Below are positions 1 to 46,688 of a DNA stretch of 46,688 nt, piece by piece. Source of the stretch: Candidatus Saganbacteria bacterium (GTDB lineage Bacteria; Margulisbacteria; WOR-1; JAPLLA01); NCBI GenBank assembly GCA_026387795.1, contig JAPLLA010000046.1, positions 1 to 46,688 on the forward strand, written 5' to 3'. Position numbers and translations under genes: made by a program. The notes under the pieces were generated by a model. That model searched no databases and was not told the origin of the DNA. It worked only from the letters and a program-made list of their open reading frames with translations. Position 1 is the stretch's first letter; each line of letters begins with the position of its first letter.

Positions 1-419
1 TTGTTTTGGAAACCGAGGCATTCAGCCTCAGGTTTCCAACTCTTTTCAGCTTTTAATGCTCCGATAACTTTTGCAAATTGTGATGCTCCGCCGTCCAAAA
101 GATCGTCCCTTGTTACAGAAGTTACTACTACATATTTTAAGTTTAGTTTTTCTGCTGCTTGTGCAATCCGCACGGCTTCGGTTTCATCTACTGGTTTTGG
201 GATGCCATTTTTAACAGCGCAAAACCCGCAGTTGCGAGTGCAAATGTCTCCTAAAATCATGAAAGTGAGGGTGTTACAGCTATAACATTCGCCAAGGTTT
301 GGACAGTGTGCAGATTCGCAGACTGTGTGGATATCAGAATCGCCAAGCAACTCCCGTATCTTTTTGAGATTTTCTTGTTTTGGGGTTCTTTTGATTAACC
401 AAACAGGGAGTTTGGACAT
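1..419 (-). CDS. lipA: Lipoyl synthase, N-terminal part (runs off left edge)
   Basis: Radical SAM enzyme that inserts two sulfur atoms into protein-bound octanoyl groups to form lipoyl cofactors. About 139 codons are visible on the minus strand. CESAHCPNLGEC (CX4CX5C) matches the auxiliary Fe-S cluster site of LipA, and CTRNCGFC is the radical SAM cluster motif, followed by VVVTSVTRDDLLDGGASQF, typical of the family. The ATG at 419 is the first in-frame start and has no obvious Shine-Dalgarno; an ATG at 430 is in another frame and soon stops. Near the left edge, where LipA normally passes from helix to the IEVLIPDF strand, the reading frame runs through a 34-bp palindromic repeat encoding SWKPEAECLGFQ. 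The 3' half is outside the window, so integrity beyond the repeat is unknown. It is divergent from the regulator at 569. lpdA at 2614 is a functional partner in lipoate-dependent complexes. Confidence 0.9.
   Translation of the reverse strand, partial: MSKLPVWLIKRTPKQENLKKIRELLGDSDIHTVCESAHCPNLGECYSCNTLTFMILGDICTRNCGFCAVKNGIPKPVDETEAVRIAQAAEKLNLKYVVVTSVTRDDLLDGGASQFAKVIGALKAEKSWKPEAECLGFQN
6..39 (+). repeat. 34-bp palindromic hairpin repeat, copy 1 (inside lipA)
   Basis: Layout is a 9-bp outer stem (TTGGAAACC/GGTTTCCAA), a 5-bp inner stem (GAGGC/GCCTC), a 5-nt loop ATTCA and one unpaired A on the right arm. It is identical, in reverse orientation, to the copy at 2509-2542. It is translated in frame within lipA. 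Confidence 0.9.
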
Positions 420-501
420 GGGGTAAACATAGCAAAAAAAAGAGATAAATAAAAGTTAAAAAAGAGTCGGTTTTAGCCCTTCCCCCTAAGCGAACTTTTG
501 G

Positions 502-538
502 TTGACAACTTTTATTTTATTTGCAATAATAAAGTTGT
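502..538 (+). promoter_or_regulatory. Promoter with overlapping inverted repeat for the 569 gene
   Basis: TTGACA (502-507) and AATAAT (525-530) are separated by 17 bp. The inverted repeat ACAACTTT (505-512) / AAAGTTGT (531-538) brackets the -10 box. A repressor bound there would block RNA polymerase; the downstream gene's own HTH domain is the obvious candidate, giving autoregulation (inference). A purine-rich ribosome site GGGGAAGG lies about 10 nt before the ATG at 569. Confidence 0.6.
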
Positions 539-568
539 AAACTTATTTATGGGGAAGGTTAATTCAAT

Positions 569-1594
569 ATGGATATAAGAAAAGAAATAATCGAACGCCT
601 TAATAAAAACGGCAAAGTGAAGGCCGCAGAAATAGTTTGCGCTTCGGGATTGTCCCGCACGTATGTCAACCGTATTTTCCAAAGACTTGAAGATGAAGGG
701 ATCCTGGTTTTAGTTGGCAAGGCCAATAAAGCACATTATGTTAAAGCGGAAAAACAGGAAATGCTGAAGGCTCAAAAAAAAGAACTGAAAATACGCCGCC
801 TCTTGAAAAACCAGAGCCTTTCTGAAGACCTGATTCTTGATGAGATAAAACAGCAATCCGGGATTTTTATTGGCTTGCGCGAAAATGTAGAAAGAATAAT
901 TAGCTATGCTTTTACCGAAATGCTCAATAACGCAATTGAACATTCTAAATCGCCAGTTATAACCGTAATGATGCAAAAAGACGAAAGAACAGTTTTTTTT
1001 GATGTTATAGACAGGGGGGTTGGAATTTTCCGGCATATTGTGCAAAAGAAGCATCTTAAAAATGAATTAGAAGCCATCCAAGATCTTTTGAAAGGGAAAC
1101 AGACTACGGCTCCCCGCCGGCACAGCGGAGAAGGGATTTTCTTTACTTCTAAAGTTGCGGACCTTCTTACTCTTCAAAGCGGCAATAAGAAACTAGTGTT
1201 TAACAACTTTTTGGAAGATGTTTTTATAAGGGATTGCAAGACAATTAGCGGGACCAAAGTGACTTTTGCGGTTTCTTTAAGATCAACGAGGGAACTGAGA
1301 AAGGTTTTTGAGAGTTATTCGGATGATTTTTTTGGTTTTAGCAAAACCAGGGTGATTGTCAAACTCTTTAAAATGGGCACGGAATATATTTCTAGGTCTC
1401 AAGCCCGCAGGATAGTAAGCGGATTGGATAAGTTTAAAACCGTGGTTCTTGATTTTAAAGGAGTGGAAACAGTAGGCCAGGGTTTTGCGGATGAAATTTT
1501 CAGGGTTTGGCATTCACACTATCCGGGAATCAAAATTATTACGCGGGACATGAATGAAAACGTGGCTTTTATGGTCAAGCGTTCGACTGTCTAG
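569..1594 (+). CDS. HTH / GHKL ATPase / STAS-like DUF4325 regulator
   Basis: Three-part regulatory protein of 341 residues. Residues 1-60 form a winged helix-turn-helix (ASGLSRTYVNRIFQRLEDEG). Residues about 105-215 form a histidine-kinase-like ATPase fold with an N-box (TEMLNNAIEHS, 117-127), a G1 box (DRGVGI, 148-153) and a G2 box (HSGEGI, 185-190), but no histidine-phosphotransfer domain. The C-terminal 80 residues resemble the STAS-like DUF4325 domain (VVLDFKGVETVGQGFADEIFR). Proteins with this order are known only by family; their signal and target are not established. It could act like an anti-sigma kinase fused to its own DNA-binding and STAS parts (inference). Its stop overlaps the stop of the convergent membrane protein gene by 4 bp. 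Confidence 0.8.
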   Translation: MDIRKEIIERLNKNGKVKAAEIVCASGLSRTYVNRIFQRLEDEGILVLVGKANKAHYVKAEKQEMLKAQKKELKIRRLLKNQSLSEDLILDEIKQQSGIFIGLRENVERIISYAFTEMLNNAIEHSKSPVITVMMQKDERTVFFDVIDRGVGIFRHIVQKKHLKNELEAIQDLLKGKQTTAPRRHSGEGIFFTSKVADLLTLQSGNKKLVFNNFLEDVFIRDCKTISGTKVTFAVSLRSTRELRKVFESYSDDFFGFSKTRVIVKLFKMGTEYISRSQARRIVSGLDKFKTVVLDFKGVETVGQGFADEIFRVWHSHYPGIKIITRDMNENVAFMVKRSTV

Positions 1595-2490
1595 CTCCAA
1601 ATCCCTTTTGTTGTTAAATCATACTTTTCCAGCCACGGAGAGACAAATTGCATTAGTAATGGTCCAATGACAGTTAGTACCACAATATTTCCTACACTCC
1701 AGCTAAACCAGGCAGGTGCAATTAAATCCACAGTAATGCTTTTGGTTAAATATAAAATCATTACTCCTACAAACCCGCCCACAATTGAAGGGATCACAAC
1801 CGCAAAAGAGAGAAAAAACGCCCAGTTGCTGACCCAATTCTTGTTATTCAAGATTCCTTTCCCTGAAGGGTTAATATCCATTAGCCTGGCCAAGGTCCTG
1901 TACATTATAAATGGGATGACCACTTCTACTACATCTGCCAAACCCAAAAGAAGAGAGGTGTTTAAAGGCAATCCGCTCAAAATTCCTGCTCCAAAAACCC
2001 CGGCAATATATGCGGCCAAAATTCCCCACCCCCCAAACCAGAGTGTAAAAGCCATTAAAAAAGCAATGGAAAAATATAAAGACGAGACCCCTTTTATCCC
2101 CAAGAAAGTTGCATCCAACACCCCGTACCAGGATAAGATTATTCCTAAAATAATGGCAGAGAGGTAAATGATCAGGTTTTTTGGTTCCAAATTTTTAGTT
2201 CCCCATTTTAAAGAGTATTCTTCTGTGCTGGTCCTGGGATAGGGGTTCAGGTAGTTGAGGACCGCAAAAATGATGAAAATATAAGCAAGGTTACTTAAAA
2301 GCATGAGCAGGGGTATCCCAGAAGGCGGACCAAAAACAGCAATGGATTGTGAAAGCGCAAACCCGGTCCACCCAACCATCATCAGCCCCCAAAAGAAAGA
2401 ATATTTTTTATCGTTGTCCTTGGAGTACAAATGAGCGCTAATGCAGAGAAAGACAATGGACCAAGCAAAGAATAAATTAAGATAGGACAT
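1591..2490 (-). CDS. Multi-pass membrane protein, function unknown
   Basis: 299 residues with about eight hydrophobic membrane segments (for example LNLFFAWSIVFLCISAHLY at the N-terminus, then LIIYLSAIILGIILSWYGV). The glycine-rich stretch GGWGILAAYIAGVFGAGILSG and the overall arrangement recall MASE1-type sensor modules or small-molecule transporter membrane components, but no output domain is attached and I do not recognise the family. The start is well supported: AGGAGG lies 8 nt before the ATG. The palindromic repeat at 2509-2542 sits directly upstream of that ribosome site, so it is probably in the mRNA leader. Convergent with the HTH/ATPase gene, overlapping by 4 bp. Confidence 0.7.
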   Translation of the reverse strand: MSYLNLFFAWSIVFLCISAHLYSKDNDKKYSFFWGLMMVGWTGFALSQSIAVFGPPSGIPLLMLLSNLAYIFIIFAVLNYLNPYPRTSTEEYSLKWGTKNLEPKNLIIYLSAIILGIILSWYGVLDATFLGIKGVSSLYFSIAFLMAFTLWFGGWGILAAYIAGVFGAGILSGLPLNTSLLLGLADVVEVVIPFIMYRTLARLMDINPSGKGILNNKNWVSNWAFFLSFAVVIPSIVGGFVGVMILYLTKSITVDLIAPAWFSWSVGNIVVLTVIGPLLMQFVSPWLEKYDLTTKGIWS

Positions 2491-2508
2491 TTATGAGCCT
2501 CCTTATTG

Positions 2509-2542
2509 TTGGAAACCTGAGGCTGAATGCCTCGGTTTCCAA
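2509..2542 (-). repeat. 34-bp palindromic hairpin repeat, copy 2
   Basis: Exact reverse complement of copy 1 at 6-39. Lies in the leader of the membrane protein gene, immediately before its Shine-Dalgarno. Followed by two direct CCGAGATAA words and then copy 3. Confidence 0.9.
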
Positions 2543-2570
2543 ATGATTTCCCCGAGATAACCGAGATAAA

Positions 2571-2604
2571 TTGGAAACCGCGACATTTAGTCGCAGGTTT
2601 TCAA
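2571..2604 (+). repeat. 34-bp palindromic hairpin repeat, variant copy 3
   Basis: Same architecture and almost the same outer arms (TTGGAAACC/GGTTTTCAA), but the inner stem is GCGAC/GTCGC instead of GAGGC/GCCTC, with loop ATTTA and the same unpaired A. Both sides of the inner stem changed together. It lies 9 bp past the lpdA stop and could help end lpdA transcription, though there is no good T-run. Confidence 0.85.
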
Positions 2605-2613
2605 TTTATCCCC

Positions 2614-3999
2614 TTATTTGTTAACTATATGGATCGATTTTTTGTTTACTGCTTCTACTGCTTCTACAAACGCTTCTGCAAGTGTAGGGTGGGCATGGAT
2701 GGTTTCTTCTATATCTCCCAACTTTACTCCTAGATTATAAGCAAGGGTCCCTTCTGCAATCAAGTCTGCTGCATGAGGTCCTACAATATGGATGCCAAGT
2801 ATTTGGTCCTTTTGGTTTGAGATGATTTTAATAAAACCTTCGGTCTGGGAGATGGCTTGGGCTTTGCCCGAAGCCTGGAACGGGAATTTTCCGATTTTGA
2901 TGTTTTCTTTGCCAAATTTTTTGATCGCTTCTTTTTCCGTAATCCCAACAGAGGCAATTTCAGGTGAAGAGTGGATGGCCATGGGAATAGCTTTGTAATC
3001 AATCTCTTTATCTTGCCCCATGGCACACTCTGCGGCTATTTTTCCTTGGGCCATGGCTACGTGTGCTACCATTTTTACTCCTGTAATATCTCCTACAGCG
3101 TAAATGCCCGGCAGATTGGTCTGCATTTTCCGGTTTGTGGCCACCATCCCTTTATCCAGTTTAATCCCAACCTCTGCTAAGCCCTCGTTATTAAAACTTC
3201 TGCCAATGGTTAAGAGTGCTTTTTCTTTTGTAATACTGGTCCCGTCTTCTAAAAGCACTTCTACTTGACCGTTTTTTAAATTTGCTTCTTTTACTTTCGA
3301 ACCGGGTAGAACTTCGATTCCTCTTTTTTTGAACAGATAGGCGATTAGCTTGCTGGTTTCTTCGTCTTCTGCAGGCAGCAAGCTTGGCATCATTTCTATT
3401 ACCGTAATATCTACGCCCGCGTCTTTGAACAATGAGGCAAACTCTATTCCCATTACCCCTCCGCCAATGACGAGCATGCTTTGCGGCAGGGATTTTAGGT
3501 TTAGCGCGTCTGTGGAATCAAGGATATTTTGATGATCTATTACAAAAGGAGGAACAGTTGCTGCTTCGGACCCTGTGGCAATTATAATATTATGTGCAGA
3601 GATCCTTTTGATCTCTCCGTTTTGGGATGTGACCTCAACCACTTCGGGTTCGATGATCCTTGCTGTTCCTTGTATTATTTCAATTTTATTTTGCTTGATG
3701 ACAAAATCTATCCCTTTGACCAGTTTTTCTACTGTTTTTTCTTTGTAAGCCTGGACTTTTTCCCAGTTTAATTTTATCTCTTGTGCTTCAATGCCGAGCT
3801 TGTCTGCGGTTTTTAGTTTGGAAAAAAGTTCCAGGCAGTAAAGTAGGGCTTTGGTAGGTATGCAGCCGCGGTTTAGGCAGGTGCCACCGATCCGGTCTTT
3901 TTCGATTAAGGCTACTTTTGCTCCGAGCTGGCTAGCTCTGATAGCTGCGGTATACCCGCCTGGCCCTGCGCCTATAACGATAATGTCAAAATCTGCCAT
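2614..3999 (-). CDS. lpdA: Dihydrolipoyl dehydrogenase (E3)
   Basis: FAD-dependent E3 subunit that reoxidises dihydrolipoyl groups of 2-oxoacid dehydrogenase or glycine cleavage complexes with NAD+. 461 residues, normal family length. The N-terminal FAD-binding motif is IGAGPGGYTAAIRA. The redox-active disulfide is C41/C46 in GGTCLNRGCIPTK, a second Rossmann motif is IGGGVMGIEFASLF, and ATNRKMQTNLPGIYAVGDI is the FAD-domain signature. The C-terminal interface domain carries the catalytic His-Glu in HAHPTLAEAF. There is no N-terminal lipoyl domain. lipA lies less than 3 kb away, but no E1 or E2 gene is visible here. Confidence 0.97.
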   Translation of the reverse strand: MADFDIIVIGAGPGGYTAAIRASQLGAKVALIEKDRIGGTCLNRGCIPTKALLYCLELFSKLKTADKLGIEAQEIKLNWEKVQAYKEKTVEKLVKGIDFVIKQNKIEIIQGTARIIEPEVVEVTSQNGEIKRISAHNIIIATGSEAATVPPFVIDHQNILDSTDALNLKSLPQSMLVIGGGVMGIEFASLFKDAGVDITVIEMMPSLLPAEDEETSKLIAYLFKKRGIEVLPGSKVKEANLKNGQVEVLLEDGTSITKEKALLTIGRSFNNEGLAEVGIKLDKGMVATNRKMQTNLPGIYAVGDITGVKMVAHVAMAQGKIAAECAMGQDKEIDYKAIPMAIHSSPEIASVGITEKEAIKKFGKENIKIGKFPFQASGKAQAISQTEGFIKIISNQKDQILGIHIVGPHAADLIAEGTLAYNLGVKLGDIEETIHAHPTLAEAFVEAVEAVNKKSIHIVNK

Positions 4000-4029
4000 G
4001 TTGCTAATAGTTTATCATATATTAAATTA

Positions 4030-4151
4030 AACTCTAAATCCGAAATTCTAAACTCTAAATAATATCAAATGATCAAAGCTCTAAAGTTTTAAACATTTGA
4101 ATTTTGATATTGGGATTTGTTTAGGATTTAGAAATTAGGATTTCGAATTTT
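4030..4151. repeat. AT-rich imperfect palindromic intergenic element
   Basis: The 150 bp between lpdA and the radical SAM gene are filled by words such as CTCTAAATCCGAAATTCTAAA and, in opposite sense, GGATTTGTTTAGGATTTAG. The last 39 bp (4113-4151) match a segment inside leuS (15196-15234) at 34 of 39 positions. The element runs into the stop codon of the radical SAM gene (4150-4152). No gene is seen here. Confidence 0.75.
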
Positions 4152-4761
4152 ACTTCTGGTAGTTTTCTTCGTAGTATGGCCGAACGCGGAAATTGACCCC
4201 TAGGTCTGTAGCAATTTGACGGCAGGCATCTTTGTCTACGTTTGGCAGATCAACCACAGTAGCAGTTACTTCGGGTATCTGTTTTTTTGCTTCTTTTATA
4301 AACTCAATAATTGCAGGGTATGCTTTTTGGCTTAAACGAGGGTTGCAGATTGCCTCATAACTGGCTGCATCCGGAGCGTTTAAGCTTACAGAGATGGAAT
4401 TGATCAGCCCTTTTAGCTCAGGAAGGATGTTTTTCTTCCAAAAAAGGTTGGCATGGCCGTTGGTATCAATCCGGATACTAATGTCCGGATGTTTGCTCTT
4501 GAGAGTTTTTGAAACTTCAATTACAGTATCCAAACGAAGAAGAGGTTCACCATAGCCGCAAAATACGACTTCTTGATACTTGGAAGGATCTCCGATTGCA
4601 TCCAATATCTCTTGTGTAGAGGGTTCCTTTTCCAGCCATAGCGGGCTTTCATTATTAAATTGCCGCTTTTTATACCGGATGCAGAAATTGCACTCGTTTG
4701 TACAGCGGTTTGTAATATTTAAGTATAAAGATTTGCCGATTTGGTAAGCAATGGAATTCAT
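4150..4761 (-). CDS. TatD-associated radical SAM protein
   Basis: Short radical SAM protein (203 residues) of the family usually encoded beside a TatD-type nuclease. Cluster cysteines are C20, C24 and C27 in CTNECNFC; VVFCGYGEPLLR is the family's GGEP-like motif and SISVSLNAPDAASYE follows. There is no SPASM or other auxiliary-cluster domain, so this is a minimal fold whose substrate is not known. No TatD gene is visible next to it; instead the HEPN gene stops 13 bp upstream, so the two are probably co-transcribed. Start ATG at 4761. The stop codon lies in the AT-rich repeat element, which may have trimmed or replaced the original 3' end (inference). Confidence 0.85.
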   Translation of the reverse strand: MNSIAYQIGKSLYLNITNRCTNECNFCIRYKKRQFNNESPLWLEKEPSTQEILDAIGDPSKYQEVVFCGYGEPLLRLDTVIEVSKTLKSKHPDISIRIDTNGHANLFWKKNILPELKGLINSISVSLNAPDAASYEAICNPRLSQKAYPAIIEFIKEAKKQIPEVTATVVDLPNVDKDACRQIATDLGVNFRVRPYYEENYQK

Positions 4762-4774
4762 AAATATGGTATTT

Positions 4775-5182
4775 CTAGGAAAGGATGGAATTGACCCATT
4801 TGAAAAATCTTTCTGCGTGCAAGATTATTTCTGCGGCTTCATTTTTGCCGAATTTTTTCCCTTCATATTCCACGAGGTTCTTTTTCTTTATTACCCTTAA
4901 GAAATGGCTGGCTCCGGTTTTGACATCTTTGAGATCGGAGAGCGATTGCAAAAGAGTTACAGCATCATCGTGATTATGGCTGGTACATCTGATTCCTTTT
5001 GACCAGATAGTTAAAGCGTCGTTAGCAGAAATACAGCAGTGTACGGCTTCCAAAGCAGCAGAATTCCAGCGTTCCTCCCTAAAACAATCCATCATGGAAT
5101 CATAAAATTCCGCAGCTTTAGAAAAATAACCGAGGGATTCATTTTTATTTACGTTTTTATGTAGAATGTTTTTTGCTGCCAA
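4775..5182 (-). CDS. HEPN-domain toxin candidate
   Basis: 135-residue all-helical HEPN protein, partner of the adjacent nucleotidyltransferase. The helix RWNSAALEAVHCCISANDAL is typical, and R65 to H71 (RCTSHNH) gives the RX4-6H motif used for RNA cleavage in this superfamily. The best start is TTG at 5182, with AGGAG about 10 nt upstream; the next ATG would remove the first HEPN helix. It overlaps the end of the MNT gene by 26 bp, implying translational coupling. In known HEPN/MNT pairs the HEPN protein is an RNase neutralised by AMPylation from MNT; whether this pair works so is inferred. Confidence 0.85.
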   Translation of the reverse strand: MAAKNILHKNVNKNESLGYFSKAAEFYDSMMDCFREERWNSAALEAVHCCISANDALTIWSKGIRCTSHNHDDAVTLLQSLSDLKDVKTGASHFLRVIKKKNLVEYEGKKFGKNEAAEIILHAERFFKWVNSILS

Positions 5183-5795
5183 TTTTTATTAGCTCCTGGG
5201 GGGATTTGCCTGCGATGGGGGCCCCAATCCGTAAGACCCCTAGAAGGAAAGGGTCCCTTTTTCTTAGCCTGGAACGAAAATTATCCAGTGAAAGGACAAC
5301 GGGAGAGAGCATGTTCCCAAACTGATGTATGAAGTCAAATTCAAGCAGGGATAAGGCATTTTCGATTTCTTTTTTTCTCTTTTTGTTTGAAGCCACAATT
5401 AGAATGTCCACGTCAGAAGCAGCCCTTTCTTTCCCCCCGGCCACGCTCCCAAATAATACTACGGAAATGAAAGGGGTTTTTATCCTTTTTGTCAGGGACA
5501 GAGCCATAAGTTCAATTAGCCGGTTTTCTCTTTCAAAGAGAGGAGCCAGTAGTTCTTTTACCAATAGATTTTTGTCGTTTATTTTATACAAAACCCCGCT
5601 GTTGGTGTTGTTTAACAAGATTACTCCTTGCTGGGCAAGTTCTTTCAGGGCGCGGTGGCAGGTCTTATGGTCCATTTTTATAGCCCGAGCAATTTCCCTG
5701 CCCATAGATTCCAGCCGGGTTTTAAGCAAAAACCGCAAGATTTTTACTTTTGATTTTTGAGCAAGCAAGTTTTCGAGTGTATCTTTGAATTTCAT
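5157..5795 (-). CDS. HTH-fused minimal nucleotidyltransferase (MNT antitoxin)
   Basis: 212 residues. Residues 15-75 are a winged helix (GREIARAIKMDHKTCHRAL) and residues about 108-200 a pol-beta-type minimal nucleotidyltransferase with GSVAGG (116-121) and the metal-binding pair D128/D130 in SDVDILI. Such MNT proteins modify and silence their HEPN partner. Fusion to an HTH suggests the protein also represses its own operon, which agrees with the paired GGGG-N8-CCCC sites between promoter and start codon. First gene of the MNT-HEPN-radical SAM unit. Start ATG at 5795. Confidence 0.88.
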   Translation of the reverse strand: MKFKDTLENLLAQKSKVKILRFLLKTRLESMGREIARAIKMDHKTCHRALKELAQQGVILLNNTNSGVLYKINDKNLLVKELLAPLFERENRLIELMALSLTKRIKTPFISVVLFGSVAGGKERAASDVDILIVASNKKRKKEIENALSLLEFDFIHQFGNMLSPVVLSLDNFRSRLRKRDPFLLGVLRIGAPIAGKSPQELIKIGSKKHST

Positions 5796-5806
5796 CTTAG
5801 TCCTTT

Positions 5807-5870
5807 GGGGTTTTTTATCCCCAAGCGGGGAATTTTGTCCCCATTATACGGTTTAAGGTAATTTTGTCAA
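5807..5870 (-). promoter_or_regulatory. Promoter and twin operator of the MNT/HEPN operon
   Basis: On the minus strand TTGACA (5870-5865) and TATAAT (5848-5843), both consensus, are 16 bp apart. Between the -10 box and the start codon lie two sites of identical geometry, GGGG-N8-CCCC at 5827-5842 and 5807-5822, with centres 20 bp apart, about two helical turns. Two dimers of a repressor could bind side by side on one face of the DNA; the HTH part of the MNT protein is the likely binder (inference). Confidence 0.7.
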
Positions 5871-5882
5871 GCCGGCTTATAA

Positions 5883-5911
5883 TTGACTCCCCGCTTTAGT
5901 TCTTGTAAACT
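5883..5911 (+). promoter_or_regulatory. Possible promoter of the S26/RiPP operon
   Basis: TTGACT (5883-5888), 17 bp, TAAACT (5906-5911), just upstream of the ATG at 5930; GAGG at 5918-5921 can serve as ribosome site. A TATAAT at 5878-5883 has no good -35 partner. It diverges from the MNT/HEPN promoter a few bases away. Confidence 0.45.
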
Positions 5912-5929
5912 GTTCGCGAGGTTTTAATT

Positions 5930-6466
5930 ATGGATCTACTCGATTTAGACTTATCTGCAGAGGAGAGTATCAAAAAATTTAAGATTACACGACTGGTGGG
6001 TTGCAGCATGTATCCTACTTTGCAGGAGAACGATGTGCTTTTTTTGGATACCCCTCCGGTAGAAAACATTCAGGTTGGGGACATGATTGTTTTTAAGGGG
6101 CAGGATAAAACTATTTGCCACCGCGTGGTTGGCAAGTTCATGAAAAAGGGGAAGCTCTTTTTCAAGGAAAAAGGGGACAATTGTTTGGGAGGAAGTATAA
6201 TTTCTGCGGACCTGGTTATTGCCAAGGTCAAAGAATACTACCGCGGCAGGCAGAAAATCCAAGCATCAAACTACTGGCTGGCAAGGTTCAACGTTTTAAT
6301 GGCTTTTGTCTTCAAAGGGATTGCGTTGGGCAAAAGCCTTAAAAAGAGATTGATTCCAAATGTTAGAATCGGGCGCTTTTTTAAGCCAATTTTTCGGAGT
6401 ATTGCAAAACTGAATCGTATTGGGAATAGGGCGATTAATTCAAGCAATTTAAAGAAACGCTCCTAA
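5930..6466 (+). CDS. S26-type signal peptidase with Ser-His active site
   Basis: 178-residue S24/S26 peptidase. Serine nucleophile S26 in GCSMYPT, then GDMIVFKG and H64 in ICHRVVGK. Histidine at the position of the catalytic lysine is typical of the archaeal/ER (SipW-like) branch, unlike the Ser-Lys LepB encoded at 32764. A hydrophobic stretch near residues 120-135 may anchor it. As the first gene of the peptide-modification locus it is the best candidate for cutting the leader from the precursor (inference). The last 18 codons shared with the remnant at 7915-7981 differ from it almost only at synonymous positions. After the shared part this copy ends differently (SSNLKKRS) because AbiE DNA follows. 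Confidence 0.85.
   Translation: MDLLDLDLSAEESIKKFKITRLVGCSMYPTLQENDVLFLDTPPVENIQVGDMIVFKGQDKTICHRVVGKFMKKGKLFFKEKGDNCLGGSIISADLVIAKVKEYYRGRQKIQASNYWLARFNVLMAFVFKGIALGKSLKKRLIPNVRIGRFFKPIFRSIAKLNRIGNRAINSSNLKKRS
6385..6439 (+). repeat. Direct repeat, left copy (3' end of S26 gene)
   Basis: 55 bp matching 7915-7969 at 48 positions. Five of the six differing codons are synonymous; the sixth is Ile/Leu. The two copies, 1,530 bp apart, bracket the AbiE pair. Confidence 0.9.
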
Positions 6467-6471
6467 GCCGC

Positions 6472-6499
6472 TTGACACAAAAACCGTGCCTGGTATACT
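6472..6499 (+). promoter_or_regulatory. Promoter of the AbiE pair
   Basis: TTGACA (6472-6477), 16 bp, TGG-TATACT (-10 at 6494-6499). The AT-rich near-palindrome TTATTTATTA-AAAG-TAATAATAA (6508-6530) lies between the promoter and the ATG at 6532 and may be the AbiEi operator (inference). No clear Shine-Dalgarno. The promoter lies 6 bp past the S26 stop. Confidence 0.6.
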
Positions 6500-6531
6500 A
6501 ATTTCAGTTATTTATTAAAAGTAATAATAAA

Positions 6532-7131
6532 ATGAAATACAGTCAGCTAAGAAAAAAAATACGTTCCCCAATTTTTAGCCGGCAGGATTTGCGCCTTTCG
6601 GGAGAGAAGATCTTTCCATACCAGCTTTCCCTTTGGCAGAAGAAGGGGTATCTTTTTAAAATCAGAAACGGTCTTTATGTTTTTGCGGATCAGCTTGCGT
6701 GTGTTTTGCCGGAAGAAATTGCGTTCCGCCTTTATTCCCCCAGCTACATTAGTCTTGAGAAGGCTTTATCTGTTTACGGTATAATCCCGGAGATGGTTTA
6801 TGGCATTACTTCGGTGACCCCTAAAACCACGCGGGAATTTAGAAATAAATTCGGGGATTTTACTTATAGGCACATAAAATCAGACTTATTTTTTGGTTAC
6901 CGGGAAGACAAAGATAGGAAATGCTTAATGGCGGAACCGGAAAAGGCCTTGCTGGACTATCTTTATTTTAATTTATCAAAAATAGATCCGTGCGAAGCTA
7001 TAGAAGAATTCAGGTTTAATGTGAAGATAATTAAAAAAGAACTTTCCCGGGCCAAGCTTAAAAAGTATTTGCAATTGTTTAATAACAGAAAAATGAACCA
7101 GGCCATAGGGGCAATTTTTAGAGGGAAGTAG
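6532..7131 (+). CDS. abiEi: AbiEi-family antitoxin
   Basis: 199 residues with an N-terminal winged helix (FSRQDLRLSGEKIFPYQLSLWQ split by the usual turn, then KKGYLFKIRNGLYVF) and the AbiEi core (SPSYISLEKALSVYGIIPE, then EPEKALLDYLYF). AbiEi proteins bind their own promoter and prevent toxicity of AbiEii in type IV toxin-antitoxin systems that can act against phage. The start ATG at 6532 has no clear ribosome site. It is followed after 3 bp by the AbiEii gene. Together they form a self-contained cassette inserted in the RiPP-like operon. Confidence 0.85.
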   Translation: MKYSQLRKKIRSPIFSRQDLRLSGEKIFPYQLSLWQKKGYLFKIRNGLYVFADQLACVLPEEIAFRLYSPSYISLEKALSVYGIIPEMVYGITSVTPKTTREFRNKFGDFTYRHIKSDLFFGYREDKDRKCLMAEPEKALLDYLYFNLSKIDPCEAIEEFRFNVKIIKKELSRAKLKKYLQLFNNRKMNQAIGAIFRGK

Positions 7132-7134
7132 CAT

Positions 7135-7914
7135 ATGCTTACTTTTGACCAAATTAAAGAATACTTTACGCCGGATTTGGCGCAGTTAAATCCCAAGGGG
7201 ATGTTGGTGGAATATCTGCAATATGAATGCCTGGATTCAATTTTTAAGCAAAAGGGGTCAGAAAAGCTAAGCTTCATCGGCGGAACTGCCATTCGCTTAA
7301 TCTATAATTCGCAGCGCTTTTCGGAAGATCTGGATTTTGACAACTTTGGCTTGGATGCTGCGGGACTAGAGCGGTTATTTGACAAGGTATGTAAAGAAAT
7401 AAAGGTAAAGGGGTTTGAGGTTGAATATCGCTTCCTATCCAGAGGGAAAAACTTTCATTGTTATCTTAAGTTTCCTGCTGTTTTACGGCAATATGGCTTG
7501 CCTGCACATCATCAAGAAAAAATTTTGGTTAGCATTGATACTGAGCATAAAACTAGGATCGTTAAGCCGGAAGTTAGGTCCATTAATAAGTTTGGGATAT
7601 TTTGCAATATTATTGTTAACCCCTTGCCTGTGCTTTTGGCGCAAAAATTGCTGGCGATTTTACTTAGAAAAAGGGAAAAGGGCCGCGATTTTTATGATGT
7701 TTCGTTTTTGGGGGGGCTGGCTAAGCCGGATTATTTTTACATTGAACAAGTAACCGGCATGGGAAAAGAAGATTTTAAGGCAAAGCTGTTAAAAAGGTGT
7801 TTGCAGTTTAATTATAAAATTTTAGCCAAGGACGTAGCTCCATTTTTGTTTAATGCGGACCAGAAAAAACGGGTATTGGATTTCGAAGGGGTGATCGGGG
7901 AAATACTGTCTTAG
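7135..7914 (+). CDS. abiEii: AbiEii/AbiGii nucleotidyltransferase toxin
   Basis: 259-residue nucleotidyltransferase-like toxin. FIGGTAIRLIYNSQRFSEDL carries the GG...S active-site pattern and is completed by D65/D67 in EDLDFD. KLLAILLRKREKGRDFYDV is the second conserved AbiEii block, with Lys, Arg and Asp near the expected spacing. AbiEii proteins transfer nucleotides, and characterised relatives modify tRNA acceptor ends; the target here is unknown. The stop codon TAG (7912-7914) directly abuts the duplicated S26 3' end. It is not a normal component of RiPP loci; its placement is best explained by insertion. Confidence 0.88.
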   Translation: MLTFDQIKEYFTPDLAQLNPKGMLVEYLQYECLDSIFKQKGSEKLSFIGGTAIRLIYNSQRFSEDLDFDNFGLDAAGLERLFDKVCKEIKVKGFEVEYRFLSRGKNFHCYLKFPAVLRQYGLPAHHQEKILVSIDTEHKTRIVKPEVRSINKFGIFCNIIVNPLPVLLAQKLLAILLRKREKGRDFYDVSFLGGLAKPDYFYIEQVTGMGKEDFKAKLLKRCLQFNYKILAKDVAPFLFNADQKKRVLDFEGVIGEILS

Positions 7915-7981
7915 GCCAATTTTCCGGAGCATTGCAAAGCTGAACCGGTTGGGGAATAGGGCGATTAATCAGAGGGGGTAA
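7915..7981 (+). pseudogene. Remnant of the 3' end of an S26 peptidase gene
   Basis: Read in the right frame this encodes PIFRSIAKLNRLGNRAINQRG and a TAA at 7979-7981, 4 bp before the PqqD start. It matches the end of the intact S26 gene up to GNRAIN. The remnant's own terminal residues and tight spacing to PqqD look like the original junction. Its GAGGGGG serves as ribosome site for PqqD. Confidence 0.88.
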
Positions 7982-7985
7982 AAAA

Positions 7986-8255
7986 ATGAAAAAGATATTG
8001 GCGAATAAGGATTTTGTTTATAGGGAAGAAGAGGACGAAGCGCTCATTTTTAATCCAGATAATGGAGGGATAAAGATTTTAAATGCTACAGGGAACTTAA
8101 TCTGGAAGCTTTGCGATGGCACCAGAGATAAAGAACAAATTATCCGAGAGCTAATGCAAGCTTTTCCGGATGTGAATAAAAAGGTATTAAAACAGGATCT
8201 GGACGAATTTTTAGCCAAAGCAAAAAAAACCGCCGTGATTAGTTATGTTTCATAG
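7986..8255 (+). CDS. PqqD-like peptide-binding protein (RRE)
   Basis: 89 residues of the PqqD fold: two strands (FVYREEEDEALIFNPDNGG), the conserved LNATGNLIWKLCDGTRDKEQI segment (given here in two parts: LNATGNLIWKLCD and GTRDKEQI), then helices. Such proteins bind the leader of a ribosomally made peptide and present it to radical SAM enzymes. It is directly followed by two such enzymes and a small cysteine-rich gene. The start ATG at 7986 has GAGGGGG 5-6 nt upstream, supplied by the S26 remnant. The C-terminal region is slightly longer than minimal PqqD. Its partner choice between the two enzymes cannot be read from sequence. Confidence 0.88.
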   Translation: MKKILANKDFVYREEEDEALIFNPDNGGIKILNATGNLIWKLCDGTRDKEQIIRELMQAFPDVNKKVLKQDLDEFLAKAKKTAVISYVS

Positions 8256-8308
8256 TTTTGGGTAGTCTTGTCGGACATTAAAGTGGTTTTTACTGGAGAA
8301 AACAACTA

Positions 8309-9412
8309 TTGCAAAAGAGGCTAAAGAATAGGGCTAAGAAAAACAGAATGAGCATTGAACAACAAACTGCCGGGCAAAAAGAGATCTCCTTGTCTACTAT
8401 ACATTTGTTTATTACGGAAGAATGCAACCTTTCTTGCCGGCATTGTTTTGTGCAGAAGAAAAAAGGGGGGGGGCAAAAGCAGCAGCTTTCTTATTGGGAG
8501 ACATTGAAGATCTTGGAACAGGCATTTCAGTGTGGAGTAAAAAGAGTGGTTTTTCTGGGAGGAGAACCGTTTTTGCACCCCTCCTTTTTAAAGATTTTGG
8601 GGCACTTGTCTCATCTCCCCGTTTCTATTGGAATTTCCACGAACGGTTTTTTCGTTAATGATCGTATTTTAGCTGTTCTGAAAAAACTCGGGAAAAAAGT
8701 TGATGTGGCATTTAGCTTAGACGGGGACACTGCCAAAACTCATGATGCCATGAGAGGGGCGGGTAGTTTTGAGATTACAGTGCGCAATTTAATTGAGATG
8801 AAAAAACATCAAGTCAATTGCCAGATTAATACGGTTATTACTCGTTATAATTTTAAAAGCATAGAAGGATTAGCGAGCCTGGCAGAAAAGCTGGGGATAA
8901 AAACAATTACGCTATTGCATTTTGTAAGCAGCGATCCTAAGCAGCGGAAAGAATTTGAGTTGGGGACGGAAGAACATAAATGGTTGTTTAAATTTATGAG
9001 CGACAAAATTCATAGTGGCTGGAAAGGAATGGATATTGTTAGTGGGCCGTTGGCAGCAGGGATGAGGCGTATAGCCAAGTTTTTTGCGGGTGAGAAAATA
9101 GAAAAAAGGGGGGAATTGTTTTTTTGCAATGCGGGATCAAAGAGTTGTGCGGTAAAATCCAATGGGGACGTTCTCCCCTGCGGGCTTTTTTGGGATTATG
9201 TTTTGGGTAATGTAAAAGAGCATCTGTTAAAGGAAATTTTGACTACTTCTCCGGCTCTCCGGAAATTAAGAGCATTGAGAGAGATTAAATTAAAGAAAGA
9301 ATCCGACTGCCAAAAGTGTAATTTTACTGCTTATTGTGATGGCGGCTGTAGGGCATTGGCTTATGCTCGTACAGGGGCTTTAACCGCAAAAAGAGGGTTT
9401 TTCTGTGCATAA
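8309..9412 (+). CDS. Radical SAM/SPASM peptide-modifying enzyme 1
   Basis: 367 residues. Radical SAM cysteines C39, C43, C46 in CNLSCRHC; VVFLGGEPFLHP is the GGEP motif; VDVAFSLDGDTAKTHD is also typical. The C-terminal SPASM region has CNAGSKSCAVKSNGDVLPC and CQKCNFTAYCDGGC for two auxiliary Fe-S clusters. Such enzymes make thioether, C-C or other links in peptides. The start is taken as TTG at 8309 because GGAGA lies 9 nt upstream; the ATG at 8348 has no good ribosome site and also lies before the catalytic core, so the product differs only by 13 residues. It follows PqqD by 53 bp and overlaps the next gene by 8 bp. Confidence 0.9.
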   Translation: MQKRLKNRAKKNRMSIEQQTAGQKEISLSTIHLFITEECNLSCRHCFVQKKKGGGQKQQLSYWETLKILEQAFQCGVKRVVFLGGEPFLHPSFLKILGHLSHLPVSIGISTNGFFVNDRILAVLKKLGKKVDVAFSLDGDTAKTHDAMRGAGSFEITVRNLIEMKKHQVNCQINTVITRYNFKSIEGLASLAEKLGIKTITLLHFVSSDPKQRKEFELGTEEHKWLFKFMSDKIHSGWKGMDIVSGPLAAGMRRIAKFFAGEKIEKRGELFFCNAGSKSCAVKSNGDVLPCGLFWDYVLGNVKEHLLKEILTTSPALRKLRALREIKLKKESDCQKCNFTAYCDGGCRALAYARTGALTAKRGFFCA

Positions 9413-10523
9413 AAAAGATAGCGGTAAAAAACTAAAACAAGGATCCTCTCCCTCCAACAAGACGGCAGAACTTTTTCTTACTTATGATTGCAATTTGCGT
9501 TGCCCGTATTGTTATATCAGGGGTAGAAAAGTGGCCAGAGAAAAGCAAGAACTGCCGTTTGATTTTTGGCGCGCTATTATTGAGACTTTGGCCGAGCATG
9601 ATTTTAGGACTATTCTTTTTAATGGGGGAGAGCCTTTTTATCGGCAGGATTTTGGCGCCCTTTTGGAAATTGCAGAAAAAAAATGCGACAGCATTATTAT
9701 TAATACTAATGGCACAATTATTACCAACAAATTTATAAGGTTAATCAAAAAAAGCCCGCAAAAATTTCGGATAACGGTTAGTTTGGACGGGCCTACACAG
9801 GAATTACACGATTTTACGCGCGGACAGGGAAGCTTTTTAAAAACCTTGAAAATGATTGGCTTATTGTCTGAACATAAGGTTGCTTTTAACATTGCAACGG
9901 TTGTGATGAAACACAATTTGGGCTCATTGAAAGATATACTTGAGCTGGCAGAAACCCGGGGGGCGCAAGAATTGCTTTTTCTTGATTCGATGTCTTCTGT
10001 TTCGGGTTCGAATAAATACTGTTTGGATTACAAGTCTCTTAGTAAGGCACTGTTTACTGTTTTAAAGTTGAGCGCAGTACAGGGAAAGGTGAGCGTGGGA
10101 AAAGGGGGCCTGGTTTCTTTTGCCAAAAAAATAATTAATTGGAATGTTTTACGGACAGCCAATAAGGGGGAGGGGTTTAGTGGCAAGTGTGGCGTGGATT
10201 ACAATAACCTTACTGGTTTTAGGGTAGATCCTTATGGCCGCTTGATGGCATGTCCCCCGTCTTTTAAAAGGACTGGGTTTTATTACGATTTAAAAGTAAG
10301 CCCTTTAAAAAAGCTGCTTCAAAAACAGGGAAAAGGAGAATTTCCTAGTTTTACTTTATTGCCGGATAAAATTCCCGCTGTTTGTGAAGGATGTGAGTAT
10401 ATCAGTGTTTGTTTTAGCGGTTGTCCTCTTTCCCTGAAAAAAAGCTTAAAAATGACTTGTAAATTTTTAAGATCCAAGTATAATTTTTTGTGTAGGAGGG
10501 AAAAATATGAAAAAACAATATGA
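9405..10523 (+). CDS. Radical SAM/SPASM peptide-modifying enzyme 2
   Basis: 372 residues. Cluster cysteines C29, C33, C36 in CNLRCPYC; TILFNGGEPFYR and ITVSLDGPTQELHD follow. The C-terminal SPASM-like cysteines are in CGVDYNNLTGF, MACPP, CEGCEYISVCFSGC and two further cysteines near the end. It is clearly diverged from enzyme 1, so the two probably install different links or act in sequence. Start GTG at 9405 with AGAGGG 7 nt upstream, inside the end of enzyme 1. Its 3' end overlaps the precursor gene by 17 bp, the tightest sign that the small peptide belongs to this operon. Confidence 0.9.
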   Translation: MHKKDSGKKLKQGSSPSNKTAELFLTYDCNLRCPYCYIRGRKVAREKQELPFDFWRAIIETLAEHDFRTILFNGGEPFYRQDFGALLEIAEKKCDSIIINTNGTIITNKFIRLIKKSPQKFRITVSLDGPTQELHDFTRGQGSFLKTLKMIGLLSEHKVAFNIATVVMKHNLGSLKDILELAETRGAQELLFLDSMSSVSGSNKYCLDYKSLSKALFTVLKLSAVQGKVSVGKGGLVSFAKKIINWNVLRTANKGEGFSGKCGVDYNNLTGFRVDPYGRLMACPPSFKRTGFYYDLKVSPLKKLLQKQGKGEFPSFTLLPDKIPAVCEGCEYISVCFSGCPLSLKKSLKMTCKFLRSKYNFLCRREKYEKTI

Positions 10524-10719
10524 AAAGCCGGGAATGGCAGACTTAGAAGTGGGCGTTTCTTTTCTAGAACATTGTACATCAGTTGGAACCAGTAATGCTA
10601 CCGTTTGTGACAATGGTTACCAAGCTGGAGGGTCCGGTTGCGACTGTGGAGGAGCGCCAGCGGTGGGATCACAGACTGCGCCAAGTGCTCCGGGTGATTG
10701 TGAGAGCTGTGGACCATAA
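10507..10719 (+). CDS. Candidate RiPP precursor peptide, six cysteines
   Basis: 70 residues. Residues 1-22 look like a leader: charged, with Y5-E-K-P8, the YxxP pattern known from leaders bound by PqqD-like domains in lasso-peptide loci. The remainder is Gly/Ser/Ala-rich with six cysteines: C23, C34, C45, C47, C65, C68, the first three evenly spaced by 11. GSGCDCGG and GDCESCGP give close pairs. AGGAGGG ends 6 nt before the ATG, the strongest ribosome site in this locus, as expected for a substrate made in excess over its enzymes. No Gly-Gly cleavage site is obvious before C23. No relative is recognised; the precursor role is inferred from size, composition and position. Confidence 0.78.
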   Translation: MKKQYEKPGMADLEVGVSFLEHCTSVGTSNATVCDNGYQAGGSGCDCGGAPAVGSQTAPSAPGDCESCGP

Positions 10720-10853
10720 TAATAAGAGCCGGTTTCTAGTAGCATAATTAGAATGAAAATACTAAGGGAATAGTTTGTTCGGCAGGAAAAGGGTGAAGTC
10801 TGATTTTTGAACAAAGGAAGAGGGCTAATTCAAACAGAACATTCTATTTAAAT

Positions 10854-11726
10854 GTGTTTGATGTAAATATCTCTTTGGAAATGCACAATTTCCCCCTTGG
10901 TGTTTATTCCACAATTGCGGATCTTTTTAGAAATGAAACAGTAAAGAAGCCTCCTCGGAGTACTAAGAATAAGATTGTTTTTGTTTATACCCAAGACTTA
11001 GATGCCACCGTTATTAAAGCTACAAGCCACTTTAAGGCCCCTTTTTATAAAAGCAATTTATATGGGGTAAAGGCTTTTTGTGCCTTTCCCAGGGGGAGGG
11101 GAAGTATTTATTTGGTTTCTTTTAAGGATGCCAGTTTTGCAGTAAGAATGATTGAACACCTAGTAAAGGAAATGTTTGTCAGGTTTTTTATGGATTTTAA
11201 TATTGTTTTTCTGCATGCATCTGCCGTAATGGTTAAAAAAGGGGCATTGCTATTTTTGGCTCCTTCGGGGGGAGGGAAAAGCACTATTTCAGGGTTTTTC
11301 CCGTCGCAAAATATTTTAGCAGATGATGCGGTAGGAGTAAGATTTGAGTCTGGTAATTACCATGTTTTGTCTCCATTTTTCCCAAAACTTGAACTTGGGG
11401 GTTGGGGAGAGGAAAAAGAGAAAAACAATAAGGCCTTTGGATTAAATCCTTTTAGAAAAGAAAAGCTAAGTGCCATTTTTTTTATTCATAAGAGTAAACG
11501 AAACTATTTACAAAAAAAAGATCCAACCCATTGTTTGTTGGTTGCTTTGTGGAAACAAATGTTGCCGGTAACCCTGCTTCCCCGCACAAAAAAGTTTGAT
11601 ATGGAAAACAAACAGAGGCTTTTTAGGTTTTTGAAAGGAATAATACAAGCAGTCCCAGTTTTTGATCTGCATTTTAGAAAAGACAATTCTTTTTTACCGT
11701 TGTTGGACTCAATTGGTTTAGAATGA
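10854..11726 (+). CDS. HPr-kinase-like P-loop protein of the RiPP locus
   Basis: P-loop kinase fold related to the C-terminal domain of HprK: FLHASAVMV, Walker A APSGGGKST (136-144) and LADDAV (155-160). Relatives occur in lasso-peptide and other peptide-modification loci, where some phosphorylate the peptide. The start is uncertain. GTG at 10854 has no ribosome site, while the frame stays open back to a stop at 10794-10796 and encodes a plausible strand (NRTFYLNVFDVNISLE). AAGGGTGA at 10789-10796 would serve a CTG at 10800 or ATT at 10803, both rare. The gene ends one base before the stop of the leuS remnant on the other strand. 10720-10796 holds no recognisable feature. Confidence 0.8.
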   Translation: MFDVNISLEMHNFPLGVYSTIADLFRNETVKKPPRSTKNKIVFVYTQDLDATVIKATSHFKAPFYKSNLYGVKAFCAFPRGRGSIYLVSFKDASFAVRMIEHLVKEMFVRFFMDFNIVFLHASAVMVKKGALLFLAPSGGGKSTISGFFPSQNILADDAVGVRFESGNYHVLSPFFPKLELGGWGEEKEKNNKAFGLNPFRKEKLSAIFFIHKSKRNYLQKKDPTHCLLVALWKQMLPVTLLPRTKKFDMENKQRLFRFLKGIIQAVPVFDLHFRKDNSFLPLLDSIGLE

Positions 11727-11727
11727 A

Positions 11728-11776
11728 CTACGTTATAACCACATTCACCAGCTTGTTCGGCACATAAACCACTTTT
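11728..11776 (-). pseudogene. leuS: Remnant of the leuS 3' end
   Basis: On the minus strand it encodes [15 protein letters not shown] and stop TAG, matching [15 protein letters not shown]-stop of the intact leuS. 11734-11776 matches 13434-13476 at 41 of 43 positions; both differences are synonymous valine changes. It lies 1,700 bp from the intact 3' end and one base past the HprK-like stop, suggesting the two genes once met tail to tail here. Confidence 0.88.
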
Positions 11777-11779
11777 GGA

Positions 11780-11818
11780 CCCCGACTATTTTGCTTTAGT
11801 AATGCAAATTGGTCGGGG
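11780..11818. repeat. Hairpin at the left end of the Fic module
   Basis: CCCCGACTATTTTGC (11780-11794) pairs with GCAAATTGGTCGGGG (11804-11818), 13 of 15 positions, around a 9-nt loop. It begins 4 bases after the leuS remnant homology ends. There is no T-run, so an ordinary intrinsic terminator is doubtful; an end structure of the incoming DNA is possible. Confidence 0.6.
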
Positions 11819-11837
11819 CAGGGCATATAGATTATAC

Positions 11838-11866
11838 TTGTCTGCACCATTTTATTTTGCTACAAT
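11838..11866 (+). promoter_or_regulatory. Promoter of the AbiEi-like/Fic pair
   Basis: TTGTCT (11838-11843), 17 bp, TGC-TACAAT (-10 at 11861-11866). The gene starts at 11916 with GGAGAG as ribosome site. The promoter lies in unique DNA between the leuS remnant and the module, so the module carries its own promoter. Confidence 0.55.
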
Positions 11867-11915
11867 TTATCCAAAAGATATGCGGTAGTTTTATTCAAAA
11901 TATTGGAGAGACAGT

Positions 11916-12602
11916 ATGGCAAGAAAAGTATTAAAACTTACTCAAAAAGCGCTCGAGTTTTGGAAAGATAAGATAAAAAGCGGCAATCGGGTGCTTAGGG
12001 GACGGGATTTTCCCGGTGAATATGTGCGTAAGCTTTTGCAAAAGGAAGGGCTGCTTTTCCCGATTTTAAGGGGCTTGTACCTGTTGAAAAATAAGGGGGA
12101 AGAGGATGAAACCCTGTTTTATCGCTGGTATTGGCTGATGATTGAAAAAATAATGGGGCAGTATGGGGAGTGGTCGATTGAGAAAGAATCTGCCTTGGCC
12201 CTATACTTGGGCAGGGAAACCATCCCACAAAGGATTAAGGTCCGCATATCAAGAAATGTAAAATATGTACAACTGCTTCCTTTTGGCCTTGAATTGCAAA
12301 TCCGTCCGGATCCCTCTTTTGAGGAAAAAACCAGACGGGAGTGGAAAATTGAGGGGACAATGGTATATGTAGATATCCCGGAAAAAGTCCTTTTTGGGCT
12401 GCATAAAAGGAATGGGGTTGACTTTAAGGCATTTATTAAGGGGATGAAATTTGACCGGAGGTTCCTGGAGGTTTTGTATGCGGATGCCCCGAAACCGGTA
12501 GTGGCGCAGGAGTTGATTAAATTTGCATCTGAAGCAGGCGAAGCAGAGCTTGCCTTAGTATTGAGAAAAATTGTTAAGGAGAATACAATCTACAGATTAT
12601 GA
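11916..12602 (+). CDS. AbiEi-like antitoxin-type transcription regulator
   Basis: 228 residues resembling the AbiEi family: an N-terminal winged helix (VLRGRDFPGEYVRKLLQKEG then LLFPILRGLYLL), followed by WSIEKESALALYLGRETIP and VYVDIPEKVLFGLH. It is distinct from the AbiEi at 6532. AbiEi proteins normally pair with AbiEii nucleotidyltransferases; here the next gene, overlapping by 4 bp, is a Fic protein. The regulator may therefore act as repressor and antitoxin for Fic (inference). Start ATG at 11916, GGAGAG 6 nt upstream. Family assignment rests on overall pattern rather than a single decisive motif. Confidence 0.68.
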   Translation: MARKVLKLTQKALEFWKDKIKSGNRVLRGRDFPGEYVRKLLQKEGLLFPILRGLYLLKNKGEEDETLFYRWYWLMIEKIMGQYGEWSIEKESALALYLGRETIPQRIKVRISRNVKYVQLLPFGLELQIRPDPSFEEKTRREWKIEGTMVYVDIPEKVLFGLHKRNGVDFKAFIKGMKFDRRFLEVLYADAPKPVVAQELIKFASEAGEAELALVLRKIVKENTIYRL

Positions 12603-13375
12603 AAAAGAATGCTTGGATAATTAGACAAGAAGAAGAGCTAATGGCCTTTAGCGAAATAATAGGCGGAGTGCTAAAAGAAGAGATAAACGCCATAAAAAAG
12701 CATCCGCTGGAAAAAATTCTGGAAATGGCCGTGGCACGAAAAAAGTATGACGTTTACCACTCTACCACTATTGAGGGGTATAGCATTACCCCCGAGGAAG
12801 TGGAAGCGGTTATTTTGGGAAAAAGCTTAAAAGATGAAGGTTTTGAAAAACTGCGCAACAAAATGGCGATTTTGGGGCACGCGCAAGCTTTTGACTATGT
12901 GCTTAAGTGCATTAAAAAAGATTTTAAGAGGCCTAAAATAACAGACGAATTTATTGCAGACATTTATTTTCAGCTTTTTAAGCCTTCGGTAGATGCCAAA
13001 ATAATTGACCGGTTCGATTTGCTTGGTTACCGCAGGATCAAGGTGTATTTGCGCGGTAGCCGTTATGTCCCGCCCAGCTTTGAAAAGGTGCCGGATTTGA
13101 TGGATAATTTTATCCTTTCTTTGAATAAGATGGGAGATTCTTTGGTTAAGGCGATTTTAAGCCATTATTATTTTGTAACCATCCATCCCTATCAGGATGG
13201 GAACGGCAGATGCGGCCGCTTGCTTATGAACTATTTTCTTGCAGCTTCTGGGTACCTGTGGATTACAATTACTGCGGACGAAAGAGAAGCCTATTTCAGG
13301 GCATTGCAGGCAGGGCAATTAGACGGCAATATCCTTCCTTTTGCAAAATTAATTATTTCTCTTTTGCGGAAGTAG
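12599..13375 (+). CDS. Fic-domain AMP-transferase
   Basis: 258 residues. The catalytic motif HPYQDGNGRCGR starts at H196 (HPFxDGNGRxxR); Fic proteins transfer AMP or related groups to target hydroxyls. An N-terminal STTIEG (55-60) fits the inhibitory (S/T)xxxE(G/N) helix, so the protein is probably held inactive by its own E59, making it a class II type. This raises the question of why an AbiEi-like partner is needed. A flap segment is at RGSRYVPPSFEKVP. The start overlaps the regulator's stop by 4 bp. It is convergent with leuS, with 52 bp between stops; those 52 bp hold only a small TGCC/GGCA hairpin. Confidence 0.92.
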   Translation: MKKNAWIIRQEEELMAFSEIIGGVLKEEINAIKKHPLEKILEMAVARKKYDVYHSTTIEGYSITPEEVEAVILGKSLKDEGFEKLRNKMAILGHAQAFDYVLKCIKKDFKRPKITDEFIADIYFQLFKPSVDAKIIDRFDLLGYRRIKVYLRGSRYVPPSFEKVPDLMDNFILSLNKMGDSLVKAILSHYYFVTIHPYQDGNGRCGRLLMNYFLAASGYLWITITADEREAYFRALQAGQLDGNILPFAKLIISLLRK

Positions 13376-13427
13376 CGGAACGAGAATAAATGCCACAAGG
13401 CAAAATTGTCGGTGAGGGGAAAAGAGG

Positions 13428-15929
13428 CTATTTTATTACCACATTCACCAGCTTGTTCGGCACATAAACTACTTTTACAATCTGCTTTCCTGCAAGCGAA
13501 GACTTAACTTTTTCCAGCGCCATGGCTTCATCTTTAATCTTTAGTTCCGGTGTTCCCGGAGCAACTATCAGCCTATCTCTTAGTTTTCCGTTTATTTGCA
13601 CTGGAATGGTTAACATCTCGTCTTTTGCCAGCTCCGGATCAAACTTTGGCCAAGGCTGTTTATGAATACTTTCTTTGTTGCCGAGCTGTTGCCACAATTC
13701 CTCGGTCATGTGAGGGGCGAAAGGGGACAACATGACGAGCAAATGACAAATGACAAATGACAAATGACAAATGGAGGAAGGATTATCTTTATATTCGTAA
13801 GCGGTATTTGTAAGCTCCATTAGTCTGGCAATAGCGGTGTTAAAAGAGAAACTTTCAATGTCTGCCGTAACAGCTTTAATTGTCTTATGTGCTTTTCTTA
13901 ATAGTTCCGAATTTGAATTTTGGTCAGTTGAATTTGTTTCGAGTTTAGAATTTAGGATTTCGGATTTCTCTGTTACCAGTCTCCATACTCTATTTAGGAA
14001 TCTCGATGACCCTTCCACTCCCTTATCCGACCACTCCAGCTCCTTCTCCGGCGGTGAAGCGAATAAGATAAACAAGCGAGCTGTATCTGCCCCAAATTTA
14101 GAGATGATCTCATCTGGATCCACCACATTTCCCTTTGACTTGCTCATCTTTGCCCCGTCTTTAATTACCATCCCTTGAGTTAATAGGTTGGTGAAGGGCT
14201 CTTTGAAATTAATTAGGCCTAAATCGTTTAATACTTTTGTAAAAAACCTGGAGTAGAGGAGATGTAGAACGGCATGTTCTATTCCGCCAATGTATTGATC
14301 AACAGGAAGCCAGTGGTTGGCAAGTTTAGACTCGAATGGTTTCTGGTTATTGCGCGCATCCGAATATCTAAGGTAATACCAAGAAGAACAAATAAAAGTA
14401 TCCATGGTATCTGTTTCTCTTTTTGCCGATCCTCCGCATTTAGGACACTTTGCTTCAAGAAAAGATTTGGAAGTTGTTAGAGGAGAAGCTCCTTTTCCTG
14501 TAAACTCAACATCCCGAGGAAGTTTTACAGGCAAATCTTTTTCCGGCACAGGTACTACTCCGCATTTTTCGCAGTAAAGCATTGGAATTGGAGCCCCCCA
14601 GTATCTTTGCCTGGAAATAAGCCAATCCCGAAGTTTGAAATTTACTTTCCATTCACCAACGCCTTTTGAAACCAGCCAGTCCCCGATGTTTTTTAATGCT
14701 TCGAAACTTTTCTGCCTATTGAACTGCGCAGAATTTACCATGATTCCTTCATCTACAAAAGCTTCCTTCATCTCTTTGGTATCAAGACTGGTCCCTTCGG
14801 GCTGGATCACGACTTTTAGCGGAAGGTTGTATTTCTTAGCAAACTCAAAATCCCTTTGATCGTGGGTTGGGACTGCCATCACAGCTCCTGTACCATATCC
14901 CATCAAAACATAATCCGAAATCCAGATCGGTATCTCCTCATTGGTTGCAGGATTAATGGCATATGCTCCTGTAAAAGCCCCATCTTTTTCGGTTTTTGTG
15001 GTCCTCTCACGCGTAGATTCTTTTTTTACTTTCTCAACGTAAGCTTTAATCTCTTTTTCCTGCGGTGTTCCTTTGGTCAGCTCAGAAACCAGAGGATGCT
15101 CAGGGGCTAAAGTCATGTATGTGACGCCGAAGAGGGTGTCGGGTCTAGTTGTATATACAGATAATTCTTGGTTTGGATTTTGGATTTTGGATTTTGGATT
15201 TGTTTCGGATTTCGGATTTCGGATTTCGAATTTTATTTGTACCCCTTCCGACCTCCCAATCCAATTCTCCTGCATGGTCCGGACTTTTTCCGGCCAGCCG
15301 GATAGAAGAGATATATCATCCAGTAGTTTTTGTGCGTAATCCGTGATTTTGAAGAACCACTGCTCAAGCGGTTTTTCTTCTACTTCAGATTCGCATCTCC
15401 AGCACTTGCCTTCTTTTACTTGTTCGTTGGCAAGCACTGTTTCACAGCCCGGGCACCAATTAACCACTGCTTTTTTGCGGTACGCGAGTCCTTTTTCGTA
15501 GAATTTAAGGAATATCCACTGTGTCCATTTGTAGTATTCTTCTCTGGAAGTATTAATTTCGCGATCCCAGTTATAACTGATCCCAAGGGCTTTAAGTTGC
15601 AATGTCATCCGGTCAATACACTTTTGTGTCCACTCGGAAGGATGAACTTTGTTTTTAATTGCCGCGTTTTCTGCAGGAAGTCCAAACGCGTCCCAGCCAA
15701 TTGGGTGGAGCACCGCAAAGCCCTGCATTCTTTTATATCTTGCTACTACATCACCAATAGCGTAATTGCGTACGTGGCCCATGTGTAGGTTTCCGGAGGG
15801 GTAGGGGAACATGACCAAAGCATAGAATTTTTCCCTGGGATCATCATCTGCTACTCTGTAGAGATGAGATTTTTCCCAAGACGCTTGCCACTTTGCTTCG
15901 ATCTCTTTTGGGTCAAAAGCTTCGGACAT
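13428..15929 (-). CDS. leuS: Leucyl-tRNA synthetase with repeat-encoded insertions
   Basis: Class I synthetase charging tRNA-Leu, 833 residues. HIGH motif in [14 protein letters not shown]; zinc-type cysteines in CPGCE and CWRC; editing-domain start [20 protein letters not shown] in [16 protein letters not shown]; anticodon-binding C-terminus. Three short segments do not fit the family and coincide with repeats in the [23 protein letters not shown] just before the editing domain (15172-15234), [11 protein letters not shown] between catalytic and anticodon domains (13930-13968), and [14 protein letters not shown] (13741-13773). All keep the frame, so the gene looks functional. It starts 2 bp after the ilvC stop and is the last gene of the ilv operon. 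A copy of its 3' end lies at 11728-11776. Confidence 0.96.
13741..13773 (+). repeat. Heptamer array inside leuS
   Basis: Four and a half units of AAATGAC read on the plus strand, in frame within leuS. A change of one 7-bp unit would shift the frame. Confidence 0.9.
13930..13968 (+). repeat. Intergenic-type mini-repeat inside leuS, site 2
   Basis: 39 bp matching the leuS segment at 15196-15234 at 31 positions and of the same type as 4113-4151. It encodes the linker [11 protein letters not shown]. Confidence 0.8.
15172..15234 (+). repeat. Heptamer array and mini-repeat inside leuS, site 1
   Basis: Units of GGATTTT (three and a part) followed by GTTT and units of CGGATTT (three). The last 39 bp match the intergenic element at 4113-4151 at 34 positions. 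Encodes the extra [20 protein letters not shown] of the synthetase. Confidence 0.88.
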
Positions 15930-15931
15930 CT

Positions 15932-16948
15932 TTACAGCTGAACTTCGTTATTGCCTGGCCGCTTCATCCAGCTCATCATGTCGCGCAGTTCCGCGCCGAT
16001 TTGCTCGATCTTGTGGTTCAGGTCTTTTTCTCTTAAAGCATTGAAGTTTTTGCAGCCTTCTTTGTTCTCTTTCAACCATTCTTTAGCAAATTTACCGGAT
16101 TGGATCCTTTCCAGTGCTTTTTTCATGCGGGCCTTGGTTTTTTCGTCTATAATCTTTGGACCAACTGTTAAGTCCCCGTATTCCGCGGTGTTGCTGATCG
16201 CTTTTCTCATTCCTGCAATCCCTTGTTTGTAAATTAGGTCAACGATGAGCTTGAGTTCATGGCAGCATTCAAAGTATGCCATTTCAGGTTGGTATCCGGC
16301 TTCTACCAAAGTTTCAAAACCTGCTTTGACCAAAGAAGTACAGCCGCCGCAAAGAACTGTTTGTTCTCCAAAAAGGTCTGTTTCTACTTCTTCTTTGAAG
16401 GTGGTTTCAAAAACACCTGCGCGGGTCCCGCCAATCCCTTTGGCATAGGCCAGGGCAGTCTCTTTTGCTTTTCCCGAGGCATTGTGATGTATAGCAATTA
16501 AACAAGGAACTCCTGCACCTTGTACAAAAGTTTCTCTAACCATGTACCCTGGTCCTTTTGGTGCAACCATGATTACGTCTACATCCACAGGAGGCTTAAT
16601 TGCCTTAAAGTGAATGTTAAAGCCGTGAGAAAACATCAAGGTTTTCCCTTTTTTCATATATTTCTTAATTGATTCTTTGTAAATCCTAGATTGGAGCTCG
16701 TCCGGGATCAAGATTTGGATAATGTCTCCAGCTTTGGCTGCTTCTGCCGCAGTCATTACCTCAAAACCTGCTTCTTTGGCCCGGTTCCAGTTTGGGGTTC
16801 CCTCCACTTCCGCAATAATTACATCCAATCCGCTATCCTTTAGGTTCTGGCCTTGGGCTCCTCCCTGGTTGCCAAATCCCACAATTGCGATCGTTTTTCC
16901 CTTCAACAACTCTAAATCCGCGTCTTTTTCATAATATACCTTTGCCAT
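15932..16948 (-). CDS. ilvC: Ketol-acid reductoisomerase
   Basis: NADPH-dependent isomeroreductase, second common step of valine, leucine and isoleucine synthesis. 338 residues, the usual short class I length. Rossmann motif [30 protein letters not shown] and [10 protein letters not shown] follow; metal ligands in [12 protein letters not shown] and [16 protein letters not shown]. Start ATG at 16948 preceded by AGGGGAAAAAA (GGGG as ribosome site). It lies between ilvN (36 bp upstream) and leuS (2 bp downstream), so all are likely on one transcript. Confidence 0.97.
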
Positions 16949-16984
16949 TTTTTTCCCCTTTCTTTCCTTTTAAAATTATTTAGC

Positions 16985-17464
16985 TTAACTGCGCAGCATA
17001 GCAATTTTGCCGGTACGCACTAACTCTTGGATCCCGAACTTTTCCAGCAGTTTTAAAATTCCTTCAACCTTAGAAGATTCTCCGGTCATTTCAATGATCA
17101 TTGAATCTTCGCCTACGTTTACAATATTGGCGCGAAAGATTTCAACAATCTGGTTAATCTCTGCTCTGGTGTTTGCATTGGCATGGACCTTTGCTAGCAC
17201 AATTTCTCTTTCTACAGCAGTATCCGTGGGCATGTCATAAACCCTTAAAACATCTATCAGCTTATAGAGTTGTTTCATGATCTGCTCCAGCGCTTCGTCG
17301 TCACCCTTTGCAACAATAGTCATACGCGAAAGACCGGGGGTTTCTGAAGTCCCTACTGCCAAGCTTTCAATATTAAAGCCCCTCCGCGAAAAAAGCCCTG
17401 CCACCCTGGAGAGAACTCCCGGCTTATCGTGCACTATTACGGTTATCGTATGCTTATGCTCCAT
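16985..17464 (-). CDS. ilvN: Acetolactate synthase small (regulatory) subunit
   Basis: Regulatory subunit that binds valine through its ACT domain and activates the catalytic subunit. About 159 residues from the ATG at 17464: ACT domain ITVIVHDKPGVLSRVAGLFS, GFNIESLAVG, then the second ALS-type domain ending LVRTGKIAMLR. I chose 17464 over the longer in-frame start at 17491 because GGAGG lies 5-6 nt before it and the protein then begins MEHKHTITV like other family members. The gene starts 40 bp after the ilvB stop. Confidence 0.95.
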   Translation of the reverse strand: MEHKHTITVIVHDKPGVLSRVAGLFSRRGFNIESLAVGTSETPGLSRMTIVAKGDDEALEQIMKQLYKLIDVLRVYDMPTDTAVEREIVLAKVHANANTRAEINQIVEIFRANIVNVGEDSMIIEMTGESSKVEGILKLLEKFGIQELVRTGKIAMLRS

Positions 17465-17504
17465 ATATCCTCCAAAAAGCGAGGATGTCATCCTCGCTTT
17501 TTCA

Positions 17505-19040
17505 TCAATCGATTATCATCTCGTTGATCGCTTGGCCGGCCGGGACAAAAGGAAATACGTTTTCCTCTTTTGCCACCCGGAAATCCATCAATACCGGACG
17601 ATCTTTTATCTTTAATGATTCTTCGATTGCTTTTATGGCCTCTTCTTTTGTGGTGGCCCTGATCCCAACTGCGCCATAGGCTTCTGCAATCTTTACAAAA
17701 TCAGGATTGTTGCAAAGATCTGTATGCGAATATCTTTTTCCGTGTAAAAGCTCTTGCCACTGTCTTACCATTCCCAAATAACAATTGTTGAGAACTGCGA
17801 TTTTGATCGGAAGCTTATTGTTCACCGCAGTGGTAAGTTCCTGGATGTTCATTTGTATGCTTCCATCTCCTGCAATGTCAAAAACCACTGCATCGGGCCT
17901 GCCCATTTGCGCACCAATTGCAGCTGGAAGCCCAAAACCCATGGTCCCAAGCCCGCCGGACGAGATCCAATGTCTTGGCTTATCATATTTATAGAATTGT
18001 GCAGACCACATCTGGTGCTGTCCTACTTCTGTACAGATTATGGCTCCGCCTTTTGTAATTCTATAAATTTGTTCAATTACGTATTGCGGTTTTAATTCTC
18101 CCGTATCTTTGTAGCCGAGCGGATATTTGGCTTTCCACTCTTCAAGCTTTGCAACCCATGCCGGATGTTTTTCTTTTGGGCCTACTTTTTCAATTAGGGC
18201 AGTAAGTACGGATTTTACATCTCCTACAATCGGGACGTCTACTCCAACATTTTTGCCGATTTCCGCAGGGTCAATATCAATGTGGATTATTTTTGCATGC
18301 GGAGCAAAACGTGCGAGATGGCCGGTTACCCGGTCGTCAAACCTGGCTCCAATGGCAATTAAAAGGTCGCATTCCTGTACTGCAAAATTTGCGTAAGCAG
18401 TGCCGTGCATTCCAAGCATATGCATTGCCAGTTCATGTGTTTCCGGGAATGCACCTTTACCCATTAAGGTGGTAGTTACCGGGATATTGCATTTTTCTGC
18501 AAACTGCAATAGTTCTTTAGATGCTTCTGAAGAAATTACTCCTCCGCCCGCATAAATTAATGGCCGTTCTGAAGCAGCAATCAGCTTGGCTGCAGCGGTA
18601 ATTTGCTTTGGATGTCCTTTAAAGTTAGGTTTGAAACTGGCTAAGCTTATGCTATCGGGATATTTAAAGTTAATCTTTTTAAACTGCAGATCTTTTGGAA
18701 CGTCGACTACAATTGGCCCCGGTCTGCCGGTGCGGGCCAGATAAAAAGCTTCTTTCATAATGTAGGGAATATCTTCTGCTGCTTTAATTAAGTAATTGTT
18801 TTTGGTAATCGGCATGGTAATGCCGGTAATGTCTGCTTCCTGGAAAGAATCTTTACCGAGCAAAGCAGTTCCAACTTGACCGGTAATTGCTACCATGGGG
18901 ATAGAATCCATATGTGCGTTTGCAATTCCTGTAACCAGGTTGGTTGCACCTGGTCCCGAAGTTGCCATGCAGACTCCGACTTTTCCGGTTGCTCTGGCGT
19001 AGCCGTCTGCAGCGTGCGCGGCACCTTGTTCGTGCCGCAC
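17505..19040 (-). CDS. ilvB: Acetolactate synthase large subunit, 5' end damaged
   Basis: Thiamine-diphosphate enzyme that condenses pyruvate (or pyruvate with 2-oxobutyrate). From GTG 19040 there are 511 residues, about 50 short of the family. [16 protein letters not shown] holds the catalytic glutamate, then [13 protein letters not shown], and [15 protein letters not shown] with [12 protein letters not shown] is the cofactor site. Upstream in the same frame NHVL and EKAI continue the alignment back to IYDEKAIN, then a stop. The true N-terminus [15 protein letters not shown] lies in another frame (start 19117). The conserved GYPGG segment between them is missing. GTG 19040 is therefore unlikely to be the natural start; either the gene is a recent pseudogene or the assembly lost bases. 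Confidence 0.85.
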
Positions 19041-19117
19041 TAAAACGTGGTTGATGGCTTTTTCATCGTAAATTTTTTGAGTGATTCAATAATTGCTTGT
19101 GCGCCTGTAATTTCCAT
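19041..19117 (-). pseudogene. ilvB: Detached 5' end of ilvB
   Basis: ATG 19117 opens [15 protein letters not shown], the standard acetolactate synthase start, then runs out of register after the AAAAAA run (19073-19078 on the complementary strand) and stops at a TAG (19042-19040). The following bases in another frame resume the protein. Roughly 20 codons expected between LKK and IYDE are absent. Confidence 0.8.
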
Positions 19118-19168
19118 GATAATGGGGGAATTTTACCATAAACCGTTTAGAGCTTAAAGCGGTTTATT

Positions 19169-20815
19169 TTAGCTATTTAACACTGCGCCTTTGGCAGCAG
19201 AGGTTACAAGTTTGCCGTAGCGCGACAGCCACCCGGTTTTAAACTTGGATTCTTTTGGTTTCCAGGCCTCAAGCCTTTTGGCCATTTCTTCTGGAGAAAT
19301 TACCAGGCTTAGTGTACGGTTGTCTAAATCCAGCTCTATGGTGTCCCCGTCTTTTACTATTGCAATTGGCCCGCCTTCTGCAGCTTCTGGTGAAATGTGT
19401 CCAATGCATGGACCGCGGGTACCGCCGGAAAATCTCCCATCAGTAATTAATGCCACTGAATCTCCCAAGCCCATACCAACAATTGCAGAAGTTGGGGCAA
19501 GCATCTCTCTCATTCCAGGCCGGCCTTTTGGGCCTTCGTAGCGCACTACTACTACATCTCCGGATTTTATTTTTTGTTCATAAATTGCTTTACTGGTTTC
19601 CTCTTCACTGTTAAAAACCTTGGCTTTGCCCGTAAACTTCCGCATTTTTTCCGATACTCCGGATTGTTTTACTACTGCACTGTCCGGAGCCAAATTTCCC
19701 CTTAAAATCGCGATTCCGCCTTCTGCATGATACGGCTTATCCAGTGGTCGGATGATTTCCGAATCATGCACTTCTCCTTCTTTGGCAATATCTTTGATGT
19801 TTTTTAAAGAAACAGTATTGCTTGGAAGAATTTTATCTTTTAGGCGATTTAAAACAGCAGGCATGCCTCCTGCATATTCCAAATCTTCCATCAGGTTGTC
19901 TCCAGCTGGCTCCATGCTTACAATATGCGGTGTTTCACGGCTTATCTCATCAAAAAGTTCAATCGGAAAATCATGTCCGCATTCGTGGGCAATGGCCATC
20001 AAGTGAAGAACGGTGTTGCTTGATCCGCCAATGGCATTATCTACACGGATGGCATTTTTAAAGGCATCCCCGGTCATAATGTCGCGCGGCTTAATGTTGT
20101 GCTTAATTAATTCAACAATTCTGATCCCACTGTCGTAGGCAATCCTTTTCTTTTTAGAGGAAACTGCAAGAGCAGTACCGCATCCTTCCAAAGACATTCC
20201 TAAAACTTCTGTTAAGCAGCCCATGGTGTTTGCAGTATAGAGCCCTTGGCAGGAACCTGCTCCAGGGCAGGCATTTATGCAGAGTTCTTCGATCTCTTTT
20301 TGCGGCACATCTTTTTTTACAATAACTTCCCAAGTATCTCTTACATAAGATAATCTTCTCATCCGATTATAGCCGCCCATCATTGGGCCCATGGTTACTA
20401 CAATGCAAGGGATGTTGAGCCGGGCTGCAGCCATTAACATTCCGGGTGTAATTTTGTCGCAAGCAGTTAAGAGTACCAAACCATCCAAGCAGTGCGCTTG
20501 TGCTACAGATTCAATTGTGTCTGCAATTAGTTCTCTGGAGGGCAGGGCGTAGTGCATGCCGTTGTGTCCCATTGCCAATCCGTCGCAGATTGCAGGGAGT
20601 CCAAAAACAAAAGATTGTCCGCCGCCTGCATGTACCCCTTTTTCTGCTGCTCTTTCAATATCGCGCATATTAATGTGCCCAGGTACCAGGTCTGTAAAGC
20701 TGGAAGCAATGCCGATAAAAGGCTTATCCATTGATTTTTGGCTGACTCCTGTAGCGTAAAGCAGGGCCAAATGAGGTATTCTTTCCAATCCTTTTTTGAT
20801 TTCATCGCTGCGCAT
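19169..20815 (-). CDS. ilvD: Dihydroxy-acid dehydratase
   Basis: Fe-S dehydratase making 2-oxo acids for valine and isoleucine synthesis. About 548 residues, full length. Cluster cysteines in [10 protein letters not shown] and [15 protein letters not shown], with a third in [22 protein letters not shown] and [15 protein letters not shown] are C-terminal signatures. The ATG at 20815 (MRSDEIKKG) has AGGAG 10 nt upstream; a TTG two codons earlier is also possible. First gene of the ilvD-ilvB-ilvN-ilvC-leuS series, with its own likely promoter at 20848-20856. Confidence 0.97.
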
Positions 20816-20847
20816 ACACAATCATCTCCTTAGAAAAATATGGGCAG

Positions 20848-20856
20848 ATTATAACA
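20848..20856 (-). promoter_or_regulatory. Extended -10 promoter of the ilv-leuS operon
   Basis: Minus-strand TGT-TATAAT, an extended -10 box, with no good -35, about 30 bp before the ilvD start. No T-box or leader-peptide attenuator is visible in the 65 bp between the two genes. Confidence 0.5.
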
Positions 20857-20886
20857 TAGTTAAGCCATAAGTGCATAAGGGGTAAG

Positions 20887-23229
20887 TTATGTGGCAAGAG
20901 GGATTTCGTCGGGGATTAATCTTATGTCATTTGCCAGATCCCGATATTTTCTTAAAAGCAGAGTTGGATGCATGTTTTCAAACCCGTTTATTACAGCAGC
21001 TGTTCGAAGTGTTAGGGAAGGGGCTAGGTGTCCCTGGCCGCTAGCCATAAGGATCCTTTCTTGTCTTACCAGTGCGCTAAGATTGCCAAGATGATAAAGA
21101 AAACCGGTCATGGCAATTTCACGGGCAGTGGCTTGGCTTTCCCAGCTTCTAGTTACCCCTGTGAGTGCGGTTTTGACATCCAATCCTTGAACCAGGGTAA
21201 AAGGAGGAGCAATAGTTGCTCCCAATCCATATAGATTAAAATCTGGAGCCCAGCCGTCCGAAAAACCAATCGGGAGTTTCCCTAGTATAGAAGCTTTCCC
21301 TCCGCTTGGTCCAAAAGCTTCGCTTTTTGTGACCTCGCTTAAAGGATCGCTGAACATTCCCCACATGTCTACACCTTGTAAAACTGTTCTTGAGTTGTAT
21401 TCGTTGTAATTAACCCAGAAAGCAGCGTTTAACATCCCTTTCCCTTCTCTGTTTATAATTTTTATCCGCTCGAGTAACCGGCTTAAAGCTGCTTCTGCAT
21501 TTGAATCTCCTTTTGGGGCCAGTCCCCCAAACAGGAAAAGCAGCGGGCCATATTTTTGGGCAATATGTTTTAAGCCCGCGGTTTTTGTTTCCAAAAGAGT
21601 CAGTAAGAGATTTAATTTGTATAGAGTAGCTCTGCGCATTGCTCCAATTACAATTGCATCCCCATCTAATTCTGCGGGAAAAAGATCCGGATTTTTTTCT
21701 TTTCTGGCTCTTAAGACCTCAAATAAATTTTTTCTGCCGGAGGCTTGTATTTCCAAAAGTCGGGAACGCCATTTTGGGTTAAACAAAAGGGTGCCCAATG
21801 CTTCCGGACGGCCGAATAATTCCGGCTGGCTTCTCCATCCCGGGAAAACCTCGTCTAGCAGTTGGGTTTGTTCCTCGGGCAGCCATTCGTTTGGATTGAC
21901 AATATTGGAAGTTTCTCTAAAAAGGCGTCTTCCAGCCCTAGCCCTTTCTAAAAAGTGCGGTGGGACCAGGTTGTTTGCAGGATCAAGCGTTAATCTTAAG
22001 TGGTTTGGAGAAACACAGGTTATACCAAAAGACAATTCCATGGCTAAATTTAAAGTGTCCAGCACGCTCCAGGATCCTGCCGTGGGGCCGAGTTTTAATA
22101 GCCGGTTTGCGGATTCAGGTGAGTACACAGTTCTAACTACTTGTTCCCCATACCGATTTACGGTTTCTGGTTGTGGAGCATGGATAGTGGTAATGTTGTT
22201 TCTTCTGGTGCTGTTCAATGCTTTTTCCCAGGCTACAGCAGGAGTGTATCCTTGCCCTATAAAATATTGGTTCAGATCTTCTACCATGGCAAAAGTTGCC
22301 AACGCTCCGTGGCAGTCTTGAATAATTAATGCTCCGGTAGAATCTTCCGGTTCAAACAATCCGAGTTTTTTACCAAAAGCATATGTGGCTTCTCCCAAAA
22401 CCTTTTGCGATTCCAGGCCCGCAATGCTTCCATTATCAGGATAAAAGACATCTGTTACCCCGTGCCTTTCAATGGCAAATAAAACAATGGGGCTGCTTTT
22501 AGCTAGGCGGGCAACATCGTTTGGATCCAGAGTGGCCATACTTGGCTTAAAAAGAAAGGCATAGACTGGTTCTGGTTCTGCTTTGCTTAATTTAACCTGG
22601 TCAACCACTCCCAGAGGGATAAAATCCGGTGATTCCAGGTTCCAGGATGCAGGGGCAATCATCTGGGTTTTTTGTTCTGCGGAATTTAATATGTCGTAGA
22701 TATCTCCTTTTTCTTTGTCGTCCAGAGGTATATTAGTTGGGTTTAAATTGGCAATAAAATCTTCCCGAGTTCCTAATTTGCCTTTTTCTAGTACGCTGCC
22801 ATTGCCGATATAGCTTATGTAGCCTGCTGTTTCAAGAGCATCTAAGATCATTCTTCTTTTGTCGCCAAAATTTTGAAAGTTGGAAGAATCAACGATTTTT
22901 ACTTCTACGAGCTGATTTCCTCTGCCAACTGTGTGTGCCAGGCAAGCATGCATAAATGAAAAATCCGAAAGCTGCATATCCGGGTCCAAAGCAGCTTCGG
23001 CAGTGTCGTGGCCAAGAATACCCAGTCCGCCGGTCATGTTTCTAATAACTTTTTCTATGGCAATAGAGCTTGGGTCTGGGCGATTTTGAGAGTCTAAACG
23101 CAATTCTGCTTGTGTGGCAATCCCTACTCTAGGCTGATTATGCTTTTTAGTTTGTTTTAAAATCATTGCCCAAGCCAGGAGAATGTCCCATCCATTTTTG
23201 TTTGCAGTAGTTGGGAAAGTCGCCGCCAT
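20887..23229 (-). CDS. Divergent alpha-glucan-phosphorylase-like protein
   Basis: 780 residues, likely cytoplasmic. The C-terminal half resembles the GT-B fold of glycogen phosphorylase (GT35): VNYNEYNSRTVLQGVDMW (GVDMW at 619-623) corresponds to the NYD...GVDVW block, and SEAFGPSGGKAS with K645 matches EASGTSGMKAS, where the lysine holds pyridoxal phosphate. IGFSDGW follows as in the family. Earlier, IIQDCHGALATFAMVEDL and TTIHAPQPETVNRYG recall the HLNEGH and THTPV blocks, with changes. The usual length is 700-850. The reaction may be phosphorolysis of a glucan or another glycoside, but substrate residues are too altered to say. It starts 93 bp after the GalT-like gene; the gap contains no gene. 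Confidence 0.68.
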   Translation of the reverse strand: MAATFPTTANKNGWDILLAWAMILKQTKKHNQPRVGIATQAELRLDSQNRPDPSSIAIEKVIRNMTGGLGILGHDTAEAALDPDMQLSDFSFMHACLAHTVGRGNQLVEVKIVDSSNFQNFGDKRRMILDALETAGYISYIGNGSVLEKGKLGTREDFIANLNPTNIPLDDKEKGDIYDILNSAEQKTQMIAPASWNLESPDFIPLGVVDQVKLSKAEPEPVYAFLFKPSMATLDPNDVARLAKSSPIVLFAIERHGVTDVFYPDNGSIAGLESQKVLGEATYAFGKKLGLFEPEDSTGALIIQDCHGALATFAMVEDLNQYFIGQGYTPAVAWEKALNSTRRNNITTIHAPQPETVNRYGEQVVRTVYSPESANRLLKLGPTAGSWSVLDTLNLAMELSFGITCVSPNHLRLTLDPANNLVPPHFLERARAGRRLFRETSNIVNPNEWLPEEQTQLLDEVFPGWRSQPELFGRPEALGTLLFNPKWRSRLLEIQASGRKNLFEVLRARKEKNPDLFPAELDGDAIVIGAMRRATLYKLNLLLTLLETKTAGLKHIAQKYGPLLFLFGGLAPKGDSNAEAALSRLLERIKIINREGKGMLNAAFWVNYNEYNSRTVLQGVDMWGMFSDPLSEVTKSEAFGPSGGKASILGKLPIGFSDGWAPDFNLYGLGATIAPPFTLVQGLDVKTALTGVTRSWESQATAREIAMTGFLYHLGNLSALVRQERILMASGQGHLAPSLTLRTAAVINGFENMHPTLLLRKYRDLANDIRLIPDEIPLAT

Positions 23230-23322
23230 TAAAATCCTTCTTTCTTTTCATGGAACCTGCTGCTTATTTATCTTAAAAAAACAATGAAAATTTCACTTGG
23301 GAAGAAAAAAATAAAAAAAATT

Positions 23323-25749
23323 TTATGCGGAGGAACCTAATTCGCGCGCAGCAATTCTTAGCTCGTGAGCTGCATCGCGGGGGTGCACAGGAACAATAAA
23401 ATAGTTGTTTAACTGGGAAGTGCCGATCCTGGCTACTTTTCCTTGGATCATACGCGGCATAAGGCGGACAGTGTGGCGCCAAAGAGTGGAGCGATCCCCA
23501 ACCCAGCCCCCTTCGTCAACCAGGTTTAATTGTTCTACTCCTATTTTTCTGTATAACTCAAATACGCGGTGCACGGCTTCTTGTTCTTCAAGTTTTTCTT
23601 CCGGGGTTAAAAACGAACGATTGCTTGCTCCCCAGCGCTGCATGCTTACTGCAACTTCAAAAGGGAAAATACAAAAAGGTTCAGAGTAAACTCTTAAGTG
23701 CTTAAATTCCCCGGGAAATAAGTCCAGGTTTTGGGCGGTCACGGTTTCAAAAACCCTAGCGCCAAATAAATCTGTGCCATAGGTAATTCCTTCCGGAGTA
23801 AGCAGTGCTTCCGCAAAATTATATGGATTGTATCCCCCTCTAGGCTTTAGTCTTCCCCCGGTTGCTATGGTTGCCATTTTTTTATCGGGCCACAAAGAGG
23901 CAATTTGTGATAGCTCCACTATTTGGTCATGGAGGTGAGCAATGGTTCCGCCTGCTTCCAGTCCGAGGTTTTTTAAACAGATGATGCGGCGGTTTCTGGA
24001 AGCCGGGTCTCCTAGTTTTAAGGCAAAATAACCGGTATAAGTCTCATTAAATCTCCTAAGCATTCTTTCTACTTGACTCCTGGTAAATTCTTCGATGCTT
24101 GTAATATGTTCAGAGGGGAAAATTACCAAATGTCCTGGAGTATAACTTAGGTCAGGCAGTTCCGCTCCTGGAACCAGCCTTATCCCTGCAATTCCTGTTG
24201 TGGTGAACATTTGCACTTCTCTCTGTGTCAAATGATCTCCGCCGCCAAAAGCAAAAGGATTGGCAACTACAAAATCATTCTCTATGGTCCCTTCTCCGGC
24301 AACAGGAACCACTCGAGGGTCTCCTAATTCACTTGGGTTACAGGGGATGCAGAGTCCGCCCGAAGCAATCGTTACAGCCGGGAACGCAATATGCGATACG
24401 TCCCCGCTCCAAATTCCCGGTACCACAACGGTTGTTTTGGGAGCAAGCGGGTCCACCAGTACTTCGTGTCCCAGTTTTCTTGAAGAAGCGGGTCCTTCGG
24501 TGACCACAATTTCAAAAGTTCTTCCTCCGTCTATTGAATCGGATTGGATGCGAAATGGCTGTGATCCTAATTCCCGTATATCTACAGGATGAATAATTCT
24601 GGTTTGGTCGGGGGGAACGGCATTGGTAAAAGAGGTATTACTTCTTAATAAATTAGCGGTAGTAGTAGGAGCGGTAGTAACCCTACTCCCGCCTACTTCA
24701 ATCCCTCCCCAAGCGGAACGGTCGCGTACCAGTACTCCGGCAAAAACCCGGGCTTTGCTGCAGGAATCCCTTAAACTTAGAGGTACCGAATGTACCAAAA
24801 CCTCCAGGTTTCTAACTGCCAACGCTCCGGTTTCTGCGCGAATAGATCCAAACCTGCGGATTCCGCTGTAAAGCCCTTCCACAAAACATTCAAGAAGAAG
24901 GTCCGGCATATCATCTATTCCTTTATAGGTTTCATCCAATAATGCCACTCTTCCTTCCATGCCGGAACGTTGTACGTGGGGAACAAAAAGCAAAGCCCCG
25001 CTGCTGGTTTTATAGTCTGTTCCAAACCCTTCCACCAAATAATCCTGATATGGGCCTGCCCAAATTGATTGCAATGCTTCCCAGGCAACATCTCTTCCGG
25101 TTTCCTCCATATATTTTCCCGAAAGTTGAAAAACGGACCTGGAATAAGTTTGGGCTTGCTGGGAGACCCCTCCCAAAATAACCCTCCAATGTCCGCGCTG
25201 AGAACCAACAATCCCAAAATGTACTTCTACGTGAACCTCATCAATGCCCGGCCTATAGAAGTGCCCGGTGCGGATTAATTGTTTGGCAAAAAGGAATGCG
25301 GCATGCAGTTCTTCCCTGCTTAACTCATTTAAGTCTGTTCGACACTTTTCGCCCAAAGGAATTTCCAATTGTTGCGGAAGGTGAGGAACAGAAGGTATAT
25401 ATGCATGTAACTTTATGCCTTCGGCTTCGTAAGTTGCAACTGGCGTAACCATGCCTATGTCAATGGGGCATTGCTGTCTTACTACTGCCTCCAGTGCAGG
25501 GGGCATGGGTCTTTGATCTCTGGCATCATTACATATTGCATGGGCACCGGTATAGTCAAGGTGATCCACTACTCTTTGTCGGGCTGGAACTCCTTTTTGT
25601 CTGCTGTCAGGACAAGTAACGTCTGCAAATCTTTCCAGTGCTTGATAGAGTTGCGCTGGAGCTAAGATTGCTTGGCTGGCAAGCCAGGACATTCTCTTGT
25701 GCCAAGGATGAGTAAGCGATGGGCCATAAGTTTGATGGGCGCTAGCCAT
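23323..25749 (-). CDS. Large GalT/HIT-like nucleotidyltransferase homologue
   Basis: 808 residues. The C-terminal half resembles galactose-1-phosphate uridylyltransferase and relatives of the HIT superfamily: PGHLVIFPSEHITSIEEF, then CLKNLGLEAGGTIAHLHDQI, in which HLHDQI (605-610) corresponds to the catalytic HPHxQ with the first variable position changed. NYFIVPVHPRDAAHEL near the end also fits. The N-terminal 250 residues, with DEVHVEVHFGIVG, may be a second HIT-like half; the middle looks beta-rich and is unassigned. Known relatives are about 350 residues, so this is more than double. Start ATG at 25749 with AGAGGAA upstream. The next gene is the phosphorylase-like protein, suggesting linked sugar-1-phosphate chemistry (inference). 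Confidence 0.65.
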   Translation of the reverse strand: MASAHQTYGPSLTHPWHKRMSWLASQAILAPAQLYQALERFADVTCPDSRQKGVPARQRVVDHLDYTGAHAICNDARDQRPMPPALEAVVRQQCPIDIGMVTPVATYEAEGIKLHAYIPSVPHLPQQLEIPLGEKCRTDLNELSREELHAAFLFAKQLIRTGHFYRPGIDEVHVEVHFGIVGSQRGHWRVILGGVSQQAQTYSRSVFQLSGKYMEETGRDVAWEALQSIWAGPYQDYLVEGFGTDYKTSSGALLFVPHVQRSGMEGRVALLDETYKGIDDMPDLLLECFVEGLYSGIRRFGSIRAETGALAVRNLEVLVHSVPLSLRDSCSKARVFAGVLVRDRSAWGGIEVGGSRVTTAPTTTANLLRSNTSFTNAVPPDQTRIIHPVDIRELGSQPFRIQSDSIDGGRTFEIVVTEGPASSRKLGHEVLVDPLAPKTTVVVPGIWSGDVSHIAFPAVTIASGGLCIPCNPSELGDPRVVPVAGEGTIENDFVVANPFAFGGGDHLTQREVQMFTTTGIAGIRLVPGAELPDLSYTPGHLVIFPSEHITSIEEFTRSQVERMLRRFNETYTGYFALKLGDPASRNRRIICLKNLGLEAGGTIAHLHDQIVELSQIASLWPDKKMATIATGGRLKPRGGYNPYNFAEALLTPEGITYGTDLFGARVFETVTAQNLDLFPGEFKHLRVYSEPFCIFPFEVAVSMQRWGASNRSFLTPEEKLEEQEAVHRVFELYRKIGVEQLNLVDEGGWVGDRSTLWRHTVRLMPRMIQGKVARIGTSQLNNYFIVPVHPRDAAHELRIAARELGSSA

Positions 25750-25827
25750 ATTAAATTCCTCTGTTCATTTCTCGATTAAAAAACAGGGGGATTGCATTTT
25801 TGGTAAAAAATTTTATTGCTCTTTTTA

Positions 25828-25836
25828 TGGTACAAT
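25828..25836 (+). promoter_or_regulatory. Extended -10 box of rlmN, leaderless
   Basis: TGG-TACAAT ends 7 bp before the ATG at 25844, so transcription would begin at or next to the start codon. No Shine-Dalgarno is present. Confidence 0.5.
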
Positions 25837-25843
25837 TCTTTTA

Positions 25844-26878
25844 ATGCAAGACCTAAAAGGTAAAACACTCGAAGAAATTAAACAGCTTTGCAATGAGCTT
25901 GGGCTTCCCCTTTTTAAATCCAAGGAGATTTTTCGTTTTTTACATTCAAAAATGAAAGACGGGATTGATGACTTCACTTTTTTGAGCATAGAAGAGCGGA
26001 ATAACCTCAAGGCCTCGTTTTATATCGCAAAGGTTGCTCCAGTTAAAACCGAAAAAGAAAAAGGCGTACAAAAAGTTGCATTTCGTTTAGATGATGGCGA
26101 GATCATAGAAACAGTGTTAATGGAGTATGAAAGGGGGAGAAAAACACTTTGCATTTCTTCCCAATCGGGATGCCCGGTAGGCTGCAAGTTTTGTGCAACC
26201 GGGCAAATGGGGTTCAGGCGCAACCTCACAGCAGGCGAGATATTGTCCCAGGTCTACTTTTTTGCCTCGTCCGCCGGAGCCTTGGCGAAGGCGGAAAAAA
26301 ACGACCGTATTTCCAATATTGTATTCATGGGGATGGGCGAGCCTTTCTATAATTATAATAATGTAATGGAAGCTGTGAAGACCTTGAACCACCCTTTGGG
26401 CCAAAATATTTCTGCCAGAAAAATCGTGCTTTCTACAATCGGGGTAGTGGCAGGCATCCAAAAACTGGCACGCGAGCCTGAACAATTCAGGCTGGCCTGG
26501 TCTTTGGTTGCTCCATCGGACCTGCTTAGAAAAAAGCTGATTCCGCTAAAAGGGCTAGATTCGCTGCAGAATGTGCTTGATGCTTTAAGGGACTATCAAA
26601 ACAGGACCAACCGCCGCATTACTATTGAGTATGTGGTTTTGGCAGGTGTGAACGATCGGGAAGAAGAGATCGATCAGCTGATTGAAATCGCTAAGCAGTT
26701 GGATAGTCATGTTAATTTGATACCGTACAATGCAACCTCTAGGTCGGATTTTGCAAATGGCAACGTAGTTGCACTTTTTCACGCCTTGCAAAGAGCAGAG
26801 GTCAACGTAACAATCCGCAAAAGTCTGGGCCAGGAGATATCCGCTGCCTGCGGCCAACTCTCTTCCAAACTAAAATAA
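25844..26878 (+). CDS. rlmN: 23S rRNA/tRNA adenine-C2 methyltransferase RlmN
   Basis: Radical SAM enzyme methylating A2503 of 23S rRNA and A37 of some tRNAs. 344 residues. Cluster motif CPVGCKFCATGQMGFRRNL, then NIVFMGMGEPFYNYNNV, the STIGV block, and the C-terminal catalytic cysteine in SAACGQLSSK. An extra SSAGALAKAEKN between the QVYFF helix and NDRISNIVF coincides with a palindromic sequence at 26270-26295. Apparently leaderless. Divergent from the GalT-like gene. Confidence 0.96.
   Translation: MQDLKGKTLEEIKQLCNELGLPLFKSKEIFRFLHSKMKDGIDDFTFLSIEERNNLKASFYIAKVAPVKTEKEKGVQKVAFRLDDGEIIETVLMEYERGRKTLCISSQSGCPVGCKFCATGQMGFRRNLTAGEILSQVYFFASSAGALAKAEKNDRISNIVFMGMGEPFYNYNNVMEAVKTLNHPLGQNISARKIVLSTIGVVAGIQKLAREPEQFRLAWSLVAPSDLLRKKLIPLKGLDSLQNVLDALRDYQNRTNRRITIEYVVLAGVNDREEEIDQLIEIAKQLDSHVNLIPYNATSRSDFANGNVVALFHALQRAEVNVTIRKSLGQEISAACGQLSSKLK
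26270..26295 (+). repeat. Palindromic element inside rlmN
   Basis: TCCGCC...GGCGGA with an inner GCC/GGC pair around TT, 26 bp. It is GC-rich unlike its surroundings and read in frame as part of SSAGALAKAEK. Only one copy in the window. Confidence 0.55.
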
Positions 26879-26882
26879 GCCG

Positions 26883-26891
26883 TGATATAAT
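26883..26891 (+). promoter_or_regulatory. Extended -10 box of aroC, leaderless
   Basis: TGA-TATAAT ends 8 bp before the ATG at 26900. No Shine-Dalgarno between them. It lies just after the rlmN stop. Confidence 0.55.
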
Positions 26892-26899
26892 CGGCCATC

Positions 26900-27934
26900 A
26901 TGCTTAGATATTTAACAGCAGGCGAATCACACGGTAAAGCTTTGGTTGCAATTTTAGACGGTTGCCCCGCAAACCTTCCTCTTTCCGAAAAAGATATTGT
27001 TCCTGACCTTGCCAGGCGGCAAACCGGTTATGGCCGCGGCGGAAGAATGAAAATAGAAAAAGACAATGCGGAAATTCTTTCAGGGGTCAGAAAAGGTTTA
27101 ACCATTGGCAGCCCGATTGCTCTTTATATCCCCAATCGCAGCACGGAGTTTTTTAATATTCCTATTACCCAGCTTAGGCCGGGACATGCGGACCTTGCAG
27201 GCGCGCTTAAGTATAACCAGGAAGATGTAAGAAATATTTTGGAGCGTGCTTCTGCCAGGGAGACTGCCTGCAGAGTGGCAGTTGGTGCAGTTGCTAAGAA
27301 ATTATTATCTCAGTTTGGGATCAAGCTTTCTTCAGTAGTTTTGGAGATTGCAGGGAAAAAAGATAAGTGGAGCAAAGAAATCGATAAAGCCAGAGAAAAC
27401 GGGGATACGGTAGGGGGAATCTTTGAAGTTCAAGTGACCGGATCTCCGATCGGGCTTGGTTCTTACGCACAATGGGACCTGCGTTTGGACGGCAGGCTTG
27501 CGGGGGCAGTCATGGCCATCCCTGCAATCAAAGGAGTTGAAATTGGTTTGGGCTTTGAAGCTGCAAAGCGTTTCGGATCAGATGTCCACGATGCCATCTT
27601 TTATACTAAAAAGGAAGGCTGGTCCAGAAAAACCAATAATGCAGGAGGTCTTGAGGGAGGAATTACAAACGGAGAACCGATTGTGGTGCGCGCAGCCATG
27701 AAGCCGATTTCCACATTGTTAAAACCATTGGCTTCCGTTGATTTAAAAACCCGCAAATCTTGTTTGGCGCACATCGAACGTTCCGATATTTGCGCAGTGG
27801 AAGCTGCAGCTGTGGTGGGTGAAGCAGTAGTTGCAATTGAGGTGGCAAACGCATTCCTCCAAAAATTTGGCAGCGATAATTTACGCGATATTAAAACAGC
27901 TTTTAATTCCTATCTTAAGAGAGTGGAAGCTTGA
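26900..27934 (+). CDS. aroC: Chorismate synthase
   Basis: Last step of the shikimate pathway, forming chorismate from EPSP with reduced FMN. 344 residues. The N-terminal YLTAGESHGKALVAI is signature 1; RRQTGYGRGGRM is the phosphate-binding region; ERASARETACRVAVGAVAK and GGLEGGITNGEPIVVRAAMKP (read in two parts, GGLEGGITNG and EPIVVRAAMKP) are later signatures. The start fits the leaderless promoter 8 bp upstream. The stop overlaps the TTG start of the ABC transporter by 4 bp. No other shikimate genes are seen here. Confidence 0.97.
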   Translation: MLRYLTAGESHGKALVAILDGCPANLPLSEKDIVPDLARRQTGYGRGGRMKIEKDNAEILSGVRKGLTIGSPIALYIPNRSTEFFNIPITQLRPGHADLAGALKYNQEDVRNILERASARETACRVAVGAVAKKLLSQFGIKLSSVVLEIAGKKDKWSKEIDKARENGDTVGGIFEVQVTGSPIGLGSYAQWDLRLDGRLAGAVMAIPAIKGVEIGLGFEAAKRFGSDVHDAIFYTKKEGWSRKTNNAGGLEGGITNGEPIVVRAAMKPISTLLKPLASVDLKTRKSCLAHIERSDICAVEAAAVVGEAVVAIEVANAFLQKFGSDNLRDIKTAFNSYLKRVEA

Positions 27935-29757
27935 ATTCCATAGCGCATTGGTTTTTTTACCTCAAACAAGGGCTTTCCCGCTTAAAACCCGCGGATCCTA
28001 TTTCCAAAGATAAAAAATCCCTTGATCTTAGGACCGGGTTAAAATTTTTGCGTCCTTTTCTTCTTAAACATTGGCCCAGAGCCATACTTGGAGTAATTGT
28101 GGTTTTGGTAGTTTCTGTTTTTGGCTATGTCCAGCCTTTGGTCACTAAGTTTCTTATTGATAATGTCATGGTTGGCCGCCAGATGCAGTTTTTTATTCCG
28201 GTAATATTATTTTTGGTGGCGGTTAATGTTTTGGAAAAAGTGGGAGGAGCTTTTCAGGGCTTCTTTTTTACTCGTTTTGGACAAGGGGTAGTGCTGGATA
28301 TGCAGACGGACCTGGTTTCACGTTCGCTCCTTTTCCCAAAATCATTTTTTGATAGCAAAGATACCGGATATTTAATGTCCCGCCTTTCGCAGGATGTGCA
28401 GGGGCTGCAGTGGTTTTTTTCTTCTACCCTGGTTTTCATCTTTACCAATATTTTGCGTTTTTTCGTAGGAGCAGTGCTGCTGTTTTATCTGGAATGGAGA
28501 CTTTCTTTGGTGATCTTGGTGGTTTTGCCTTTGATGGTTTTTGGGATCAAGTTTTTTTCCGAGCGTATCCGGGTGCTCAGCCACCACAACATGGAATACC
28601 GTGCCGGAGTAATGCAGAGGATACAGGAAACGCTTTCCTCTATACCTTTGATTAAGTCTTTTGCTTCGGAAAAGCAGGAATCAGACAGGGTTAAAAAAGA
28701 TCTGGAAGAAGTTTACCATAATAGCTTGGAGCAAAATGTAGTCCAGTCTTTTGCGGGGATAGTGATCGGTTCTATTGGTGACGTAGCCAGGCTGATTACC
28801 ATGGTAGCCGGAATTCCTCTGGTAGTAAACGGTGGATGGACCATGGGTTCTTTGTACGCTTTTATTGCATATTTGAGTTACGTTTACGGGCCGGTGCAAT
28901 TTTTAGCCAATACTAATTTTCAATTACAAAATGCACTGGTTTCGCTGGAGAGGGTTTCTTCTTTTTACGACGTTGTGCCCGAAGAGCATAGTAAAGAGGG
29001 GACGCCGCAGATTAAACTTTCGGGAAGGATAGATTTTAAACAAGTCGAGTTTTCCTATGTTCCAGAGGAAAAAGTATTGAAAGGGATTTCTTTTTCCCTT
29101 AAATCCGGAGAGCATGTTGCGATAGTGGGAACAAGCGGAGCGGGCAAAACCACCTTGGCCAGCTTAATCCTCGGTTTTTATGTGCCGGATAAAGGAGAGA
29201 TTTTATTTGACGGCAAAAATGCTTCTTCATACTCGGTGGATCTGCTGCGCCGCAGGATCGGTTATGTTTCGCAAAACACGAGATTGCTTTCAGGCTCCAT
29301 TAAAGAAAATCTTTGCTATGGTAATCCAGAGGCAGAAATAGAAGAGATCGTCAAAGCTGCTAAAACCGCTGGAATTCATGATTTTATCGTAAATTTACCG
29401 GATAAATATGATTCTTTGATTGGAGAAAACGGGGTTTCTCTTTCCGAAGGGCAAAGACAGAGGCTCTCCATTGCCAGGGCATTGATTAAAAAACCGGATA
29501 TCTTGATTTTTGATGAGCCATCTTCTTCGCTGGACAGCTTAACGGAAAGAGCGATATTTGAAATACTTCCAGGCGAGGTTAAAGGTAAGACCATGATTAT
29601 TATTACTCACAAGCTTTATACTGTTATGCATTCCAGTCGGATCCTGGTTATTAAAGATGGAAACCTGGTAGCAGACGGGAAACATCATTCTTTAATGCAG
29701 GAAAACGATTTTTACCGTTCATTGGTTGAAAGCCAGGAGATCATTCCGGAGGAATAA
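27931..29757 (+). CDS. MsbA-like ABC exporter (membrane and ATPase parts fused)
   Basis: 608-residue half-transporter working as a homodimer in the inner membrane. Six membrane helices lie in residues about 45-330 (for example AILGVIVVLVVSVFGYV), followed by an ATPase domain: Walker A GTSGAGKTTL near 400, signature LSEGQRQRLSIARAL near 503, Walker B DILIFDEPSSSLD near 525, and the H-loop in IITHKLYTV. It resembles exporters of lipids, drugs or peptides; the cargo is not readable. TTG start overlapping aroC by 4 bp. It is far from the RiPP-like locus, which has no exporter of its own, so a role there is only a possibility. Confidence 0.92.
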   Translation: MNSIAHWFFYLKQGLSRLKPADPISKDKKSLDLRTGLKFLRPFLLKHWPRAILGVIVVLVVSVFGYVQPLVTKFLIDNVMVGRQMQFFIPVILFLVAVNVLEKVGGAFQGFFFTRFGQGVVLDMQTDLVSRSLLFPKSFFDSKDTGYLMSRLSQDVQGLQWFFSSTLVFIFTNILRFFVGAVLLFYLEWRLSLVILVVLPLMVFGIKFFSERIRVLSHHNMEYRAGVMQRIQETLSSIPLIKSFASEKQESDRVKKDLEEVYHNSLEQNVVQSFAGIVIGSIGDVARLITMVAGIPLVVNGGWTMGSLYAFIAYLSYVYGPVQFLANTNFQLQNALVSLERVSSFYDVVPEEHSKEGTPQIKLSGRIDFKQVEFSYVPEEKVLKGISFSLKSGEHVAIVGTSGAGKTTLASLILGFYVPDKGEILFDGKNASSYSVDLLRRRIGYVSQNTRLLSGSIKENLCYGNPEAEIEEIVKAAKTAGIHDFIVNLPDKYDSLIGENGVSLSEGQRQRLSIARALIKKPDILIFDEPSSSLDSLTERAIFEILPGEVKGKTMIIITHKLYTVMHSSRILVIKDGNLVADGKHHSLMQENDFYRSLVESQEIIPEE

Positions 29758-29764
29758 CAATAAA

Positions 29765-29842
29765 ACAGTTACTGATGGTTAAGGACAGTTACTGATAGTT
29801 ACGGGTAACCTGCCGTAACCCTCTTTAACCTTCTGTAACTGT
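29765..29842. repeat. 78-bp imperfect palindrome with a direct repeat
   Basis: Nested pairs: ACAGTTAC/GTAACTGT, GGTTAA/TTAACC and GTTACGG/CCGTAAC. The left arm contains two 16-bp copies of ACAGTTACTGATRGTT, 20 bp apart. It lies between the ABC gene and the rpsP promoter, so it may separate the two transcripts, though there is no T-run. Confidence 0.7.
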
Positions 29843-29854
29843 ACCAAAGGTGGT

Positions 29855-29883
29855 TTGACATACTGCTTTGTTAGAGGTATAAT
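29855..29883 (+). promoter_or_regulatory. Strong promoter of the rpsP operon
   Basis: TTGACA (29855-29860), 17 bp, TATAAT (29878-29883): full consensus with ideal spacing, as expected for a ribosomal protein operon. The leader is about 55 nt and ends with AAGGGG before the GTG start. Confidence 0.85.
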
Positions 29884-29945
29884 CCTCAAGTTTTGCACTA
29901 GGTAGGAAAACACTAAAATTAGATAATAGAAAAGGGGTATTTTTT

Positions 29946-30380
29946 GTGGCTGCAAAGATAAAATTGAAGAGAGTAGGAAAGACCAAAAAACCGTTTTACA
30001 GGATTGTGATCCAAGACGAGGCTACTGCTACCAAAGGAGAAGCAATAGAAGTGATCGGACGTTATAATCCGATTGCAAAAGAGAATAAGGTTCAGTTTGA
30101 TTCCGAAAGGACCAAATATTGGCTAAGCAAAGGTGCTGCCCCCACAGATAAAGTCCGTATTTTTTTGGGGAAAGCCGGATTTTTGCCTGAAGTCTCTTTC
30201 GAAGGAGCAACAAAGAGGGCATCCAAAGAAGAAGAGGGTAAAATAAAAGAAGAAAAAGCCAAAGCAGCAGAAGCTGCGGCAAAAGCTGCGACAGCAAAAG
30301 CAGCAGCGCCTAAGGCAGAGGCACCTAAGGTGGAGGCTCCAAAAGCAGAAGAACCGAAGACGGAAGCAACCGCTGCGTAA
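29946..30380 (+). CDS. rpsP: Ribosomal protein bS16 with long Ala/Lys/Glu tail
   Basis: Small-subunit protein that helps fold 16S rRNA. Residues 1-85 are standard S16 (IKLKRVGKTKKPFYRIVI, then EVIGRYNPIAKEN). The remaining 55 or so residues form a low-complexity tail of Ala, Lys, Glu and Pro (KAEAPKVEAPKAEEPK), making 144 residues against the usual 80-100. GTG start with AAGGGG about 9 nt upstream. First gene of a translation operon. Confidence 0.96.
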   Translation: MAAKIKLKRVGKTKKPFYRIVIQDEATATKGEAIEVIGRYNPIAKENKVQFDSERTKYWLSKGAAPTDKVRIFLGKAGFLPEVSFEGATKRASKEEEGKIKEEKAKAAEAAAKAATAKAAAPKAEAPKVEAPKAEEPKTEATAA

Positions 30381-30392
30381 AGGAGGGAAGAG

Positions 30393-30644
30393 ATGAAGGA
30401 ATTAGTAGAATATATAGTAAAAGCATTAGTTGATCAGCCAAATGAAGTAGTGGTTGTCGAAACAGAAGGGGAAAGCATTACAATTTTGGAAATTAAGGTT
30501 GCTCCGGACGATGTGGGTAAAGTTATCGGGAAAGAAGGCAGAATCGCAAACGCGATCAGGACAGTAGTTAAAGCAGCTGCGGCAAAGAATAAGAAAAGGG
30601 TAACAGTTGAAATTTTGACCAAAGATAAAGAAGGGGGAAATTAA
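30393..30644 (+). CDS. khpA: KH-domain RNA-binding protein KhpA
   Basis: 83-residue single KH domain with the GxxG loop in VIGKEGRIANAIRTVVKAAA. KhpA proteins bind many RNAs, often with KhpB. GGAGGGAAGAG precedes the ATG. It sits between rpsP and ylqD, as in many bacteria. Confidence 0.93.
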   Translation: MKELVEYIVKALVDQPNEVVVVETEGESITILEIKVAPDDVGKVIGKEGRIANAIRTVVKAAAAKNKKRVTVEILTKDKEGGN

Positions 30645-30645
30645 A

Positions 30646-31107
30646 ATGGCAGAACAAAGACCACCGATCCAGCAAAAAAGTGTAGGTACAGAGGGCGTAG
30701 AATTAAAAAGGGTAGTCATGGTAAAAGCGATTGTTACAGAGGCTTTTAAGGCAAACCTGGTTAAAGAACTGGAAAGGGCAGTCAATAACCTGGATCTGCA
30801 AACAAATCAAATGGAAGCCCAGAGCAAAGTCTATATGGAAGACCTAAAGAAAAAAGGGCTGGTTCAAAGAGCGCAAAGCATTAAAGCGCAGTTGGACGAT
30901 GAAAGAGCCAGGCAAGCTGCTGCAAAAAGCGACCTGCTTCTTAAAATAGAAGAAGCCAAAAAGCTGGTTTTAAACAGTGAATTTGTACAAGGTCCGTTGG
31001 AAGGGCCGGTACACGTAAAACTTGGCGACAATCTTTACAAAAAAGTCGGCGGAGCGGAAATGATCGTAAAAGACGGCATTATCCAGGAGATCCGCGGCGT
31101 AGATTAA
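30646..31107 (+). CDS. ylqD: YlqD-family protein, function unknown
   Basis: 153 residues: an N-terminal strand (GVELKRVVMVKAIVTEAFK), a long coiled-coil helix (LQTNQMEAQSKVYMEDLKKK onward to EEAKKLVLN), then a small beta domain (VHVKLGDNLYKKVGGAEMIV). The place between khpA and trmD matches ylqD of Bacillus, where rimM normally follows; rimM is absent here. It starts 1 bp after khpA ends. The role of YlqD is not established. Confidence 0.8.
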   Translation: MAEQRPPIQQKSVGTEGVELKRVVMVKAIVTEAFKANLVKELERAVNNLDLQTNQMEAQSKVYMEDLKKKGLVQRAQSIKAQLDDERARQAAAKSDLLLKIEEAKKLVLNSEFVQGPLEGPVHVKLGDNLYKKVGGAEMIVKDGIIQEIRGVD

Positions 31108-31111
31108 TCAT

Positions 31112-31840
31112 ATGCGCATTGATATCTTGACTCTTTTCCCCGGGATCCTAACTGGTCCCATCGAAGAAAGTCTGCTAAAAAAAGCCCGTGACAAGGGTTT
31201 ATTGGATATCCGGATTATTAATATCCGCGACTTTACGGTGGATAAGCACAAGACCGCAGACGACAATCCCTATGGTGGCGGTGCGGGAATGGTCTTAAAG
31301 CCGGAACCGGTTTTTAAGGCAGTAGAAAGCGTAGGAATAGACAAAGATACCAAAGTGATCCTGCTTTCTCCTGCTGGCAACAGGTTAAGCCAGAAAAAAG
31401 CCAAAGAATTGGCAAAAGAGAAACACCTGGTTTTAATCTGCGGGCACTACGAAGGGATAGATGAAAGGGTTAAAGAGGAGCTGGTTACAGAAGAGATCTC
31501 GATCGGCGACTACGTTTTAACCGGTGGAGAACTGCCGGCATTGGTTTTAATCGATGCGGTTGCCAGGTTTGTTCCCGGAGTGGTTAAAGAGAAAGAATCC
31601 GTAGAAAAAGATTCTTTTAATGATAAGGGACTTTTGGATTACCCTTGCTACACCAGGCCCGAAGAGTTCCGCGGTAAAAAAGTCCCGGAGGTTTTGCTTT
31701 CGGGCAACCATAAAAAAATTGAGCATTGGCGTAAAACAGAGGCGCTTAGAAGAACTCTACAGCGCAGGCCGGATTTAATAGATGCGGCAAAACTGGATAA
31801 AGAAGAACAGCAGATTTTAAAGGAGATTTCGGAGCAATGA
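31112..31840 (+). CDS. trmD: tRNA (guanine-37-N1)-methyltransferase
   Basis: SPOUT methyltransferase making m1G37, which prevents frameshifting. 242 residues. N-terminal MRIDILTLFPG, NPYGGGAGMVLKPEPVF, the knot motifs LICGHYEGIDERV and SIGDYVLTGGELPALVLIDA, and the C-terminal EHWRKTEALRRTLQRRPDLI region. Four bp after ylqD and overlapping the next gene by 4 bp. Confidence 0.97.
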   Translation: MRIDILTLFPGILTGPIEESLLKKARDKGLLDIRIINIRDFTVDKHKTADDNPYGGGAGMVLKPEPVFKAVESVGIDKDTKVILLSPAGNRLSQKKAKELAKEKHLVLICGHYEGIDERVKEELVTEEISIGDYVLTGGELPALVLIDAVARFVPGVVKEKESVEKDSFNDKGLLDYPCYTRPEEFRGKKVPEVLLSGNHKKIEHWRKTEALRRTLQRRPDLIDAAKLDKEEQQILKEISEQ

Positions 31841-32409
31841 GCAGTAGCCCGCGGTTTCCTATATACATTGCCTTACTTCATTATCCGGTTTATAACAAAA
31901 GAAAAAAAGTGGTGGCTACTTGCATCACGACTTTTGACCTGCACGATATAGCGCGTTCAGCTGCAACTTTTGGGATAAAAAAGTATTTTGTGGTTAATCC
32001 CATGCCTGCGCAGCTGGAATTTGCAGGAAGGATTTTGAAATACTGGGCGCGTAAAGAGGGTAAGGAACACAACTGGACTCGTGCTGCTGCTATCAGCTTG
32101 GTTGAACTGAAAAAAGACTTGGCAGAAGTAGTGAGGGCGATCAAAAAGAGAGAAAAAAGGGCCCCGCTTATAGTGGGGACCTCTGCTAAGACCCAAGATG
32201 GCATGCCTGCTTCGGATCTATTGAAAGAAGCAAGTAAAAAAAAGCGTCCCGTACTTTTGGTTTTTGGTACGGGTTGGGGGATGACCGAAGAAGTTTTGGA
32301 AAAGTGCGATTATATGCTCCAGCCGATTGTAGGATCTGGGCAATATAATCATTTGTCAGTAAGGTCTGCAGTTGCTATAATCCTAGATCGTTTAGGAAGG
32401 GAGAGATAA
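31837..32409 (+). CDS. SPOUT RNA methyltransferase of the trmD-linked family
   Basis: 190 residues. It matches the small SPOUT-type methyltransferase family found beside trmD (Pfam Methyltrn_RNA_4 type): IYIALLHYPVYNKRKKVVAT at the N-terminus, TTFDLHDIARSAATFGI, and the knot region LLVFGTGWGMTEEV ... QPIVGSGQYNHLSVRSAVAI. The RNA target is unknown. It overlaps trmD by 4 bp and rplS starts 2 bp later, so expression is coupled to the translation operon. Confidence 0.9.
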   Translation: MSSSPRFPIYIALLHYPVYNKRKKVVATCITTFDLHDIARSAATFGIKKYFVVNPMPAQLEFAGRILKYWARKEGKEHNWTRAAAISLVELKKDLAEVVRAIKKREKRAPLIVGTSAKTQDGMPASDLLKEASKKKRPVLLVFGTGWGMTEEVLEKCDYMLQPIVGSGQYNHLSVRSAVAIILDRLGRER

Positions 32410-32411
32410 AC

Positions 32412-32777
32412 ATGAGTAATATCGTAGAAGAGATCGAAAAGAAGCATATGAAAGAAAACCCGCCCAAATTTAATGTTGGGGACACGGTAAAGGTTTTCTC
32501 CAAAGTAAAAGAGGGTGAAAAAGAAAGACTCCAAGGTTTTGAGGGGATTGTAATCGGCATGAACGGGGGAGGGGTAAGCAAAACTTTTACAGTTAGAAAA
32601 TTGGTACAAGGGGTGGGCGTAGAGCGCATCTTTTTGATCCATTCCCCAAGGGTAGACAGCGTAAAAGTACTCAAAAAAGGAAAGCCACGCAGAGCCAAGC
32701 TCTATTACTTGCGCGGCAGGATTGGCACCTTGGCTACAAAAGTAGAAGAGGCAACCGAAACCATTGCCAAAAAATAA
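32412..32777 (+). CDS. rplS: Ribosomal protein bL19
   Basis: Large-subunit protein at the 30S-50S interface. 121 residues with FNVGDTVKVFSKVKEGEKER, RLQGFEGIVIG, the TFTVRKLVQGVGVERIFLIH segment and RRAKLYYLRGR. AAGGGAGAG precedes the ATG. Its last codons overlap the start of lepB by 14 bp. Confidence 0.97.
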   Translation: MSNIVEEIEKKHMKENPPKFNVGDTVKVFSKVKEGEKERLQGFEGIVIGMNGGGVSKTFTVRKLVQGVGVERIFLIHSPRVDSVKVLKKGKPRRAKLYYLRGRIGTLATKVEEATETIAKK

Positions 32778-33393
32778 GGTTTTTGCTTTTTTAAAAGAGA
32801 CATTTGAAACCATCATCTGGGCTTTGGCGCTTGCGCTTATTATACGCGCGCTTTTTATTCAGGTGTTTTGGATCCCTTCTTCTTCCATGGAACCCACGCT
32901 CAACATCAGCGACCGGATTATTGTAAATAAGATTGCTTACGGCATTCCCAACCCCTGGTTTGAAGCTTACAAGGAAACTAAATTCCTATACATTATTCCA
33001 AATCCTTTATACGACCGGCATTGGTCGGCTTTCGATGTTAAATATTTTTGGGATTTTGGCAGACAGCCAAAACGCTTTGACATTGTGGTTTTTAAATTCC
33101 CATACGATTCGCCTATGGGCCGCAAAGATCTCATCAAGCGCGTGATCGGGCTTCCCGGAGAAAAATTGGCAGTCAAAAAAGGGATAGTGTACATCAATGG
33201 CAAGGCGTTGGAAGAAAAACATCAGATGAATTTTGCAATAAGCGATTTTGGTCCGGTGACTGTTCCTGCTGGAATGTATTTTATGATGGGGGACAACCGT
33301 CCTGCTTCTGCGGACAGCCGCTACTGGGGATTTTTGCCGAAGCCCGCTTTTATACGCATCTGGCCGCTGACTGCGTTTGGCTTCGTAAATTAA
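32764..33393 (+). CDS. lepB: Signal peptidase I (Ser-Lys type)
   Basis: Membrane-anchored protease removing signal peptides. 209 residues. One N-terminal membrane helix (TIIWALALALIIRALFIQVF), nucleophile S41 in PSSSMEPTL, catalytic lysine near 124 in LIKRVIGLPGE, and MMGDNRPASADSRYWG (box E). TTG start within the end of rplS. It differs from the Ser-His S26 peptidase at 5930, and is the general secretory enzyme, probably also processing the giant secreted proteins downstream. Confidence 0.95.
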   Translation: MPKNKVFAFLKETFETIIWALALALIIRALFIQVFWIPSSSMEPTLNISDRIIVNKIAYGIPNPWFEAYKETKFLYIIPNPLYDRHWSAFDVKYFWDFGRQPKRFDIVVFKFPYDSPMGRKDLIKRVIGLPGEKLAVKKGIVYINGKALEEKHQMNFAISDFGPVTVPAGMYFMMGDNRPASADSRYWGFLPKPAFIRIWPLTAFGFVN

Positions 33394-33396
33394 TCT

Positions 33397-33405
33397 TGCT
33401 ATACT
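33397..33405 (+). promoter_or_regulatory. Extended -10 box of rnhB, leaderless
   Basis: TGC-TATACT ends 7 bp before the GTG at 33413. No Shine-Dalgarno precedes that GTG. Confidence 0.5.
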
Positions 33406-33412
33406 TTAACGC

Positions 33413-34015
33413 GTGACTTATCCATCTTTTAAGATTGAGAAGCAACTATGGGAACAAGGATATGAATTTGTGGCTGGGGTGGATGAGGCAGGCAGAGGTC
33501 CTTTGGCAGGTCCGGTAGTTGCTGCAGCAGTAATTTTGCCCCGCGATTTCAAGCTCCCTATCCTCAAAGACTCCAAACTTTTAAATCCTTCACAGCGGCT
33601 CTATTGTTTCTACTATATTCAAAAGCATGCTCTCGATTTTTCCTATGCCGTGGTTTCCCACACAGTCATTGACCGCATCAACATACTCCAAGCCTCACTT
33701 TTAGCCATGAAAAGGGCAGTGGGCTCCCTTAAACTTAAGCCGCACTATATTCTTATTGATGGAAGAGAAGGGGTTAAAAGTGACTTACCGCAAAAAAGCA
33801 TAATTAAAGGCGATCAAAAGGTTGTTTCGATTAGCGCTGCAAGCGTTATTGCCAAAGTGGTTAGAGATAATATTCTGTTTGGCTTGCATAAAAAATATCC
33901 GGAATATGGTTTTGACAGGCATAAGGGATATGGGACAAAGAAACACCTGGAGATGCTAAAAAAACATGGGCCGTGTTTGGTACACAGGAAAAGCTTTGCT
34001 CCTATTAAAGAATAG
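33413..34015 (+). CDS. rnhB: Ribonuclease HII
   Basis: Cleaves RNA in RNA-DNA hybrids and at single ribonucleotides. 200 residues. FVAGVDEAGRGPLAGPVVAA carries the first Asp-Glu pair; LIDGREGVKSDLPQ and KSIIKGDQKVVSISAASVIA hold further conserved residues; YGFDRHKGYGTKKHLE follows. GTG start with an extended -10 box 7 bp upstream. It ends just before the promoter of the first giant gene. Confidence 0.96.
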   Translation: MTYPSFKIEKQLWEQGYEFVAGVDEAGRGPLAGPVVAAAVILPRDFKLPILKDSKLLNPSQRLYCFYYIQKHALDFSYAVVSHTVIDRINILQASLLAMKRAVGSLKLKPHYILIDGREGVKSDLPQKSIIKGDQKVVSISAASVIAKVVRDNILFGLHKKYPEYGFDRHKGYGTKKHLEMLKKHGPCLVHRKSFAPIKE

Positions 34016-34016
34016 T

Positions 34017-34045
34017 TTGCTGAACCGGGCAAACTGTAGGATAAT
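34017..34045 (+). promoter_or_regulatory. Promoter of giant repeat protein 1
   Basis: TTGCTG (34017-34022), 17 bp, GATAAT (34040-34045), followed by AGGGGGAA and the ATG at 34074. The -35 is weak. Confidence 0.45.
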
Positions 34046-34073
34046 ATTGCCGGCTAATAAAGGGGGAATAAAA

Positions 34074-37000
34074 ATGATAAAAAAAATAATCTGGTCTCTT
34101 TTGATTTTAATGTGCTTGGGTACTATGGCCTGGTCTATTCCAGGCCAAATTAGTTTTCAGGGGGTGTTAAAAGATGCTGCCGGGCACTCTGTAAACGACA
34201 ACCTCTCTATGGTTTTTACTATTTATGATGCCGCAAGCGGCGGATCTTCACTTTGGACAGAAACACAGACGGTTTCTATAGAAGGTGGACTATATAATGT
34301 ATCGCTGGGAGCCGCTACTCCAATCACCGCAACAGTTTTTAACGGCAGCACCAGGTATTTGGGTGTTAAAGTCAGTACAGATTCCGAAATGACCCCTCGC
34401 ATTGCGCTTGTTTCTGCACCTTATGCATTTCGTGCAGCAGTTGTAGATACTGTTTCCGATGAATCAGTGACTACCGCAAAGATTGTGGATGGTGCAGTAA
34501 CCAATGCAAAACTTGCAGGATCAATTACAGGCGCAAAGTTTGCTACTAATATTAGTATTAGTACAACCGGCATTATTACAGCAGATGCTTTTTATGGAGA
34601 TGGTTCGGAGTTGCTCGGGATAACAGTTGCAGATGGAGCAGTGACAACCGCAAAAATTGCCAACAGTGCGGTGACCACAGGAAAAATAGCAACCAGTAAT
34701 TCTGCTGCCAGCAACAAATATCTTAAATATGATGGTACAAATATGTTATGGGCCACAGTTTCGGGCGGATCTGGAAGCATGGAAGTAGACAACCTTTCTA
34801 TTGATACCAATGCAAACGGATCATTAGAGGTTAAAGACGGTGGGATTACTAGTTCTAAACTGGCTTCAGATCTAAATATTAATACAACCGGTAGAGTTAC
34901 TGTTAGCGCCAGTGTTCCTTCTGATGGTGCGATTGATGCAGAAAATCTTGGAGCAGGTGGTTACGGTATTACTGGAATAGGAGATTACGGGGTTAGGGGA
35001 GATGGAGTTTCTGGTGGTATATATGCGACTTCCACTGGTTCTACTGGTAATGGTGTTTATTCATATGCAATTGGATCTAGTGCCAAGGGTGTTTATGGTT
35101 ATGCAGGTCATTTTGCAGGGGTTAACTATGGTGTTTATGGAAAAACAGATTCCTCTAATGGCTATTCAGGATATTTTACAGGAGGTAGAGGGGCTAAAGT
35201 TGTTGGGACGCTAGAGGTTACCGGAAGAATCAGCGGAGACGGCTCTGCTTTAACCGGGATTACTGTTTCTGATGGATCAATCACAACTCTTAAAATTGCA
35301 GACAGCGCTATTACTGCAGCAAAGATTACAGACGAAGCAATAACGAGCGGAAAAATTGCAGCAGGGGCTGTAACTGGATCAAAATTGTCTTCTAATTTGG
35401 AAATTAATACTACTGGATTAGTTACTATAAATGCAACTTCAGGAAATGATGGCAATCTTCTCGAAGTAACAAACAATAATTCTAGTGGTTATGCAATTAG
35501 AGCAAATAATTATAGTGGGACTGCCTTGTTTGTTTATGGTTTAAATGGAATAACTTCCTATTCTACTGCTTCTAATGGATTTGCAGTTAGAGGGAGTTCA
35601 TCTGGTGCAGGTGGAAAGGCGGTTCTTGGGATTGGGAACGATGCAAATGCATATGCTGGATATTTTGCTGGAGGTAAAGGGGTTTCTGTAGAAGGGGATA
35701 CATTTATTACTGGAGTACTAACTGCGACTACGTTTAATGGAGACGGCTCTGCTTTAACCGGGATTACTGTTTCTGATGAAGCAATCACAACTCCTAAAAT
35801 TGCAAACAGCGCCATTACTACAGCAAAGATTGCAGCCACAGCGCCAACCGGAGAAAAATATTTAAAATATAATGGATCCAACTTAGTATGGGCAACTGTA
35901 AGCGGAGGGGGAAGCACATCCCGTGAGCCGGACTATATTACAATTGGATTAACTGATGCTTATGCTTCTTTAGAAGTTCTAAATGCAGCAATTAGTACAG
36001 CAAAGATTGTAGACAATGCGGTGACAGCAACAAAAATAGCAGACAGTGCAGTGACAAATGCAAAGATAGCGGATGGGGCAGTAACTGCCAGCAAGTTGGC
36101 ATCCGATGTAGCGGTATTGAGTATTGCAAATGCCGGTTCTTCTAGGTTGACCGGAGCCGTGGATTTAAAAGCTGGTACGAATGTTACATTGAGCCAGAGC
36201 GGAAACACGATTGAAGTTTCTGCCAGTGGTGGCGGCAGCAGTACAGCGGAGGTAGACAATATTTCCATTGGCTTAAACTCAAATGGTTCGCTGGAAGTTA
36301 AAGACAGCGGTGTTGATGCTGCAAAAATTGCAGACAATGCCATTACTACCGCAAAAATAACCGCAGAAGCAGTAACCAGCGGGAAAATCGCATCAAACGC
36401 AGTTACAACAGTGAAGATAACAAACGAAGCGATTACAGAACCTAAGCTAAGCATAACAAATGAAGCCAGTGCAGGGAAATACCTAAGCTGGAACGGCAAT
36501 GACATGGAGTGGCTAGCGGTTTCCAGCGGGAATACAGTAGAAGTAGATAATACAACTATTGGGTTAAATGCCAGTGGGTCTTTGGAGGTAAAAGATAGCG
36601 CAATAACAATAGGAAAGATTGCAACTACCAATGTTGCAACCGGAGAGAAATATTTAAAATATACTGGATCCAACTTAATGTGGGCAACTGTAAGTGGAGG
36701 GGGAAGCACTTCCAGGGAGCCGGACTATGTTACTATTGGGTTAACGGATGTTTATGGATCTTTAGAAGTTCTTGATGCAGCAATTACCAATGCAAAAATT
36801 GGTCCAGCTGCAGTGACTGCCGATAAATTAGCATCCGATCTCAGCATTGTTACTACTGGAACAATTGAGGTTTCCGGTAGTCGTGCGGGTGCAGCAATAG
36901 TCAGAGCATTAAATACTTCATCGGGTGATGGTGTCCAGGGGATAGCAGAGGGTACCACTGGTAAAGGCGGATATTTTTTGGCTTCAGGGAATACTGGTAC

Positions 37001-40000
37001 TGCTATTGAAGGAAATGCAACTGCAACTGGCGCAGCTGCTAATTATGGAGGAATGTTCATTGCTGAGGGGAATAGTGGAGTTGGTGTTCATGGGTATGCA
37101 AGTGCGACTTCAGGGACCAATTATGGGGTTTACGGTCACACACAGTCTTCTAGCGGGTATGCAGGATATTTTGATGGAGGCAAAGGAGTAAAAGTAGTTG
37201 GGAGCCTTGAAGTTACAGGTGTAATTAGTGGAGATGGGTCTGGACTAACGGGTATTAATGCAACCATTGCGGATGGTTCTATTGCAGGCCCTAAACTGGC
37301 TTCAGACATTGACATTACTACCACGGGTTCAATACAGGCTACGGGAAATTTGTCTGGTGTGGGAGTAATTAGAGCGACAAATTCCGGTTCCGGATACGGA
37401 GTTGAGGGGACTTCAAGTGATGGGGTTGGAGGATTTTTTACTTCTAATGGTATTGGTGGTCATGGTGTTTATGGCACAGCTTCAAATGCTGCAGGTCATG
37501 GCGGACATTTTACCAGTTCCGGGAGTGGTGGTTATGGCGTTTATTCAAAAGCAGAAAACGAAAGCGGAACCACTTATGGTGTTTGGGGTGAGACGACTGC
37601 TCCTATTGGGATTGGCGTAGTTGGTAAAGCTGGTGATACAGGGACAAATTATGGTATTTATGGCCAGACTGGTTCTTCTAGTGGTTACTCAGGGTACTTT
37701 ACTGGAGGCGGTGGAGTGCGTGTTGCTAGTGGGGGATTAAATGTCACAGGAACAACTACTTCAACCGCATTTTCTGGGGATGGGACTGGATTAACAAACA
37801 TTCCAGCAACTTCTCTTGCAAACGGCTCTATTACCGGAAGCAAATTAGCAAGTGATATAAGCATTGTTACATCCGGAAATATATCGACTACTTCCCAAAT
37901 TTCAGCGACATATGCAGGAGGTGGCTTTGCGGTTTCTGGAACGGCTAATGGAGCAAATGCTTATGGAATTTATGGACATGCTACTGAGGCGCATGGCGAG
38001 GGGGTTTATGGGGAGGGTAATGGAACAGGGGGCTACGGTGTTCACGGACATTCCAGTGCAGCAGATGGTTATGGCCTTTATGGGGATGTGGGTAGTACTG
38101 GTGTAAATTATGCTGTATTTGGTGTAACAAATTCTGAAAACGGCTACGCCGGTTATTTTCAAGGGGGAAAAGGGGTATATGTTAATGATGGTGGTTTACA
38201 GGTAAGTGGGATTATAACTGGAGAGGGTTCAGGACTTACAAATATTTCCTCAGCTGCTCTTGCAGATGGGGCAGTAACCAGCAGCAAGCTGGCTTCTGAT
38301 GTGGCTATTAATACATCCGGGATAATAACAGCGCTTGGTTTCAATGGAAATGGGAGTGGGATTACACAAGTTAATGCAGCGACCGTGAATGGCTTCCATG
38401 CTAGTACAGAGGCAGGGACCTATACATTATATCCGTTGGACGCAGGCGGTAATTTTAACCTTTCAAATAATACCGGAACTACAATAGTAGGGACGAATAC
38501 CGGCTCCGGAGGGACAGGAATTTCGGGTAGAATAACTGGTGTAGGCGGGTATGCTGTTCACGGAGTGGCATCTGATACTTCAGCTCAAAATTATGGAGGA
38601 TACTTTGAGGCTGCTGGAATAAACGGGAGGGGTGTTTATGGAAGGGCTACAGGAGCAAGCGGTATAGGAATTTATGGGTTTACTGGCGTTTCAGATGGTT
38701 ATGGCGGGTATTTCTATGGTGGCAAAGGAGTAAAGGTTGTGGGGAGTCTTGAGGTAACGGGTATAATTAGTGGAGATGGTTCTGGGATAACCGGAATTAC
38801 TGCTACTACTGCGGAAACAGTAAACGGGATCCATGCGAGTACCGAAGCAACTGCAAATAATTTATATCCATTGGATAGTAATAAGGCTTTCACGCTTTCT
38901 GTAAATTTAGGAGAGAATAGTATTATTAAAGGGACCAACACTAATTCTACCAATGGTATTGGGGTTGCTGGTCGGGCTTATGGAGAAGCAGGGGTAGGGG
39001 TAAATGGCTTTGCAGATGCCGGGGGAGATGTTTACAATTATGGGGGATCTTTTACCGCTCTTGGAAATTTTGGAAGAGGCGTTTATGGCGAAGGAAGTGC
39101 TACTGGTACTGCGGCTCATAATTATGGAGGGTACTTCCAAGCAGCTGGAGACTATGGCGTAGGAGCTCATGGGTATGCAAATGGAGCCAATGGCAAAGGA
39201 GTTTATGGGCAAGCAGCTGGGACCAGTGGCAAAGGAGTGCATGGGTATGCATCTGGAACCAATGGCGTAGGAGTTTATGGGCAGGTGCTTGAAACAACTG
39301 CTTATGCTGGATATTTTACAGGTGGCAAAGGGGTACGAATTGCGAGTGGAGGATTAGATGTTACGGGCATTATTACGGGTGATGGTTCGGGAATAACGGG
39401 TGTTAGGGCCGACACATTGGTGCCCGATATTTCCATTGCTACAACCGGGACAGTTAATGTTAATACCGGTTCAGATATAGGGATTCAAGCTACTGCTGTT
39501 TCAATCGGTATTTCCGGAGAAGCTACTCTTGATAGCAATGGAGGAATCGGAGTCAAGGGTGAAGCCACGGATGGCGCATCTCTAAATTTTGGAGGGGTGT
39601 TTATTTCTAGGGGGCTTGACGGCAGTGCAGGCGTATCTGCTGAAACGACTAATCCTGATGGGGCTAATTATGGAGGATATTTTCTTAGCGCTGGAAGCGC
39701 AAACAGTGCTGGAGTATATGGCAAGGCAATTGGATCTTCAGGTGAAAATTATGGAGTTTATGGTGTAACCAATTCTCCCGATGGTTATGGGGGATATTTT
39801 ACTGGAGGCAAAGGGGTACGGATTGCGAGTGGAGGATTAGATGTTACGGGCATTATTACGGGTGATGGTTCCAGAATAACCGGAGTTACTGCTACTACTG
39901 CAGAAACAGTGGATGGGATACATGCAAGCACTACCGCGCAAGCAAATAAGCTACTGGCATTGAATGCCGATAAGCGATTTATTGTTTCAGGAGACAAAGC

Positions 40001-41048
40001 AAGCGTAGGGATGATTTCAGGAACCAATACAAATGAAATAGGATACGGAGTTTATGGATATGCAAGTGCAACAGGTGTTGCGACAAACTTTGGAGGGATG
40101 TTTGCTGCTGCTGGGGATAGTGGCTACGGAGTTTATGGGGAGGCAAGCGGAGCCAATGGCACAGGAGTTTATGGGAATGCAAGTGCAACAGGTGTTGCGA
40201 CAAACTTTGGAGGGACGTTTTGGTCTGCCGGGGATAACGGGCGAGGAGTTTTTGGGTATGCAACTGGAGCCAATGGCCGAGGAGTTTATGGGTATACAGC
40301 TGGAGCCAATGGCTACGGAGTTTATGGGCAAGCATTGCAAGCAACTGGTTACGCCGGATATTTTGATGGTGGCAAAGGGGTAAAAGTTGTTGGAAGCATA
40401 GAATCAACCGGGACAATTTTAGCTACTGGAAGCCCTGCATACAAAGCAACTATAAGAGGAATAAATAGCGGTGTTTATGGAGTGGGGGTTTCTGGAGAAG
40501 CAAGCGATTGGAATGGTAAGGGAGTTGCCGGATATGCTACTGGAGCAGCAGGTATAGGTGTATATGGCAAAGCAACTTCAACAACTGGTTCGATTAATTA
40601 TGGGGTTAAGGGGGAAGCTGATGGTGAGACAGGTATAGGAGTATATGGCAAGGCAACCACCTCAACCACAGGTCATTCTCCTCTTATTGGAGTAATGGGG
40701 GAAGCAGTTTCTGCTGCTGGTACTGGGGTTCATGCAGTTAACACTCATGCAACTACAGCATCAGATAATGGACAAGCACTATATGTTGATGGATTAATGG
40801 CTGCAGCAACAGGGGCAGGGAAGTGCGTGGGAACAGACACTTTTCCTAGTGGAGAATCTTATGCAAACTTTACTCATAATGGAGTGTCTAACCAAAGCTT
40901 AATTCTAATTGTTTTAGGAGATAATCCCGGTACAGGTGTGGCAGTAAAATATGTTGTGCCTGGTTCTAATACTGACGACCATTTTTGGGTTTATTTAACA
41001 GGAACCGCAGTTCGGCCCGTACCGTTTAAGTATTTAGTAATTAATTAA
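34074..41048 (+). CDS. Giant secreted repeat protein 1 (tail-fibre/adhesin-like)
   Basis: About 2,324 residues. Starts with a signal peptide (MIKKIIWSLLILMCLGTMAW, cut near SIPGQ), then a beta domain of about 110 residues (ISFQGVLKDAAGHSVNDN). The rest alternates three repeat types: pentad-like AKI/GKIA stretches (AVTTAKIANSAVTTGKIA), Gly-rich GVYGYASG stretches likely to form beta-solenoid or trimeric fibres, and nine modules of the form AGYFxGGKGVKVVGSLEV...GDGSGLTGI. It ends with a unique domain (FTHNGVSNQSLILIVLGDN to KYLVIN). No membrane anchor or sorting signal is seen. I start at 34074 because of AGGGGGAA and the signal peptide; the open frame extends 36 codons further back into rnhB. 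Function as surface or fibre protein is inferred. Confidence 0.85.
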   Translation: MIKKIIWSLLILMCLGTMAWSIPGQISFQGVLKDAAGHSVNDNLSMVFTIYDAASGGSSLWTETQTVSIEGGLYNVSLGAATPITATVFNGSTRYLGVKVSTDSEMTPRIALVSAPYAFRAAVVDTVSDESVTTAKIVDGAVTNAKLAGSITGAKFATNISISTTGIITADAFYGDGSELLGITVADGAVTTAKIANSAVTTGKIATSNSAASNKYLKYDGTNMLWATVSGGSGSMEVDNLSIDTNANGSLEVKDGGITSSKLASDLNINTTGRVTVSASVPSDGAIDAENLGAGGYGITGIGDYGVRGDGVSGGIYATSTGSTGNGVYSYAIGSSAKGVYGYAGHFAGVNYGVYGKTDSSNGYSGYFTGGRGAKVVGTLEVTGRISGDGSALTGITVSDGSITTLKIADSAITAAKITDEAITSGKIAAGAVTGSKLSSNLEINTTGLVTINATSGNDGNLLEVTNNNSSGYAIRANNYSGTALFVYGLNGITSYSTASNGFAVRGSSSGAGGKAVLGIGNDANAYAGYFAGGKGVSVEGDTFITGVLTATTFNGDGSALTGITVSDEAITTPKIANSAITTAKIAATAPTGEKYLKYNGSNLVWATVSGGGSTSREPDYITIGLTDAYASLEVLNAAISTAKIVDNAVTATKIADSAVTNAKIADGAVTASKLASDVAVLSIANAGSSRLTGAVDLKAGTNVTLSQSGNTIEVSASGGGSSTAEVDNISIGLNSNGSLEVKDSGVDAAKIADNAITTAKITAEAVTSGKIASNAVTTVKITNEAITEPKLSITNEASAGKYLSWNGNDMEWLAVSSGNTVEVDNTTIGLNASGSLEVKDSAITIGKIATTNVATGEKYLKYTGSNLMWATVSGGGSTSREPDYVTIGLTDVYGSLEVLDAAITNAKIGPAAVTADKLASDLSIVTTGTIEVSGSRAGAAIVRALNTSSGDGVQGIAEGTTGKGGYFLASGNTGTAIEGNATATGAAANYGGMFIAEGNSGVGVHGYASATSGTNYGVYGHTQSSSGYAGYFDGGKGVKVVGSLEVTGVISGDGSGLTGINATIADGSIAGPKLASDIDITTTGSIQATGNLSGVGVIRATNSGSGYGVEGTSSDGVGGFFTSNGIGGHGVYGTASNAAGHGGHFTSSGSGGYGVYSKAENESGTTYGVWGETTAPIGIGVVGKAGDTGTNYGIYGQTGSSSGYSGYFTGGGGVRVASGGLNVTGTTTSTAFSGDGTGLTNIPATSLANGSITGSKLASDISIVTSGNISTTSQISATYAGGGFAVSGTANGANAYGIYGHATEAHGEGVYGEGNGTGGYGVHGHSSAADGYGLYGDVGSTGVNYAVFGVTNSENGYAGYFQGGKGVYVNDGGLQVSGIITGEGSGLTNISSAALADGAVTSSKLASDVAINTSGIITALGFNGNGSGITQVNAATVNGFHASTEAGTYTLYPLDAGGNFNLSNNTGTTIVGTNTGSGGTGISGRITGVGGYAVHGVASDTSAQNYGGYFEAAGINGRGVYGRATGASGIGIYGFTGVSDGYGGYFYGGKGVKVVGSLEVTGIISGDGSGITGITATTAETVNGIHASTEATANNLYPLDSNKAFTLSVNLGENSIIKGTNTNSTNGIGVAGRAYGEAGVGVNGFADAGGDVYNYGGSFTALGNFGRGVYGEGSATGTAAHNYGGYFQAAGDYGVGAHGYANGANGKGVYGQAAGTSGKGVHGYASGTNGVGVYGQVLETTAYAGYFTGGKGVRIASGGLDVTGIITGDGSGITGVRADTLVPDISIATTGTVNVNTGSDIGIQATAVSIGISGEATLDSNGGIGVKGEATDGASLNFGGVFISRGLDGSAGVSAETTNPDGANYGGYFLSAGSANSAGVYGKAIGSSGENYGVYGVTNSPDGYGGYFTGGKGVRIASGGLDVTGIITGDGSRITGVTATTAETVDGIHASTTAQANKLLALNADKRFIVSGDKASVGMISGTNTNEIGYGVYGYASATGVATNFGGMFAAAGDSGYGVYGEASGANGTGVYGNASATGVATNFGGTFWSAGDNGRGVFGYATGANGRGVYGYTAGANGYGVYGQALQATGYAGYFDGGKGVKVVGSIESTGTILATGSPAYKATIRGINSGVYGVGVSGEASDWNGKGVAGYATGAAGIGVYGKATSTTGSINYGVKGEADGETGIGVYGKATTSTTGHSPLIGVMGEAVSAAGTGVHAVNTHATTASDNGQALYVDGLMAAATGAGKCVGTDTFPSGESYANFTHNGVSNQSLILIVLGDNPGTGVAVKYVVPGSNTDDHFWVYLTGTAVRPVPFKYLVIN

Positions 41049-41066
41049 AGCGTTTTTTAATTTGCT

Positions 41067-41096
41067 TGACCAGATTAAGGGAAAGGTGGGATAATG
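41067..41096 (+). promoter_or_regulatory. Promoter of giant repeat protein 2
   Basis: TTGACC (41067-41072), 18 bp, GATAAT (41091-41096). The in-frame ATG at 41094 lies within the -10 box and cannot be the start, which supports the ATG at 41115 (GGGGG 8 nt upstream). The leader would be only about 12 nt. Confidence 0.5.
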
Positions 41097-41114
41097 TTTG
41101 TGGGGGATTTAAAT

Positions 41115-43580
41115 ATGATAAAAAAAATAATCTGGTCTCTTTTGATTTTAATGTGCTTGGGTACTATGGCCTGGTCTATTCCAGGCCAAATTAGTTTTCA
41201 GGGGGTGTTAAAAGATGCTGCCGGACACTCTGTAAACGACAACCTCTCTATTGTTTTTACTATTTATGATGCCGCAAGCGGCGGATCTTCACTTTGGACA
41301 GAAACACAATCAGTATCTGTAGAAGGCGGATTATATAATGTATCGCTGGGGGCTTCTACTCCAATCACCGCAACAGTTTTTAACGGCAGCACCAGGTATT
41401 TAGGAGTAAAAGTCAGCACGGACTCTGAAATGACCCCTCGCATTGCCTTACTTTCCACTCCCTATGCATTCCGTGCAGCAGTAGTAGATACTATTTCCGA
41501 CGAATCAGTGACTACGGCAAAGATTGTAGACGCAGCAGTGACCAATGTAAAACTTGCAGGATCAATTACAGGAGCAAAGTTTGCTACTAATATTAGTATT
41601 AGCACAACCGGTATTGTTACAGCAGATGCTTTTTATGGAAATGGGGCTAATTTGCAAGGGGTAACAGTTGCAAACGGCGCGATTAGTAGTGCAAAAATTG
41701 CGACTGGTGCAGTGACTGCAGAAAAAATAGCAACCAGCAATTCTGCTAGCAGCAATAAATATCTTAAATATGACGGTACAAATATGTTGTGGGCAACGGT
41801 TTCAGGCGGCAGCGGGAGTATGGAAGTAGACAACCTTTCTATTGATACGAATGCGAATGGTTCATTGGAAGTAAAAGACAGCGGAGTAACTACTGCAAAG
41901 CTTTCAAACGAATCTGTGATTGCTGGAAAAATAGCAGCAGGTGCAGTAACCAGCGCAAAGTTAGCCTCTAATCTTTCAGTAACTGGAACAGTAACCGCAG
42001 GGGCATTTTCTGGAAGTGGTGCAGGTTTAACCGGAGTAGTAGGTACAGTAGCAGATGGATCAATAACTGCTGCAAAGATTACAAATGAAGCAGTAACAAA
42101 TGGGAAAATCGCTTCTAATGCTATTACATCTGCAAAGATCACAGACGAAGCTGTGACCAGCGGAAAAATTGCAGCAGGTGCAGTAACAAGCGCAAAGTTG
42201 GCTTCTAATCTTTCGGTAACAGGAATAGTAACAGCAGGAGCATTTTCCGGAAGTGGTTCCGGATTAACGAATATTCCTGCTTCATCTCTTGCAGATGGTT
42301 CGATAACCGCCGCAAAGATTACAGATGAGGCAGTTACAGAAGGGAAAATAGCTTCCAGTGCAGTTACTGCTGGGAAAATAGCAGCAGGTGCGGTAACAAG
42401 CGCAAAGTTGGCTTCTAATCTTTCGGTAACAGGAACAGTAACAGCAGGGGCATTTTCCGGAAGTGGTTCCGGATTAACGAATATTCCTGCTTCATCTCTT
42501 GCAGATGGTTCGATAACCGCCGCAAAGATTACAGATGAGGCAGTTACAGAAGGGAAAATAGCTTCCAGTGCAGTTACTGCTGGGAAAATTGCAGCAGGTG
42601 CGGTAACAAGCGCAAAGTTGGCTTCTAATCTTTCGGTAACAGGAATAGTAACAGCAGGGGCATTTTCCGGAAGTGGTTCCGGATTAACGAATATTCCTGC
42701 TTCATCTCTTGCAGATGGTTCAGTGACAAACGCAAAGCTGGCAGGATCAATTTCAGGAGATAAATTAGCATCCAATGCAGCAGTATTGAGCATTGCAAAA
42801 ACAGGTTCTTCCAGATTAACCGGAGCAGTGGATTTAAAACCCGGGACCAATATCACTTTAACGCAGACAGGAAATACGATTGAAGTTTCAGCTAGCGGCG
42901 GAGGTAGCGGGACCGTGACCAGTATTTCTACTGGCACAGGGTTAACCGGCGGGCCGATTACCACTTCAGGGATCATTTCAATAGAGAGCGGAGGGATTGG
43001 AGCAACCCAGCTGGCAGATAATGCGGTAACAGCAGGGAAGATCGCAGCATCATTTACAAGCGGACAAAAATACTTACAGCGTAACAATGACACCATGTCA
43101 TGGGTACCAGTGAGTGGAGGAGGAAGCACTTCCAGGGAGCCGGATTTTCTTACGATTGGTTTTAACGAATTTACTTCTTTAGAAGTTATTGATGATTCGA
43201 TTACCAGTACTCAGATTGGTGCAGCTGCAGTAACCAATGCAAAATTAGCAGGATCGATTGAAGACAGTAAGTTAAATACAATTACCACAGCTGGAAAAGT
43301 TTCTGGTAGTGCAATTACATCTGGTACGATTGGCGGAAGTAAGGCAATAAATACAACCGGCATAGTAACAGCAGGGGCGTTTTATGGAGATGGTTCCAGA
43401 TTAGAGGGGATTACAGTTACTACTGCGGAAACAGTGAATGGGATACGTGCGAGCACCGAAGCAACTGCAAATCAGTTGCTGGCGTTGGATGCTGATAAGC
43501 GGTTTGTTGTTTTAGGAGACGAAGCATCTGCTGGGATGATTTCTGGGAAAAATGAGAATTCAAGTGGCTACGGAATTTAG
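41115..43580 (+). CDS. Giant secreted repeat protein 2, part before the TAG
   Basis: About 821 residues to an in-frame TAG (43578-43580). Signal peptide and first 150 residues are nearly identical to protein 1, including DNA, so the genes are recent duplicates or exchange sequence. The body is mainly AKI/GKIA repeats, with a 210-bp tandem repeat, then a stretch ending SSGYGI before the stop. Protein 1 has GYGVYG at equivalent places, so the TAG most simply replaces a tyrosine TAT. The product would lack nearly all AGYF modules and the C-terminal part. The frame stays open after the stop to the window edge. Confidence 0.8.
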   Translation: MIKKIIWSLLILMCLGTMAWSIPGQISFQGVLKDAAGHSVNDNLSIVFTIYDAASGGSSLWTETQSVSVEGGLYNVSLGASTPITATVFNGSTRYLGVKVSTDSEMTPRIALLSTPYAFRAAVVDTISDESVTTAKIVDAAVTNVKLAGSITGAKFATNISISTTGIVTADAFYGNGANLQGVTVANGAISSAKIATGAVTAEKIATSNSASSNKYLKYDGTNMLWATVSGGSGSMEVDNLSIDTNANGSLEVKDSGVTTAKLSNESVIAGKIAAGAVTSAKLASNLSVTGTVTAGAFSGSGAGLTGVVGTVADGSITAAKITNEAVTNGKIASNAITSAKITDEAVTSGKIAAGAVTSAKLASNLSVTGIVTAGAFSGSGSGLTNIPASSLADGSITAAKITDEAVTEGKIASSAVTAGKIAAGAVTSAKLASNLSVTGTVTAGAFSGSGSGLTNIPASSLADGSITAAKITDEAVTEGKIASSAVTAGKIAAGAVTSAKLASNLSVTGIVTAGAFSGSGSGLTNIPASSLADGSVTNAKLAGSISGDKLASNAAVLSIAKTGSSRLTGAVDLKPGTNITLTQTGNTIEVSASGGGSGTVTSISTGTGLTGGPITTSGIISIESGGIGATQLADNAVTAGKIAASFTSGQKYLQRNNDTMSWVPVSGGGSTSREPDFLTIGFNEFTSLEVIDDSITSTQIGAAAVTNAKLAGSIEDSKLNTITTAGKVSGSAITSGTIGGSKAINTTGIVTAGAFYGDGSRLEGITVTTAETVNGIRASTEATANQLLALDADKRFVVLGDEASAGMISGKNENSSGYGI
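42181..42721 (+). repeat. 210-bp tandem repeat in giant protein 2
   Basis: Copies begin at 42181, 42391 and 42601 (third copy about 121 bp). They are nearly identical, 70 codons each, encoding SVTGTVTAGAFSGSGSGL and AKITDEAVTEGKIASS type segments. A more diverged copy begins near 41938. Unit length is a multiple of three, so copy-number change keeps the frame. Confidence 0.92.
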
Positions 43581-46500
43581 GGAGAGGGAAGTGGAGCCAA
43601 TAGTATGGGAGTTTATGGATATGCAAGCAATTCTGGCGCTGGGTTTAATTTTGGAGGGTATTTTGCCGCAGCTGGAACCAATGGTACAGGAATTTATGGA
43701 CAAGCACCTAAAACAGGAATTTTGGGATATGCAGATGGAGCTACTGGCAAAGGAGTTTTTGGTTCTGCAGATGGAGCCAATGGCTCCGGAGTTTATGGGC
43801 AAGCATCTCAAGCAACTGGTTACGCAGGATATTTTAAAGGTGGCAGAGGTATTTCTGTAGAAGGGAATGCTTTTATTACCGGTGAAGTTACAGCAACGGC
43901 ATTTCATGGAGATGGTTCTGATCTTAGTAACGTAAATACTACAATTGCAGATAACGCGATTACTACAGCAAAAATTACAGCAGAAGCAGTAACAAATGGG
44001 AAAATCGCTTCTAATGCAATTACTTCTGCAAAGATAACAGCAGAAGCAGTAACCAGCGGGAAAATCGCATCAAACGCAGTTACAACAGTGAAAATCACAG
44101 ACGGAGCGATTACAGAACCAAAACTAAGCATAACAAACGAAGCAACTGCAGGAAAATACTTAAGCTGGAACGGCAATTACATGGAGTGGCTAGCAGTTTC
44201 CGGCGGGAGCACAGCGGAAGTGGATAATGAAACGATCGGGTTAAATGCCAGCGGGTCTTTGGAAGTAAAAAATAGTGCGATAACAATCGGGAAGATTGCA
44301 ACTACCAATATTGCAACAGGAGAGAAATATTTAAAATATACTGGATCCAACTTAATGTGGGCAACAGTAAGCGGAGGGGGAAGTACTTCCAGAGAGCCGG
44401 ACTATATTACCATTGGGTTAACGGATGTTTATGCTTCTTTAGAAGTTCTTGATGCAGCAATTACCAACGCCAAGATTGGTCCAGCTGCAGTGACTGCCGA
44501 TAAATTAGCAGATGGCTCAATAACAGCGACAAAGATAACAGACGAAGCAGTAACAAGCGGGAAGATAGCGTCAAATGCAATTACCTCTGAAAAGATCACA
44601 AATGAAGCAGTAACAGCAGCAAAGATAGCAGCAGGAGCAGTGACCAGCAGTAAATTGGCATCCAATGCAGCGGTATTGAGCATTGCAACAACCGGTTCTT
44701 CCGAGCTGACCGGAGCAGTGGAACTAAAACCCGGGACCAATATCACTTTGACTCAAACCGGGAATACGATTGAAGTTTCCGCTAGCGGTGGAGGGAGCGG
44801 TACTGTGACCAGCATTTCTACTGGTACAGGATTAACCGGTGGGCCGATTACAGTTTCCGGGATCATATCAGTAGAGAGCGGAGGGATTGGAGCAACACAG
44901 CTGGCGGATAGTGCAGTAACAAGCGGGAAATTGGCTTCGGATATAAACATAGTTACTACCGGAACAGTTTCTTCTACTGCAAATGTGGCAGAGAGAGGTG
45001 CTGTTTCAGGATTAAATCCAAATTCTCAGGGAGCTGGATTATATGGAGAAGGCGGAGTTGGTATATATGCAAAAACTATTTCTGATAATTATTATTCGGG
45101 TATGTTTTCAGGTGGGGTAGGTATTTCGGTTGAAGGGGGCATTGGCGCTACAGGAATTGCAACAGCCGCAGCATTTTCTGGAAGCGGTGCTGGGTTAACA
45201 AATATTCCTGCAACTTCTATTGCCGATGGATCGATTACAGGCGCAAAGCTGGCTTCGGATATAAATGTAATTACTACTGGAGTAGTTACTTCTACTGCAA
45301 ATGTGGCGCAAGCAGGTGCTGTATCAGGGTTAAATTCCAATGCTGAGGGAGCTGGTTTATTTGGAGAAGGTTCAGTTGGTGTATATGCACACTCTACAGG
45401 GTCTTCTGGTAATGCTTATTCCGGTTGGTTTAGAGGTGGAGTAGGCGTTTCAGTTGAAGGGGGACTGGGTGCTACAGGCATTGTAACTGCAGCGGCATTT
45501 TCTGGAAACGGCTCTGGATTAACCAATGTTCCGGCAACTTCTCTTGCAGATGGTTCAATTGCCAATGCAAAGTTAGCTGGATCAATTACAGGAGATAAAT
45601 TAGCTTTTAATATCGGGATTAATACTACGGGGACTATAACCGCAGGTGCAATTAGCGGAACAATTAATGCAGATACAGTGGATGGATTCCACGCTACTTC
45701 CGAAGCAGCGGCAAATAAACTGTTGGCTTTAAATTCCAATAAACAATTTATTCTAAGCAACAATATCATGTCGCCTTATATCCCATTGATTGATGTAAAT
45801 GTTGATGGGGTGGATGCTCCTTTGGGTATGCGGGTTAGGACAGCCGGAATCTATGGGATAGCAATTTCCGGAGAAGCCACAAACACTGACGCAAATACCA
45901 ATTATGGCGGGATGTTTAGTGCAGCCGCATCAAATGGTAGGGGTGTTTACGGTATTGCGTCGGGTGATTACGGTATTGGTGTTTACGGAGCAGCGACTAA
46001 AAACAGCGTTCAAACTAATCCTAATTATGGAGGATATTTTTTAAGCAATGGCTTTTATGGTGTTGGTGTTTATGCGGAACAAAGCGGGGGAGATGGAGTG
46101 GCTGTATATGGTAAAACCACAAGTGGTTCCGGTCAATCTATTGCTGGTAAATTTGTAAATCAAAGTGGTGATGCGAATAGTGCGGGTATTTCTGTAGAAG
46201 CGGTTAATAAGGGCGGATTTTTTCATGCTTCTGCTAATTCTGGCACTGGGATTCAGTCGTATGGAGGAAATTATGGAGGATATTTTGAGTCAACTTATGG
46301 GGAGTCGGTGACCAAAGGAATATATGCAAAAACTAATTCGCCGGATGGTTATGCTGGATACTTTGAGGGAGGCGAGGGGGTATATGTTTCCGGCAGTTTA
46401 GAGTCAACAGGCAGGATTACTGCGGTTTCATTTACTGGAAGCGGTGCTGGGTTAACGAATATTCCGGCAACTTCTATAGCAGATGGTTCAATAACAGGTG

Positions 46501-46688
46501 CAAAGCTGGCTTCTAATATAAATGTAGTTACTACTGGAAACGTTTCTTCTACTGCGAGCGTGGCAGATGCAGGAGCTGTTACAGGATTAAATCCCAATGC
46601 TAATGGAGCTGGATTATATGGAGAAGGCAAAGTTGGCGTATATGCAAAATCTACTGGCAATTATTATTCCGGTATGTTTGTGGGTGGA
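43581..46688 (+). pseudogene. Giant repeat protein 2, part after the TAG (runs off right edge)
   Basis: The same frame continues without a stop for 1,036 codons to the window end. It encodes GEGSGANSMGVYGYASNS, AKI/GKIA blocks, and AGYF-type modules (SGMFSGGVGISVEGG, AGYFEGGEGVYVSG; four whole ones and one cut by the edge). Coding quality does not decay after the stop. An ATG at 43605 preceded by GGAGAGG at 43581-43587 could allow restart, but without a signal peptide. The C-terminus is not visible. Confidence 0.8.

Follow-up and report, generated by a model that had tools for sequence, protein, structure and literature searches.

Known systems that resemble the locus

SynChlorMet (SCM), named in NCBIfam through the models TIGR04248 (ScmD), TIGR04249 (ScmC), TIGR04250 (ScmE), TIGR04251 (ScmF) and TIGR04252 (ScmA), is the named cassette closest to the locus described here. 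Within the literature library that was searched, no paper mentions the cassette or its model numbers, no product came to light, and it appears that nobody has characterised an SCM product. SCM cassettes and our locus each combine a discrete PqqD protein, two radical SAM/SPASM enzymes, an HprK-fold protein (ScmC) and a short precursor peptide with YxxPxL and CxxG motifs. An S26 peptidase gene is often found in SCM loci, and is also present here.

Ranthipeptide/SCIFF and sactipeptide systems likewise use SPASM enzymes on Cys-rich cores. SCIFF loci are not known to carry the PqqD/HprK pair, and the first SPASM enzyme of our locus (SPASM1) scores just 76 bits with the SCIFF maturase model TIGR03974, whose cut-off is 425. 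GeoRSP systems (TIGR04302 and TIGR04303) pair a PqqD chaperone with a radical SAM/SPASM protein, as is seen here, but their cut-offs are also missed (48.5 of 100 bits for PqqD, and 129 of 400 bits for SPASM1, the latter below its 158 bits with ScmE).

Kinase-bearing lasso peptide loci, such as those of paeninodin and BsfA/BsfK, encode a YxxPxL leader, a discrete PqqD-like B1 protein that needs this leader motif, and an HprK-like kinase, and characterised lasso precursor kinases with an H...GxGKS...DD motif phosphorylate their precursors (PMC10368454). Leader, PqqD-like protein and kinase are common to these loci and ours, and a PF14907 nucleotidyltransferase, reminiscent of the lasso N gene, adjoins several SCM cassettes. 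Our locus differs in its radical SAM enzymes, and no lasso cyclase or transglutaminase-like protease was found in it. We rejected lasso membership on finding no asparagine-synthetase-like cyclase or B2 protease among the ten genes at positions 5930 to 13375 that were covered by a domain-family scan. The absence of a lasso cyclase noted in an earlier, sequence-only reading of this DNA thus holds for those ten genes, with the other open reading frames inspected by eye.

A probable divergent SCM-type cassette

The window analysed here is a 46,688-nucleotide contig of a Candidatus Saganbacteria bacterium (JAPLLA010000046.1). The genes at positions 5930 to 11726 form a genuine cluster that encodes a small Cys-rich peptide, which the cluster's two radical SAM enzymes probably cross-link. 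We assign a probability of about 0.78 to the reading that this is a divergent SCM-type RiPP cassette, on the basis of its gene set, homology, a conserved precursor family, active-site residues and exporter co-occurrence. From these observations we infer every chemical step, including thioether formation and phosphorylation, the order of the steps, and the biological role.

The sequence-only reading had placed six co-directional genes here, several overlapping, and all six are present at these positions; they and all other features given below are on the forward strand. The SPASM1 and SPASM2 genes overlap by 8 bp, and the SPASM2 and precursor genes by 17 bp. The cassette region nevertheless contains eight genes rather than six, because an AbiEi-like and an AbiEii gene, missed in that reading, sit between the S26 and PqqD genes. 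Its recognition of a RiPP-type locus with a discrete PqqD, two SPASM enzymes, Cys-rich precursor, HprK-fold kinase and Ser-His S26 peptidase is supported, but its proposal of an apparently undescribed class is not, since this gene set is that of the SCM cassette.

PqqD, two SPASM enzymes, an HprK-fold protein and a Cys-repeat precursor occur here in one neighbourhood. Most of these genes recur in twenty SCM-type loci from several phyla, frequently alongside S26. PqqD, two SPASM enzymes and HprK, in many cases together with an S26 gene and a Cys-repeat precursor, are encoded by loci in Aminicenantes, Desulfobacteraceae, Omnitrophota, Chloroflexota and other groups. The peptide type is kept beside the enzymes in relatives from several phyla, a point on which the earlier reading had staked its interpretation. 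The same genome also contains more typical SCM genes: contig C63 carries ScmD and ScmE above cut-off together with an enzyme of the ScmF clade, and on contig C7 both ScmD and ScmC exceed their cut-offs. Among named families, those of SCM rank first or close to first for PqqD and for both SPASM enzymes. Counting against an SCM assignment, the window proteins miss every curated SCM cut-off. The cassette further departs from SCM in that both its enzymes are nearer to ScmE with no canonical ScmF, the core contains CxC and CxxC pairs, an AbiE pair is inserted, and the exporter is not adjacent.

In the mechanism we propose, the PqqD protein would bind the leader of the 70-amino-acid precursor via its YEKPGM motif and present the peptide to both SPASM enzymes. 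These would link core Cys residues (23, 34 and 45, which are in register, plus 47, 65 and 68) to residues close by, thioethers being the most likely bonds. A Ser or Thr of the precursor may be phosphorylated by the HprK-fold enzyme, the leader would be removed by the Ser-His S26 peptidase, and an ABC exporter (27931 to 29757) would secrete the product.

Precursor peptide

The precursor gene (10507 to 10719) encodes a YxxPxL-type leader, YEKPGM, and Cys residues at positions 23, 34, 45, 47, 65 and 68. A ScmA-type profile built with the window left out matches it with an E-value of 5.2e-5, and this is the only significant match among 521 open reading frames of the window, the next having an E-value of 0.2. 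The ScmA model TIGR04252 itself does not match the peptide at E<=1; the SCM-type precursors that we checked also score below the 35-bit cut-off of this model. Eighteen precursors of SCM-type loci have a common YxxPxL-type leader and C-x-x-G units spaced 10 to 11 residues apart, whereas in the window core just three Cys residues keep this register, and CxC and CxxC pairs occur. SCM cores favour Ser or Thr at Cys+5, a preference that can be likened to the five-residue span of the Cys32-Thr37 link reported for the SCIFF peptide CteA (PMC8326336).

PqqD and radical SAM/SPASM enzymes

The PqqD-type peptide chaperone (7986 to 8255) matches PF05402 with 58.7 bits and a leave-window-out profile with an E-value of 1.5e-26. 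Its score with the ScmD model TIGR04248 is 43.8 bits (cut-off 100), slightly below its GeoRSP score, which counts against the SCM reading.

SPASM1 (8309 to 9412) and the divergent SPASM2 (9405 to 10523) both contain the radical SAM domain PF04055 and conserve the CxxxCxxC motif (C29/C33/C36). PF13186 was found in SPASM1 and was not matched in SPASM2 by the Pfam scan. Both enzymes nevertheless have all seven SPASM Cys residues (C262, C283, C327, C330, C336, C340 and C352 in SPASM2 numbering), which are invariant across 14 aligned sequences, and both auxiliary-cluster Cys sets are complete in SPASM1. Both enzymes are closer in sequence to ScmE than to ScmF. SPASM1 scores 157.8 bits and SPASM2 99.3 bits with the ScmE model TIGR04250, and 131.7 and 89.2 bits with the ScmF model (cut-off 400 for each model). 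With profiles from which the window was left out, ScmE is again ahead of ScmF for SPASM1 (241 versus 168 bits) and for SPASM2 (149 versus 116 bits). No ScmF-clade enzyme was demonstrated in the cassette.

In the careful tree both enzymes have long branches, and SPASM1 falls on the ScmE side with weak support (65/93). In our trees SPASM1 is connected to ScmE through the divergent loci G020/L015 and L063. AU tests that placed SPASM1 or SPASM2 within ScmE or ScmF rejected nothing; for SPASM2 the p-values were 0.28 (ScmE) and 0.15 (ScmF). At E<=1e-32, SPASM2 had relatives in no other genome of the 383 searched. A genome-wide scan with SPASM1 alone turned up no relative, and was rerun with the ScmE alignment in its place. 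The enzymes do not group with a known non-peptide family, which the sequence-only reading had regarded as the other main threat to its interpretation; SPASM1 leans to ScmE.

The principal rival to an SCM-type cassette is a separate RiPP class that has only general parts (PqqD, SPASM enzymes, HprK kinase and S26) in common with SCM, through convergence or an exchange of modules, and whose SPASM2 derives from a different SPASM family. The missed SCM cut-offs and the atypical Cys pairs of the core would fit such a class, as would the score of SPASM2 with the NF045574 (StsB) model, which is no lower than its score with ScmE. In one quick tree SPASM2 also grouped with an unrelated PqqD-linked enzyme (L064; SH-aLRT 92), but this pairing, which we rejected as possible long-branch attraction, is lost in the careful tree. 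Moreover, SPASM1, PqqD, HprK, S26 and the precursor are each found by SCM-locus profiles that exclude the window, and the loci tying SPASM1 to ScmE also speak against this rival. We regard a separate class as unlikely.

HprK-fold kinase

The ScmC-like protein encoded at 10854 to 11726 belongs with HprK/PEPCK proteins, as judged from profile searches, its predicted fold and its active site. It has no Pfam match, its single-sequence matches to the HprK family are weak, and the ScmC model TIGR04249 (cut-off 125 bits) does not match it. A profile of the ScmC set with the window left out does so, however, with an E-value of 3.5e-27. Profile and fold matches in the PDB are to HprK/P and PEPCK, and a Foldseek search with the predicted model (pLDDT 66) found HprK/P (1kkl, E-value 2.5e-4). 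In the alignment the protein keeps H121, the P-loop APSGGGKST with G141-K142-S143-T144, and D157 and D158, the first P-loop Gly being replaced by Ala. Nearly all of the motif of characterised lasso precursor kinases is thus retained.

S26 peptidase and an AbiE insertion

The S26/S24-fold, signal-peptidase-like protein (5930 to 6466) is our proposed leader peptidase. It matches PF00717 and, above cut-off, TIGR02228 (63.4 bits), and an SCM S26 profile with the window left out matches it with an E-value of 1.5e-24. Its Ser26 and His64 are invariant in our alignment.

An AbiEi-like antitoxin gene (6532 to 7131; NF047376, E-value 4e-10, below cut-off) and an AbiEii nucleotidyltransferase toxin gene (7135 to 7914; PF08843, 79 bits) form a type IV toxin-antitoxin pair. 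This pair (6532 to 7914) split the cassette when it inserted near the end of the S26 gene, and it is flanked by a 64-bp direct repeat of the S26 3' end (6376 to 6439 and 7906 to 7969; 84% identity, blastn E-value 6e-13). The last ~30 codons of the S26 gene are the AbiE-side copy of the duplicated end. The displaced original end (7906 to 7983) reads ...PIFRSIAKLNRLGNRAINQRG-stop in frame and stops 2 bp before the PqqD start, and in the locus L047 the S26 gene is directly upstream of PqqD. The AbiE pair is not part of the RiPP pathway. We rejected AbiEii as an analogue of the lasso N-gene nucleotidyltransferase because it matches PF08843 and has an AbiEi partner within the direct repeat, and because SCM cassettes have PF14907 instead.

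This 1530-bp interruption of the S26-PqqD junction could also indicate a decayed or repurposed SCM cassette, in which the insertion uncoupled the two genes and drift produced the long branches of both enzymes and the irregular C-terminal half of the core. Such decay is quite improbable, as all reading frames are intact, the seven SPASM Cys and the kinase and peptidase residues are all kept, S26 retained a restored 3' end, and the precursor preserves both its leader motif and some of the Cys register.

Probable exporter

An ABC exporter (ABC_membrane and ABC_tran domains) encoded at 27931 to 29757 is 51% identical over 598 amino acids to one adjoining the SCM cassette of L053 (Aminicenantes). 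The ABC protein is present in 7 of 74 genomes of the phylum, comprising all 6 with strong ScmD matches and one other. It is a probable exporter of one or more SCM-type peptides of this genome, so the earlier statement that no dedicated exporter exists is probably wrong. Against this role in our cassette, the gene lies 16 kb away in the window, and it could instead serve the canonical SCM genes of the same genome.

PQQ biosynthesis (PqqA/PqqD/PqqE) uses PqqD and SPASM logic, in which a trans-acting PqqD presents a peptide to a SPASM enzyme much as we propose here. Membership in that system was rejected, as the PqqE model gives SPASM2 60 bits against a cut-off of 381 and no PqqA-like peptide was found. 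That the peptide is instead the precursor of a small redox cofactor, in the manner of PQQ or mycofactocin and with the two enzymes acting in sequence, is extremely improbable given that no PqqA- or MftA-like peptide is present, related precursors have as many as about twelve CxxG units, their Cys recurring at intervals of 10 to 11 residues, and an exporter co-occurs.

Implications for SCM cassettes

SCM cassettes, including that of the window, might represent a chemically uncharacterised RiPP class, a proposal we consider tentative and at somewhat less than even odds. Their products would be tandem C-x-x-G-x-[ST]-[AP] units, with each Cys cross-linked by the SPASM pair, phosphorylated, decorated where PF14907 proteins or glycosyltransferases occur, and secreted through an ABC protein dedicated to them. 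Two ScmE-like enzymes acting on the CxC/CxxC core of the window would then give a different ring topology. The present analysis widens the SCM precursor family to 18 peptides with a YxxPxL leader and CxxG every 10 to 11 residues, adds S26, PF14907 and the exporter as probable SCM components, and presents a far SCM outlier with two ScmE-like enzymes. Together these provide a testable set of substrates and enzymes for the combination of radical cross-linking with phosphorylation in a single peptide.

Gene content and the AbiE insertion

The sequence-only reading had proposed an apparently undescribed radical-SAM RiPP locus of six co-directional genes at 5930-11726, and all six are present on the plus strand: an S26 peptidase (5930-6466), a PqqD-like protein (7986-8255), two SPASM enzymes (SPASM1, 8309-9412; SPASM2, 9405-10523), the precursor (10507-10719) and an HprK-like protein (10854-11726). 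The two enzyme genes overlap at 9405-9412, and SPASM2 overlaps the precursor gene at 10507-10523. In family scans, the first of the six genes matched S26/S24-type peptidases, the second PqqD and the next two radical SAM/SPASM proteins; the last gave no more than weak HprK-type signals, and the 70-amino-acid peptide returned no match above chance. An AbiEi-like antitoxin and an AbiEii nucleotidyltransferase, both overlooked in that reading, lie between the S26 and PqqD genes. They are flanked by direct repeats (6376-6439 and 7906-7969; 84% over 64 nucleotides), each of which encodes the S26 C-terminus (PIFRSIAKLNR-GNRAIN), and in the second copy the frame continues to a stop codon two bases ahead of the PqqD start. 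In a related locus (L047, minus strand), S26 (9803-10369) is directly upstream of PqqD (9486-9764) with no gene between. The AbiE genes were inserted at the 3' end of S26, and the earlier order was therefore S26-PqqD-SPASM1-SPASM2-precursor-HprK, which is the layout originally drawn.

The same arrangement is seen at the 3' end of leuS, where a Fic-domain protein and its upstream AbiEi-like partner (11916-13375) are enclosed by leuS on one side and a duplicate of its 3' end on the other (11728-11776 and 13428-13476; 49 nucleotides, 92%). The genome has another AbiEi/AbiEii pair (L147, contig C26), which lies between direct repeats (1279-1317 and 2873-2911; 39 nucleotides, 97%) that correspond to the 3' end of a neighbouring small gene. 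Thus, three modules of toxin-antitoxin type (1.5-1.7 kb, no integrase) reside at gene 3' ends, each lying within a duplicated tail; no such direct repeat is present at two further AbiEii loci (L148 and L149). A minus-strand pair at 4775-5795 resembles, by eye, HEPN and nucleotidyltransferase (MNT with N-terminal HTH) proteins, and with AbiE and Fic forms a toxin-antitoxin cluster around the cassette. A dispersed repeat of about 57-60 nucleotides (82%) occurs at 4095-4155, 13911-13967 and 15179-15238 and also within leuS, and two very long, highly repetitive ORFs (33966-43580; 2360 and 828 amino acids) have near-identical starts and cell-surface-like repeats.

Relationship to SynChlorMet

The locus is a real, intact and highly divergent RiPP cassette of the SynChlorMet (SCM) type. 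ScmE is the top NCBIfam match of SPASM1 (158 bits) and ties with StsB for SPASM2 (99 bits), and PqqD scores 44 bits for ScmD versus 48.5 for GeoRSP, all below cut-off. Elsewhere in the same genome, matches above cut-off are found for ScmD (contigs C63 and C7), ScmE (C63) and ScmC (C7), and a second enzyme on C63 groups in the ScmF clade. Strong ScmD matches (at least 85 bits) occur in 6 of 74 genomes of the phylum. Scanning GTDB genomes with an ScmE alignment revealed SCM-type loci in Aminicenantes, Desulfobacteraceae, other deltaproteobacteria, Omnitrophota, Chloroflexota, Acidobacteriota and Fermentibacterota. Most carry PqqD, two SPASM enzymes and an HprK-type gene, and often S26; several are cut off at contig ends.

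Small ORFs adjoining these cassettes encode peptides with a common layout: a YxxPx[hydrophobic] motif in the leader and a core built from C-x-x-G units, whose cysteines are mostly 10 or 11 residues apart. Among 94 core cysteines in 18 peptides, Gly is found at +3 in 94%, Ser/Thr at +5 in half and Ala/Pro at +6 in two thirds; these percentages run somewhat high, since such features had guided the choice of some peptides. Of the 521 ORFs in the window, 10507-10719 is the only one matched significantly by a profile of these 18 peptides built without the window (E 5.2e-5; the next-best ORF has 0.2). A simple motif rule accepts 14 ORFs out of 2383 within SCM loci, 1 out of 7521 elsewhere and 1 out of 521 in the window. 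The NCBIfam ScmA model (TIGR04252) matches several SCM-type peptides, under its cut-off. Cysteines 23, 34 and 45 of the window peptide are in register with SCM-type peptides, but its additional CxC (45, 47) and terminal CxxC (65, 68) distinguish it from them. In SCIFF peptides, a thioether has been reported between Cys32 and Thr37 (PMC8326336); this five-residue span recalls the preference for Ser/Thr at Cys+5, and is a hint only.

SPASM1 and SPASM2 conserve the CxxxCxxC motif and all seven SPASM cysteines (alignment A4, 14 sequences). Local profiles favour ScmE over ScmF for both SPASM1 (241 versus 168 bits) and SPASM2 (149 versus 116 bits). In trees, the ScmF proteins group tightly (100/100) with both window enzymes outside, and SPASM1 falls, with modest support, near divergent ScmE proteins of genome G020 and locus L063. 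AU tests rejected neither ScmE nor ScmF membership for either enzyme, and no SPASM2 relatives were found at E<=1e-32 in 383 genomes. Together, these scores, trees, tests and searches suggest that the cassette most likely has two ScmE-like enzymes and lacks a canonical ScmF. Further RiPP-like loci of the same bacterial class (L017 and L016, on contigs C32 and C49 of the window's genome; L042/L043; L050; L051) contain PqqD, S26, at least one SPASM enzyme and, in part, an HprK-type kinase. Those of their SPASM enzymes that were included in the tree form a separate clade (100/99), and L051 has a different cysteine peptide (11507-11770).

Putative processing, export and phosphorylation

Ser26 and His64 are invariant across ten cassette S26 proteins, which fits a predicted Ser-His dyad. 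Several related leaders have small residues just ahead of the first cysteine (for example, YAAAPC and KGAVAC) that resemble signal-peptidase substrates, and S26 may be the leader peptidase. Four SCM cassettes are adjoined by PF14907 nucleotidyltransferases. One of these is fused to S26 as a single protein within an Aminicenantes cassette (L053, 14005-16041), which supports both as cassette components.

A probable exporter is the ABC protein at 27931-29757, which is 51% identical over 598 ungapped amino acids to the one directly after the L053 cassette. At E<=1e-110, seven of the 74 genomes of the phylum encode it, among them every one of the six that have strong ScmD matches; the probability of this co-occurrence by chance (4e-8) assumes independent genomes and is a guide only, because the genomes are related. 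Two genomes (G015 and G025) have the gene within 3 kb of an SCM cassette. In the window, its distance from the cassette is 16 kb, and the canonical SCM genes of the window's genome may be served by the same protein as well.

The HprK-like protein retrieved PEPCK and HPr kinase in a PDB profile search, and its predicted fold matches HprK/P and PEPCK (mean pLDDT 66; parts of the core about 90). H121, G141-K142-S143-T144 and D157-D158 fit the H...GxGKS...DD motif described for lasso precursor kinases (PMC10368454), with alanine in place of the first P-loop glycine. In lasso systems, such kinases phosphorylate a precursor serine, and the B1/PqqD recognition element is a YxxPxL motif (PMC10368454, PMC8498205). 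Precursor phosphorylation and PqqD recognition of YxxPxL in the window cassette are leads drawn by comparison with those systems. Lying outside SCM membership by curated cut-offs, the window cassette is predicted to work like SCM.

Follow-up and report, generated by a model that had tools for sequence, protein, structure and literature searches.

The leucyl-tRNA synthetase gene (leuS) considered here lies in 46,688 nucleotides of DNA from a Candidatus Saganbacteria bacterium (GCA_026387795.1 JAPLLA010000046.1:1-46688), the whole of which is called the window below and whose nearest named relatives belong to candidate division WOR-1 (Margulisbacteria). Behind the intact gene stand two ORFs of a toxin-type module, and beyond them a short displaced copy of the leuS 3' end, called the remnant, which adjoins a convergent HprK-like ORF. 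G numbers designate genomes, G000 being that of the window. The features of the locus are as follows.

10854-11726, + strand: HprK-like kinase ORF, probable neighbour of leuS before the insertion; ends 1 base short of the remnant stop
11728-11776, - strand: displaced leuS 3'-end copy (remnant), 45/49 identical to 13428-13476 in an in-frame alignment
11777-11915, + strand: insert end beside the remnant, with a hairpin (11780-11818) and a predicted promoter/operator, TGCTACAATTTATCCAAAAGATATGCGG...TATTCAAAATAT, common to four genomes
11916-12602, + strand: putative AbiEi-like protein, 228 aa, likely autoregulator or antitoxin (weak PADLOC AbiEi match, E=1e-3; conserved promoter/operator)
12599-13375, + strand: Fic protein, 258 aa, with an HPYQDGNGR motif and an N-terminal STTIEG (Pfam Fic, PF02661, 3e-16; FICD structures, 5e-23)
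13428-13476, - strand: intact leuS 3' end, the second copy of the repeat, whose last codons and stop presumably arrived with the insert (polarity taken from the empty sites of G044 and G033)
13428-15929, - strand: intact leuS, leucyl-tRNA synthetase (LeuRS), 833 aa (Pfam tRNA-synt_1_2, 1e-72; Anticodon_1)

A repeat search of the window aligned 11728-11776 with 13428-13476 over 49 nt (45/49 identical, 92%; spacing 1700), with a core in which 41/43 to 42/44 bases agree. The original prediction had described this match as 41 of 43 bases between 11734-11776 and 13434-13476, 1,700 bp apart, and had read the displaced copy as the last LeuRS residues with their own stop codon, one base from the HprK-like stop and with two synonymous valine differences. 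Each of these details proved correct. The remnant aligns in frame with intact leuS and carries its own stop (CTA on the + strand, 11728-11730), the core mismatches are GTA>GTG and GTA>GTT, and a single base (11727) separates the remnant stop from the TGA of the HprK-like ORF. Chance similarity is excluded for this repeat, because the next-best match to the 49-mer elsewhere in the window reaches just 26 (+) or 29 (-) of 49 bases and the BLAST E value of the repeat (within 6 kb) is 6e-16. In the 2.04-Mb genome the remnant sequence was found at one further place only, leuS itself, and a third copy is absent. Upstream of the matched stretch the remnant is not LeuRS-coding, and it is therefore a true 3' fragment, not part of a second leuS gene. 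The AbiEi-like and Fic ORFs are all that lies between the two copies, and the insert holds no recombinase. The HprK-like ORF found no match in Pfam or NCBIfam; among relatives, all of them related at class level only, four genomes gave weak matches to it, none reported adjoining leuS.

The inserted module and a second insertion in the window

The description of the insert as an AbiEi-like/Fic pair held for its Fic half, but is less secure for the upstream protein. The name 'AbiEi-like' is only a lead for the latter, because its PADLOC match is weak (about 1e-3), Pfam and NCBIfam gave no match, comparison with the bona fide AbiEi of the window by hhalign was not significant, and the AlphaFold model (pLDDT 42) is not usable. 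The protein is carried by 4 of the 74 genomes of the phylum, that of the window counted, with one additional marginal match, and the loci differ. As the three other homologues, 44-64% identical, are each encoded beside Fic, the pair is a real unit. An upstream alignment contains a predicted promoter/operator block in all four genomes (TGCTAyAnTntATnnAAAAnATATGCG...TATnnAAAATAT), which suggests that the module is autoregulated. The Fic motifs are class II-like, HPYQDGNGR fitting HPFx(D/E)GN(G/K)R and STTIEG fitting (S/T)xxxE(G/N), and both are kept in three homologues; STTIEG resembles the inhibitory helix of class II. The module probably works as a Fic AMPylation toxin-type system under AbiEi-like autoregulation. 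The partner encoded within 11916-13375 is Fic and not the AbiEii nucleotidyltransferase of AbiE type IV toxin-antitoxin systems.

Modules with no remnant, which the original prediction had named as evidence against its reading, were found at other loci only (G009:C22 and G015:C25). At the second of these (L189/L036, G015:C25:2458-3617), the AbiEi-like gene is intact, Fic lacks residues 95-184, and the pair abuts the start of fmt. At the first (L034), direct repeats resembling a terminator (ACAGGCTCG...CCCGCC) flank the pair at 607-680 and 2257-2350, and further copies of the repeat are present in the vicinity.

The window contains a second insertion of the same type (5930-7969), in which AbiEi/AbiEii stand between the gene of a signal peptidase I and its displaced 3' end.

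5930-6466, + strand: signal peptidase I-like gene, the host gene (TIGR02228, 2e-17), with a 59-bp 3'-end duplication (86%)
6532-7131, + strand: AbiEi antitoxin (PADLOC AbiEi, 3e-62; NCBIfam TAA_AbiEi, 4e-10)
7135-7914, + strand: AbiEii toxin (Pfam AbiEii, 7e-22; PADLOC, 8.5e-79)
7911-7969, + strand: displaced signal peptidase 3'-end copy (PIFRSIAKLNRLGNRAIN), beginning at the AbiEii stop codon; 51/59 identity

The two signal peptidase ends differ at 5 synonymous and 3 nonsynonymous sites, and the inserted genes (6532-7914) form the AbiEi and AbiEii bicistron of an AbiE type IV toxin-antitoxin system. This insertion lies between the signal peptidase gene and a radical-SAM peptide-modification (RiPP-like) cluster at 7986-11726, which encodes PqqD, two radical SAM proteins and the HprK-like kinase, with a candidate precursor of 70 aa, rich in Cys, Gly and Ser, at 10507-10719. 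A Cys-rich peptide similar to this candidate is encoded at L273 12141-12458(-), and L270 5666-6869(-) holds an HprK-like gene with a 61-aa ORF.

Displaced gene ends across WOR-1/Margulisbacteria

The leuS 3' flank was scanned in relatives, followed by a general search for displaced gene ends (BLAST E <= 1e-6), a threshold because of which older copies are missed. All genomes except G002 are draft metagenome bins, the loci were sampled partly for Fic, leuS or remnants, and G000 was scanned piecewise (about 0.62 Mb plus the window). The survey yielded 13 cases in WOR-1/Margulisbacteria in which an insert of 0.4-2 kb separates a gene from a displaced second copy of its 3' end, 30-92 bp long, along with a single mirror case at a 5' end. 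Six of the cases fall within about 0.67 Mb of G000. No clear case emerged from the leuS neighbourhoods of other phyla (about 0.94 Mb), a control that is indicative only, the Margulisbacteria set having been chosen partly for Fic or remnants; matches at L104 in this control were judged, from sequence only, to be repeats. No case was accepted in 0.4 Mb of G002, and a leuS scan of IMG/VR gave nothing useful.

leuS is the host gene in five genomes (G000, G009, G033, G044 and G041), with different inserts: beside the pair in the window, these are HTH-Fic in G009, HicBA in G033 (HicA 1.5e-18, HicB-like 4e-14), a 382-aa HTH protein in G044 and a DUF4116 protein in G041. In G023 a homologous AbiEi-like/Fic pair stands between gltD and a displaced gltD end (71 bp, 85% identity). 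Outside the window, a 396-aa gene of G000 is followed by Fic, its proB by ORF6N and a GH94 gene by a HATPase protein; a Bro-N insert follows folE in G036, an MNT nucleotidyltransferase follows the peptide deformylase (PDF) gene in G015, and ORF6N follows ychF in G066, with a perfect 44-bp copy. At the 5' end (G000:C7), a zeta-toxin-like kinase and a 57-aa ORF precede an autotransporter esterase whose promoter and start are duplicated over ~121 bp. The cargo is thus mostly toxin-antitoxin-like (AbiEi-like/Fic twice, AbiEi/AbiEii, HicBA, Fic, zeta, MNT, ORF6N, Bro-N). In G062:C16 (L183, 1312-1374), the leuS 3' end is repeated in tandem over 51 nt (90%) with no insert separating the copies, a case counted neither way.

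Several other matches were set aside. Those of the 5'-gene-end scan, apart from the G000:C7 case, look like paralogues or short-ORF repeats; the second match at L248 reflects ORF6N paralogues; the second match at L273 and those at L275 and L259 are NrdD-like paralogues and internal repeats; and those at L286, L270 and 43.5-46.7 kb of the window are small dispersed repeats. The match at L263 (G000:C25) belongs to an apparent diversity-generating retroelement at ~3400-5650 in locus coordinates, with a 331-aa reverse transcriptase, a 121-aa accessory (Avd-like) ORF, and template and variable repeats that differ mainly at adenines.

Such a distribution bears on the possibility that a recombinase takes the leuS 3' end as its attB, in the manner of integrases at tRNA genes, and that the module is a decayed integrative element. 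The use of leuS in five genomes and the restoration of the host 3' end, as in att-site integration, would fit this explanation. It is nevertheless very improbable, given that the other host ends (gltD, ychF, folE, PDF, proB, signal peptidase) are unrelated, that repeat start points vary from case to case as copy lengths do, and that no transposase or integrase ORF was found in any insert.

Which of the two copies is native could be read from relatives of the sister cases. Beyond the remnant of G044 stand a 114-aa ORF and then a gene that we take to be of DUF1538 type, and the same DNA lies directly behind leuS in three genomes of the same genus (G031, G036 and G049). This presumed DUF1538-type gene, the second beyond the G044 remnant, is 77% identical to the gene directly behind leuS in G038; in G033, of the same genus as G038, a DUF1538-type gene directly follows the remnant. 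Nothing corresponding to the insert is present at the relatives' empty sites. Because the DNA beyond the remnant directly follows leuS in relatives, the far copy in G044 and G033 is the native end, still beside the gene that was there before the insertion, and the tail of intact leuS is the new one. When the G033 copies were compared as to which is nearer to the relatives, the result was a tie. The original reading of the AbiEi-like/Fic pair as inserted behind leuS gains support from these equivalent cases and their empty sites; by analogy with them, the window's leuS would have received its last codons with the insert, and the HprK-like gene would be its former neighbour.

The empty sites also speak to the explanation by assembly artefact or chance similarity. 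In favour of an artefact are the draft state of every genome except G002 and the break of a G044 contig exactly at the repeat. The probability of this explanation is nonetheless negligible, since the arrangement of the window lies on a single contig, the 14 cases come from independent bins, the copies have diverged in a codon-aware manner, and relatives have empty sites. The broken contig (L181/L182, G044:C94 and C72), on which leuS is located, has 119 bp in common with the next one, as is expected if the population is mixed for the DNA after leuS.

Origin of the two copies

The differences between copies, pooled over the 13 cases, amount to 36 synonymous and 10 nonsynonymous changes, where 11.9 synonymous changes are expected under neutrality (p = 1.6e-13). 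These counts bear most directly on a long, variable target duplication of the kind known from restriction-modification (RM) systems, in which the module enters a staggered break in the gene end, duplicates 30-100 bp of the recipient's own sequence and leaves the outer copy to decay. The geometry and lengths fit this explanation, RM duplications of the order of 100 bp having been described (PMC3874152), and so do the identical or near-identical copies at ychF in G066 (44/44), folE in G036 (80/80), the 396-aa gene in G000:C4 (44/45) and the 5' end in G000:C7 (about 119/121), as well as the 82/84 identity of the leuS ends in G044. Duplication followed by decay should leave mainly nonsynonymous change in the remnant, however, and the observed counts remain unexpected even if selection allows the intact copy synonymous change only (p = 3.6e-7). 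Because of the synonymous excess, the two copies must have had separate histories as functional gene ends, for which duplication and decay are not enough, and we regard target duplication as unlikely overall. Ordinary homologous recombination that later exchanged the end of the intact gene could give the same excess, and the near-identical cases are neutral between duplication of the target and recombination with a donor.

We favour, with moderate confidence, the explanation that the module was acquired horizontally and inserted behind leuS through homologous recombination with donor DNA in which an orthologous leuS 3' end was joined to it. The donor DNA would have carried the AbiEi-like/Fic module attached to a short stretch of this gene end, and a single crossover between that stretch and the chromosomal gene end, through a circle or an equivalent insertion-duplication intermediate, would have left the 5' part of leuS in place, supplied its last codons from the donor and moved the native tail to the far side of the insert. 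The essential gene would survive such an event because the common stretch reaches about the stop codon. Natural transformation would be a plausible entry route, because homologues of ComEC and DprA, which suggest uptake of free DNA, are present in the genome. Precise excision would be rare between short, diverged repeats, and a module to which its host is addicted would tend to be kept. The phylum would have seen repeated events of this kind, involving further toxin-type modules and conserved genes.

Some observations count against recombination with a donor. Repeats of 30-50 bp at 85-95% identity are short for RecA, and the ychF, folE, 396-aa gene and 5' cases are explained equally well by simple target duplication. 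The donor-type order, with the same gene and module and no remnant, was not found in the genomes examined. All copies but one are at 3' ends, a bias for which selection alone may account. A related explanation is homology-facilitated illegitimate recombination of a linear donor fragment, paired with the gene end by homology on one side and attached by end-joining, a little upstream of the native end, on the other. This process, which occurs in transformable bacteria and during conjugation in E. coli (PMC3240628), would yield donor-type gene ends and variable outer junctions. Its illegitimate joint would, every time, have to land in that host gene's final ~100 bp. Its usual outcome, moreover, is deletion and not duplication, and we consider it improbable.

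Recombination with a donor gene end leads to a broader and more tentative proposal, which may well not hold: that the toxin-type modules of the phylum are recombinase-free cassettes carrying tens of bases of a conserved gene end, by which they could enter any genome, across species, at the orthologous end through homologous recombination, with essential genes as intact landing sites.

Significance and comparison with known systems

How small toxin-antitoxin modules move when no mobile element carries them is an old gap in understanding. Displaced gene-end copies act as fossils of such events: they mark and date the insertion, distinguish the native DNA from what came in and point to the empty site. 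Any genome can be screened automatically for this signature, and the synonymous/nonsynonymous test between copies tells target duplication from donor recombination. The results suggest that incoming DNA has supplied new final codons to leuS and other essential housekeeping genes. Of two papers found that deal with both Margulisbacteria and toxin-antitoxin systems, neither concerns this arrangement, judging by title and abstract.

The insertion geometry itself is already known from RM systems, some of which insert with long, variable target duplications of the order of 100 bp and without a mobile element (reviewed in PMC3874152). As in those systems, self-contained addiction-type modules without a recombinase are flanked here by direct target repeats of variable length (30-92 bp in the 13 3'-end cases and ~121 bp in the 5' case), and empty sites exist in related genomes (G031, G036 and G049 for G044; G038 for G033). 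Nobusato in 2000 and Furuta in 2010 are said to have given the primary descriptions of RM insertion with long, variable target duplication. The present cases differ in their toxin-type cargo, in being bound to the 3' ends of genes, in where the copies come from, as judged by the codon test, and in the phylum. The inserts carry toxin-antitoxin, Fic, ORF6N and Bro-N genes and no restriction-modification genes, most repeats end at or near the stop codon of the host gene, and such insertions are not known to have been described earlier for WOR-1/Margulisbacteria. The diverged copies differ mainly synonymously (36:10), which points to a donor ortholog and not to duplication of the recipient's own sequence; the near-identical cases are uninformative in this respect.

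Other systems share parts of the arrangement. Integrative elements at the 3' ends of tRNA and protein genes likewise restore the host 3' end and leave a displaced copy on the far side, but the cases described here have no integrase ORF, no common att core and many unrelated host genes. The minimal mobile elements of Neisseria are also cassettes between conserved genes that move by transformation and homologous recombination without a recombinase, although their exchange takes a double crossover, within long genes on either side, and no displaced gene end is left behind. In the orphan C-terminal modules of Rhs and CdiA, a new tail arrives with toxin-type cargo and pushes the old one downstream together with a short homologous stretch, as here; in those proteins the tail is itself the toxin domain, whereas at leuS and its counterparts it consists of the last residues of a housekeeping protein.
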